DNA from: Clostridia bacterium
GTDB lineage: Bacteria > Bacillota > Clostridia > Christensenellales > Aristaeellaceae
Length of the DNA: 37,766 nt
NCBI GenBank assembly: GCA_017527065.1
Contig: JAFXQO010000017.1
Span: forward strand, 1 to 37,766
Direction: 5' to 3'
Part shown: positions 1 through 37,766 of the stretch, piece by piece
Layout: every line of letters starts with the position of its first letter
Position numbering within the stretch: position 1 is the first letter of the stretch
Made by a program: the position numbers and the translations under genes
Notes under the pieces: generated by a model
The model's input: the letters and a program-made list of their open reading frames with translations, nothing else
What the model was told of the DNA's origin: nothing
Databases searched by the model: none

Positions 1-47
1 ACCTGACAACATTATATCACTTGGCCCCGCTGTCAAGGCCGGGTCGT

Positions 48-76
48 ATTTTCCGGCATCCGTATGGCCGGAAAAT
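48..76. other. perfect inverted repeat upstream of the first operon
   Basis: Two 10-bp arms (48-57 and 67-76, ATTTTCCGGC and its complement) flank a 9-nt loop. No T-tract follows on either strand, so it is not a clear intrinsic terminator. It could be the end of a transcript entering from the left or a protein-binding site. Function unknown. Confidence 0.4.
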
Positions 77-170
77 CTCCACCCTCTACCTTGACAGCTT
101 CCTTCCGTTAATTGTGTTACCTATGTTTGACGCCGGTACAAAGGACGAAGGCAACTGCCGGCGCGCCCCG

Positions 171-199
171 TTGAAACCGCGCCGCATCTGTGGTACAAT
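171..199 (+). promoter_or_regulatory. sigma-A-type promoter of the GNAT operon
   Basis: The -35 element TTGAAA (171-176) and the -10 element TACAAT (194-199) are separated by exactly 17 bp. The predicted start lies about 30 nt upstream of the GNAT start codon. No other good promoter is seen before 3772, so it probably drives all four genes. Confidence 0.7.
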
Positions 200-237
200 A
201 CAATTATGAAAAACCGCGTGAGAGAGGAGTGCGCGCC

Positions 238-705
238 ATGGCCGTGCGTTTTGCCAGGGAAGAGGAACTGCCCCGCGTCAACGCGCTGCGCAGCCAGGTG
301 AACGACGTGCACGTGGCCGGGCGGCCGGATGTGTTCAGGCCCGGCTTCTCACAGGAAATGCAGGATTTTCTCTACGCCATCTGGCGGGACCCGGACAAGG
401 AGATCGCCGTCTGCGAGCGAAACGGCGCAATTTGCGGCTTCGCCGTGCTGCACCGGGTGAAGCGGCCTGAATCGCCGATCCGGCTGGCCATGGATTACAT
501 CGACATCGACGAATTCGGCGTGGACGCGGCCTGCCGGCGGCAGGGCGTCGGCGCGGAGATGATCGAATTCATCCGAGGCTGGGCGAGGGAACAGGGCTAT
601 CGCCGGCTGGAGCTGAACATGTGGGAGTTCAACGAAGACGCCCTCGCCTTCTACGAGGCGCTCGGTTTTTCGACCTACAGAAGATATATGGAAATGACGA
701 TCTGA
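238..705 (+). CDS. GNAT-family N-acetyltransferase
   Basis: A 155-residue single-domain GNAT protein, expected to move an acetyl group from acetyl-CoA to an unidentified amine. The acetyl-CoA pyrophosphate loop is seen as RRQGVG (residues 100-105). The C-terminal motif-B region reads NEDALAFYEALGF (132-144), typical of the family. ATG 238 was chosen because GAGAGGAG lies 8-9 nt upstream; an in-frame ATG at 190 would overlap the -10 element of the promoter and lacks a ribosome binding site. It is the first gene of a tight operon (18-nt gap to the next gene). The acceptor substrate cannot be predicted; the family assignment is secure. Confidence 0.85.
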   Translation: MAVRFAREEELPRVNALRSQVNDVHVAGRPDVFRPGFSQEMQDFLYAIWRDPDKEIAVCERNGAICGFAVLHRVKRPESPIRLAMDYIDIDEFGVDAACRRQGVGAEMIEFIRGWAREQGYRRLELNMWEFNEDALAFYEALGFSTYRRYMEMTI

Positions 706-723
706 CAAAAGGAGGCGCACCCC

Positions 724-1533
724 ATGAAACTGTCTTTTTCCACCCTGGGCTGCCCGGACTGGCCCTATGAACGCATATTGCAGGAGGCCCAACGGGACGG
801 CTACGAGGGCATAGAGGTTCGCGGCATCGAAGGCGAGATGCGGCCGGACGGCATCCCCTGCTTCGCCATGGGCCGCCAGCAGGAGGCGCGGCGCATGGCC
901 GAAGCCGCGGGGGCGCGGCTCATCGGGTTCGGCGCGTCGGCGTCCTTCCACGACCCCGCAAACCTGGAAAACGCCCTCTCCGACGGCCGGGCCGCCATCG
1001 ACCTGGCCCACGCCCTGGGCATGGACTTCGTCCGCGTGTTCGGCGACCGCGTCGGCCCGGAGGACGATGAAAACGAGATCATCGCCCGGGTGGCGGAGGG
1101 CGTCCGGGCGCTGTGCGACTACGCCAGGGGCACGGGCGTTTCCGTGATCCAGGAGGTTCACGGCAATTTCAACCTCGCCCGCCGGGTGCTGGGCGTGGCG
1201 GAAAAGGTACAAAGGGACAACTTCGGCCTCCTGTGGGACGTGGCCCACAGCGACAAGACCTACGGCGACAACTGGCCCGAATTCTACGCCGCCATCCGCC
1301 CGCTGATCCGGCACGTCCACTTCAAGGACCACGTGCGCGAGGCCGACGGCTCCTTCCGCCTGTGCCCCACCGGCGAGGGCGACATCCCCCTCATCCCCAT
1401 CCTCCGGACGCTGGAAAAGGACGGCTACGCCGGCTACGTTTCGCTGGAATGGGAAAAGAAATGGCATCCGGAGCTGCGCGATCCTGAGGAGGAATTCCCG
1501 CATTTCGCCCGTTTCATCAGGGAAAACCTGTGA
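724..1533 (+). CDS. sugar phosphate isomerase/epimerase family TIM-barrel protein
   Basis: A 269-residue protein of the xylose-isomerase-like / AP endonuclease 2 TIM-barrel superfamily. Likely metal ligands are E144 (in VIQEVHGNF), D172 and H175 (in WDVAHS), H197/H199 (in RHVHFKDH) and E242 (in SLEWEKKWHPE). The C-terminal EKKWHPEL segment is typical of the Clostridial members annotated as sugar phosphate isomerase/epimerase. There is no signal peptide, so it is cytoplasmic. AAGGAGG 8 nt before ATG 724 fixes the start. It probably isomerises or epimerises a sugar or inositol derivative, but no neighbouring sugar transporter or kinase indicates which one. Confidence 0.8.
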   Translation: MKLSFSTLGCPDWPYERILQEAQRDGYEGIEVRGIEGEMRPDGIPCFAMGRQQEARRMAEAAGARLIGFGASASFHDPANLENALSDGRAAIDLAHALGMDFVRVFGDRVGPEDDENEIIARVAEGVRALCDYARGTGVSVIQEVHGNFNLARRVLGVAEKVQRDNFGLLWDVAHSDKTYGDNWPEFYAAIRPLIRHVHFKDHVREADGSFRLCPTGEGDIPLIPILRTLEKDGYAGYVSLEWEKKWHPELRDPEEEFPHFARFIRENL

Positions 1534-1566
1534 CCGGCCGAATCATACTGTATAAGGAGCTTTTCC

Positions 1567-2679
1567 ATGTCCAATCTCCTGGATTACATCGACTGGCGGG
1601 GCGACCTGTCCTTCGAGGCCGACCGCTGGAATGAAATCGACGCCCTCGTGATGGCCACCGTCTGCTACAATAACTTCCCGGACGCCGCGCTGCCTGGCGC
1701 GCGCTGGTCGGTCAGGGAGCTGGCCGCCATGGAGCCCGCCGCCCAGGCCGACAGCCAGCGGGCGGCGGACCGCGTCGCGCTGCTTTCGCGCATGGCCCGG
1801 TCGAACCGCTTCGGGGGCCTGCTGCTTAGGGATTTCGTCAACGAGGTCGACATGGCGCGGAACATCCAGTTCTCCGCCGTCACCGCCGACTGTCCGGACG
1901 GCAGCGTGTTCGTCGCCTTCCGGGGCACCGATTCCACCCTCGTCGGGTGGAAGGAGGACTTCATGATGACCTTCGAGACGCCCGTGCCCGCCCAGACCGC
2001 GGCGGCCGGGTATCTCCAGCGGGTTGCCGGCGCCGCGACGGGGCCGGTGCGGGTGGCGGGGCACAGCAAGGGCGGCAACCTGGCCGTTTACGCCGCCATG
2101 AACGCCGACGAGGCCGCCCAGGCGCGCCTGGAGGCGATCTACAGCTTCGACGGGCCCGGCCTGGACGAGGCCTCCATCCGCTCGGCGGGCTACGCCCGCG
2201 TAAAGGACCGCATCCGCTCCTTCGTGCCCCAGGCCTCCATCGTGGGGCTGCTGCTGGCCTACCACCCGGATTACACGGTGGTGAAGTCCAGCGCCGTGGG
2301 CGGCATCGGCCAGCACGACACAATCACCTGGCAGGTGCAGGGGCCCCGCTTCCTGGAGGCGGAGCAGGTGAACCGGGGCAGCGAGGCCATCGACCAGGCG
2401 CTGCACGAGTGGCTCAGGCAGTGCTCGCCCGACCAGCGCCGCGTGTTCGTGAACACGCTGTTCGACATCCTCGAATCCACCAACGCCACCCAGCTGAGCG
2501 ACATGCGCCGCAACCTGCGGGCCAGCGCCACGTCCATCCTGGAGGCCACGCGCCGGGTCGATCCCGCCACCGGCCGCATGATCTGGGATCTTTTGGGCCG
2601 GTTCGTGCAGATCGGCGCCGGGAGCCTGCTGGAGCTGCTGGGCCGCAAGCCGGAGGGCGGCGGCCCCGGTCAAAACTGA
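1567..2679 (+). CDS. DUF2974 (Mbeg1-like) alpha/beta-hydrolase-fold protein
   Basis: A 370-residue protein resembling the DUF2974/Mbeg1-like family of lipase-like alpha/beta hydrolases. The nucleophile elbow is GHSKGGN, placing the presumed catalytic serine at residue 167. It is preceded by the strand FVAFRGTDSTLVGWKEDF, which resembles the oxyanion region of class-3 lipases, and followed by YSFDGPGL. No signal peptide or membrane segment is evident. AAGGAG about 8 nt before ATG 1567 supports the start. It is third in the operon, with 33-nt and 25-nt gaps on either side. Esterase or lipase activity is inferred from the fold; the substrate is unknown. Confidence 0.8.
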   Translation: MSNLLDYIDWRGDLSFEADRWNEIDALVMATVCYNNFPDAALPGARWSVRELAAMEPAAQADSQRAADRVALLSRMARSNRFGGLLLRDFVNEVDMARNIQFSAVTADCPDGSVFVAFRGTDSTLVGWKEDFMMTFETPVPAQTAAAGYLQRVAGAATGPVRVAGHSKGGNLAVYAAMNADEAAQARLEAIYSFDGPGLDEASIRSAGYARVKDRIRSFVPQASIVGLLLAYHPDYTVVKSSAVGGIGQHDTITWQVQGPRFLEAEQVNRGSEAIDQALHEWLRQCSPDQRRVFVNTLFDILESTNATQLSDMRRNLRASATSILEATRRVDPATGRMIWDLLGRFVQIGAGSLLELLGRKPEGGGPGQN

Positions 2680-2704
2680 TTTTTCAAAAGGGAGGAGCAT
2701 CTCC

Positions 2705-3772
2705 ATGGACCGCGATTTCCTGAAAGAACTGCTCGGCGTCGTCTCCGTGAGCGGCTGCGAGGAAGCGGCGCAGGAGGCGGCGCTCGCCTTCGGCCGTTCC
2801 TTCGCCCACAGGCAAATCACCGACGCGGCGGGCAACGCGATTTCCATCGTCAACCCGGACGCCCCCTGCCGCGCGCTGCTGTGCGGCCACATCGACGAGA
2901 TCGGATTCCGCGTGACCCACATCGACGACCAGGGCTTCCTGCGCGTGCAGCGGGCCGGCGGCGTGCGCCCCGCGCTGTACGTCGGCGCGCCGATGCAGAT
3001 CATCCACGAATCGGAGGAGGACGGCCGCCCCGTCCGCCGCAAGGTGGAGGGCGTGGGCGTCGTGACAGGCGACCTGCTGAAGAAGAAGGATATGGAGGAC
3101 GGCGACCTGATCGTCGACATCGGCGCGGCCTCGAAGGAGGAGGCCGAAGCCGCCGTCAGCGTGGGCGATCCCGTCTGCGCGGACACGGCGGTTCACGAGC
3201 TGCTGGGCGGGCGCTTCTCCTGCCGGGCGCTGGACGACAAGGCCGGCGCGTTCGTGATCCTCGAGGCGGCGAAAAAGGCGGCCTCCCTGGGGGCGGCCTG
3301 CGGCATCTACGCCAGCACCGCCGTGGGCGAGGAGACCACCGGCCGCGGCGCGTATTTCGCGGCGGCCAACGCGGCGCCCGACTGCGCCGTCATCGTGGAC
3401 GTGACCTGGGCCAGCGACTGCCCCGGAACCGACCCCGGAAGGACCGGCCAGGTCAAACTGGGCGGCGGCCCGGTGCTCTGCAGGAGCGGCATGGTGAACA
3501 AAAACATGAACCGCCTGCTGGAATCCGTCGCCCGGGAGAAGGGCATCCCCGTGCAGTTCGAGGTGGCCGGCGGGCGCACCTATACCGACGGCGACACCGT
3601 GTTCAAGACGGGCGGCGGCGTGCCCGTCGCGCTGGTGAGCGTGCCGCTCAGGTACATGCACAGCTCGGTCGAGGTGGCCGACTGGAAGGACATCGAGGGG
3701 TGCATCGACCTCATCGCGGCCTTCCTCACGCGCCTCGGCAAGGACTTCGACTACCGGCCCGTGAAGCCCTGA
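2705..3772 (+). CDS. M42 family glutamyl aminopeptidase-type metallopeptidase
   Basis: A 355-residue cytosolic peptidase of the M42 (TET/PepA/FrvX) family, which forms large oligomers that trim peptides from the N-terminus using two metal ions. Metal-site motifs are intact: GHIDEIGF (61-68), ALDDKAG (175-181), the catalytic VGEETTGRGA (EE at 209-210), VDVTW near 232, and the late MHSSVEV histidine. The length is normal for the family. GGGAGGAG before ATG 2705 fixes the start. It is the last gene of the operon and runs into repeat-rich DNA. Some M42 relatives are annotated as cellulases (FrvX-like), but peptidase activity is the safer reading. Confidence 0.9.
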   Translation: MDRDFLKELLGVVSVSGCEEAAQEAALAFGRSFAHRQITDAAGNAISIVNPDAPCRALLCGHIDEIGFRVTHIDDQGFLRVQRAGGVRPALYVGAPMQIIHESEEDGRPVRRKVEGVGVVTGDLLKKKDMEDGDLIVDIGAASKEEAEAAVSVGDPVCADTAVHELLGGRFSCRALDDKAGAFVILEAAKKAASLGAACGIYASTAVGEETTGRGAYFAAANAAPDCAVIVDVTWASDCPGTDPGRTGQVKLGGGPVLCRSGMVNKNMNRLLESVAREKGIPVQFEVAGGRTYTDGDTVFKTGGGVPVALVSVPLRYMHSSVEVADWKDIEGCIDLIAAFLTRLGKDFDYRPVKP

Positions 3773-3773
3773 G

Positions 3774-4047
3774 CGCGGCATTGCGTTTCTCGTACAGGCT
3801 CCGCTTCGTATTATCGGGTGCAGGGCGAAGCCCTGCTCAGTGTGGGCGAAGCCCACAAACAATCTTTCCCCCGTCCCCGCGATGAGCGGGGCGAATGAGC
3901 CGCGCGCCTGTGGCGCAATCAGCGGCGAACGAGCCCAATGAGCAAGGGAGCGTGACGCCGAAGGCGGCAGGCGACCATTGCGAATTGAGGAGAAGGGGGC
4001 AGGGGGAAAGGGGAAACGCAGCATCGCATCGCCAGACTCATCCGTAT
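3774..4047. repeat. composite interspersed repeat, copy A
   Basis: Non-coding mosaic repeat. Positions 3815-3873 carry two short hairpins (GCAGGGCGAAGCCCTGC and GTGGGCGAAGCCCAC); the same segment occurs inverted at 9775-9833 and, in diverged form, at 13655-13716 and 13778-13845. Positions 3875-3999 form a 125-bp block matching 9930-10054 at all but one position by eye. The right edge (near 4030-4047) resembles the degenerate terminal repeat of copy B. It fills most of the gap between the M42 and MBOAT genes. Confidence 0.75.
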
Positions 4048-4076
4048 TAGCTAAATCGAAGGCATGACCCTGAAAG

Positions 4077-4288
4077 GGCAATGTCATCAACCTAAGCCAT
4101 ATGTAGCTGCAAAGCGTGGCATAGGCAGACCCTTCAGGCAGCTTCGCTGCCAGCTCCCCTGAAAGGGGAGCCAAGATCCGCTTGTGTCTCGCCTCCCCTT
4201 TCAGGGGAGGTGCCGAGCGCAGCGAGGCGGAAGGGTTCGTTCTCGCTGCGATGTATTGACATACATTCCTTAAGTTGATGACATTGCC
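4077..4288. mobile_element. MITE-like element with 20-bp terminal inverted repeats
   Basis: The ends 4077-4096 and 4269-4288 are inverted copies of each other with 19 of 20 bases matching (GGCAATGTCATCAAC then C/T then TAAG). The 212-bp interior has no convincing ORF. It holds nested hairpins built from CTCCCCTGAAAGGGGAG (near 4155) and CCTCCCCTTTCAGGGGAGG (near 4193). The structure fits a small non-autonomous element moved by a transposase encoded elsewhere. No clear target-site duplication could be recognised, so the exact ends are uncertain. Confidence 0.55.
4256..4284 (+). promoter_or_regulatory. possible weak promoter of the MBOAT operon
   Basis: A perfect -35 element TTGACA (4256-4261) is followed 17 bp later by TGACAT, a poor -10 match. 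It lies at the right end of the MITE-like element, so the element may supply or alter transcription of the MBOAT operon. Low confidence because the -10 is weak. Confidence 0.3.
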
Positions 4289-4336
4289 TGAAATGGAATG
4301 CCTGCCTGAATCCCTGAAACCGGGAGGTATCTTCGC

Positions 4337-5734
4337 TTGGTCTTTTCGAGCCTGACGTTCCTGTTCGTCTTTCTGCCGGTCACGCTGGCGGTGTATTATC
4401 TCGCGCCGCTGAAGGCCCGCAACTTCGCGCTGCTGCTGGCGAGCCTTGTGTTCTACGGCTGGGGCGAGCCGGTCTATGTCGCGGTCATGGCCGCCTCCGT
4501 GGCCGTCAACTACGGGTTTGGCCTCCTGGTGGAGAAAAACCGGGCGGACGACAAAAAGGCGCGCCGGATCGTGCTGTCCTCGGTGCTTTTCAACCTGGCG
4601 CTCCTCTTCTTTTTCAAATACTTCGACTTCGCCGTCGAGAACCTCAGGCGCATTCCGGCGCTGTCCGGGCTGCGGCCGCTGGGGCTGGCGCTGCCCATCG
4701 GCATCTCCTTCTACACCTTCCAGACCATGTCCTACACCATCGACGTCTACCGCGGGCAGGCGCGGGCGCAGAAAAACGCCGTCGCCTTCGGCGCGTTCGT
4801 GACGCTGTTTCCGCAGCTCATCGCCGGCCCGATCCTGCAATACCGCGACGTCGACCGCCAGCTGACGGACCGCGCTCACAGCGCGGAGAAATTCGCCTCG
4901 GGCGTGGAGATCTTCTGCGTGGGCCTGGCGAAGAAGGTATTGCTGGCCAACAGCGTCGGCGCCCTGTGGGACGCGTACAAGGCCATGGACCCGGCCTCTG
5001 TCACCGCGCTGGGGGCGTGGATGGGCGTGATCGCCTTTTCCTTTCAAATTTACTTCGACTTCTCCGGCTATTCGGACATGGCCGTGGGCCTGGGGCGCAT
5101 GTTCGGGTTCGAGTTCATGCGCAATTTCAACTACCCCTATATGTCCCGCAGCATAACCGAGTTCTGGCGGCGGTGGCACATCTCCCTGGGCTCCTGGTTC
5201 CGCAATTACGTCTACATCCCCCTGGGCGGCAACCGGCGCGGCCTGGCGCGGCAGCTTTTCAACATACTCATCGTGTGGGCCGCCACCGGCTTCTGGCACG
5301 GCGCCAGCTGGAATTTCCTCCTGTGGGGGCTGTATTTCGCGCTGCTTTTGATGCTGGAGAAGCTGTTCCTGCTCAAATGGCTCGAAAGAGCGCCCCGCGC
5401 GCTGCAACACGTCTACGCGCTGTTCTTCGTCGCGGTGGGCTGGGCGCTGTTCGGCCTGGAAGACCTTTCCCACTGCACGGCCTACGTGTCCGCCATGTTC
5501 GGCGGCGGGGCGGGGCTGTGGAGCGCGCTGGACGGCTACGAGCTGTCCAACTACCTCGCGCTCCTGCCCGCGCTGATCCTCGGCTCCACGCCCCTCATGG
5601 CCTCGCTTTTCAACCGCCTCGGCGCGCGGGCGCGGGGCTGGGCGGCGCTGGCGCTGGCGGGCCTGGCGCTGGCCGTGTGCACGGCGTACCTGGTGGACGC
5701 CACCTACAACCCGTTCCTGTATTTCCGTTTCTGA
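4337..5734 (+). CDS. MBOAT family O-acyltransferase (AlgI-like)
   Basis: A 465-residue polytopic membrane protein of the MBOAT family, close in pattern to AlgI/DltB-type enzymes that pass acetyl groups across the membrane onto extracellular glycans. Conserved features are the early LVFYGWGEP segment, FPQLIAGPIL (158-167), DFSGYSDMAVG (241-251), EFWRRWHISLGSW with His281, and GFWHGASWNF with His321, the usual catalytic histidine. The start is a TTG at 4337 with GGGAGGT 8 nt upstream; no ATG fits the conserved N-terminus. The DHHW gene follows after 10 nt, as in exopolysaccharide acetylation cassettes. The glycan target is not encoded nearby. Confidence 0.9.
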   Translation: MVFSSLTFLFVFLPVTLAVYYLAPLKARNFALLLASLVFYGWGEPVYVAVMAASVAVNYGFGLLVEKNRADDKKARRIVLSSVLFNLALLFFFKYFDFAVENLRRIPALSGLRPLGLALPIGISFYTFQTMSYTIDVYRGQARAQKNAVAFGAFVTLFPQLIAGPILQYRDVDRQLTDRAHSAEKFASGVEIFCVGLAKKVLLANSVGALWDAYKAMDPASVTALGAWMGVIAFSFQIYFDFSGYSDMAVGLGRMFGFEFMRNFNYPYMSRSITEFWRRWHISLGSWFRNYVYIPLGGNRRGLARQLFNILIVWAATGFWHGASWNFLLWGLYFALLLMLEKLFLLKWLERAPRALQHVYALFFVAVGWALFGLEDLSHCTAYVSAMFGGGAGLWSALDGYELSNYLALLPALILGSTPLMASLFNRLGARARGWAALALAGLALAVCTAYLVDATYNPFLYFRF

Positions 5735-5744
5735 GGAGGCGCGC

Positions 5745-6842
5745 ATGAAGAAAGCACTGGTCATACTCTTCGCCGCCTTCCTGGGCGGTTTCCTCGCCCT
5801 GAGCCTGGCGCTGCCGGACCGGGCGTTTTCGCCCCTTGAAAACCGCAACCTGGCCCAGGCCCCGGCGCTTTCCCTCGACCGCGTGTTTTCCGGGGCGTTC
5901 GAGGCCGACGCGGAGGCCTACGTGACCGACCAGTTCGCCTTCCGGGACGGCTGGACGGCCCTGAAGGCGGTCTGCGAGCGGCTGCTGGGCAAGAAGGAGA
6001 ACAACGGCGTGTACCTCTGCGGCGACACGCTCATCGAGCGCATCGCCGAGCCGGAGGAGGACCGCCTGGCCGCCAACATCCGCGCGGTGAACAAATTCGC
6101 CGAAAACGCCGCCGTGCCGGTCTACCTCACGATACTGCCCACGGCGCAGGAAATCTGGCGGGACAAGCTGCCCGCCGGCGCGCCCGGCGCGGACGAGGCG
6201 GCCCTCATCGCCCGCATCGCGGAGGAGACGGCGGCGCAATACATCGACACGCTGTCCGCCCTGCGGGCCCACACGGAGGAGCCCGTCTTCTACCGCACCG
6301 ACCACCACTGGACGAGCCTGGGGGCGTACTGGGGCGCGGCGGCGCTGCTGGAGGGCCTGGGTCTCGGGGCCGAGCCCCTCTCCGCCTTCGCGCCGGAAAC
6401 GGTCTCCACCGAATTTTACGGCACGCTGTATTCCCGATCCGGCGCGCGCTTCATCGCGCCGGACGCCATCGACGTCTATGCGACGGACGAAGGCGTCTCC
6501 GTGACGCGCTATGAAGGCGGCGAGGCGACGCCCGGCGCGCTCTACGACTATTCACAGCTCGACAGGAAGGACAAATACGCTTTCTTCATGGGCGGCAACC
6601 AGCCGCTGGCCGTCGTCAAAACGGGCCGCGAGGGGCCGAAGCTGCTGCTCGTGCGCGATTCCTACGCGGACAGCGAGGTTCCGTTCCTCACGACGCGGTT
6701 TTCGGAAATACACCTGCTCGACCTGCGCTACTACCGCGAGGGCCTCGCCGGCTACATCGCCGAACACGGCGTCGACTGCGTGGTCGTCTCCTACAGCGTG
6801 CGCAATTTCATCACGGACACGAACCTGCGCTTCATGAACTGA
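5745..6842 (+). CDS. DHHW family protein (AlgJ/AlgX-like acetylation partner)
   Basis: A 365-residue protein with an N-terminal hydrophobic signal-anchor (about residues 4-24) and an extracytoplasmic SGNH/AlgX-like domain. The signature TDHHWTSLGAYWG (185-197) gives the family its name; D186 and H187/H188 would form the acyl-transfer site. A serine-containing VRDSYADS segment later in the protein (about 303-310) may supply the nucleophile. It is paired with the upstream MBOAT gene (10-nt gap), so the two probably act together to O-acetylate a cell-surface or secreted polysaccharide. GAGGAGG before ATG 5745 fixes the start. Confidence 0.85.
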   Translation: MKKALVILFAAFLGGFLALSLALPDRAFSPLENRNLAQAPALSLDRVFSGAFEADAEAYVTDQFAFRDGWTALKAVCERLLGKKENNGVYLCGDTLIERIAEPEEDRLAANIRAVNKFAENAAVPVYLTILPTAQEIWRDKLPAGAPGADEAALIARIAEETAAQYIDTLSALRAHTEEPVFYRTDHHWTSLGAYWGAAALLEGLGLGAEPLSAFAPETVSTEFYGTLYSRSGARFIAPDAIDVYATDEGVSVTRYEGGEATPGALYDYSQLDRKDKYAFFMGGNQPLAVVKTGREGPKLLLVRDSYADSEVPFLTTRFSEIHLLDLRYYREGLAGYIAEHGVDCVVVSYSVRNFITDTNLRFMN

Positions 6843-6855
6843 CCGGGAGGCCGTT

Positions 6856-7557
6856 ATGGAACAGAAGATCACAGCCGTCCTGTGGGACGTGGACGGGACG
6901 CTTCTCGATTTCCAGGCCGCGGAGAAGACGGCCATCCGCGCCTGCTTCGCGGCCTTCGGCCTGGGCGAATGCGACGACGCCATGCTCCGGCGCTACATTG
7001 AAATCAACCTGGGCTACTGGAAGCGGATCGAGCGGGGCGAAATCGGCAAGGGCCGCGCGCTGGTGGCCCGCTTCGAGGACCTCTTCGGGGAATACGGCTT
7101 GCCGGCCGGCGCGGCCCCGGCCTTCAACGACGAATACCAGATCCGCCTGGGGGACACGGTGGCCTTCGAGCCCGGCGCGCTGGAGGCGGTGACGGCGCTG
7201 CATGGCGCGGTGAAGCAGTACGCCGTGAGCAACGGCACCCGCGTCGCCCAGCGCCGCAAGCTGAAAAACTCCGGCCTGGACGAATTGCTGGACGGCGTGT
7301 TCATCTCGGAGGAGATCGGCGCGGAGAAGCCCGACGGGGCGTTCTTCGACCACGTGTTCAGCCACATCGACGCGCCGCGGGCGGAGACTGTCATCATCGG
7401 CGACTCCCTCACCAGCGACATGCTGGGCGGCGAACGGGCGGGGATCCGCCGCTGGTGGTACAACCCGCAGGGCCTCGCGCCGAAGGGCCCCTCGATCGAC
7501 AGAGACATCCGCGACCTGGCGGATATTCCCGCCCTGGTCGCAGGAATCAACGGATAG
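6856..7557 (+). CDS. HAD-superfamily hydrolase, YjjG-type nucleotidase
   Basis: A 233-residue HAD hydrolase similar in layout to the YjjG/YfnB pyrimidine 5'-nucleotidases, which clean non-canonical nucleoside monophosphates. The motif-I nucleophile and acid are D11 and D13 (WDVDGTLLDF), motif II is VSNGT (124-128), motif III is K158 (GAEKPDGAFF) and motif IV is GDSLTSD (182-188). The cap lies between motifs I and II, as in subfamily I. It is the third gene of the MBOAT operon (13-nt gap) but has no obvious functional link to acetylation. GGGAGG before ATG 6856 supports the start. The exact substrate is uncertain. Confidence 0.82.
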   Translation: MEQKITAVLWDVDGTLLDFQAAEKTAIRACFAAFGLGECDDAMLRRYIEINLGYWKRIERGEIGKGRALVARFEDLFGEYGLPAGAAPAFNDEYQIRLGDTVAFEPGALEAVTALHGAVKQYAVSNGTRVAQRRKLKNSGLDELLDGVFISEEIGAEKPDGAFFDHVFSHIDAPRAETVIIGDSLTSDMLGGERAGIRRWWYNPQGLAPKGPSIDRDIRDLADIPALVAGING

Positions 7558-7561
7558 AAAA

Positions 7562-7601
7562 CGCCGCCGCCGCGAAAAACGCGGGGCGGCGCTTTTGTTT
7601 T
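7562..7601. terminator. bidirectional intrinsic terminator
   Basis: A 12-bp GC stem (7562-7574 with 7580-7591, one bulged G) with an AAAAA loop is followed by CTTTTGTTTT on the plus strand. On the minus strand the same stem is followed by GTTTTCTAT. It sits between the convergent HAD and UroD-family genes and can end both transcripts. Confidence 0.85.
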
Positions 7602-7608
7602 ATCTGGC

Positions 7609-8733
7609 TCAGAACGCCTTCCTGAACAGCTCGCAGTAGTAGGCCACCAGCTCGTATTTCGCGTCCGGCGGGATGCGGTGGTCGGGGCAGGGGATGTAGC
7701 CGCCCAGGTCCACCAGGGGCTTGAGCCGCTCGATCTCCGCCTCCACGGCGGCCCTGTCCTGCGAAAAGACGCGCTTGTCCATGCCGCCCACGCCCTTGAG
7801 GGCCCGGCCGTATTTCGCGCGCCAGGGCGCGATGGAAGCGCCCCAGGTGCCCACCTCGATGGGGAACATGGTGTTCACGCCGTTTTCCAGCCAGATGGGC
7901 AGCAGCTTGTCGATGCAGCCGTCGCAGTCCAAGGAGATCTGGTCGATGCCGTAGGAGGCCAGCAGGTCGGCGAAGCGCCGGTAGTGGGGGCCGACGTATT
8001 CGGCGAACACCTCGGGATTCACCAGCGGCCCGTTCTTGAAGCAGATGTCTTCCCAGAAATGCGCGCCGTCGAAGGCGACGCCGCATTTGAGCGATTCCTC
8101 CGCCACCCGGAGCGCCAGGTCCGCCATGGTGTCGATGATCTCCTTATAGAGGTCCTCGTCGTCCACCTGGAGGTAGGACAGCTCCACCACGCCCAGCATG
8201 TCGCGGATGGTGCCGTACAGGCTGCCGCAGTGCAGCCAGAGGGGATATTCACGCGCCGCGGATTCCTCCGCCAGCTTCTTGAACAGCGCGCGGGGGATGC
8301 GGTCGTCGGAATACTGCAGGCGGGGAAGGTACTCGCGCTCCCAGGCCTCCCGGCCGGTGAGGAGCGTGCCCAGCTCGCCGGGGATGCTTTCCAGCCCGGG
8401 CTTGACGCGCACCAGGTGGCCGTTGCCGTCCTGCATCACGCGGGAGCCGTCCTTCTCCACACGCAGCACCTTGCTCTCGAAGGCGGGAAAGAGGGCGTTT
8501 CGCCCGTTCACGCAGCTCTGCCAGCTGAAGTCGAAGCCCAGCTGGTCCATGACCTCCCGGTCGGCCGGCCCGTTGTCGCCGGTGGTTTTGTAGAGCTCGG
8601 CGGTCTCCCGGCGCACGTGGCCTTCGGCGGCCCATTTGTCCAGCGTCTCCGTCCAGTAGCCGAAGGCCACGCAGGGCAGGCGGTCGTAGCTTTCATAGTG
8701 CATCACGGCGCGGACGCGTTCGCGGTGGTTCAT
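7609..8733 (-). CDS. UroD-family (corrinoid methyltransferase-type) protein, copy 1
   Basis: A 374-residue protein of the uroporphyrinogen decarboxylase-like superfamily, in the branch that contains corrinoid methyltransferases (MtaA/MtbA and acetogen O-demethylase subunits) rather than HemE. It starts with MNHRERVRAVMHYESYDRLP, the usual N-terminus of this group. At the place of the His-x-Cys zinc site it has LDCDGC (268-273), and near the end PCPDHRIPP (348-356). ATG 8733 is preferred over an in-frame TTG at 8739 because AGGGG lies 8 nt upstream. It follows the homocysteine methyltransferase-like gene by 21 nt, so the two are probably co-transcribed. The methyl donor is unknown. Confidence 0.8.
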   Translation of the reverse strand: MNHRERVRAVMHYESYDRLPCVAFGYWTETLDKWAAEGHVRRETAELYKTTGDNGPADREVMDQLGFDFSWQSCVNGRNALFPAFESKVLRVEKDGSRVMQDGNGHLVRVKPGLESIPGELGTLLTGREAWEREYLPRLQYSDDRIPRALFKKLAEESAAREYPLWLHCGSLYGTIRDMLGVVELSYLQVDDEDLYKEIIDTMADLALRVAEESLKCGVAFDGAHFWEDICFKNGPLVNPEVFAEYVGPHYRRFADLLASYGIDQISLDCDGCIDKLLPIWLENGVNTMFPIEVGTWGASIAPWRAKYGRALKGVGGMDKRVFSQDRAAVEAEIERLKPLVDLGGYIPCPDHRIPPDAKYELVAYYCELFRKAF

Positions 8734-8754
8734 CTGCAAGTCCCCTTTTCGTGT

Positions 8755-9594
8755 TTATTGGCCGAAAATGCGTTTCCCCAGCGCGCGGATATAGGCCGCG
8801 TTGCTGCCGCAGCACCCGCCGATGTACTTCACGTCGTGCTCCAGCGCGGGCAGGCAGTCCTCAACGAAGGTTTCGATGTCGTACTGGACCTTCTCTTCGC
8901 CGTCCTGCAGGATGGGCTTGCCGGCGTTGGGCTTGAAGATCAGCGGCAGGTCGGTGTATTCCCGGAAGGAGGCGATCACGGGCACGGCCTTGTCAGGCCC
9001 CAGGGAGCAGTTGATGCCGATGCCCGCCAGGGGAATGTCCTTCATCGCGTCCACGAAGTACTCCACCGAGTGGCCCATGATGGTCTTGCCCACCTCGGTG
9101 AAGGTGAGCATGGAGAAGATGGGCAGGTTATGTTTGGCGGCGGCCTCGCCGGCGATGCGCATCATGTCCGCGTCCATGAAGGTCTGCAGCGTGATGACGT
9201 CCGGCTTTTCGGAAACGCCCGCGGAAATCTGCTCGTCGAAGGCGGCGTAAGCGTCCTCCTCGGTGAGGTCGCCGTAGGGCTCCAGGAGCAGCGGCAGCGG
9301 CCCCACGGCCAGCGCCACCTTGGCCCGGCCCGCGATGGTCTCCCGCGCCAGGCGCACGCCCGTTGAGACGATTTCCTGAACGGCGTAGTCCGTCTTGCCC
9401 ACGGCGTAGCGGTTGGCCCCGAAGGTATTCGCCAGGATGATCTTCGCGCCGGCGTCGACGTATTCCTCCGCCAGCTCCTTCACGATGGCGGGGTTCTCCA
9501 GGTTATATCGCCACACGGCCACCTTATCACTCGATTTTTCCCAAAGGCTGGTGCCCACGGCCCCGTCCAGCAGCACAATGTCGTCCCGTCTCAC
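8755..9594 (-). CDS. homocysteine S-methyltransferase domain protein (MetH-N/BHMT-like)
   Basis: A 279-residue single-domain Pfam S-methyl_trans protein, the fold of BHMT, MmuM and the N-terminal part of MetH. All three zinc-thiolate ligands are visible: C196 in GINCSLGP, and C261-C262 in GGCCGS. The early LDGAVGTSL and ANTFGANRY segments are family hallmarks. It lacks the cobalamin and folate domains of MetH, so it would need a methyl donor or a separate corrinoid protein. GTG 9594 has AGAGGGGG 8 nt upstream. It shares an operon with UroD copy 1. Homocysteine is the likely acceptor by family; the donor is inferred to be a methyl-corrinoid protein or a small methyl compound. Confidence 0.82.
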   Translation of the reverse strand: MRRDDIVLLDGAVGTSLWEKSSDKVAVWRYNLENPAIVKELAEEYVDAGAKIILANTFGANRYAVGKTDYAVQEIVSTGVRLARETIAGRAKVALAVGPLPLLLEPYGDLTEEDAYAAFDEQISAGVSEKPDVITLQTFMDADMMRIAGEAAAKHNLPIFSMLTFTEVGKTIMGHSVEYFVDAMKDIPLAGIGINCSLGPDKAVPVIASFREYTDLPLIFKPNAGKPILQDGEEKVQYDIETFVEDCLPALEHDVKYIGGCCGSNAAYIRALGKRIFGQ

Positions 9595-9621
9595 GGCGTT
9601 TGCCCCCTCTTGTTTTTTACC

Positions 9622-9650
9622 AGTATATCATGGCGCGGGAAGCAAGTCAA
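9622..9650 (-). promoter_or_regulatory. promoter of the homocysteine methyltransferase-UroD operon
   Basis: On the minus strand TTGACT (9645-9650) and TATACT (9622-9627) are separated by exactly 17 bp. The transcript would start about 20 nt before the GTG start, leaving almost no leader and so no room for a riboswitch. Confidence 0.8.
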
Positions 9651-9675
9651 TCGGGAGAAAAGAGAGGGAAAAACT

Positions 9676-10120
9676 GCGTTTTTGAAAGAAATGCGCGGCG
9701 AAATTATAATGGGTCAACGGCGCATGTGGTAAGAAACCTCTTCCCCCCGCCCCCTTCCCCGCTCTCCGCGGGGACGGGGGAAAAATTTGTTGTGGGCTTC
9801 GCCCACACTGAGCAGGGCTTCGCCCTGCACCCCATAGCCACAAATTCGTAACCTTTCGTGCAAAACGCAACGCTTGTTTTCTGCTCAAGCAGGGCGCGGG
9901 GCGGCAGCCCCGCACCTTTAAGCCCCCTTCCCCGCGATGAGCGGGGCGAATGAGCTGCGCGCCTGTGGCGCAATCAGCGGCGAACGAGCCCAATGAGCAA
10001 GGGAGCGTGACGCCGAAGGCGGCAGGCGACCATTGCGAATTGAGGAGAAGGGGGTTGGGGGATGGGGTGTGCACAGCATAAGCCGTTGACTCATCGCGCT
10101 CCATTTTATTTCATCAAGCG
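9676..10120. repeat. composite interspersed repeat with terminal inverted repeats, copy B
   Basis: Non-coding element of about 445 bp between the two divergent promoters. The outer segments (9676-9730 and 10082-10120) are diverged inverted copies built around ATGGGTCAACGGC / GCCGTTGACTCAT. The 22 bases at 9709-9730 are identical, in inverted orientation, to 13881-13902 in copy C. Inside lie an inverted version of the copy-A hairpin segment (9775-9833) and the 125-bp block 9930-10054 shared with 3875-3999. No protein-like ORF is conserved. This accounts for most of the gap 9595-10216; the rest is promoters. Confidence 0.75.
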
Positions 10121-10138
10121 ATGTGAAAACATTTCCCC

Positions 10139-10167
10139 GTGACATACCGGCGGGAAAATGGTAAAAT
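10139..10167 (+). promoter_or_regulatory. pta promoter
   Basis: GTGACA (10139-10144) and TAAAAT (10162-10167), each one base from consensus, are separated by 17 bp. The predicted start lies about 40 nt upstream of the pta start codon. Confidence 0.65.
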
Positions 10168-10216
10168 AAGGCTGGAAGCGAGGAACACGAAATGGCTTCC
10201 GGAGAGGGACAAAGAC

Positions 10217-11215
10217 ATGAGCATTGCGGAAAAAGTAAAGGAAAAGGCCAAAAAGGACGTGAAGCGCATCGTTCTGCCGGAGGGCGACGAGCCGCGCACC
10301 GTGCAGGCCGCGGCGATCCTCAGCCGGGAGGGCCTGGCGGAGCCGGTTCTGCTGGGAGAAGAAGAAAAGATCCGCTCGGCCGCGCGGGAAACGGGCGCGG
10401 ACATCGGCGGCATAGCGCTCATCGACCCCGCTGCCAGCGAAAAGACGCCCGCCTACGCGGAGGCGCTGTATGAGCTGCGCAAGGCCAAGGGCCTCACGCG
10501 GGAGCAGGCCGCGCGGCTGGCCCTCGATCCCATGTATTATGGCATGATGATGGTCAAGCTGGGCGACGCCGACGGCCTCGTCTCCGGCGCGGCGCACTCC
10601 ACCGGCGACATGCTGCGCCCGGCGCTGCAGATCATCAAAACGAAGCCCGGCATGAAGTCGGTGTCCTCCTGCTTCATCATCGAGTGCCCGAACAAGGCGG
10701 TCGGCGAGGAGGGCGTGCTTGTGTTCTCCGACTGCGTGGTCATGACCTGCCCCACGGCGGAGGAGCTGGCGGGCATCGCCGTGGCCGCGGCGGAATCGGC
10801 GCGGGCGCTGTGCGGCTTTGAGGAGCCCCGGGTGGCTCTGCTGTCCTTCTCCACGAAGGGCAGCGCCCAGCACGCGCTGGTGGACAAGGTGCGGGAAGCG
10901 ACGGATCTGGCCCATGAGATGGCCCCCGGCCTCCTGCTGGACGGGGAATTGCAGCTGGACGCGGCGCTGGTGCCGGAGGTCGCCGCGCTCAAGGCGAAGG
11001 ACAGCCCGGTGGCCGGGCGGGCGAACGTGCTCATCTTCCCCGATCTGCAGGCGGGCAACATCGGCTACAAGATCGCCCAGCGCTTCGCCGGGGCGAACGC
11101 CTTCGCCGTGCTCCAGGGCATGGCGAAGCCCTGCAACGACCTTTCCCGCGGCTGCACGGTGGAGGACATCGTGACCACGGCGGCGTTCACGGCGGTGCAG
11201 GCCCAGGAAGGATAA
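10217..11215 (+). CDS. pta: phosphate acetyltransferase
   Basis: A 332-residue protein of the short, single-domain phosphotransacetylase type. It interconverts acetyl-CoA plus phosphate with acetyl phosphate plus CoA in acetate fermentation or acetate use. Family segments are [17 protein letters not shown] near the N-terminus, [20 protein letters not shown] in the middle, and [20 protein letters not shown] followed by DLSRGC near the C-terminus. ATG 10217 is chosen because GGAGAGGG sits 8 nt upstream and the length then matches the family; an earlier in-frame start would lie inside the promoter. Acetate kinase, its usual partner, is not adjacent. A terminator follows directly, so the gene is monocistronic. 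Confidence 0.93.
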
Positions 11216-11225
11216 TCGACGGACA

Positions 11226-11269
11226 GGGGCCGCTTCAAAACGCGCGCGTTTTGAGGCGGCCCCTTTTTT
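11226..11269 (+). terminator. intrinsic terminator of pta
   Basis: A long GC hairpin (11226-11263, arms GGGGCCGC.TTCAAAACG and its near-complement) is followed by six T residues. There is no T-tract on the minus strand, so it serves pta only. Confidence 0.9.
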
Positions 11270-11281
11270 CATGGTAAACGG

Positions 11282-12421
11282 TTATTGCTTTACCCCTACG
11301 TCCTTCCAGGCGGCCTGCAGGCCCTCGATGATGCCCAGGTGCTGCGGGCAGGCGGCCTCGCACGCGCCGCACTGGACGCACTTGTCCGGCGTCGCGCCGT
11401 CCCGCAGGATGGCCTTCATGCCCCAGTTGTCCATGGGGTCGCCGCCGTAGAGCGAGGTGTCGTTCCACACGGAGAACAGGCCGGGGATGTTCACGCCGTT
11501 CGGGCAGGGCATGCAGTAGCGGCAGCCGGTGCAGCCGATCTTCGTGCGGGCGAGGTAGGCCGCGCGCACGTCGTCCATCAGCTTCAGTTCGGCCTCGGTC
11601 ATGACGCCCGGCTCCACGGTGTCGAAGATGCGCAGGTTGTCGTCGATCTGCTCGGCCTCGTTGCAGCCGGAGAGCACCGTCGCCACCTCGGGATGGTTGC
11701 ACAGCCAGCGGAACGCCCACTCCACCGGCGACCGCTTCACGGGGAAGGCGTCGTAGAGCGCCTGCACGTTGTCCGGCGCTTTGGCCAGGCGGCCGCCCAG
11801 CAGGCCCTCCATGATGACCACCGGGACGCCCAGCTTTCCGGCCAGCTCCAGGCCCTTTGTGCCGGCCTGGTTCTCAACGTCCATGAAGTTGTACTGAATC
11901 TGCACCATGTCCCAGTCGTAATCGGTGAGGATGGATTCAAATTCCTCATAGGGGCCGTGGAAGGAGAAGCACTTGTAGCGGATCCTGCCCGCCTTCTTCA
12001 TGTCGGTGAAGAATTCCGGCGCGCCGATGGACTTGAAGTACTCCCACTTTTCCCTGTTGATGCCGTGCATCAGGTAGAAGTCGATGTGGTCGGTCTGCAG
12101 CTTCTTCAGCTCCTCTTCCAGCAGCGCCTCCATCTCGGCCCGGTTGTGCACGGCTTCGGCGGGCATCTTGGTGGCAATGGTCACCCGGTCGCGGTAGCCG
12201 TCTTGCAGGGCCTTGCCCAGCACGATTTCCGACGTGCGGTTCAGGTACACATAGGCGGTGTCGATGTAGGTCACGCCGCCGTCGATGGCGCGGCGGATCA
12301 GGGAAACGGCCTTCCCCTCGTCGATGACGCTGTCGCCGGAGGGCGCGCCGTTGAAGCGCATGCAGCCCAGGCCGAAGGCCGAGCCCTGTATGCCCAGCTT
12401 GCCGAAATTGCGGTATTTCAT
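11282..12421 (-). CDS. aldo/keto reductase with C-terminal 2x[4Fe-4S] domain
   Basis: A 379-residue oxidoreductase. The N-terminal aldo/keto reductase barrel shows the catalytic tetrad as D54 and Tyr (Y57 or Y59) in DTAYVYLNR, K85 in IATKMP and H119 in FYLMHG. The C-terminus adds C297-x2-C300-x2-C303-x2-C306 and C348-x2-C351-x2-C354-x3-C358, enough for two [4Fe-4S] clusters. This architecture is common in anaerobes and suggests electron exchange with ferredoxin as well as NAD(P)H. Its physiological substrate is unknown. AAGGAGG 6-7 nt before ATG 12421 fixes the start. It has its own promoter and an unusual G10 tract just after the predicted transcription start. Confidence 0.88.
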   Translation of the reverse strand: MKYRNFGKLGIQGSAFGLGCMRFNGAPSGDSVIDEGKAVSLIRRAIDGGVTYIDTAYVYLNRTSEIVLGKALQDGYRDRVTIATKMPAEAVHNRAEMEALLEEELKKLQTDHIDFYLMHGINREKWEYFKSIGAPEFFTDMKKAGRIRYKCFSFHGPYEEFESILTDYDWDMVQIQYNFMDVENQAGTKGLELAGKLGVPVVIMEGLLGGRLAKAPDNVQALYDAFPVKRSPVEWAFRWLCNHPEVATVLSGCNEAEQIDDNLRIFDTVEPGVMTEAELKLMDDVRAAYLARTKIGCTGCRYCMPCPNGVNIPGLFSVWNDTSLYGGDPMDNWGMKAILRDGATPDKCVQCGACEAACPQHLGIIEGLQAAWKDVGVKQ

Positions 12422-12481
12422 GGGATTCCTCCTTCTCGCTTATGGACGTGCGCGGGGCGCGTTCCCGCCGGAAGCCCTTCG

Positions 12482-12491
12482 CCCCCCCCCC
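12482..12491. repeat. homopolymeric C10/G10 tract
   Basis: Ten consecutive C residues on the plus strand, that is G10 in the leader of the aldo/keto reductase transcript. It starts within a few bases of the predicted transcription start. Such tracts can vary in length by slippage. Confidence 0.7.
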
Positions 12492-12499
12492 ACAATTAC

Positions 12500-12528
12500 T
12501 TTATATCCTAAAGTATGCGCGAAGTCAA
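12500..12528 (-). promoter_or_regulatory. promoter of the Fe-S aldo/keto reductase gene
   Basis: On the minus strand TTGACT (12523-12528) and TATAAA (12500-12505) are exactly 17 bp apart. The transcript would begin near 12493 and read through the G10 tract. Confidence 0.78.
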
Positions 12529-12556
12529 GCCCTTTTTTGAGGCGTTTTTCGCCGGG

Positions 12557-13474
12557 TCAGAATCCCTGCCAGCCGGCCCGGACCGCGCCCACCACCGACG
12601 CGCCGGGATTGACGGCATGGGCGTTGATGGTGACGGTGTAGGCGTGTCCGGCCGCGAGGGAGACGGTCTTCCCGCCGTCAAAGGTCAGCTCTTCGTAGGT
12701 TCCCTCGTCGCCGAAGGCTTCCGCAAGGCCGAACCACAGGGTTCCGGTCCCGTCCCTGAGGGCGTATTCCCCGCCGGGCAGGAAGGCGGTGGCCCGGCCC
12801 TCGCCGCCGATGAACAGCGCCGCGGCCAGCGCGCCGTCGGCGGCGTAGATTTTCACCAGCGTGGCGCGTTCCGTTTCATCGTTGACCTGCACGGTCAGCT
12901 CCACGCCGCGGCCCCTGAGGGCGTCGTCGCGGTAGATCTCGCCGTCTTCGGGCCAGGCGAGGGCGCAGGCGCCGGCGCGCGCCGCCCAGTCGCCCCAGCG
13001 GCTTTCGATGAAATCCCGCCGGGCCGTGTAAAAGCGGCCGGCCAGACGGTTCACGCAGCCGCGGATGTAGAGGTATTCCCCGCCGAGGGGCCCGGTCAGC
13101 AGCACGGCCGCCGCGTCCGGGTCCCGCAGGGCCAGCAGCCGCGGGAGCAGGGCCGCGTAGCCGTCGGCGTCCAGCGCGCCGGTCTCCGCCAGCCCGAAAG
13201 ATGCCTGAACGGCGTTCAGCGCGCTCAGGGTCTTCGCCCCGAATATGCCGTCCGCGACGATGTCCTGCCCGAAATCGACCAGCGTCTCCTGCACGCCGCG
13301 GACCGCCTCGCCGCGATTTCCTATCCCCACGGGGCCCTCCGCCCGGAGCGCCTCGTATGTTTCGCGGCAGCCGCCGCCCAGCGCGTCCATCACATCCCCC
13401 AGCGGCGCTTCGGCCAGGGCCGGCGCGGCGCAGAGCAGCGCCAGCGCGATCAGTGCGGAAAGCAGCTTCTTCAT
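12557..13474 (-). CDS. secreted protein with peptidoglycan-binding-like domain
   Basis: A 305-residue exported protein of unknown function. ATG 13474 gives a classical signal peptide (KK, hydrophobic LLSALIALALL, then APALAEA with cleavage expected after ALA). Residues about 50-115 resemble the three-helix PG_binding_1 domain: RGEAVRGVQETLVDFG, then ADGIFGAKTLSALNAVQ, then GALDADGYAALL. The remaining roughly 190 residues are not recognised and look beta-rich, with a hydrophobic aromatic C-terminus. GGGAGGA 7 nt upstream fixes the start. It stands alone between an Fe-S reductase and a repeat block. A role at the cell wall is inferred from the domain and export signal only. Confidence 0.75.
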   Translation of the reverse strand: MKKLLSALIALALLCAAPALAEAPLGDVMDALGGGCRETYEALRAEGPVGIGNRGEAVRGVQETLVDFGQDIVADGIFGAKTLSALNAVQASFGLAETGALDADGYAALLPRLLALRDPDAAAVLLTGPLGGEYLYIRGCVNRLAGRFYTARRDFIESRWGDWAARAGACALAWPEDGEIYRDDALRGRGVELTVQVNDETERATLVKIYAADGALAAALFIGGEGRATAFLPGGEYALRDGTGTLWFGLAEAFGDEGTYEELTFDGGKTVSLAAGHAYTVTINAHAVNPGASVVGAVRAGWQGF

Positions 13475-13563
13475 GGAACGTTCCTCCCGAATCAACAGGT
13501 CTTTCTTTACCAGACGGGTTCATTATGCGACAGGTTCCCGACGGGGGTTGTCTCATTTGGAAT

Positions 13564-13935
13564 AACGTTTGATGAAATGAACGGCGGCGCGCGATGGGTC
13601 AACGGCACATGCAATACAGACCCCATCCCCTGCACCCCTTCCCCGCTCATCGCGGGGACGGGGAAAAGTTTGTTGTGGGCTTCGCCCACACGGAGCAGGG
13701 CTGCCGCCCTGCACCCGCTTCGTTAATGCGTGATGCGCCCGTCGTAAACCCGGGGTCTGGGGCCTCCCGGCCCCAGTGGGTGCAGGGCAAAGCCCTGCTC
13801 AGCATGGGGCGAAGCCCCATATCTATTCTTTCCCCCGTCCCCGCGAAGAGCGGGGAAGGGGTGCAGGGGAAGGGGTGTGCACCACATGCGCCGTTGACCC
13901 ATCGCATTTTCGCATCGCATTTCTTCCAAAACGCG
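13564..13935. repeat. composite interspersed repeat with terminal inverted repeats, copy C
   Basis: Non-coding element of about 370 bp. Its ends are inverted copies: 13564-13611 (with ATGGGTCAACGGC) and 13881-13935 (with GCCGTTGACCCAT), including the same flanking segment found at the left end of copy B. Internally, the hairpin segment occurs twice in opposite orientation (13655-13716 and 13778-13845). It lacks the 125-bp block of copies A and B. The rest of the gap 13475-14062 holds the promoter of the following gene and nothing else recognisable. Confidence 0.75.
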
Positions 13936-13990
13936 CCTTTTCGCTCTCATTTTTCATATGAACCGCCCCCTCTCCCCGCCCCACGCAAGG

Positions 13991-14019
13991 TTGAAATGCG
14001 GCCGGGCGCGTGCTATAAT
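13991..14019 (+). promoter_or_regulatory. promoter of UroD copy 2
   Basis: TTGAAA (13991-13996), a 17-bp spacer and a perfect TATAAT (14014-14019) preceded by TGC, an extended -10. The gene starts about 37 nt after the predicted transcription start, and a terminator follows the gene. Confidence 0.85.
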
Positions 14020-14062
14020 GGGCCCGTGAAAGAGGACGGCGGCAGCCGGGGGAGTGAAGGCC

Positions 14063-15067
14063 ATGACCACGCGCGAACGATTCCTGCGCACGATGAATTT
14101 TGAGAAAACAGACCGCCTGCCCATGCTGGAATGGGCCACCTGGTGGGACAAGACCCTCGACCGCTGGAAGGGCGAGGGCCTTGAGATCGCGCCCGTGCCC
14201 GGCCTTTCCGCGGGGGAGGCGCTGCAGCTTCAAATGGGGCTCGACCTTCACCTGCAGTCCTGGATCGGCTTCCAGACCGCCGCCACGCCCAGGCCCGCCT
14301 CCCACGGCGCGCCCATCGTGACCTCCATGGAGGAATACGAACGCGTGAAGCCCACGCTCTACCCCGAGCGCCCGCTGGACGAGGCGCGCATGCGCCTCAT
14401 CGCCGACATGCAGAAAAAGGGCGACGCCGTGGCCTGGATCACGCTGGAGGGGCCCTTCTGGGGGCCGCGGACGCTCCTGGGCATCGAGCCGCACCTGTTC
14501 GCCTTCTACGACGAGCCGGAACTGATGCACGCCATCAACCGGGACCTTTCCGCCTACAATCAGCGCGTCTACGAGCAGGTGTGCCATTACTTCGTGCCGG
14601 ATTTCATGACCTTCGCCGAGGACATGAGCTACAACAACGGCCCCATGCTCTCCGAGGCCCTGTTCGACGAATTCCTGCTGCCCTACTACCGGGAGCAGAT
14701 TCCCGCCATCAGGGCGCGGGGCACGCGGGTGTTCATCGACTCGGACGGCGACATCACCCTCGCCCTGCCCTGGTTCGCCCGGGCGGGCATCGAGGGCATA
14801 CTGCCCCTGGAGCGGCAGGCGGGCGTCGACCTGGAAGCGCTGCGCAAAACGCACCCCCGTTTCCTGTTCATCGGCCATTTCGACAAGATGACCATGCCCC
14901 TGGGCGAGGAAGCCATGCGGGCCGAGTTTGAAAGGCTGCTGCCCGTCATGCGGCAGGGCGGCTTCGCGCCGTCGGTGGATCACCAGACGCCGCCGGGGGT
15001 GTCGCTGGAGAACTATCGAATCTACCTGAAGCTTTTCAGGGAATACGCGGAGAAGGCCGCGGGGTAA
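14063..15067 (+). CDS. UroD-family (corrinoid methyltransferase-type) protein, copy 2
   Basis: A 334-residue UroD-fold protein starting MTTRERFLRTMNFEKTDRLP, the same N-terminal signature as copies 1 and 3. Where zinc-dependent relatives have His-x-Cys, it has IDSDGD (225-230), so a cysteine-ligated zinc looks impossible at that site. It keeps the C-terminal VDHQTPPGVSLENY (305-318), whose SLEN part matches copy 3. ATG 14063 is preferred over GTG 14054 because GGAG lies 8 nt upstream. It has its own strong promoter and terminator, and points toward the corrinoid operon. It may be a substrate-specific methyltransferase using the corrinoid protein encoded at 18230-18871, or it may have a different function. 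Confidence 0.78.
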   Translation: MTTRERFLRTMNFEKTDRLPMLEWATWWDKTLDRWKGEGLEIAPVPGLSAGEALQLQMGLDLHLQSWIGFQTAATPRPASHGAPIVTSMEEYERVKPTLYPERPLDEARMRLIADMQKKGDAVAWITLEGPFWGPRTLLGIEPHLFAFYDEPELMHAINRDLSAYNQRVYEQVCHYFVPDFMTFAEDMSYNNGPMLSEALFDEFLLPYYREQIPAIRARGTRVFIDSDGDITLALPWFARAGIEGILPLERQAGVDLEALRKTHPRFLFIGHFDKMTMPLGEEAMRAEFERLLPVMRQGGFAPSVDHQTPPGVSLENYRIYLKLFREYAEKAAG

Positions 15068-15073
15068 AAATCG

Positions 15074-15107
15074 ATCGGCAAGTCTGATTCCGGCTTGCCG
15101 ATTGTTT
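15074..15107. terminator. bidirectional intrinsic terminator
   Basis: Stem ATCGGCAAG / CTTGCCGAT (15074-15082 and 15094-15102), extended by two further pairs, with TGTTT following on the plus strand and CGATTTTT following on the minus strand. It separates the convergent UroD copies 2 and 3. Confidence 0.82.
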
Positions 15108-15119
15108 ATTTCCAGCCTG

Positions 15120-16178
15120 TCAATACCGCCCCGCCTTTTTCACCGCCTCCATGATCGCCTTCATGTTTTCCAGCGACACGGAATTCGGGATGGAGTGGTC
15201 GGAGGAGAAGATGTAGCCGCCGTCCTTCTTGAGGGCGGGCACCGTGCGCCCGATCTCCGCCACGATGGCCTCGCGCTGGTCCCACAATACCGCGTTGACG
15301 CCGCCGTGCAGCACCAGTTTGTCGCCGTATTTCTCCTTGAGCAGCAGCGGCTGCATGCCCGCCTTCACCTCCAGCGGGTTCAGGCAGTCGATCCCGATGT
15401 CTATGAGGTCGTCTATGCGGGTCATCACGTCGCCGCAGGAGTGCAGGTGGGCGTAGATGCCCTTGCCGTGCGCCCAGTCGACGGCGCGCTTGTGCACGGG
15501 CTTCAGCAGGTCGCGGTACATTTCGTTTGAAAAGAACGTGGTGCCCTTGTAGCCCATGTCGTCCGGCCAGTAGATGGCGTCGAAGCAGTAGCCCGCGTCC
15601 CACACCCGCTCGAACAGCGATATGCAGCGGTCGAGGTAGGTGTTGAACATGTCCACCACCCATTCCGGCTCCTCGTACATGGCCACGAGCACCGTCTCCG
15701 TGCCGGCCATCCAGGAATGGGTCACGTCAAAGCCGAACCAGAACCCCGCCTCGATCCAGCGGCCCTCGGCGCGCCAGCGGGCGTAGTTCTCCTTGAGATA
15801 GCGCCAGGGGATGCGGTCGTCCTCCAACGTCATGCGGCGCTTGGCGTCCTCCCAGGCCTCGGGGGTGGTCACCTTGTAGTCAAGGAACTCGGGCGTGGAA
15901 TCCAGCGCCTTGAAGTTCTTGAGCGTCACGCCCCATTTCGTCGTCACGATCTGGTAGCGCTCGGTGTCCTCCAGCACCCTGACCTCGTAGCGCGGGGTGA
16001 TGTCCACGTCGATGGTCTCCACCTTGTCCACGCCGAAATAATCCCGCCAGTCGGCGCCCTCCGGCATGCCCTCCGCGCGCCAGCGGCGCAGCGTGCCCGC
16101 CCAGGGCGAATCGATGATGGGAACGCGGTCGGCCTCCCGGTGGTCGTACATGCGCTGGAAGCGCTCGCGGGTCGTCAT
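15120..16178 (-). CDS. UroD-family (corrinoid methyltransferase-type) protein, copy 3
   Basis: A 352-residue UroD-fold protein, last gene of the corrinoid operon. It alone of the three copies has the canonical His-x-Cys: H246 and C248 in HLHSCGD. A third ligand could be C265 (GIDCLNPLE) or H328 (SSDHSIPNS, 325-333). The N-terminus MTTRERFQRMYDHREADRVP is the group signature. GGAGGA 7 nt before ATG 16178 lies within the last codons of the activase gene, indicating translational coupling. Together with the corrinoid protein it would form a methyltransferase pair that either demethylates a substrate or moves the methyl group onward. HemE activity is unlikely in this context. Confidence 0.85.
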   Translation of the reverse strand: MTTRERFQRMYDHREADRVPIIDSPWAGTLRRWRAEGMPEGADWRDYFGVDKVETIDVDITPRYEVRVLEDTERYQIVTTKWGVTLKNFKALDSTPEFLDYKVTTPEAWEDAKRRMTLEDDRIPWRYLKENYARWRAEGRWIEAGFWFGFDVTHSWMAGTETVLVAMYEEPEWVVDMFNTYLDRCISLFERVWDAGYCFDAIYWPDDMGYKGTTFFSNEMYRDLLKPVHKRAVDWAHGKGIYAHLHSCGDVMTRIDDLIDIGIDCLNPLEVKAGMQPLLLKEKYGDKLVLHGGVNAVLWDQREAIVAEIGRTVPALKKDGGYIFSSDHSIPNSVSLENMKAIMEAVKKAGRY

Positions 16179-16181
16179 GGC

Positions 16182-17660
16182 TCATTCCTCCGGAAAAAAC
16201 ATCTGATCCATGTAGTGCTCGTTGAATTTTTTGTTGCCGCCCAGGTTCACATGCCGGGCCAGCGAGGCGATGGCGCGGGTGTTTTCCTGCTTTTCCGTAT
16301 CCAGCAAGAGCTGCGCCGCCCCGGCCAGGGCCGCGTTGCCCAGCACCTTCACCCGCGAGGCCAGCGCCTCCGGGAAGAGCCCGATGGCAGCCGCGCTGTT
16401 CACGTCCAGGTGGCTGCCGAAGCCGCCGGCGATGTACAGCGTGCTCACATCCTCCTCGCCCACGCCCGCTTCCTCCAGCAGGGTCTCGATGCCCGCGGCG
16501 ATGGCGGCCTTGGCCAGCTGCACCGCGCGGATATCCCGGGGGAGCAGGGAAACGCCGCCTGACAGGGGCAATTCGTCCTCGTCCATGGCGCCGGTCTCGT
16601 CCACCAGACCCAGCTTCAGCGCCGCGGCCACGGCGTCGATCAGCCCCGAGCCGCACACGCCCACGGCCGGGGCGTCGCCGATGGTGTGCGCGCCGATCTT
16701 CCCGTCCTCCGCCCAGGCCCGGTCGATGGCCCCGCGCACGCTGCCGCAGCCGCAGGAGATGCCCGCGCCCTCGAAGGCCGGGCCCGCGGCGGTGGAGGAC
16801 ACGCGCAGCAGCCCGTCCTTCCACAGCGCGATCTCCCCGTTGGTGCCCACGTCGCACAGCAGCGACACCTCGTCCCTCTCGCACTGGCCGGCGGCCAGGG
16901 CGGCGCAGGTGATGTCCGCGCCGACGAAGGCGTGCATGCAGCGGGGCAGATACGCCGCCCGGCCCAGGAGGGGCACCGTCTCGTCGAAGAGGCAGTCGGC
17001 CTCGAAGGGCGCGTGGGAGAGCGCCTCGGGATTGCGCCCGGTCAGCAGGTACAGCATGGTGGTGTTGCCGGTCACGACCAGGCTCTCCACCCGGGCCGGG
17101 TCCAGGCCCGCCCCTCCGCAGGCGTCCTTCAGCAGCGACTCGATGGCGCCGGTGATCTCAGCCTGCATCCGGCCGAGCCCGCCCTCCAGCGCCGCGCCGA
17201 TGCGGCCCATGACGTCCGCCGCCACGGCGGTCTGGGGGTTCAGCATGCCGGCCTCGGAAAGGCACGCGCCGCTTTTCATATCGTACAGCTTCAGCGCCAC
17301 GGTGGTGGTGCCGATGTCCACCGCCGCGCCGAAGGCGCCGGGCATGGGCCTGACCGGCCTCACCTCTCCCGCCCCGGCGATCTCGATCTGCTCCATGGCG
17401 CGCGCCTCGGGCAGGACGACCGAGGCGTCGCCCAGCAGCGCGGCCTGGCAGGCCAGGCGTCGGCCGGCTTTCTCCTCCGCCGGGGTGGGCGGAGAGACCG
17501 CGCCCTCCAGGAGCACGGCGCACTTGCCGCAGCGGCCCCGCCCGCCGCAGGGCCGGGGTATAGCAAAACCGCTTTCCGCGAGAACGTCGGAAAGCGGGCG
17601 GGGTGGATTGAAGGGATGAACGAACCGTTCGCCGCCGCGAAGGATCGTCAGCTCAGCCAT
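16182..17660 (-). CDS. RACo-like ATP-dependent reductive activator of corrinoid protein
   Basis: A 492-residue protein with an N-terminal [2Fe-2S] ferredoxin domain (C38, C44, C47 and C71, the C-x5-C-x2-C...C pattern) and a long C-terminal ASKHA-like ATPase region (DUF4445 family). Actin-like segments seen are AVDIGTTTVALKLYD, VVTGNTTMLYLL, LLCDVGTNGEIAL and IAGGFGSHLD. The family uses ATP to reduce inactive Co(II) corrinoid proteins back to Co(I). It overlaps the preceding DUF2284 gene by 8 bp, with AGGAGG inside that gene, and precedes UroD copy 3 by 3 nt. Context with a corrinoid protein two genes upstream makes the role secure. Confidence 0.92.
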   Translation of the reverse strand: MAELTILRGGERFVHPFNPPRPLSDVLAESGFAIPRPCGGRGRCGKCAVLLEGAVSPPTPAEEKAGRRLACQAALLGDASVVLPEARAMEQIEIAGAGEVRPVRPMPGAFGAAVDIGTTTVALKLYDMKSGACLSEAGMLNPQTAVAADVMGRIGAALEGGLGRMQAEITGAIESLLKDACGGAGLDPARVESLVVTGNTTMLYLLTGRNPEALSHAPFEADCLFDETVPLLGRAAYLPRCMHAFVGADITCAALAAGQCERDEVSLLCDVGTNGEIALWKDGLLRVSSTAAGPAFEGAGISCGCGSVRGAIDRAWAEDGKIGAHTIGDAPAVGVCGSGLIDAVAAALKLGLVDETGAMDEDELPLSGGVSLLPRDIRAVQLAKAAIAAGIETLLEEAGVGEEDVSTLYIAGGFGSHLDVNSAAAIGLFPEALASRVKVLGNAALAGAAQLLLDTEKQENTRAIASLARHVNLGGNKKFNEHYMDQMFFPEE

Positions 17661-18210
17661 GATCTGCCTCCTGAAACAGCACCAGGCCGAAATACGTCAC
17701 GGTATTCGCGCCGTTGATGTATTTCAGCGGGGTATGCTTGGTCGTGTTATACACGTCGATGCCGCAGCTCTCCATCGAGGCCAGCGCCCGGCCCGGATGG
17801 CGGCAGGGCTCCCCGGTGATCTTGCCGCAGACCGCGCACAGTCCGCAGCCGCCGCCGGAGAGATGCAGCGCGCCCTCGCCCAGGACGGGCGTCAGCGCGT
17901 CCAGCAGCTTCTGGTTCACCGCCACGTACTTTTTCTTCGCCTCGGCCATGCCCTCGATGTCGAAGCTGTCCTCCAGCTGGCCGATGGTCTGGTAGAGCAG
18001 GCCCCGGTCATAGCTTCGCACCCGCGCCATCAGTTCGTCTATGGGCCCCACGTCCGGCGGGCAGGTATAGCAGCGGCCGTAGACGCCGCAGCTGTTCTTC
18101 TCACACAGGGCGCGGAAGCTGGCGCTGAGCACGATGTCTTTTTGTTCTATAAGGGCGGCTTTGGCCGCGCCGCAGTCCAGCGCGGTCTGAATCAGTCTCT
18201 CGTCTGTCAT
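17653..18210 (-). CDS. DUF2284 cysteine-rich metal-binding protein
   Basis: A 185-residue DUF2284-type protein of unknown function. Cysteines fall in two groups: C36, C41, C47 and C50 (CEKNSCGVYGRCYTCPP), and C122, C125, C128 and C136 (GGGCGLCAVCGKITGEPCRHPG), plus C149. Two Fe-S clusters are plausible. ATG 18210 is preferred to GTG 18222, which has no upstream ribosome binding site; the ATG has only a weak GGAA. It is sandwiched between corrinoid-protein and activase genes and overlaps the latter by 8 bp. This makes electron delivery to the activase, or handling of the corrinoid, a reasonable inference but no more. Confidence 0.82.
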   Translation of the reverse strand: MTDERLIQTALDCGAAKAALIEQKDIVLSASFRALCEKNSCGVYGRCYTCPPDVGPIDELMARVRSYDRGLLYQTIGQLEDSFDIEGMAEAKKKYVAVNQKLLDALTPVLGEGALHLSGGGCGLCAVCGKITGEPCRHPGRALASMESCGIDVYNTTKHTPLKYINGANTVTYFGLVLFQEADHG

Positions 18211-18229
18211 ACGTTTTTCCACGGGGCGG

Positions 18230-18871
18230 TCAGGCGCCCATGGCCTTGCAGAATTCCAGCGCCTTGTCCGCGGCGGAGGCGGCGTCGGGGGTGTAGGCGT
18301 CCGCGCCGATCTTCTGGCAGTATTCGTCGGTGACGGGCGCGCCGCCGATCATGATCTTCACCTTGTCGCGGATGCCCGCCGCCTCGGCCGCCTTCACCAC
18401 GTCCGCCATGACGCCCATGGTGGTGGTGAGCAGCGCGGAGCAGGCGATGATCTGGCAGCCCTCGTTCTTCGCGGTCTCGACGAAGGTGTCCGGCGACACG
18501 TCGGTGCCCAGGTCGATGACCTCCAGGCCCTTGCCCTCCATCATCATCTTGACCAGGTTCTTGCCGATGTCGTGCAGATCGCCCTGGACGGTGCCGATGC
18601 ACACCTTGCCGCTGGCCTTGACGCCCTCGGCCACCAGCAGGGGCTTGAGGATCTGCGCGCCCATGTTCATGGCGCGGGCCGCGACCAGCACCTCGGGCAC
18701 GAACACTTCGTTGTTCTTGAATTTTTCGCCGATGACGTTCATGCCGGCCACCAGGCCCTCGTCGAGAATCTGCTCGGCGGGAATGCCCTCGTCGATGGCC
18801 TGCTGGACCAGCGCCTTGACATCTTTCGCGCGGCCGGCCTGCAGTTTCAGGGAAATGTCCTCAAGAATCAT
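18230..18871 (-). CDS. corrinoid (cobalamin-binding) methyl-carrier protein, MtbC/MttC type
   Basis: A 213-residue two-domain corrinoid protein. Residues 1-85 form the helical MetH cap-like domain (GLVAGMNVIGEKF, then VPEVLVAARAMN). Residues 88-213 form the B12-binding Rossmann domain, with the base-off ligand motif D98-x-H100-x-x-G103 (GDLHDIG), S145-type SALLTTTM and IGGAPVT. It carries the methyl group between UroD-fold methyltransferases and an acceptor enzyme. It is the first gene of a four-gene operon, with GGGAGG 8 nt before the ATG. It is the only corrinoid protein in the window, so the other UroD copies may share it. Confidence 0.94.
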   Translation of the reverse strand: MILEDISLKLQAGRAKDVKALVQQAIDEGIPAEQILDEGLVAGMNVIGEKFKNNEVFVPEVLVAARAMNMGAQILKPLLVAEGVKASGKVCIGTVQGDLHDIGKNLVKMMMEGKGLEVIDLGTDVSPDTFVETAKNEGCQIIACSALLTTTMGVMADVVKAAEAAGIRDKVKIMIGGAPVTDEYCQKIGADAYTPDAASAADKALEFCKAMGA

Positions 18872-18924
18872 GATAATTTCCTCCCGGTAATGTATTGGGG
18901 TGGCATGCGGTATTTCCTGTTTTG

Positions 18925-18953
18925 ATTGTACACTGTCCGGGCCGGTTAGTCAA
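18925..18953 (-). promoter_or_regulatory. promoter of the corrinoid operon
   Basis: On the minus strand TTGACT (18948-18953) and TACAAT (18925-18930) are separated by exactly 17 bp. The leader to the start codon is about 45 nt, too short for a cobalamin riboswitch. Confidence 0.82.
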
Positions 18954-19210
18954 TCATTTTCGCGGGCTCCGGGGGAATCTTTTTTGAGGGCGCGCCAGCC
19001 GTCCCCGGAGCGGTCAGGCCACAGCCTTTCCACCGCCTGTCAACACCCTGTCCACAGCGTTTTTTTCGGCTCTTTTTTTGCGGGAAACGCCGCCCGATCC
19101 ACGCCTTATATAAATAAGGTAAAAACTCCCGCATCCGGCTTTCGTCCTTTTGGGCAATTCGCGCCGAAAGATTTTCATCCCGTTTCACCTGGGTTTCACA
19201 GGCTTTCCGC

Positions 19211-19239
19211 TTGCGCGGCCGGTTCTTTTCTGGTATCAT
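19211..19239 (+). promoter_or_regulatory. probable dnaA promoter
   Basis: TTGCGC (19211-19216), a 17-bp spacer and TATCAT (19234-19239) preceded by TGG, an extended -10. The DnaA boxes lie immediately downstream, so DnaA may repress its own gene. Confidence 0.58.
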
Positions 19240-19259
19240 ATAAAGGCGATTTTTCTGAG

Positions 19260-19363
19260 TTATCCACAACCCGCGTCCACAGTTTCCACATATTGTGGAA
19301 AACATTGTGGATAATTTCTTTTCTCTACACAATATATTGCGGGCCCGAGGGCCTTTATCCACA
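19260..19363. other. oriC, upstream DnaA-box cluster
   Basis: Three perfect DnaA boxes TTATCCACA: 19260-19268 (+), 19306-19314 (-) and 19355-19363 (+). Between the first two lies a palindromic pair of near-boxes, TTTCCACA-TAT-TGTGGAAA, around 19283-19301. A looser CTGTCCACA is near 19048. This is the upstream half of a Firmicutes-type bipartite origin. The rest of the gap 18872-19400 contains two promoters and otherwise nothing recognisable. Confidence 0.88.
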
Positions 19364-19400
19364 ATACAGGGCGCTTTGCGGCGGCCCGCGGAGGTTACAA

Positions 19401-20711
19401 ATGAGCTCGTCAAACGAAAAATGGGAAAGTGTGCTCTCCCTGCTGCGTCAGGAGGTCTCGGATTATCAGTTCGCGACCTGGTTTCAGCCCCTCAGGCCGA
19501 TCTTCGTGGGCGACAACCGCATCGTGATCGAGTTTGAAAACAAATTCATCCTCGCCCTGGTCCGGCAAAACTACTACATCATGATCAAAAACGCCGTGCT
19601 GATCAGCTACGGCAAGGATTACGAGATCGACCTGGTGCCAAAGGGCGAAGCCAACCTGACCCCGACGGAATCGGACGGCAAAACTCCGCCGCCCGAACCC
19701 GATGAAATGTTCAACCCAAAATACACCTTCGACACCTTCGTGGTGGGCGCGTCGAACCGCTTCGCCCACGCGGCGTCCCTGGCCGTGGCGGAGCTGCCGG
19801 CGGACGCCTATAACCCGCTCTTCCTCTACGGCGGCGCGGGCCTGGGTAAAACGCACCTGATGCACGCCATCGGCCATCACATCCACCGCAACAACCCCTC
19901 CGCGAAGCTGCTCTACATCACCTCGGAGAATTTCACCAACCAGCTGATCAACGCCATCACCGAGCGCACCAGCCAGGAGCTTCGGGACCGGCTGCGCACC
20001 GTGGACGTGCTCATGGTGGACGACATCCAGTTCATCGCCGGCAAAACCGCCACCCAGGAGGAGTTCTTCCACACCTTCAACGAGCTCCACGGCAGCGGCA
20101 AGCAGATCATCATCTCCTCCGACCGGCCCCCAAAGGAAATCCCCACCCTGGAGGAGCGCCTGCGCTCCCGGTTCGAGTGGGGCCTGATCGCCGACATCCA
20201 GAAGCCCGACTACGAGACGCGCATCGCCATCCTGCGCAAGAAGGCCGAGCTGGAGCACCTGATCGTCAACGACGCCGTGCTCCACTACATCGCCGAGAAG
20301 ATCGAATCCAACATCCGCGAGCTGGAGGGCTCCCTCACCCGCATCAACGCCATGGCCCAGCTCTCCGGCGGCAAGATCACACTGGACATGGCCCGGGAGG
20401 CGCTGAACCGCATCATGCCCACGGGGGAATCCCACCCCGCCACGCCGGAGGGCATCCTCAAGGCCGTGGCCGCCTACTTCGGCGTCAGCGTGGCGGACAT
20501 CCTCTCCCAGCGGCGCAACCGGGAGATCGCCCAGGCGCGGCAGGTGGCCATGTATCTCACCCGGGAGCAGACCCAGCTCTCCACCACCCGCATCGGCGAC
20601 CTGTTCGGCGGGCGGGACCACACCACTGTGATGCACGCCTGCCGCCTCATCGGCGAGCTCATCGAAAAGGACGAGGAGATCCGCCGGGCGGTGGAGCAGC
20701 TGAAAAAATGA
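19401..20711 (+). CDS. dnaA: chromosomal replication initiator protein DnaA
   Basis: A 436-residue initiator ATPase that binds DnaA boxes and opens the origin. Domain I is residues about 1-80 (WESVLSLLRQEVSDYQFATW), with a short linker to about 105. The AAA+ domain begins NPKYTFDTFVVGASNRFAHA. Walker A is GGAGLGKT (144-151) and Walker B leads to VDDIQF (206-211). The C-terminal DNA-binding signature is FGGRDHTTVMHACR. ATG 19401 has GGAGG 7 nt upstream and gives the conserved N-terminus; in-frame upstream sequence is the DnaA-box region. It is flanked by origin elements on both sides, and dnaN follows after 190 bp. Confidence 0.97.
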   Translation: MSSSNEKWESVLSLLRQEVSDYQFATWFQPLRPIFVGDNRIVIEFENKFILALVRQNYYIMIKNAVLISYGKDYEIDLVPKGEANLTPTESDGKTPPPEPDEMFNPKYTFDTFVVGASNRFAHAASLAVAELPADAYNPLFLYGGAGLGKTHLMHAIGHHIHRNNPSAKLLYITSENFTNQLINAITERTSQELRDRLRTVDVLMVDDIQFIAGKTATQEEFFHTFNELHGSGKQIIISSDRPPKEIPTLEERLRSRFEWGLIADIQKPDYETRIAILRKKAELEHLIVNDAVLHYIAEKIESNIRELEGSLTRINAMAQLSGGKITLDMAREALNRIMPTGESHPATPEGILKAVAAYFGVSVADILSQRRNREIAQARQVAMYLTREQTQLSTTRIGDLFGGRDHTTVMHACRLIGELIEKDEEIRRAVEQLKK

Positions 20712-20901
20712 ATTGCTCACAGGTTTGTGGAAAAACGCGGCCCTTTTCCCCAGCCTGTCCACCGCCCGCGCCCAGGCGGCGCGGCCCGAACCGTCCCGAA
20801 CGGCCGGCGTTTTCCCGCTTTTTCCACAGTTTCCACAGCACTATTACAACTACGTCTATTAAATTATATATCTACTACAATTCCCGGGAGGCGAACAGAC
20901 C
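20712..20901. other. oriC, downstream boxes and DnaA-trio-like unwinding element
   Basis: Near-consensus DnaA boxes at 20726-20734 (-), 20820-20828 (TTTTCCACA) and 20829-20837 (GTTTCCACA, two mismatches). Three bases after the last box an ordered run of CTA, TTA, CAA, CTA, CGT, CTA, TTA begins at 20841 with 3-bp period. It grades into AT-rich AAATTATATATCTACTAC up to about 20880. This is the arrangement of the Bacillus basal unwinding system: box, short GC step, DnaA-trios, AT-rich region. Confidence 0.75.
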
Positions 20902-22011
20902 ATGAAATTCTCCGTCGATACCAGCCGTCTGGCGGACGCGCTCTCAACGGCGACCCACGCGCTTTCGGCCCGCAGCACACTGCCCATACTGGAAGGCATA
21001 CTGATCGAAACCGCCGAAAGCGGCATCGCGCTCACCTGCTCGGACGGCTCCATGACCATCACCGCCGAGGCCCCCGCCGAAATCGCCGAGGAGGGCCGCA
21101 TCGTCATGCCGGGCCGTCTGTTCCTTGAAGTGGTGCGAAGGCTCCCCGCGGGGGAAATGCTGTTCTCGGCGTCGGCCAACATGATCGCCACGCTGAAATG
21201 CGCCGGTTCCCGCACCACCATCGCCGGCAAGCCCGCCGACCTGTTTCCCCAAATGCCCCGCGTCGACGAGACCAGCCGCGTTTCGCTGCCCCAGGCGCTG
21301 CTGCGCGACATGATCCAGCAGACCTCCTTCGCCGTCTCCGCCGATGAATCCCGCAAGATCCTCACCGGCTGCCTGCTGGAAATCGGCGGCGGCGAGGCGC
21401 GGATGGTGGCGCTGGACGGCTTCCGCTTCGCCGTGCGCATCGCGCCGATCGACGCCGGCGCGCCCGCGCTGAGCGCCGTCATCCCCAGCCGCCTCCTGCA
21501 GGAGCTCTCCAAAATTGTCTCCGGCGGCGAAGAGGATACCGTCACGCTCATTTTCGGCGGCTCCCAGCTGCTGGTGGAAATGGAAAACGTCCGCGTCTAC
21601 GCCTCGCTCCTGGAGGGCGAATACATCAAATACCGCCAGATCATTCCCGCCTCGGCCAAGACCGTGGTGACGGTGCTCGACCGGGAGCAGATGGCGCTGT
21701 GCGTTGAGCGCGCCTCCCTCATGGCCCGGGAGAGCAAGACCAACATCATCAAGCTCAGCGTCAGCCCCAGCCTGATGGTCATCACCTCGACTTCCGAAAT
21801 GGGCGACGTCTACGAAGAAATCCAGGTCGAAACCGAGGGCGAAGGCCTCGAGATCGCCTTTAACGTGAAGTATGTGACCGACGTGCTGCGGGCCATCGAC
21901 GACGAGTCCTTCCTCATGAAGTTCAACTCGCCGGTGAGCCCCTGCGTCATCGCGCCGGTGGAGGGCGGCGCTTACACCTACATGGTGCTGCCCCTGCGGC
22001 TCAACGCATGA
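20902..22011 (+). CDS. dnaN: DNA polymerase III beta sliding clamp
   Basis: A 369-residue sliding clamp that tethers DNA polymerase III to DNA. The N-terminus (MKFSVDTSRLADALSTATHA) and the C-terminal MVLPLRLN ending are typical, with three similar clamp domains between; STLPILEGI near residues 25-33 is a family hallmark. GGGAGG lies 9-10 nt before ATG 20902. The stop codon overlaps the mnmE start (ATGA, 22008-22011), so the two are translationally coupled. In most Firmicutes dnaN is followed by an S4-domain gene, recF and gyrB, none of which is present here. Confidence 0.96.
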   Translation: MKFSVDTSRLADALSTATHALSARSTLPILEGILIETAESGIALTCSDGSMTITAEAPAEIAEEGRIVMPGRLFLEVVRRLPAGEMLFSASANMIATLKCAGSRTTIAGKPADLFPQMPRVDETSRVSLPQALLRDMIQQTSFAVSADESRKILTGCLLEIGGGEARMVALDGFRFAVRIAPIDAGAPALSAVIPSRLLQELSKIVSGGEEDTVTLIFGGSQLLVEMENVRVYASLLEGEYIKYRQIIPASAKTVVTVLDREQMALCVERASLMARESKTNIIKLSVSPSLMVITSTSEMGDVYEEIQVETEGEGLEIAFNVKYVTDVLRAIDDESFLMKFNSPVSPCVIAPVEGGAYTYMVLPLRLNA

Positions 22012-23342
22012 GCACCATCGCGGCCATCGCCACGGCCCGGGGCGAGGGCGGCATCGCCATCGTGCGCGTGAGCGGCGGCGAGGCGGAACGCATACTGACC
22101 CAGGCGTTCCGGCCCGCGGGCAAGAGCATCAAGGCCCTCGAATCCCACCGGCTGTACTTCGGCCGCCTCCTGGACGCGGACGGCCGGGCCATCGACGAGG
22201 TCATGGCCGTGCTCATGCGCGCCCCCAGGAGCTACACCCGGGAGGACGTGGCCGAGATCCACTGCCACGGCGGCGGCGCGGCGGCGAACCAGGCCCTGCG
22301 CCGGGTGATCGAGCTGGGCGCCGTTCCGGCCGGGCCGGGGGAATTCACCCGGCGGGCGTTTGAAAACGGCCGCATCGACCTGAGCGAGGCCGAGGCCGTG
22401 ATGGGCGTCGTCTCGGCGGGCAGCGCGGCGGCGCTCCGGGCCTCCGTCAGGGAGCTGGAGGGCGGCGTGTCCCGCTTCATCGGCGGCTGCCGGGCCTCCC
22501 TCACGGCGCTTTTGTCCCTCATCGAGGCCTCCAACGACTTCCCCGAGGAGATCGACGAGCCGGCGACCGCCCGGAAAGTGGCCTCGGAGGCGCGCGCCAT
22601 CGCCGACAGGCTCCTTTCCCACGCCGACGAGAAGGCGGCCCGGATCCTCCGCGAGGGCCTCAGCGTGGTGCTGGCGGGCCGGCCGAACGTGGGCAAATCC
22701 TCCCTCATGAACGCCCTCACCGGCAGCGAGCGGGCCATCGTCACCGACGTGCCGGGCACCACCCGGGACGTGCTCACCGAATCCCTGAGCCTGGACGGCG
22801 TCCGCGTGGACCTGAGCGATACGGCGGGCCAGCGGGAGGCCGCCGACCGGGTGGAGATGATCGGCGTGGAGCGCGCGAGGGCGGCCCAGAAAAACGCCGA
22901 CATCGTACTGATCGTGCTGGACGCCTCGGAGGGCCTCACGGAGGAGGACAGGGCGCTGCTGGCCGGAAGGGACGAGCGCTGCGTGGTGGTGCTCAACAAG
23001 GACGACCTCTCCAGCGGCGAGCTGCCCGGCGTGGAGGCCGACATCCGCGTCTCCGCCCGCACGGGCGAGGGCGTCGCCGAGCTGGCGGCGCTCATCCGCA
23101 GGAAGGCGGGCGCGGCGGCGCTGAGCGAGGGCATGCTCACCCGGGCGCGGCACATCGCCTGCGCCAGGGAGGCCGCGGCGGCCTTGGCGCGCGCGGCTCA
23201 GGGCATCGAGGACGGCGCGCCGCTGGATATGGCCTCCGTCGACCTGTGGGAGGCCCGCCGCCTGCTGGGGGAGATCACCGGCGAGGACGCCACGGAAGCG
23301 GTCATCGACGCGGTGTTCGCCAATTTCTGCGTGGGAAAATGA
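22008..23342 (+). CDS. mnmE: tRNA modification GTPase MnmE
   Basis: A 444-residue GTPase that acts with MnmG to build the cmnm5/nm5 modification of wobble uridine in some tRNAs. The N-terminal folate-binding domain begins TIAAIATARGEGGIAIVRVSG. The GTPase domain has G1 GRPNVGKS (224-231), GTTRD (250-254), DTAG (271-274) and NKDD. The C-terminus FCVGK (440-444) keeps the essential cysteine. It overlaps dnaN by 4 bp and has no clear ribosome binding site of its own, which fits coupling. MnmG is not in the window. mnmE is usually found on the other side of dnaA with yidC and jag, so its position here is unusual. Confidence 0.96.
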   Translation: MSTIAAIATARGEGGIAIVRVSGGEAERILTQAFRPAGKSIKALESHRLYFGRLLDADGRAIDEVMAVLMRAPRSYTREDVAEIHCHGGGAAANQALRRVIELGAVPAGPGEFTRRAFENGRIDLSEAEAVMGVVSAGSAAALRASVRELEGGVSRFIGGCRASLTALLSLIEASNDFPEEIDEPATARKVASEARAIADRLLSHADEKAARILREGLSVVLAGRPNVGKSSLMNALTGSERAIVTDVPGTTRDVLTESLSLDGVRVDLSDTAGQREAADRVEMIGVERARAAQKNADIVLIVLDASEGLTEEDRALLAGRDERCVVVLNKDDLSSGELPGVEADIRVSARTGEGVAELAALIRRKAGAAALSEGMLTRARHIACAREAAAALARAAQGIEDGAPLDMASVDLWEARRLLGEITGEDATEAVIDAVFANFCVGK

Positions 23343-23358
23343 ATAACCGGAAAACACG

Positions 23359-23399
23359 CGGCGCGAAGGATCGTTTTTCCTCCGCGCCGTTTCTATTTG
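23359..23399. terminator. terminator between convergent mnmE and rlmH
   Basis: Stem CGGCGCG / CGCGCCG (23359-23365 and 23383-23389), with an inner AGGA/TCCT pairing, followed by TTTCTATTTG on the plus strand. On the minus strand GTGTTTTCC follows, so it may work in both directions. Confidence 0.75.
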
Positions 23400-23872
23400 T
23401 GATACCGCTCGTTCGCCCCGATCTTGAACGCCCGGTAGACCTGCTCCAGCAGGATCACCCGCATCAGCTGATGGGGGAAGGTGAATTTCGAGAAGGACAG
23501 CTTCTCGTCCGCCCGGTCGATCACCGCCTGGCTCAGCCCCAGCGATCCGCCGATCACCAGCGCCAGCCGCCGGCCGTCCATCGACCAGGCGGCCATTTTT
23601 CCGGCGAACTGGAGCGAATCGTAGCTCTTTCCGTCGATGCACAGCGCCACCACCCGGTCGGTCGGCCTGAGGCAGGCCAGTATCGCCTCGCCTTCCCGGT
23701 CCATCGCCCGCCTGTTCAGCGCGTCGGAGGGCCTGTCCGGCTCCGGCTGGTCCTCCAGCTCCCGCACCTCCAGGGCGCAGAAGCGCTTCAGCCGCTTCAC
23801 ATATTCGGCGCAGGCCTCCTTTTCCCATCGCTCCTTCAGCTTACCCACGCCGATGATCACAACGTTCAGCAT
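23393..23872 (-). CDS. rlmH: 23S rRNA (pseudouridine1915-N3)-methyltransferase RlmH
   Basis: A 159-residue SPOUT-class methyltransferase that methylates pseudouridine 1915 of 23S rRNA using SAM. The full family pattern is present: the start MLNVVIIGVGKLKE, LCIDGKSYDSLQFA, the SAM-knot loop VIGGSLGLS, SFSKFTFPHQLMRVILLEQVYRA, and the invariant C-terminal YHK. AGGAGG 8 nt upstream overlaps the stop codon of the CPBP gene. It is the last gene of the seven-gene minus-strand operon. rlmH is origin-proximal in many Firmicutes, so this location is conventional. Confidence 0.97.
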   Translation of the reverse strand: MLNVVIIGVGKLKERWEKEACAEYVKRLKRFCALEVRELEDQPEPDRPSDALNRRAMDREGEAILACLRPTDRVVALCIDGKSYDSLQFAGKMAAWSMDGRRLALVIGGSLGLSQAVIDRADEKLSFSKFTFPHQLMRVILLEQVYRAFKIGANERYHK

Positions 23873-23884
23873 CGCCTTTTCCTC

Positions 23885-24883
23885 CTACAGCACGCCGCAG
23901 ATTTTCAGGATATCCTCCAGATAGCCGATCATGACCGTGACCACCCCCGCCGCCAGCACCACCAAGTCCATGGGCTCCATCGGCGTCAGGTCGGGCCGCT
24001 TCGGCCCTTCGGCCCTGGGGACGAGCCGGCCGCAAAGCGCCTTCAGCCCGATCAGCAACAAGCCGAACAGCGCGCCCGAGGCCACCGTGTCCGCGATGAG
24101 GAGCGTCGTCGCCGGCTGGGATAATGTATAAATATTCATTCCAATCTCGCTGCCGAACAGGTAGGACGTGATGATCGCGGCTGAATTATACACAATATGA
24201 AATATTACCCCAATCCACAGGGAGCCGCTCTTCATCACGATCCAGCCCAGGGAGAAGCCCAGCAGCAAATGCACCGGCAGGCCCTGGACGGAACCGTGCA
24301 GCCCGGCGAAGGCCAGGCTCGAAATCACCAGCGCCCTTTCCGCGCCGCGCCGCTCCCAGGCCCCCATGAGGCCGCCGCGAAACAGCGTTTCCTCGCACAG
24401 CCCGGGAAGGACGGCCTGCAAAAGCAGCATGCCGCACAGCCCCGCCGCCGTCGCCGGCGCCGCGGAAGCGCTCTCCACCGCGCCGCCCACGCTGCGGATG
24501 AGCAGCGTCCACCAGCCCGAGACGCAGCCGCACAGGGGCACCGCCGCCACGGCCAGCCCCACGGCGTATCCCGCCACGACCGGATGGGGCGCGCGCACGC
24601 GCATGGACTGCTCGACCCCCGGGTGATTCCGGGCGTAGTTTGCCACGGGCAGCGCCAGCAGCCCCGCCTGAAACAGGAAGTCGGCCGCGGCCGCCGCCTG
24701 GACCCGGATGTCTACGCCGAAGCGCAGCATCAGCCCCAGCGAGAACTCCCGCATGGCCAGCCGGATGATGATCCGCCCGGCGACGGCCTGCAGAAACCAG
24801 GCGCACGCCGCGAACAGCGTCGGCCTGCGAAACCAGTTCTTGTACAGGTCTTCCTCAAAATCAGCCGACTGCATGCGCGTCAT
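23885..24883 (-). CDS. CPBP-family (CAAX/Abi) intramembrane metalloprotease
   Basis: A 332-residue membrane protein with about eight hydrophobic segments and the CPBP signature: E164-E165-x3-R169 (CEETLFRGG), H196 (FAGLHGS) and H229-x3-N233 (FHIVYN). The family includes CAAX proteases and bacteriocin self-immunity proteins. The start is either ATG 24883 or ATG 24874; both fit the purine-rich GGAGAAGGAG upstream, and both lie within the end of the MBL gene, so translation is coupled. The target is unknown. Placement next to an ABC exporter and a radical SAM enzyme could hint at peptide processing, but the operon also contains housekeeping genes. Confidence 0.88.
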   Translation of the reverse strand: MTRMQSADFEEDLYKNWFRRPTLFAACAWFLQAVAGRIIIRLAMREFSLGLMLRFGVDIRVQAAAAADFLFQAGLLALPVANYARNHPGVEQSMRVRAPHPVVAGYAVGLAVAAVPLCGCVSGWWTLLIRSVGGAVESASAAPATAAGLCGMLLLQAVLPGLCEETLFRGGLMGAWERRGAERALVISSLAFAGLHGSVQGLPVHLLLGFSLGWIVMKSGSLWIGVIFHIVYNSAAIITSYLFGSEIGMNIYTLSQPATTLLIADTVASGALFGLLLIGLKALCGRLVPRAEGPKRPDLTPMEPMDLVVLAAGVVTVMIGYLEDILKICGVL

Positions 24884-25685
24884 CTCCTTCTCCCACCAGG
24901 AAAAGCTCGCTTCGTCCGTCCCGACGGGCCACGCTGAGCATCACGTCCCGGCCCGGCCTGAGCCCCGCCTCGTTCAGCACGCAGCTGACGCTGGCCATGG
25001 CCAGTTCGGGAAAGTTGTTCTCGCCGCTCAGGTGCCCCAGCACGATCGATCGCACGCCGCGCTGGACCAGCTCTGCCGCCGCCTTGCCCGCCTCGTCGTT
25101 GGACAGGTGGCCCCGGTTGCCCAGTATGCGCCGCTTGAGCTCGTATGGGTATCGGCCGGCCTTCAGGGTGTCCACGTCGTGATTGGCCTCCAGCAGCAGA
25201 ACGTCCGCCCCCTCGACCTCCCGCAGCCAGCTCTCCCGCACCGCGCCGATGTCCGTCGCCACGGCCACCTTCGCCCCTCCCGCGCTCACGGTATAGCTCA
25301 CCGGATCGGCGGCGTCGTGGGGCGTGGAAAAGGAGCGCACGTCCAGATCGCCCAGGGAAAAATCCTCCCCCGCCTCGAAGGAGACGCGGCAGGCGGCGTC
25401 GATGGCCCCCAGCTTGCCGCTCATGGCCGCCCAGGTGCCCAGGCTGGCGTAGACCGGCAGGCGGTACCGCCGGGACAGCACCCCCACGCCGCTGATGTGA
25501 TCGGCGTGCTCGTGGGTGACGAGAATGGCGCTGAGCTCCTGGGGCGACACGCCGATCTGGGCGAGCTCCGCGGTGATCTTCGCGCCGGACAGCCCGGCGT
25601 CTATCAGGATTTTCGTTCTGTCCGTGCCCACGTAGAGCGCGTTGCCGCTCGATCCGGAAAACAGCGGACAAAATTGAAGCCGCAT
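24861..25685 (-). CDS. WalJ/YycJ-like metallo-beta-lactamase fold hydrolase
   Basis: A 274-residue MBL-fold protein with the metal motif THEHADH (57-63), a second ligand in STPHDAADP, D in VATDIG, and HLSGEN towards the C-terminus. The N-terminus FCPLFSGSSGNALYVG is the hallmark of the YycJ/WalJ group, described as double-strand DNA 5'-3' exonucleases or linked to cell-wall/WalRK control. There is no WalRK operon here. GAGAGGA about 10 nt before ATG 25685 supports the start. It is fifth in the operon, and its 3' end overlaps the CPBP gene. Confidence 0.88.
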   Translation of the reverse strand: MRLQFCPLFSGSSGNALYVGTDRTKILIDAGLSGAKITAELAQIGVSPQELSAILVTHEHADHISGVGVLSRRYRLPVYASLGTWAAMSGKLGAIDAACRVSFEAGEDFSLGDLDVRSFSTPHDAADPVSYTVSAGGAKVAVATDIGAVRESWLREVEGADVLLLEANHDVDTLKAGRYPYELKRRILGNRGHLSNDEAGKAAAELVQRGVRSIVLGHLSGENNFPELAMASVSCVLNEAGLRPGRDVMLSVARRDGRSELFLVGEGDDAHAVG

Positions 25686-25709
25686 GTATATTGAGTCCTC
25701 TCTGTATTT

Positions 25710-26603
25710 TTATTCAACGCCTGTCAGGTCGAAGGCCGGGATATAGGAGGCCGAGGCCGAAGCCAGCTCCTGCACGTAGCCGTCCTCCATGCCCAGGGCG
25801 AAGAGGTGATCCACCACGTCGTCGTATTCCTCCTGGGTCACGGTGCGGTTCAGCTCGGGCATCTGCGTGGCGGGACCGCAGGGGATGTACTGGGCCATCA
25901 GCGACACCCAGGTGCCCTGGGGCAGGTGGTCGTGGATCCAGCTCAGCGCGTCCTTGGACTGCCGCGCGCGGCCGGGAAGGATCAGGTGCCGTATGAGCAG
26001 GCCCCGGGTCATGACGCCCTCCTCGTCGAACTGGTTCTCGCCCACCTGGCGGCGCATCTCCAGCAAGGCCTTCTCCGCCACGACGGGATACGCCGACGCC
26101 CGGGAGAAGCGGCTCGCCCCCTCCGGGTCCACGTATTTGAGATCGGGCAGATAGACCTGCACGTGGCCCTCCAGCCGCGCCAGGGTGTCAAGCGTCTCGA
26201 AGCCGCTGGTGTTCCAGACCACGGGCACGGGCAGCGGCTCCGCCAGCGCCTCCAGGATGGCGTTCACGAAGTGCGTGCCCGTGACGAGGTTGATGTTGTG
26301 GGCCTCGTCCTCGGCAATCAGCCGGTCGAATATGCGGCGAAGGCCCGCGGCGTCGGTCTGCTTCCCGAAGCAGCCGCGGCTGATCATGTCGTTCTGGCAG
26401 TAGACGCAGCGCAGCGTGCAGCCGCTGAAGAACACCGCGCCCGAGCCCCGGGAGCCGCTGATGCAGGGCTCCTCGTCGAAGTGCAGCGCCGCCCGGGCCA
26501 CCACCGGCTGTTCACCCATGCGGCAGAAGCCCTTGCCCTGGCCCGGCGCCTCGCCGCCGCGCTTCGCGCCGCACTGGCGCGGACAGAGATTGCAGACAAA
26601 CAT
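25710..26603 (-). CDS. radical SAM protein, PflA-like (pyruvate formate-lyase activating type)
   Basis: A 297-residue radical SAM enzyme. The SAM [4Fe-4S] motif is C62-x3-C66-x2-C69 (SGCTLRCVYCQN). An N-terminal cysteine group (C4, C7, C11, C27; CNLCPRQC...GFCRMGE) precedes it, as in the PflX-like proteins annotated as pyruvate formate-lyase activating-enzyme homologues. LVTGTHFVN and VWNTSGFE are later family segments. ATG 26603 is used; the reading frame continues upstream only as an artefact within the ABC gene. It starts two nucleotides after the ABC stop. The glycyl radical or other partner is unknown, as no pfl-like gene is in the window. Confidence 0.85.
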   Translation of the reverse strand: MFVCNLCPRQCGAKRGGEAPGQGKGFCRMGEQPVVARAALHFDEEPCISGSRGSGAVFFSGCTLRCVYCQNDMISRGCFGKQTDAAGLRRIFDRLIAEDEAHNINLVTGTHFVNAILEALAEPLPVPVVWNTSGFETLDTLARLEGHVQVYLPDLKYVDPEGASRFSRASAYPVVAEKALLEMRRQVGENQFDEEGVMTRGLLIRHLILPGRARQSKDALSWIHDHLPQGTWVSLMAQYIPCGPATQMPELNRTVTQEEYDDVVDHLFALGMEDGYVQELASASASYIPAFDLTGVE

Positions 26604-26605
26604 CC

Positions 26606-28381
26606 TCAGCTGATCTCCTTTCCCTGGTCCCGGGCGGCGTTCATGGCGGCGTACAGCCCGCCCTTCGCCATGAGCTCCTCGTGGGTGCCCCGCTCGGCGA
26701 TGCGGCCGCGCTCGAGCACGTAGATGGCGTCGCAGGAGCGGATGGTGGACAGGCGGTGGGCGATGAACAGCGCCGTACGGCCCTCCGAGATGCTCTCGAT
26801 GGATTTCTGGATCACCCGCTCGGTCTCGGAGTCGATGTTGGCCGTGGCCTCGTCCAGCACCAGTATGGCCGGGTCGTGGGCGATGGCCCGGGCGAAGGAG
26901 AGCAGCTGCCGCTCGCCGGTGGAGAAGGTTGCGCCCCGCTCGGCCACGTGGGCGTCCATGCCCCGGTGCAGGCGGTTGACGAAGCCGTCCGTGCAGGACA
27001 GCTCGATGGCCCGCCGGATCTGGGCGTCGGAGATGTCGCCGTGGATGCGGATGTTGTCCGCCACGGTGCCCGTGAAGAGGAACACGTCCTGCAGCACCAC
27101 CGCGATCTGCCGCCGCAGCGCGCTGAGGTTCCAGTCGTTCACCGGCACGCCGTCGATGAGGATCTCGCCCCGCTGGGGCGTGTAGAACCGGCTGATCAGG
27201 CTGATGATGGTGGTCTTGCCCGCGCCGGTCGCGCCGACGAAGGCCGCCTTCCTGCCGACGCCGACCGTGAAGCTCACGTCTTTGAGTACCCAGTCCTCGC
27301 CGGCGTAGGCGAACCATACGTTTCTGAATTCCACCTCGCCGCGCATGGGTCCCTCGTAGCCGGGCGCGTCGGGCTCCTCCAGGCGTCCGGCGTCGTCCAG
27401 CAGCGAAAACACCCGGTCGGCCGACACCAGCGCGGACTGGACCGAGTTGTACTTCTCAGCCAGGTCGTTGATGGGATCGAAGAACTGGCGGATGTAGCTG
27501 TTGAACGCCACGATCACGCCCACCTCGATGACGCCCGTCTCCACGCGCCCGAAGGCGTACAGGAGCAGTATGGCGATGGCCACCACGTTGATCAGCTCCA
27601 TCAGCGGCCGCATGATGGAGTTCATCGTCACCTGGAAGAGGGTCGTGCGGCGGTACTGCCGGTCCAGGTCGTAGAGCTGGTCGTATTTGTTTTTCTCCTT
27701 GGAAAAGGCCTGTATCACGCCGATGCCGCTGATGCTCTCCGACAGGAAGCCGTTGATGCGGCCGATCAGCGCCTTCATCTTCACGAAATTGCGCCTGAGC
27801 GCGCCCTTGCACAGCAGCGTGATGAGCACGATGAGGGGCAGCGTGACCAGGCCCATCAGCGCCAGCCGCCAGCTCATGGCGAACATCATCGCCACGATGC
27901 CCACGATGAGGAACACATCCTTGAACAGGCCGATCAGCACGTCCACGTAGAATTCGTTCAGCGTCTCGATGTCGTTGGTGGCCCGGGTCAGCAGGCGGCC
28001 GCTGCCCATGGCGTCCATGTCGGAAAGGGGCATGCGGTGGATGTGGTCGAAGGTCTTCACCCGCAGGGTGGCCAAAATCTTCTGGCAGACCCGCGACAGG
28101 ATGCGGGACTGGAACATGCCCGCCAGGGAGCCCACGGCGATCACGCCGAAATACAACAGCCCCAGGGCGACCAGCGGCTTCACGCCCGCGCCGCCGCCGG
28201 AGGTCAGGTAGTCGTCCACCACGATTTTCAGCACGTAGGGCTTGACCAGCTCCGCCGCGTTGACCAGCAGCACGCAGAGCACGCACAGCCCGATGGCCGG
28301 CAGATAGGGCGTCATGAGCTTCATCAGCCGCAGCACCACGCCGCGTCCCGCGCCCTTTTCCAGGCGTTTTTTCTCGCTCAC
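26606..28381 (-). CDS. heterodimeric ABC exporter subunit, catalytic-site half (YheH/BmrD-type)
   Basis: A 591-residue half-exporter with six membrane segments and a C-terminal ATPase. Walker A is GATGAGKT (383-390), the signature is degenerate STGERQ (487-492) rather than SGGQ, Walker B has the catalytic E511 (ILVLDE), and the H-loop is H542. With its partner upstream it would form a transporter with one functional and one degenerate ATP site, like BmrCD or TM287/288. GTG 28381 overlaps the partner's TGA stop (GTGA) and has GGAGG just upstream. It exports an unknown small molecule or lipid; drug export is only one option. Confidence 0.9.
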   Translation of the reverse strand: MSEKKRLEKGAGRGVVLRLMKLMTPYLPAIGLCVLCVLLVNAAELVKPYVLKIVVDDYLTSGGGAGVKPLVALGLLYFGVIAVGSLAGMFQSRILSRVCQKILATLRVKTFDHIHRMPLSDMDAMGSGRLLTRATNDIETLNEFYVDVLIGLFKDVFLIVGIVAMMFAMSWRLALMGLVTLPLIVLITLLCKGALRRNFVKMKALIGRINGFLSESISGIGVIQAFSKEKNKYDQLYDLDRQYRRTTLFQVTMNSIMRPLMELINVVAIAILLLYAFGRVETGVIEVGVIVAFNSYIRQFFDPINDLAEKYNSVQSALVSADRVFSLLDDAGRLEEPDAPGYEGPMRGEVEFRNVWFAYAGEDWVLKDVSFTVGVGRKAAFVGATGAGKTTIISLISRFYTPQRGEILIDGVPVNDWNLSALRRQIAVVLQDVFLFTGTVADNIRIHGDISDAQIRRAIELSCTDGFVNRLHRGMDAHVAERGATFSTGERQLLSFARAIAHDPAILVLDEATANIDSETERVIQKSIESISEGRTALFIAHRLSTIRSCDAIYVLERGRIAERGTHEELMAKGGLYAAMNAARDQGKEIS

Positions 28382-30093
28382 GCTTCCTCCGCCTCCTTCT
28401 GCTGCTCGCGCCAGAAGCGGGCGTAAGCGCCGTTCCGGGCGACCAGGTCCTCGTGGCGGCCGCGCTCGATCAGACGGCCCTCGTCCAGGCAGATGATCTC
28501 GTCCGCGTTCTGCACCGCGCTCAGGCGGTGGGATATGATGATGACCGTGCGGCCCCTGAACTGCTCCCGGAGCTGGTTCAGTATGAAGGCCTCGGTCTTG
28601 GTGTCCACGGCGCTGAGGGTGTCGTCCAGCAGCAGGATCTGCGGCTTCCTGGCCAGCGCCCGGGCCAGGGCGGCCCGCTGCCGCTGGCCGCCGGAGAGAT
28701 GGTTGCCGCGCTCGCCGCACAGGGTCTGCATGCCGTCCTGCAGGGAATCCATGTCCTTTTCCAGGCCGCTGGCCCGGACGGCCTCCCGCAGGGTCTCGTC
28801 CGAGCAGCCGGAGAAGAAGCGGATGTTTTCCTCCAGCGTGGTGTCGAACAGGAAGCCGTCCTGGGGCACGTAGCCGATGGCCTCCCGCAGCGAGACGGCG
28901 GGAATATCCCGCACGTCGCGGCCGTCGATGAACAGCTGCCCCCGCTGGGCCATGGCCGTCTTGATGAGCAGCTTCAGTATGGTGCTCTTGCCGCTGCCCG
29001 TGGCCCCCACGATGCCCAGCACGCCGCCGGCCGGCAGGTCGAAGGAGATGTCGCTGAGGGCCTGGCGCGAGCCGTCGGTATATTTGAAGGTAAGCGCCTT
29101 CGCCTCGATGTGGCCCTTGATGGGCACGCCGTCCGGCACGCGCTCGAATTCGTCGATTTCCGGTTCGGACATGACGCCGTCAAGCCGCCTGTAGGAGGCC
29201 AGGCCCCGCTGGAACAGGTTCATGATGCGCCCCAGCGACACCACCGGGCCTTTGATCATCACCAGGTAGCTGTTGAAGGCCACGTAGTCTCCCAGGGAGA
29301 TGGTTTTGTTCAGCACCAGCGCGCCGCCGTAGATCATGCCGATGACGAAGCTCGCGCCGAAGATCAGCTCGATCACCGGGCTCAGCAGCGCCGAGGCGTC
29401 GTTCAGGCTCACGTTCGCGGCCCGCATGGTGTCGCATTCGGCCTCGAAGGCCTCCTTCTGGGGCTTTTCCTGGGCGAAGGCCTTCAGCACCCGCATGCCC
29501 ATGATGTTTTCCTGAACATGGCCCGACAGGGAGGCGAACAGCTCCTGCACCCGGCGGAAGCGGATGCGCACCTGCCGGCTGATGATCACGATGGCCGCCA
29601 CCGCCAGTGGCACCGGCAGCAGCGACAGCGCCGTCAGTTTCGGGTTGACGCCCGCCGCCATGGTGGAGATGGAGAAGATCATGGAGGACACGCCGTTGAG
29701 CAGCTGGGCGAAGCCCGGCCCGAAGGTCTGCCGCACGGCGTTCACATCGTTGATGGCGTAGGCCATCAGGTCGCCCGTCCGCGTGCGGCTGAAGAAGCTG
29801 ACCGACAGCTTCTGGATGTGGTCGTAGAGCTGGTCCCGCAGCACGATCTCCATCTCGCGGGAATTGCCGATGATGAAAAACCGCCAGCCGTTCCGCGTGA
29901 CGAATATGCCCACGCCCACCAGCACCATCAGCAGCACTTCGTGGGCGAAGGCCGGCCAGTCGCCCTGCCCCACCAGGTCGATGGCCCCGCCCAGCAGCTT
30001 GGGGGACCGGGTGCCCAGCCAGGCGCAGGTCACCAGCAGGATCGCGCCGGGCAGGTACTTCCAGCCATGTTTCCGAAAGAATGGTTTCAGCAT
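28378..30093 (-). CDS. heterodimeric ABC exporter subunit, degenerate-site half (YheI/BmrC-type)
   Basis: A 571-residue half-exporter: an N-terminal six-helix membrane domain and an ATPase with Walker A GATGSGKS (363-370), a canonical signature LSGGQ (466-470), and Walker B ILLLDD (486-491), where Asp491 replaces the catalytic glutamate. This is the complementary pattern to its partner and shows the pair forms a heterodimer with asymmetric ATP sites. AGGAGA 5-6 nt before ATG 30093 overlaps the stop of the metallophosphoesterase gene. The overlap of its own stop with the partner's start argues for equimolar synthesis. Confidence 0.92.
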   Translation of the reverse strand: MLKPFFRKHGWKYLPGAILLVTCAWLGTRSPKLLGGAIDLVGQGDWPAFAHEVLLMVLVGVGIFVTRNGWRFFIIGNSREMEIVLRDQLYDHIQKLSVSFFSRTRTGDLMAYAINDVNAVRQTFGPGFAQLLNGVSSMIFSISTMAAGVNPKLTALSLLPVPLAVAAIVIISRQVRIRFRRVQELFASLSGHVQENIMGMRVLKAFAQEKPQKEAFEAECDTMRAANVSLNDASALLSPVIELIFGASFVIGMIYGGALVLNKTISLGDYVAFNSYLVMIKGPVVSLGRIMNLFQRGLASYRRLDGVMSEPEIDEFERVPDGVPIKGHIEAKALTFKYTDGSRQALSDISFDLPAGGVLGIVGATGSGKSTILKLLIKTAMAQRGQLFIDGRDVRDIPAVSLREAIGYVPQDGFLFDTTLEENIRFFSGCSDETLREAVRASGLEKDMDSLQDGMQTLCGERGNHLSGGQRQRAALARALARKPQILLLDDTLSAVDTKTEAFILNQLREQFRGRTVIIISHRLSAVQNADEIICLDEGRLIERGRHEDLVARNGAYARFWREQQKEAEEA

Positions 30094-30102
30094 GGTTTTC
30101 TC

Positions 30103-31050
30103 CTAATCTGTCGTTTGCTTCCGGAGGGTGATCACGTGTATCTGAGGGCCGGTGCCCAGCCGCAGGGGCAGGAAGCCGCCGCTCAGTCCCTCGCTGATGA
30201 GTATCTTCGTTCCGTTTTCGATCTGCCAGCCCGCGCGGTACTTGTCTTCCCGGGGCAGGGGATTGAAAAGCTCATATCCCATCAGGCTGACCTGCCCGCC
30301 CAGGGTGTGGCCGCAGAGCGCCGCGTCGATCCAGGAACCGCCGTCTTCGCCGGGCTGGGCGGCCAGCTGAAACACGGCCTCCGGGTTGTGGGTGAGGAGG
30401 ATCACGCAGTCGCTGCCCCGCAGGCCCCGGGACGGGCTCCGGGTGTCCTGCAGGCCGGTGCGCCAGTCGTCCGCGCCGCACAGCACGACGGACTGGCCGT
30501 CCTTTGTCACGCGGACCCATTCGTCCCGCAGCAGCCGCACGCCGCCCAGTTCCGCGGCGTCGGAAAGGGACATCTGCGCGCTGCGCTCAAGGGCGTTGTC
30601 CATGTCGCCCGGCACGGCGAATTTTCCCAGCGTCGTCTGGAAATCGGCCAGGGCGAAGAAGAACATGTCGCGGTTCTGGATCTGCCGCGCGCCGTACAGG
30701 TCGCCGCTGCGCTGGGCGACGATCCGGGCGATGAGGTCGTTTCCGGTGTAGTCGCCGCCCAGGAGCAGCAGGTCGGGTTTGACGGCCTCCAGCTGGCGCA
30801 TGAGCGCCGAAACCTTGTCCTGTGAGTTGAGGGCGGTGATGTGAATATCGCTCAGATAGACGATCTTCACCCCGTCGAACACCTGCGGCAGGTCCCTCAG
30901 CGGCAGGTCCACGCGGATCACCTGGACCACGCTGCCCTGGAGGAACATCGCCGCCAGCAGGAGGGCGGCGATCAGCAGCAGGGCCCGCAGCGCGAACCGG
31001 GACGCGCGCCCCCCGGTCTTCTTTGCCTTCTTTTTTTTCTTGCCCGCCAT
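30103..31050 (-). CDS. membrane-anchored metallophosphoesterase
   Basis: A 315-residue calcineurin-like phosphoesterase with a lysine-rich N-terminus (MAGKKKKKAKK) and one membrane segment (about 17-37), so the catalytic domain probably lies outside the membrane. Metal motifs are SDIH (D68, H70), GGDYTG (98-103), a middle LLTHNPE histidine and CGHTLGGQ. Relatives include YkuE/YaeI-type phospholipid phosphoesterases. ATG 31050 follows GGAGGAGGT; an upstream in-frame ATG at 31089 would start inside a parS site and is rejected. It is the first gene of the seven-gene operon, and its leader contains the two parS sites. Confidence 0.87.
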   Translation of the reverse strand: MAGKKKKKAKKTGGRASRFALRALLLIAALLLAAMFLQGSVVQVIRVDLPLRDLPQVFDGVKIVYLSDIHITALNSQDKVSALMRQLEAVKPDLLLLGGDYTGNDLIARIVAQRSGDLYGARQIQNRDMFFFALADFQTTLGKFAVPGDMDNALERSAQMSLSDAAELGGVRLLRDEWVRVTKDGQSVVLCGADDWRTGLQDTRSPSRGLRGSDCVILLTHNPEAVFQLAAQPGEDGGSWIDAALCGHTLGGQVSLMGYELFNPLPREDKYRAGWQIENGTKILISEGLSGGFLPLRLGTGPQIHVITLRKQTTD

Positions 31051-31072
31051 GACGCCACCTCCTCCGGCCGGT

Positions 31073-31088
31073 TGTTTCACGTGGAACA
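31073..31088. other. parS centromere site 1
   Basis: TGTTTCACGTGGAACA. Its reverse complement, TGTTCCACGTGAAACA, matches the Bacillus parS consensus TGTTNCACGTGAAACA at every position. It should bind ParB/Spo0J near the origin for chromosome segregation. It lies in the leader of the metallophosphoesterase operon. Confidence 0.93.
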
Positions 31089-31108
31089 ACCAGGCTCAGC
31101 GCGGGAAT

Positions 31109-31124
31109 TGTTTCACGTGAAACA
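31109..31124. other. parS centromere site 2
   Basis: TGTTTCACGTGAAACA, a perfect 16-bp palindrome matching the parS consensus exactly. Its centre is 36 bp from that of site 1. The parA and parB genes are not in the window. Confidence 0.95.
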
Positions 31125-31155
31125 TCGATAAAGCCCGCCGAATCCCCTCATACAC

Positions 31156-31177
31156 AAAAAGAACAAATGTTCTTTTT
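31156..31177. promoter_or_regulatory. LexA-like palindrome in the divergent intergenic region
   Basis: Ten-base arms AAAAAGAACA and TGTTCTTTTT flank AA, containing GAAC-N4-GTTC, the core of the Firmicutes LexA/DinR box. It could also fold as a short AT hairpin with T-tracts on both strands. A terminator makes little sense between divergent genes, so an operator is the better guess. The flanking C/G of the strict Bacillus consensus is missing. Confidence 0.4.
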
Positions 31178-31253
31178 TAGTTCCTTTCCCTGTGAAAACG
31201 GGGCTTTTTTTGTAAAAATGAGTCGATTCCCGCAATTTGTAAGAAAAGAACCA

Positions 31254-31282
31254 TTGCATACTGTCCGATAATCCATTATAAT
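31254..31282 (+). promoter_or_regulatory. promoter of the DUF5711-CvpA operon
   Basis: TTGCAT (31254-31259), a 17-bp spacer and a perfect TATAAT (31277-31282). The leader to ATG 31376 is about 85 nt. Confidence 0.78.
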
Positions 31283-31375
31283 AGGAATGGCGTTTCGTTT
31301 CAACGGTATGTTCTTTAATTCATGCGCCAAATTTGTTTTGACAGTTCAATAACCGACAGGAGGGTTTCAGGTTTC

Positions 31376-32473
31376 ATGAAGGAGAGCGAAACCAAGGGCC
31401 TCTCGTGGCCTGTCGCCCTGCTGGTGACCCTGCTGATCTGCGGCATGGCGCTGCTCATGGCGCGCCTGTTCGCCGCGCCGCGCTCGCGCGTGCTCGAGCG
31501 CGTGACGCTGCTGCCCTGCACCTCGTCCCAGTCCGTCGAAGTGCTCGACAAGGGCGTCGTTTACAGCGACGGCACGTCGCTGCGCGCGCTGAACGCCAGC
31601 GGACGCCAGGTTTGGAGCTATGTCGTGGGCGTGGGCTGCGGCTTTTCCGCGGGCCCGGGCGGCATCGCGGGCTGGTCGAACGACCTGCTTGTTTCGCTGA
31701 ACGCATCAACGGGCGACCCCTTTTTCAGCGCCTCCCTGGGAAGCCAGGTGCTTTCCGCCGTCTCCGGTCAGGTCTATACGGCCGCGCTGGTGGGCGAGGA
31801 GGGCGACGGCACGCTGGTCGTCATCGAAAAAAACGGCCGGGAGATCGACCGGATCGCGCTGCCGGACGTGACCGTGCTGGACTTCGGCTTTTTCAACAAC
31901 GGCAACATGCTCTGGGTGATGTCGCTGGACACGAACGGGACCGTGCCGATGAGCCAGATCGCCACCTACCGGCCGGGCCGGGTCCAGGCCGGCAGTATCA
32001 CCGATTCCGAGCAGGTGGTCTACGAGGTGATGTTTGACACGCCGCGCGTCAGCGCCATCGGCACCACCTACATCCGGGTGTACGACTACGCGGGCGTGGA
32101 GAACACCGCCGCGCGCAAGCTGATATACGGCTGGTACCTGATGGATTCCGCCGTGTCCCAGGGCGAAACGCTCATGGCCTTCGTGCCCATGGTGGAGATC
32201 GGCACCAGCGCCGCCATCAACGACGTCCGCCTGGTCAAGGGGGCCACGGACAAGACCATCCGCATGCCGTTCACCTGCTTCGACATCGCGGTGCGCGGCA
32301 GCGCGGTGTACGGCTTCTCGAGCCAGTACGTCATGGTGCACGGGCTGAACGCCGCCCGCGCGGAGACCTACCAGCTTCCCTTTTCCTGCGACGGGCTGAT
32401 CGGCGTCACGGAAGGCAACGCCGTCGTGCTGGAATCGGGCGATTCCGTCTATCTCGTGAATCTGCCGGGGTAA
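31376..32473 (+). CDS. membrane-anchored beta-propeller-like protein (DUF5711-like)
   Basis: A 365-residue protein with a short cytoplasmic N-terminus (MKESETKGLSW), one membrane helix (about 11-32) and an extracytoplasmic region. That region has repeated blade-like strands (VVYSDGTSLRALNASGRQVW, LLVSLNASTGDPFFSASLG, LVVIEKNGREIDRIAL), resembling PQQ-type propellers. It matches my recollection of the DUF5711 family of Clostridia, of unknown function. ATG 31376 is the only start after the promoter that precedes the helix; GGAGG is 12 nt upstream, rather distant. CvpA-like follows after 82 nt. A cell-envelope role is inferred from topology. Confidence 0.7.
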   Translation: MKESETKGLSWPVALLVTLLICGMALLMARLFAAPRSRVLERVTLLPCTSSQSVEVLDKGVVYSDGTSLRALNASGRQVWSYVVGVGCGFSAGPGGIAGWSNDLLVSLNASTGDPFFSASLGSQVLSAVSGQVYTAALVGEEGDGTLVVIEKNGREIDRIALPDVTVLDFGFFNNGNMLWVMSLDTNGTVPMSQIATYRPGRVQAGSITDSEQVVYEVMFDTPRVSAIGTTYIRVYDYAGVENTAARKLIYGWYLMDSAVSQGETLMAFVPMVEIGTSAAINDVRLVKGATDKTIRMPFTCFDIAVRGSAVYGFSSQYVMVHGLNAARAETYQLPFSCDGLIGVTEGNAVVLESGDSVYLVNLPG

Positions 32474-32555
32474 GCGGAGGCGGGACACGGATCATCAAAA
32501 TCCCTCGGGATTTGTGATATGAAATGAACAGAATTCACTTAAGGAGTGTAAAAAA

Positions 32556-33272
32556 ATGAACATCGTCGACATCATTATCCTCGCTATCCTGGGTCTCAGC
32601 CTGGTTTCCGGCATGTACAAGGGCTTCATCACCTCCACGCTGGCGCTGGTGGGCTTCTGCGGCGCCTGGATCGGCAGCCTGGCTTCCTATCAGTATCTGG
32701 TCAAGGCCGTCAACGCCAACGAGAGCCTCATGAAGTTCTTCAACGGCCTTGTCGGTTCCCTCGATATATTCAAAACCCCCAGCCTTGCCAACATGCAGGT
32801 CGCGGCGGCAACCTCGGAAAACATCGACCAGGCCGTGTCCGAGATCAACATTCCCCTCATCAGCAATCTCTTCCGCAGCAACGTGGTGGGCCAGGTTTTC
32901 GCCAACGAGGGCATGAGCACCATGAGCGACTACCTCACCCAGACCCTCATGACCACCGCCCTGAACATCATCTGCTTCATCGTGATGTTCATCGTGATCT
33001 ACGCCGCGGTGCTGCTGGTGGTCAACCTGCTGAACAACGTGTTCCGCTTCCCGGCCCTGCGCCATCTGGACTGGCTGCTGGGCGGCGTGTTCGGCCTGGT
33101 GCGCGGCCTGGTGATCGTGATGCTGATCTTCGCCGTGGTGCCCACCATCGCCTCCGCCCTGTCCAGCATGAAGATCACCCTGCTGACCGACCTCATCAAC
33201 GAATCGCGCATCGGCAAGATATTCCAGGACAGCAACCTGGTGGCGAACACGCTGCAGTCCATCCTCAACTGA
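32556..33272 (+). CDS. CvpA-family membrane protein
   Basis: A 238-residue integral membrane protein with hydrophobic segments near residues 3-20, 24-45, 125-155 and 175-200, and the CvpA-type start NIVDIIILAILGLSLVSGMYKGFI. The family was named for colicin V production and occurs widely; it has been linked to envelope stress, but its mechanism is unknown. The central soluble part (about 55-120) is longer than in short CvpA proteins. AAGGAG 9-10 nt before ATG 32556 fixes the start. It is co-directional with the upstream propeller-like gene, so they probably share a promoter. Confidence 0.82.
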   Translation: MNIVDIIILAILGLSLVSGMYKGFITSTLALVGFCGAWIGSLASYQYLVKAVNANESLMKFFNGLVGSLDIFKTPSLANMQVAAATSENIDQAVSEINIPLISNLFRSNVVGQVFANEGMSTMSDYLTQTLMTTALNIICFIVMFIVIYAAVLLVVNLLNNVFRFPALRHLDWLLGGVFGLVRGLVIVMLIFAVVPTIASALSSMKITLLTDLINESRIGKIFQDSNLVANTLQSILN

Positions 33273-33284
33273 CGCGAATTGAGA

Positions 33285-33408
33285 ATGAATTGCGCTGCGC
33301 GCGTGAATTCCCGCTTCGCTCCATGAATCGCGGCCGCGCCGCAATTCACGCCCGAAGGGCAAATCATGTCCGCAGGACGATTCATGCGCCGTCCAGGCGC
33401 AAATCATC
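33285..33408. repeat. array of six small hairpins with AATCAT-type spacers
   Basis: Short palindromes of different sequence (GCGCTGCGCGC, a CCGCTTCGC-containing one, GCGGCCGCGCCGC, GCCCGAAGGGC, GTCCGCAGGAC, GCGCCGTCCAGGCGC) alternate with 7-8-bp spacers. Spacers include GTGAATTC, ATGAATC (33323), AATTCAC (33343), AAATCAT (33361), GATTCAT (33379) and AAATCAT (33401). The period is about 18-22 bp. It is non-coding and lies between the convergent CvpA and GH13 genes. Confidence 0.65.
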
Positions 33409-33440
33409 GGGGCTGACTCGATCCGAGTCAGCCCCGTTTT
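33409..33440 (+). terminator. intrinsic terminator after the CvpA gene
   Basis: A perfect 12-bp stem GGGGCTGACTCG / CGAGTCAGCCCC (33409-33420 and 33424-33435) with a 3-nt loop is followed by GTTTT. There is no T-tract on the minus strand. Confidence 0.85.
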
Positions 33441-33441
33441 A

Positions 33442-35172
33442 TCATCTTCTGTCCAGTTCGGCCCGCAGCTCCTGCCCCTGGTAGCGCCTGATCACCTCGA
33501 TGGTGTCCTCGTCCTTCGCGACCAGCTCCACATCGCCCAGGCGGGCGGCGTCGCTGGCGAGGCGGGCCTGGTTGATCTTTGATATCTTGTGGATCAGCGC
33601 CTCGTCCTCATGGCCCCAGGGATAGGTGCAGCGGCAGAAGGGATCGTCGCCGCCCTGGGCGCCGGCCTCGTCGCCGTAATAGAGGCAGGGCATGCCGGGC
33701 ATGGCGCACACGAAGGCCCACAGCCGCAAAAAGCGCCGCCGGCCCAGGGCGTACTGCCGCAGGCTGAGCCTCTTGAAGCGCCGGGCGCCGTCGGGCCGCT
33801 GCTCGGGCTCCGCGCCGCTCAGGCGGTTTATGATGCGGGCCCGGTCGTGGCTGCCCACCAGGTTCATCAGCGAAAAGGCGAAGGGCGCGGGATAGTTCTC
33901 GTAGAGGGCGTCCAGCCGCCGCTTGAGGGCATAGGCGTCGAACTCGCCGTTCATGAAGCCGATGAGCCCGTCCCGCAGCGGGTAGTTCATCACGCTGTCG
34001 AGGGTGTCGCCGGCGCAGTAGCAGCGCAGCTCGTCGTAGGCGATCTTGTTGGAGGCGTCCTCCCACACCTCGCCCAGCACGGCCGCGTCCGGATCGACGG
34101 CCTTCACGCTCTTGCGCAGCGCCCGCAGGAAGGCCATGGGCAGCTCGTCGGCCACGTCCAGCCGCCAGCCGGAGGCGCCGCGTCTGAGCCACCGCTTGAC
34201 GATGGCGTCCCGGCCGGTCACGATGTAGCGCATGTAGCCGGGGTCCAGCTCGTTCACGTTGGGCAGGCACAGGTAGCCCCACCAGCAGTCGTAGTCGTCC
34301 GGCCAGCGCTTGAAGCTGTACCAGGAGGCGTAGGGCGAATCGGGGGACTGATACGCGCCCACCGAGTCGTAGCGGCCGAAGCGGTTGAAGTAGCGGCTGT
34401 CGTTGCCGGTGTGGGAGAACACGCCGTCCAGCATCACGCGGATGCCCTTCTCCTTCGCCCTGGCGCAGAGCGATTCAAAATCCGCCCGCGTTCCGAAGGA
34501 GGGATCGACGGTCTCGTAGTCGCCGGTGTCGTATTTGTGGTTGGATCGGGCTTTGAAGATGGGGTTGAGGTACAAAACCGTCACGCCCAGGCCTTTCAGG
34601 TAGTCCAGCTTGGCCTCGATGCCCTTCAGGTTGCCGCCGAAGAAGTCCTCGGCCTGGTCGTCGTCCCGGGGCCGGCCGGCGGGGGCCGGCAGGGGGATGT
34701 CGTCCCAGTTCTCGTGCAGCGTGCCGTGGTCGGGGCGGATCTTTTCCACCGCGTGGAAGCGGTCCGGCATGATCTGGTACATGATGCCGTTCTTCATCCA
34801 GGCGGGCGGCGCGAAGGCCGGGTCGTAGAGGGTGATCTGGAAGGAGGCCGGCTCGTGATCGGTCAGGCGGCCTTCCCCGCCCAGCCTGTCCGCCGCGTTG
34901 CCGTAATAGAGGGTCTCGCCCTTCGCCTCGATGATGAAGTAATACCACAGAAGCCCCGGCGTCTTGGGCAGGGCGAGGTAATACTCGAAGAGCCCCGCGT
35001 CCACCCTGGAGGGCTTCATGGCGAATTTATGCTCGGCGTCGTTCCACCAGAGGCGCAGGAAAACCTTTGCGCCGCTCTCCGCGCGCAGGCGCAGCATGAC
35101 CTTTTCGCCCGCGGGCCGCGCGCCGGAGGGGGTTCTGTAGAAGGGATTCCGGGAATCGTGCAGCGCTGTCAT
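33442..35172 (-). CDS. GH13 alpha-glucan hydrolase (neopullulanase/cyclomaltodextrinase-like), short C-terminus
   Basis: A 576-residue enzyme of glycoside hydrolase family 13. Residues 1-115 form the N-terminal beta domain common to cyclomaltodextrinases and neopullulanases. The catalytic barrel starts at WMKNGIMYQIMPDRF, with DGVFSHTG (249-256), nucleophile D339 (GWRLDVADE), acid/base E368 (LGEVWED) and D443 (LVGSHDR). It has no signal peptide, so it acts on cytoplasmic maltodextrin. It ends soon after the barrel, and the usual C-terminal beta domain appears about 50 residues short. ATG 35172 has GGAGGT 10 nt upstream; TTG 35193 is an alternative. It follows the branching-enzyme gene by 38 nt. 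Confidence 0.88.
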   Translation of the reverse strand: MTALHDSRNPFYRTPSGARPAGEKVMLRLRAESGAKVFLRLWWNDAEHKFAMKPSRVDAGLFEYYLALPKTPGLLWYYFIIEAKGETLYYGNAADRLGGEGRLTDHEPASFQITLYDPAFAPPAWMKNGIMYQIMPDRFHAVEKIRPDHGTLHENWDDIPLPAPAGRPRDDDQAEDFFGGNLKGIEAKLDYLKGLGVTVLYLNPIFKARSNHKYDTGDYETVDPSFGTRADFESLCARAKEKGIRVMLDGVFSHTGNDSRYFNRFGRYDSVGAYQSPDSPYASWYSFKRWPDDYDCWWGYLCLPNVNELDPGYMRYIVTGRDAIVKRWLRRGASGWRLDVADELPMAFLRALRKSVKAVDPDAAVLGEVWEDASNKIAYDELRCYCAGDTLDSVMNYPLRDGLIGFMNGEFDAYALKRRLDALYENYPAPFAFSLMNLVGSHDRARIINRLSGAEPEQRPDGARRFKRLSLRQYALGRRRFLRLWAFVCAMPGMPCLYYGDEAGAQGGDDPFCRCTYPWGHEDEALIHKISKINQARLASDAARLGDVELVAKDEDTIEVIRRYQGQELRAELDRR

Positions 35173-35210
35173 GGGCTGTGTTACCTCCGTCAAAGTGAGC
35201 GCTCCTTGTC

Positions 35211-37229
35211 TCAGCCTTCCGTCTTTTGGAGGACGACGCCGCTGCGGCAGGGCAGATACAGGAGGAAGCCGAATCCGGATTCCGTCTTGGCGGCGCGGTA
35301 GACCTGGTTCATGTCGATGCGGCCCTGTCCGCCGAAGGAGGGATCGTCGGTGGAGAGGACGGTCTTATAGCCGCCCGCGCCGGTGACGCGGCAGCTGACG
35401 AACACGGTCTCCTGGGACCAGGTGGGATGGAGGTTGAAGGCGTACAGCAGTCCGCCCCGGGCGAATATGACGAGCTTCTTCTCATTGTCCAGCCACAGGC
35501 TCTCGGCGGGGCCCGCGCAGTGGACGCGATGGGCGTTGACGAAACCGGTCATGGCCCGGTCGAAATCCGCCAGCCACACGAATTTCAAGTTGCCGTTCTG
35601 CACCAGCGACCATTGGCGGCGGGCGTAGTGGTAGCTCCAGTTGTTGCCCTCCCGGGGGAAGTCGATCCATTCGGGATGGCCGAATTCGTTGCCCATGAAG
35701 TTGAGATACCCGTTGCCCGCCAGGCAGCAGGTCAAGAGGCGTATGACCTTGTGCATGTCGATGGCCCGGTCCATGGAGGGGCTGTGGTAATCCTTCATCA
35801 TGCCGGTGTACATCTCCGCGCCGGCCAGCCGGAACATGAGGGACTGGTCGCCCACCAGGGCCTGGTCGTGGGACTCGGCGTAGCCGACACTCTTTTCGCC
35901 GGGCCGGCCGGTGGTCAGCTCGTACCAGAGGTAGAACATGTTCCAGTCTTCCTGCCGCTGATCCTTCACCAGCTTGATCCACACGTCCGGTATGCCCATG
36001 GCCAGGCGGTAGTCGAACCCGATGCCCGCGCATTCCAGGGGCAGGCACATGCCGGGGAAGCCGCTCATGTCCTCGGCGATGGTCATGGCCTTGGGGTTGC
36101 AGTCGTGAACCAGGGCGTTTGCCAGGGTCAGGTAGATCCGCCCGTCCACGTTGGTGTTCAGGGAGAAGTAATCGTCGTAGCGGGTGAAGCTGCAGTTGCC
36201 GTGGTTTTCATACATCATGCTGGTCACGCCGTCGAAGCGGAACCCGTCGAAGTGGAATTCCTCCATCCAGTATTTCAGGTTGGAGAGCAGGAAGTGCAGC
36301 GTTTCGTCCTTGCCGTAATCGAAGATCTTCGTCTTCCAGGAGGGATGCCAGCCCCGGTCGCCCTCCAGGAAATACTGGCAGTCCGTGCCGTCCAGCCGGT
36401 TCAGGCCCTCGCCCACGTTGGGGCAGGCGTGGCTGTGCACCACGTCCAGCAGCACCGAAAGGCCCATGCCGTGGGCCTTGTCGATCAGGTATTTCAGGTC
36501 GTCCGGCGCGCCGTAGCGGTGGGACGGCGCGAAGAAATTGGTGACCTGATAGCCGAAGGAGGCGTAATAGGGATGCTCCTGTATGGCCATCAGCTGCACC
36601 GTGTTGTAGCCCGCGCGCTTGATCCAGTCCAGGGGCCCGTCGGCGAATTCCCGATAGCTGCCGATGTGGCCGTGCTCCTGGGCCATGCCGATGTGGGCCT
36701 CGTAGATCATGGGCGATTCGGGCCGTTTTTTGCGGAAGAAATCCCCGTCGGTCCATTCGAAGGGCTTGTCCGGCATCCAGATCTGGCCGCACAGGGTTTG
36801 GGTTGACGTGTCCATCACGCAGTAGGTCATGTAGGCGGGGATGCGCTCGAAGCTGATTCCCTGCCGGCCCACGATCAGCTTGACATACTGCCCGTGCTTC
36901 AGGGCGTCCCGGCCTTCGAGGGCGATCTCCCATACGCCGCCCCCCACGGCGCGGAGCGGGTGGCTCCACTTGGCCCAGCCGTTGAAGTCGCCCGTCAGCC
37001 AGGCGGCGTCCGCCCCGGGCAGCCATTCCCGGAACACCCAGCCGGTTTCCGTGCGGTGAAAGCCAAAAAAGAGGTGGCCGTTGGCAAAATCCGAGAGGCT
37101 TTTCCCGCCCGTCAGCCGCCGGAGGCGGTCGTTGAAGCGGTCGAGATGCATCCTGATTTCCCCGGCCCAGGGCTTCAGGGTCGGATCCTTCTTCATCAGC
37201 AGCGCCAGCGCGTTATCGGCGTTTATCAT
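35211..37229 (-). CDS. glgB: 1,4-alpha-glucan branching enzyme, eukaryote (GBE1)-like type
   Basis: A 672-residue GH13 branching enzyme that makes alpha-1,6 branches in glycogen. A CBM48-like segment (FREWLPGADAAWLTGDFNGW, 66-85) precedes the barrel, which begins SPMIYEAHIGMA. The catalytic set is D333 (DGFRFDGVTSM), E386 (TIAEDMSG) and D455 (AESHDQALVGD). Segments such as ASFGYQVTNFFA and LLDVVHSHA closely resemble human/yeast glycogen branching enzyme rather than the E. coli-type GlgB. AAAGGAGG 7 nt before ATG 37229 fixes the start. It lies between glycogen phosphorylase and a GH13 hydrolase on the same strand, forming a glycogen-turnover cluster. Confidence 0.93.
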   Translation of the reverse strand: MINADNALALLMKKDPTLKPWAGEIRMHLDRFNDRLRRLTGGKSLSDFANGHLFFGFHRTETGWVFREWLPGADAAWLTGDFNGWAKWSHPLRAVGGGVWEIALEGRDALKHGQYVKLIVGRQGISFERIPAYMTYCVMDTSTQTLCGQIWMPDKPFEWTDGDFFRKKRPESPMIYEAHIGMAQEHGHIGSYREFADGPLDWIKRAGYNTVQLMAIQEHPYYASFGYQVTNFFAPSHRYGAPDDLKYLIDKAHGMGLSVLLDVVHSHACPNVGEGLNRLDGTDCQYFLEGDRGWHPSWKTKIFDYGKDETLHFLLSNLKYWMEEFHFDGFRFDGVTSMMYENHGNCSFTRYDDYFSLNTNVDGRIYLTLANALVHDCNPKAMTIAEDMSGFPGMCLPLECAGIGFDYRLAMGIPDVWIKLVKDQRQEDWNMFYLWYELTTGRPGEKSVGYAESHDQALVGDQSLMFRLAGAEMYTGMMKDYHSPSMDRAIDMHKVIRLLTCCLAGNGYLNFMGNEFGHPEWIDFPREGNNWSYHYARRQWSLVQNGNLKFVWLADFDRAMTGFVNAHRVHCAGPAESLWLDNEKKLVIFARGGLLYAFNLHPTWSQETVFVSCRVTGAGGYKTVLSTDDPSFGGQGRIDMNQVYRAAKTESGFGFLLYLPCRSGVVLQKTEG

Positions 37230-37274
37230 GAGCCGGCCTCCTTTGCATCGGTTCGGCGGTCGCGTGTTGAGCAG

Positions 37275-37305
37275 AAAAACCGGGCGCGGCGGAAACGTCG
37301 CGCCC
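37275..37305 (-). terminator. terminator or attenuator between glycogen phosphorylase and branching enzyme
   Basis: On the minus strand GGGCGCG-loop-CGCGCCC (37299-37305 with 37282-37288) is followed by GGTTTTT. It lies downstream of the phosphorylase stop and about 45 nt before the glgB start, so glgB is either partly attenuated or has its own start in this gap. Confidence 0.72.
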
Positions 37306-37313
37306 GCAGAAGT

Positions 37314-37766
37314 TTAATCGAGGACCAGGGGCTTGAGGTGCCAGATCTTGTCGTTGTATTCCTTGATGGTGCGGTCGCTGGAGAAGACGCCGCTCTGGGC
37401 GGTGTTGATGATGGCCTTCCTCAGCCACAGGCCGTGGTTCTTCGCGTAGTCGTGGCTCAGTATGTGCTGGGTGTGCACGAAGCTCTTCATGTCCTTGAGC
37501 ACGAAGTAGGGGTCGGCCATGCCGCCGCCGTCGCCGAAGAGCAGCGCGTGGTAGAGCTCCTGGAACATGCGGGGGTTTTCCGGCTCCAGGGTGCCGTCGA
37601 TGAGCTGCTCCAGCACGCGGCGCAGCTCCGGGCTGGTCTCGTAGATCTCGCTGGAGCGGTAGGTGCTGTAGGCGGCCTCCACCTCCTCGGCGCTGAGGCC
37701 GAAGATATAGATGTTGTCCGGGCCGACGGCGTCGTAGATCTCCACGTTGGCGCCGTCCATGGTGCC
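37314..37766 (-). CDS. glgP: glycogen/starch phosphorylase, C-terminal part (gene runs off the window)
   Basis: The last 150 residues of an alpha-glucan phosphorylase, which releases glucose 1-phosphate from glycogen with a PLP cofactor. The visible part begins GTMDGANVEI, the invariant segment near the end of the family, followed by VGPDNIYIFGL, and finishes NTAQSGVFSSDRTIKEYNDKIWHL. The normal C-terminal length is present, so the gene is simply cut by the window edge. The gene start and promoter are not visible. A hairpin terminator follows, then glgB 84 nt downstream. Confidence 0.93.
   Translation of the reverse strand, partial: GTMDGANVEIYDAVGPDNIYIFGLSAEEVEAAYSTYRSSEIYETSPELRRVLEQLIDGTLEPENPRMFQELYHALLFGDGGGMADPYFVLKDMKSFVHTQHILSHDYAKNHGLWLRKAIINTAQSGVFSSDRTIKEYNDKIWHLKPLVLD

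Follow-up and report, generated by a model that had tools for sequence, protein, structure and literature searches.

Introduction

Bacterial methionine synthesis and folate are held to be inseparable, a few MetE-like exceptions aside, and the vanillate-type O-demethylases of acetogens are laid out as a UroD-fold methyltransferase I, a corrinoid protein, a folate methyltransferase II, and an activase. The nearest known system to the locus described here comes from Phaeobacter inhibens and Ruegeria pomeroyi, whose split MetH is described as a three-part enzyme, MtgC, MtgD, and MtgE, together with MtgB (PMC5764234, PMC12478193, PMC12366255); in Ruegeria, one corrinoid protein serves both substrate demethylation and methionine synthesis. 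The core methionine synthases MesA–MesD are folate-independent, and most are thought to draw their methyl group from corrinoid proteins (PMC7857596). Finally, the Type 1 mlp gene clusters are defined by the MtaA-like Mlp2/Mlp3, their Mlps share >25% identity with a characterised SCMT, and they have a possible link to methionine (PMC10418091).

Results and Discussion

Gene Content and Comparison with Known Systems

The window analysed here is a stretch of 37,766 nucleotides. The original prediction had claimed for it one corrinoid protein, one RACo-type activase, one DUF2284 protein, three UroD-fold proteins, and a stand-alone homocysteine methyltransferase (HMT) beside a UroD gene; a Pfam search of the window confirmed this set, with all seven genes exceeding the gathering cut-offs at the following positions.

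7609..8739, minus strand: UroD-fold methyltransferase, partner of the HMT and putative methyl-donor demethylase (URO-D, PF01208, 27.4 bits against a cut-off of 23.9)
8755..9594, minus strand: stand-alone HMT, 279 aa, GTG start (PF02574, 182.5 bits)
9735..10105, no strand: intergenic repeat copy, inside the interval 9653–10202 that holds the left inversion breakpoint
10202..18967, no strand: block inverted relative to congener G125, separating the HMT from the corrinoid gene, with the right breakpoint in 18967–19031 (blastn, L160 against the window)
14054..15067, plus strand: UroD-fold methyltransferase, transcribed separately and convergently to the corrinoid operon (PF01208, 47.2 bits)
15120..16178, minus strand: UroD-fold methyltransferase within the corrinoid operon (PF01208, 69.4 bits; H-S-C-G motif at residues 246–249)
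16182..17660, minus strand: RACo-type corrinoid reductive activase (Fer2, RACo middle, and ASKHA C-terminal domains in Pfam at 33.6, 116.1, and 213.2 bits)
17653..18222, minus strand: DUF2284 protein (PF10050, 137.9 bits)
18230..18871, minus strand: corrinoid carrier protein, 213 aa (PF02607, B12-binding_2, and PF02310, B12-binding)

The real start of the UroD gene at 7609..8739 is probably the ATG at 8733. This gene is separated from the HMT by 15 bp, while the corrinoid and DUF2284 genes lie 7 bp apart, DUF2284 and RACo overlap by 8 bp, and RACo and the following UroD are 3 bp apart; this short spacing supports two operons (HMT–UroD and corrinoid–DUF2284–RACo–UroD). The corrinoid protein carries the D98xH100xxG103 motif exactly (D98-L-H100-D-I-G103), and its best PDB match is 1y80 (186 bits), which we take to be the Moorella vanillate-demethylase corrinoid protein. 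PF02607 has a single match each in the window's assembly (G000) and in congeners G003 and G051, and the window protein is the only one of its assembly. The DUF2284 gene is present in the clusters of congeners G003, G124, and G125 and of G096 and G178 from other genera, and is not called in the G051 cluster.

No tRNA genes were found in the window, and at Rfam gathering thresholds the operons showed neither an upstream riboswitch nor a T-box in the window, L027, L160, L161, L163, and L168 (L162 left out), the only Rfam matches across these six loci being two tRNAs in L163. At E values up to 1, window positions 9000–19500 gave one chance microRNA match. These searches yielded no regulatory RNA linking the cluster to methionine, a point against the route proposed below.

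The locus resembles the Phaeobacter/Ruegeria system in its separate PF02574 homocysteine module and separate corrinoid module, with RACo domains where that system has a RamA-like activase, and the dual service of the Ruegeria corrinoid protein can be likened to the one proposed for this cluster. However, Phaeobacter and Ruegeria keep the pterin module MtgD, their link to folate, whereas the window assembly has none and only one of five congeners has one; the demethylase there is MtgB (pfam06253) rather than a UroD-fold protein, and DUF1638 is the partner there, with a DUF2284 gene standing in the operon here. MesA–MesD are alike in making methionine independently of folate, but are of the MetE type (COG0620), whereas the window HMT is of the MetH type (PF02574) and PF01717 is absent from the window assembly; PMC539065 describes sequence homology between MetE and MetH as undetectable. 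The Type 1 mlp clusters, like the locus, combine several UroD-fold proteins with a single corrinoid protein and a single activase and have no folate methyltransferase (PMC10418091), but the window UroDs fall under the MtaA-family cut-offs and the window cluster includes a homocysteine methyltransferase. With the acetogen O-demethylases (MtvABC/Odm), the locus has in common a UroD-fold donor enzyme (putative here), a small corrinoid protein, and an activase, whereas their folate methyltransferase II is missing from the window assembly, where the HMT is the acceptor enzyme that we propose instead.

Proposed Route of the Methyl Group

The cluster is probably a folate-free, split B12-dependent methionine synthase, in which exchangeable UroD demethylase modules would stand in for the folate module of MetH. 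The UroD-fold methyltransferases would demethylate their substrates, most likely methyl ethers (with O-methyl sugars as our leading guess), and load the methyl onto the corrinoid protein in its Co(I) state; from there, the stand-alone zinc HMT would pass it to homocysteine, giving methionine, and RACo, perhaps with DUF2284, would re-reduce the cobalt. Our data show which genes are present, how they are linked, that the UroDs diverge next to a conserved core, and that this assembly lacks the methylfolate branch; which way the methyl flows, which substrates provide it, and that HMT and corrinoid protein make contact are inferred.

If true, this would explain methionine synthesis in genomes without MTHFR, MetH, and MetE, and would correct predictions of methionine auxotrophy for them. 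UroD-fold demethylases would gain a biosynthetic role, as opposed to the energy role usually assumed for them in feeding acetogenesis, and a textbook reaction would gain a new version in which the methyl of other methylated compounds replaces that of folate. More tentatively, and with somewhat greater doubt than hope, we suggest that the HMT, a free corrinoid protein, and interchangeable UroD inputs might add a fifth type to the folate-independent methionine synthases, through which gut-type Clostridia without a methylfolate pathway would use environmental O-methyl groups. To our knowledge, it would be the first such enzyme whose homocysteine domain is that of MetH and not that of MetE, and a literature search, with most subscription journals outside its scope, found no publication on a MetH-type folate-free synthase. 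The bearers are a group of uncultured bacteria whose relatives are known from animal guts.

Identity of the HMT and Its Linkage to the Corrinoid Gene

The window HMT is not a complete MetH, but the 279-aa homocysteine module alone. Residues C196, C261, and C262, which we take to be the zinc ligands of the family, are invariant in a four-row alignment. The best PDB match is the Thermotoga maritima MetH entry 1q7m (132 bits), against at most 33 bits to BHMT chains; the match to BHMT chain 1umy stops at residue 314 of 407, and the C-terminal part of BHMT is absent from the HMT. Scores lie below the NCBIfam cut-offs of the BHMT equivalog (141 against 338 bits) and of the homocysteine S-methyltransferase PRK09485 (78 against 215 bits), presumably the S-methylmethionine type, and likewise under those of MetH and PRK08645. 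In the tree, 22 stand-alone HMT rows separate from the MetH and truncated-MetH rows with a support of 100/100. The comparison of the truncated MetH tails drew on 16 tails of MetH proteins and on four control profiles; under the more tentative reading above, the half-lost pterin domains of MetH in this family may represent intermediate stages of the transition.

Relative to congener G125, blastn places an 8.8-kb inversion at window positions 10202–18967, between HMT and dnaA, and in G003, G124, and G125 the HMT and corrinoid genes are divergent and about 0.2 kb apart (0.21–0.23 kb). Thus, the "dispersed" system of the original prediction is indeed scattered in the window, but as the derived state of a compact cluster that was inverted. 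In two other genera (G096 and G178), a single operon runs DUF2284-RACo-UroD-corrinoid-UroD-HMT, with HMT last, and in G234 the HMT and corrinoid genes share one operon in a different gene order, in a cluster of an AraC regulator, a sugar-type ABC transporter, UroD, an L-rhamnose mutarotase, the corrinoid protein, HMT, and UroD. Identities to the window proteins in G096/G178 are 80/78% for HMT, 83/87% for the corrinoid protein, 71/70% for DUF2284, and 69% for RACo (G096), but only 37/38% and 23/22% for the UroDs. This suggests that the HMT travels with the carrier, while the UroDs, divergent beside a conserved core, look exchangeable.

We read the neighbourhood of a window-type HMT in 22 genomes and found the corrinoid gene close by in eight (G000, G003, G124, G125, G178, G096, G234, and G161). 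In the other 14, the sequence inspected contains none, which weighs against the proposed route; five of the contigs concerned are shorter than 11 kb, and the G051 corrinoid gene lies on another contig. For G531 and G361, which belong to other families, the 14 and 17 kb inspected, respectively, contain no corrinoid gene.

It is conceivable, if unlikely, that the HMT acts alone without a corrinoid, with betaine, DMSP, S-methylmethionine, or SAM as its methyl donor, and that its place near UroD and corrinoid genes is incidental: besides these 14 genomes, the PF02574 family takes in such enzymes, and recombinant Bmt of P. inhibens is reported to form methionine from DMSP and betaine without folate or cobalamin (PMC12366255). 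Against this stand the closer kinship to T. maritima MetH than to BHMT, the missing BHMT C-terminal part, the scores under the BHMT and PRK09485 cut-offs (albeit also under those of MetH and PRK08645), and the recurrence of linkage to the corrinoid gene and activase in differing gene orders.

UroD-Fold Proteins

The AlphaFold model of the UroD at 7609..8739 (pLDDT 92.4) has as its top Foldseek match the Methanosarcina mazei methyltransferase 4ay7, followed by UroD chains, whereas its sequence matched no PDB entry either alone (E 0.001) or as a 34-row profile (E 1). Genome contigs hold 337 relatives of this protein; among the best 80 of these, 76 loci lie outside the genus, and their flanks, of varying length, contain a corrinoid gene in seven cases and an HMT in none. 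A general association of HMT and UroD beyond the genus was thus not seen in these loci, a further point against the proposed route. Next to the corrinoid operon, the UroD at 14054..15067 is retained in G051, G125, and, as a partial copy, G124. Against the single PF02607 match of each genome, PF01208 has at least 11, 16, and 15 matches in G000, G003, and G051, respectively, counts that are low as the search missed the window's paired UroD.

An acceptor other than the HMT, namely a UroD-type thiol or selenol methyltransferase with the HMT as a side enzyme, is improbable. Type 1 MGCs do combine several UroD-superfamily Mlps with a corrinoid protein and activase and lack a folate methyltransferase (PMC10418091), the window holds three UroDs, and in G019 and G047, which have a free corrinoid protein but no HMT, UroD, CobW, DUF2284, and RACo genes surround the corrinoid gene. 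However, the window UroDs are far under the MtaA-family cut-offs: in a comparison of NCBIfam model scores rather than of identity to characterised SCMTs, that at 15120–16178 reaches 31 of 235.4 bits on mtaA_cmuA and 44.5 of 244 bits on PRK06252, and the other two match neither model. The UroD adjoining the G234 HMT comes closer (119.8 of 235.4 bits), a moderate kinship that favours this alternative and indicates that the UroD type is not uniform, but the core of the G096/G178 operon retains the HMT.

Methylfolate Branch and Methionine Genes

The absence of a visible folate acceptor, noted in the original prediction for the locus, holds assembly-wide: PF00809 has no match in G000 (3.07 Mb, 89.31% complete), and thus there is no MetH, MeTr, or DHPS there. 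All genomes are MAGs, with contamination listed at 5–7% for G124, G125, and G178. Four of five congeners (G000, G003, G124, and G125; completeness 89, 88, 86, and 72%) lack PF00809, and MTHFR is missing from G000 and G003, searched along with G051. PF01717, the MetE catalytic domain, is absent from G000 and from 59 of 60 family genomes (present in one), the MTHFR and MetE searches having left out G124 and G125. Congener G051, by contrast, encodes a folate methyltransferase of the MeTr family (285.6 bits against a cut-off of 259), and its contig also gives a partial match to MTHFR; pterin proteins likewise occur in each of the three genomes of other genera with an HMT-corrinoid operon (G096, G178, and G234), two of them with a MetH-sized frame, so that the HMT is not the sole acceptor everywhere.

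An ordinary acetogen-type O-demethylase, its folate methyltransferase and MTHFR lost merely to MAG incompleteness, is very improbable, since, for all that G051 has both and that the solved structure nearest to the carrier is 1y80, PF00809 is missing from four congeners and MTHFR from two, and MTHFR is found in all 21 of the 60 family genomes with a B12 domain in a MetH-sized frame, showing that the search works where the gene exists.

The HMT-corrinoid linkage in several genera, together with the absence of PF00809, MetE, and MTHFR, makes the split, folate-free MetH-like route the best reading; direct transfer of methyl to homocysteine, as originally proposed, would apply to the window's genome, but is qualified by the pterin proteins of G051, G096, G178, and G234. 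In agreement with this, a free corrinoid protein occurs in 22 of the 60 family genomes, 19 of which have an HMT-domain protein and only four MTHFR, with 13 combining HMT with the absence of both pterin protein and MTHFR; we note, however, that HMT is missing from three of the 22 and present in seven of 17 genomes without a corrinoid protein. PF01053 enzymes, candidate homocysteine suppliers, are present in all nine genomes searched. Second HMT copies also occur: that of G000 neighbours a hydantoinase-like protein, and that of G003 a protein without a Pfam match that shows only a 20-bit kinship to a UroD.

Genes and Layout of the Methyl-Transfer System

Gene calls and domain searches recovered all of the genes and domains on which the original prediction of a dispersed corrinoid methyl-transfer system was built.

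Features of the window (HMT, stand-alone MetH-type homocysteine methyltransferase; UroD, UroD-fold methyltransferase; RACo, corrinoid activase)
7609–8739, minus: UroD paired with the HMT, 15 bp from it
8755–9594, minus: HMT
10139–11215: pta, between the HMT and corrinoid groups
11282–12421: aldo/keto reductase with a 4Fe-4S domain, between the two groups
12557–13495: protein with a peptidoglycan-binding domain, between the two groups
14054–15067, plus: third UroD
15120–16178, minus: UroD, corrinoid operon, after RACo
16182–17660, minus: RACo, corrinoid operon
17653–18222, minus: DUF2284 protein, corrinoid operon
18230–18871, minus: corrinoid protein, first gene of the corrinoid operon
start near 19401: dnaA (gene call; named by eye from the translation)

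In the corrinoid protein-DUF2284-RACo-UroD operon, two gene junctions have spacers of 7 and 3 bp and the other an 8-bp overlap. The layout is dispersed in the window as assembled, whereas three congeners (G003, G124, and G125) have both groups adjacent and divergent (UroD-HMT / corrinoid-DUF2284-RACo-UroD in G125), with 0.21–0.23 kb between the HMT and corrinoid genes. By blastn, the G125 locus (L160) is collinear with the window over 3801–5918 (window 7549–9653), inverted in two pieces over 5982–14358 (window 18967–10202), and again collinear over 15314–15934 (window 19031–19650). As G003 and G124 share the divergent layout with G125, the simplest account is that the window layout was derived by inversion in its own lineage; an assembly error at the left breakpoint interval is a possible alternative. 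This interval holds a repeat element of ~370 bp (9735–10105). This intergenic repeat, which has inverted arms and TTTGTTGTGGGCTTCGCCCACAC as its core, also occurs at 13586–13910 and near 3840, the core being present in 3 copies in the window vs 0 in 100 shuffles.

Relationship of the HMT to MetH

Among solved structures, the HMT comes closest to T. maritima MetH (132 bits, against 33 or fewer for BHMT chains), and it falls below the NCBIfam cut-offs of BHMT, PRK09485, PRK08645, and MetH alike. A 46-row tree includes 22 stand-alone HMTs from 18 genomes, four of which contribute two copies, and excludes those of G038, G161, G531, and G361. These HMTs are set off on a long stem, with 100/100 support, from the MetH homocysteine modules and the rows of truncated MetH. 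Judged from sequence, the HMT is MetH-like, yet an old separate branch.

Truncated MetH-like proteins (contig stretch, coordinates)
L174, 5997–7181
L175, 5700–6839
L176, 5645–6805
L177, 5488–6681
L182, 1597–2736
L183, 4727–5935
L035, 9107–10300
L036, 3449–4594

These eight proteins (379–402 aa) keep the homocysteine module and a pterin-domain remnant, of which the C-terminal half is gone and in which no GER motif is seen by eye. Compared with a profile built from 16 MetH pterin domains, their tails give a match (hhalign 96%, E 2.5e-9); compared with four control profiles, they give none (0.1–2.2%). Seven of the host genomes have a free corrinoid protein, two a pterin protein, and one MTHFR. 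The L183 gene adjoins tig-clpP-clpX, and the loci L036 and L174 look similar in their gene sizes.

Methylfolate Branch across Genomes

The lack of a visible folate acceptor, noted originally for the window, extends to its whole assembly (3.07 Mb, 85 contigs, 89.31% complete), which gave no match to PF00809 (pterin-binding), PF01717 (MetE), or MTHFR, one to PF02607 (corrinoid protein), and two PF02574 (HMT-domain) proteins. PF01208 (URO-D) gave 11 matches, 10 above cut-off; distant UroDs are missed by this search, as the HMT-paired UroD of the window is not among them. Of five genomes of the genus, the window's included, four lack PF00809; the fifth (G051) has a 268-aa protein above the NCBIfam cut-off for methyltetrahydrofolate:corrinoid methyltransferase, and the contig that encodes it also gave a partial MTHFR match.

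We surveyed 60 family genomes, classed by the frame of the B12 domain. MetH-sized frames (399–1056 aa) occur in 21, all with MTHFR. A free corrinoid protein occurs in 22, with an HMT-domain protein in 19, a pterin protein in 6, MTHFR in 4, and HMT with neither in 13; the remaining class, with no corrinoid protein, has HMT in 7/17. Leaving MetH genomes out, HMT is associated with free corrinoid protein (Fisher p = 0.005), a value that is only indicative because the genomes compared are related to one another and vary in completeness. PF01053 enzymes, a family including homocysteine-forming members, were found in all nine genomes searched. All genomes compared are MAGs, with G124, G125, and G178 listed at 5–7% contamination.

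Linkage of HMT and Corrinoid Protein

Of 308 family genomes, 20 carry a window-type HMT (at least 275 bits with profile A2), not counting an interrupted frame of 229 bits in G018. Two genomes from outside the family carry one as well; in an order-wide search of 396 genomes, four gave matches at E ≤ 1e-85, of which two belong to the family. A corrinoid gene lies in the stretch read in 8 of these 22 genomes and is absent from it in 14, among which five contigs are <11 kb and G051 has the two loci on separate contigs. Besides the divergent arrangement, rearranged in the window, we found a single operon, DUF2284-RACo-UroD-corrinoid-UroD-HMT, in two other genera (G096 and G178), and UroD-mutarotase-corrinoid-HMT-UroD after a sugar-type ABC transporter in G234; in G161 the two genes are ~6.3 kb apart. 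The G096/G178 HMT, corrinoid protein (190 residues compared for G178), and DUF2284 protein are 70–87% identical to those of the window, and RACo 69% (G096); UroDs at corresponding places show 22–38%. A constant core of HMT, carrier, and activase, combined with UroDs that bring in different substrates, would be expected to produce this pattern.

The linkage is not universal, as second HMT copies of four congeners sit away from the corrinoid cluster. That of the window's genome (L026 9832–12724, contig C58) lies 13 bp upstream of a hydantoinase/oxoprolinase-like protein gene. In G361, of another family, two window-type HMT genes stand in tandem (L207 9046–10749), with no corrinoid gene in the surrounding 17 kb.

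Proposed Route and Known Systems

UroD demethylases would place methyl groups onto Co(I) of a shared carrier, from which the HMT would pass them to homocysteine, with RACo repairing oxidized cobalt. As each methyl group would use up one homocysteine, the role of the route would be biosynthetic rather than energetic, and in genera that keep MetH as well the operon may provide an accessory path for methyl salvage. This putative split, folate-free methionine route rests on MAGs and comparison, and contact between HMT and carrier is likewise putative.

Phaeobacter is known to have a split MetH accompanied by a RamA-like activase (PMC5764234; PMC12366255), and in Ruegeria the carrier is common to methionine synthesis and betaine demethylation (PMC12478193); in the descriptions consulted, a pterin module is always present, unlike in the window's assembly. 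Folate-free methionine synthases have been described from the MetE side (PMC7857596), BHMT-type enzymes form methionine without folate or need of a carrier (PMC12366255), and type 1 MGCs are UroD-corrinoid clusters without folate methyltransferase, for which other acceptors were proposed (PMC10418091). Our literature search found no description of HMT with free corrinoid protein and UroDs without a pterin module.

In G234 (L168 424–10620), an AraC regulator is divergent from an apparent operon encoding a sugar-type binding protein, ABC ATPase, two permeases, UroD, L-rhamnose mutarotase, corrinoid protein, HMT, and UroD, which looks like methyl-sugar demethylation ending in homocysteine methylation. 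Two genomes without HMT have a free corrinoid protein (G019, L190 7029–12852; G047, L191 2343–6925) in neighborhoods with UroDs, RACo, DUF2284, and a CobW-type protein; one of the G019 UroDs carries a thioredoxin domain. These neighborhoods resemble an mlp-type methyl-S/Se cluster.
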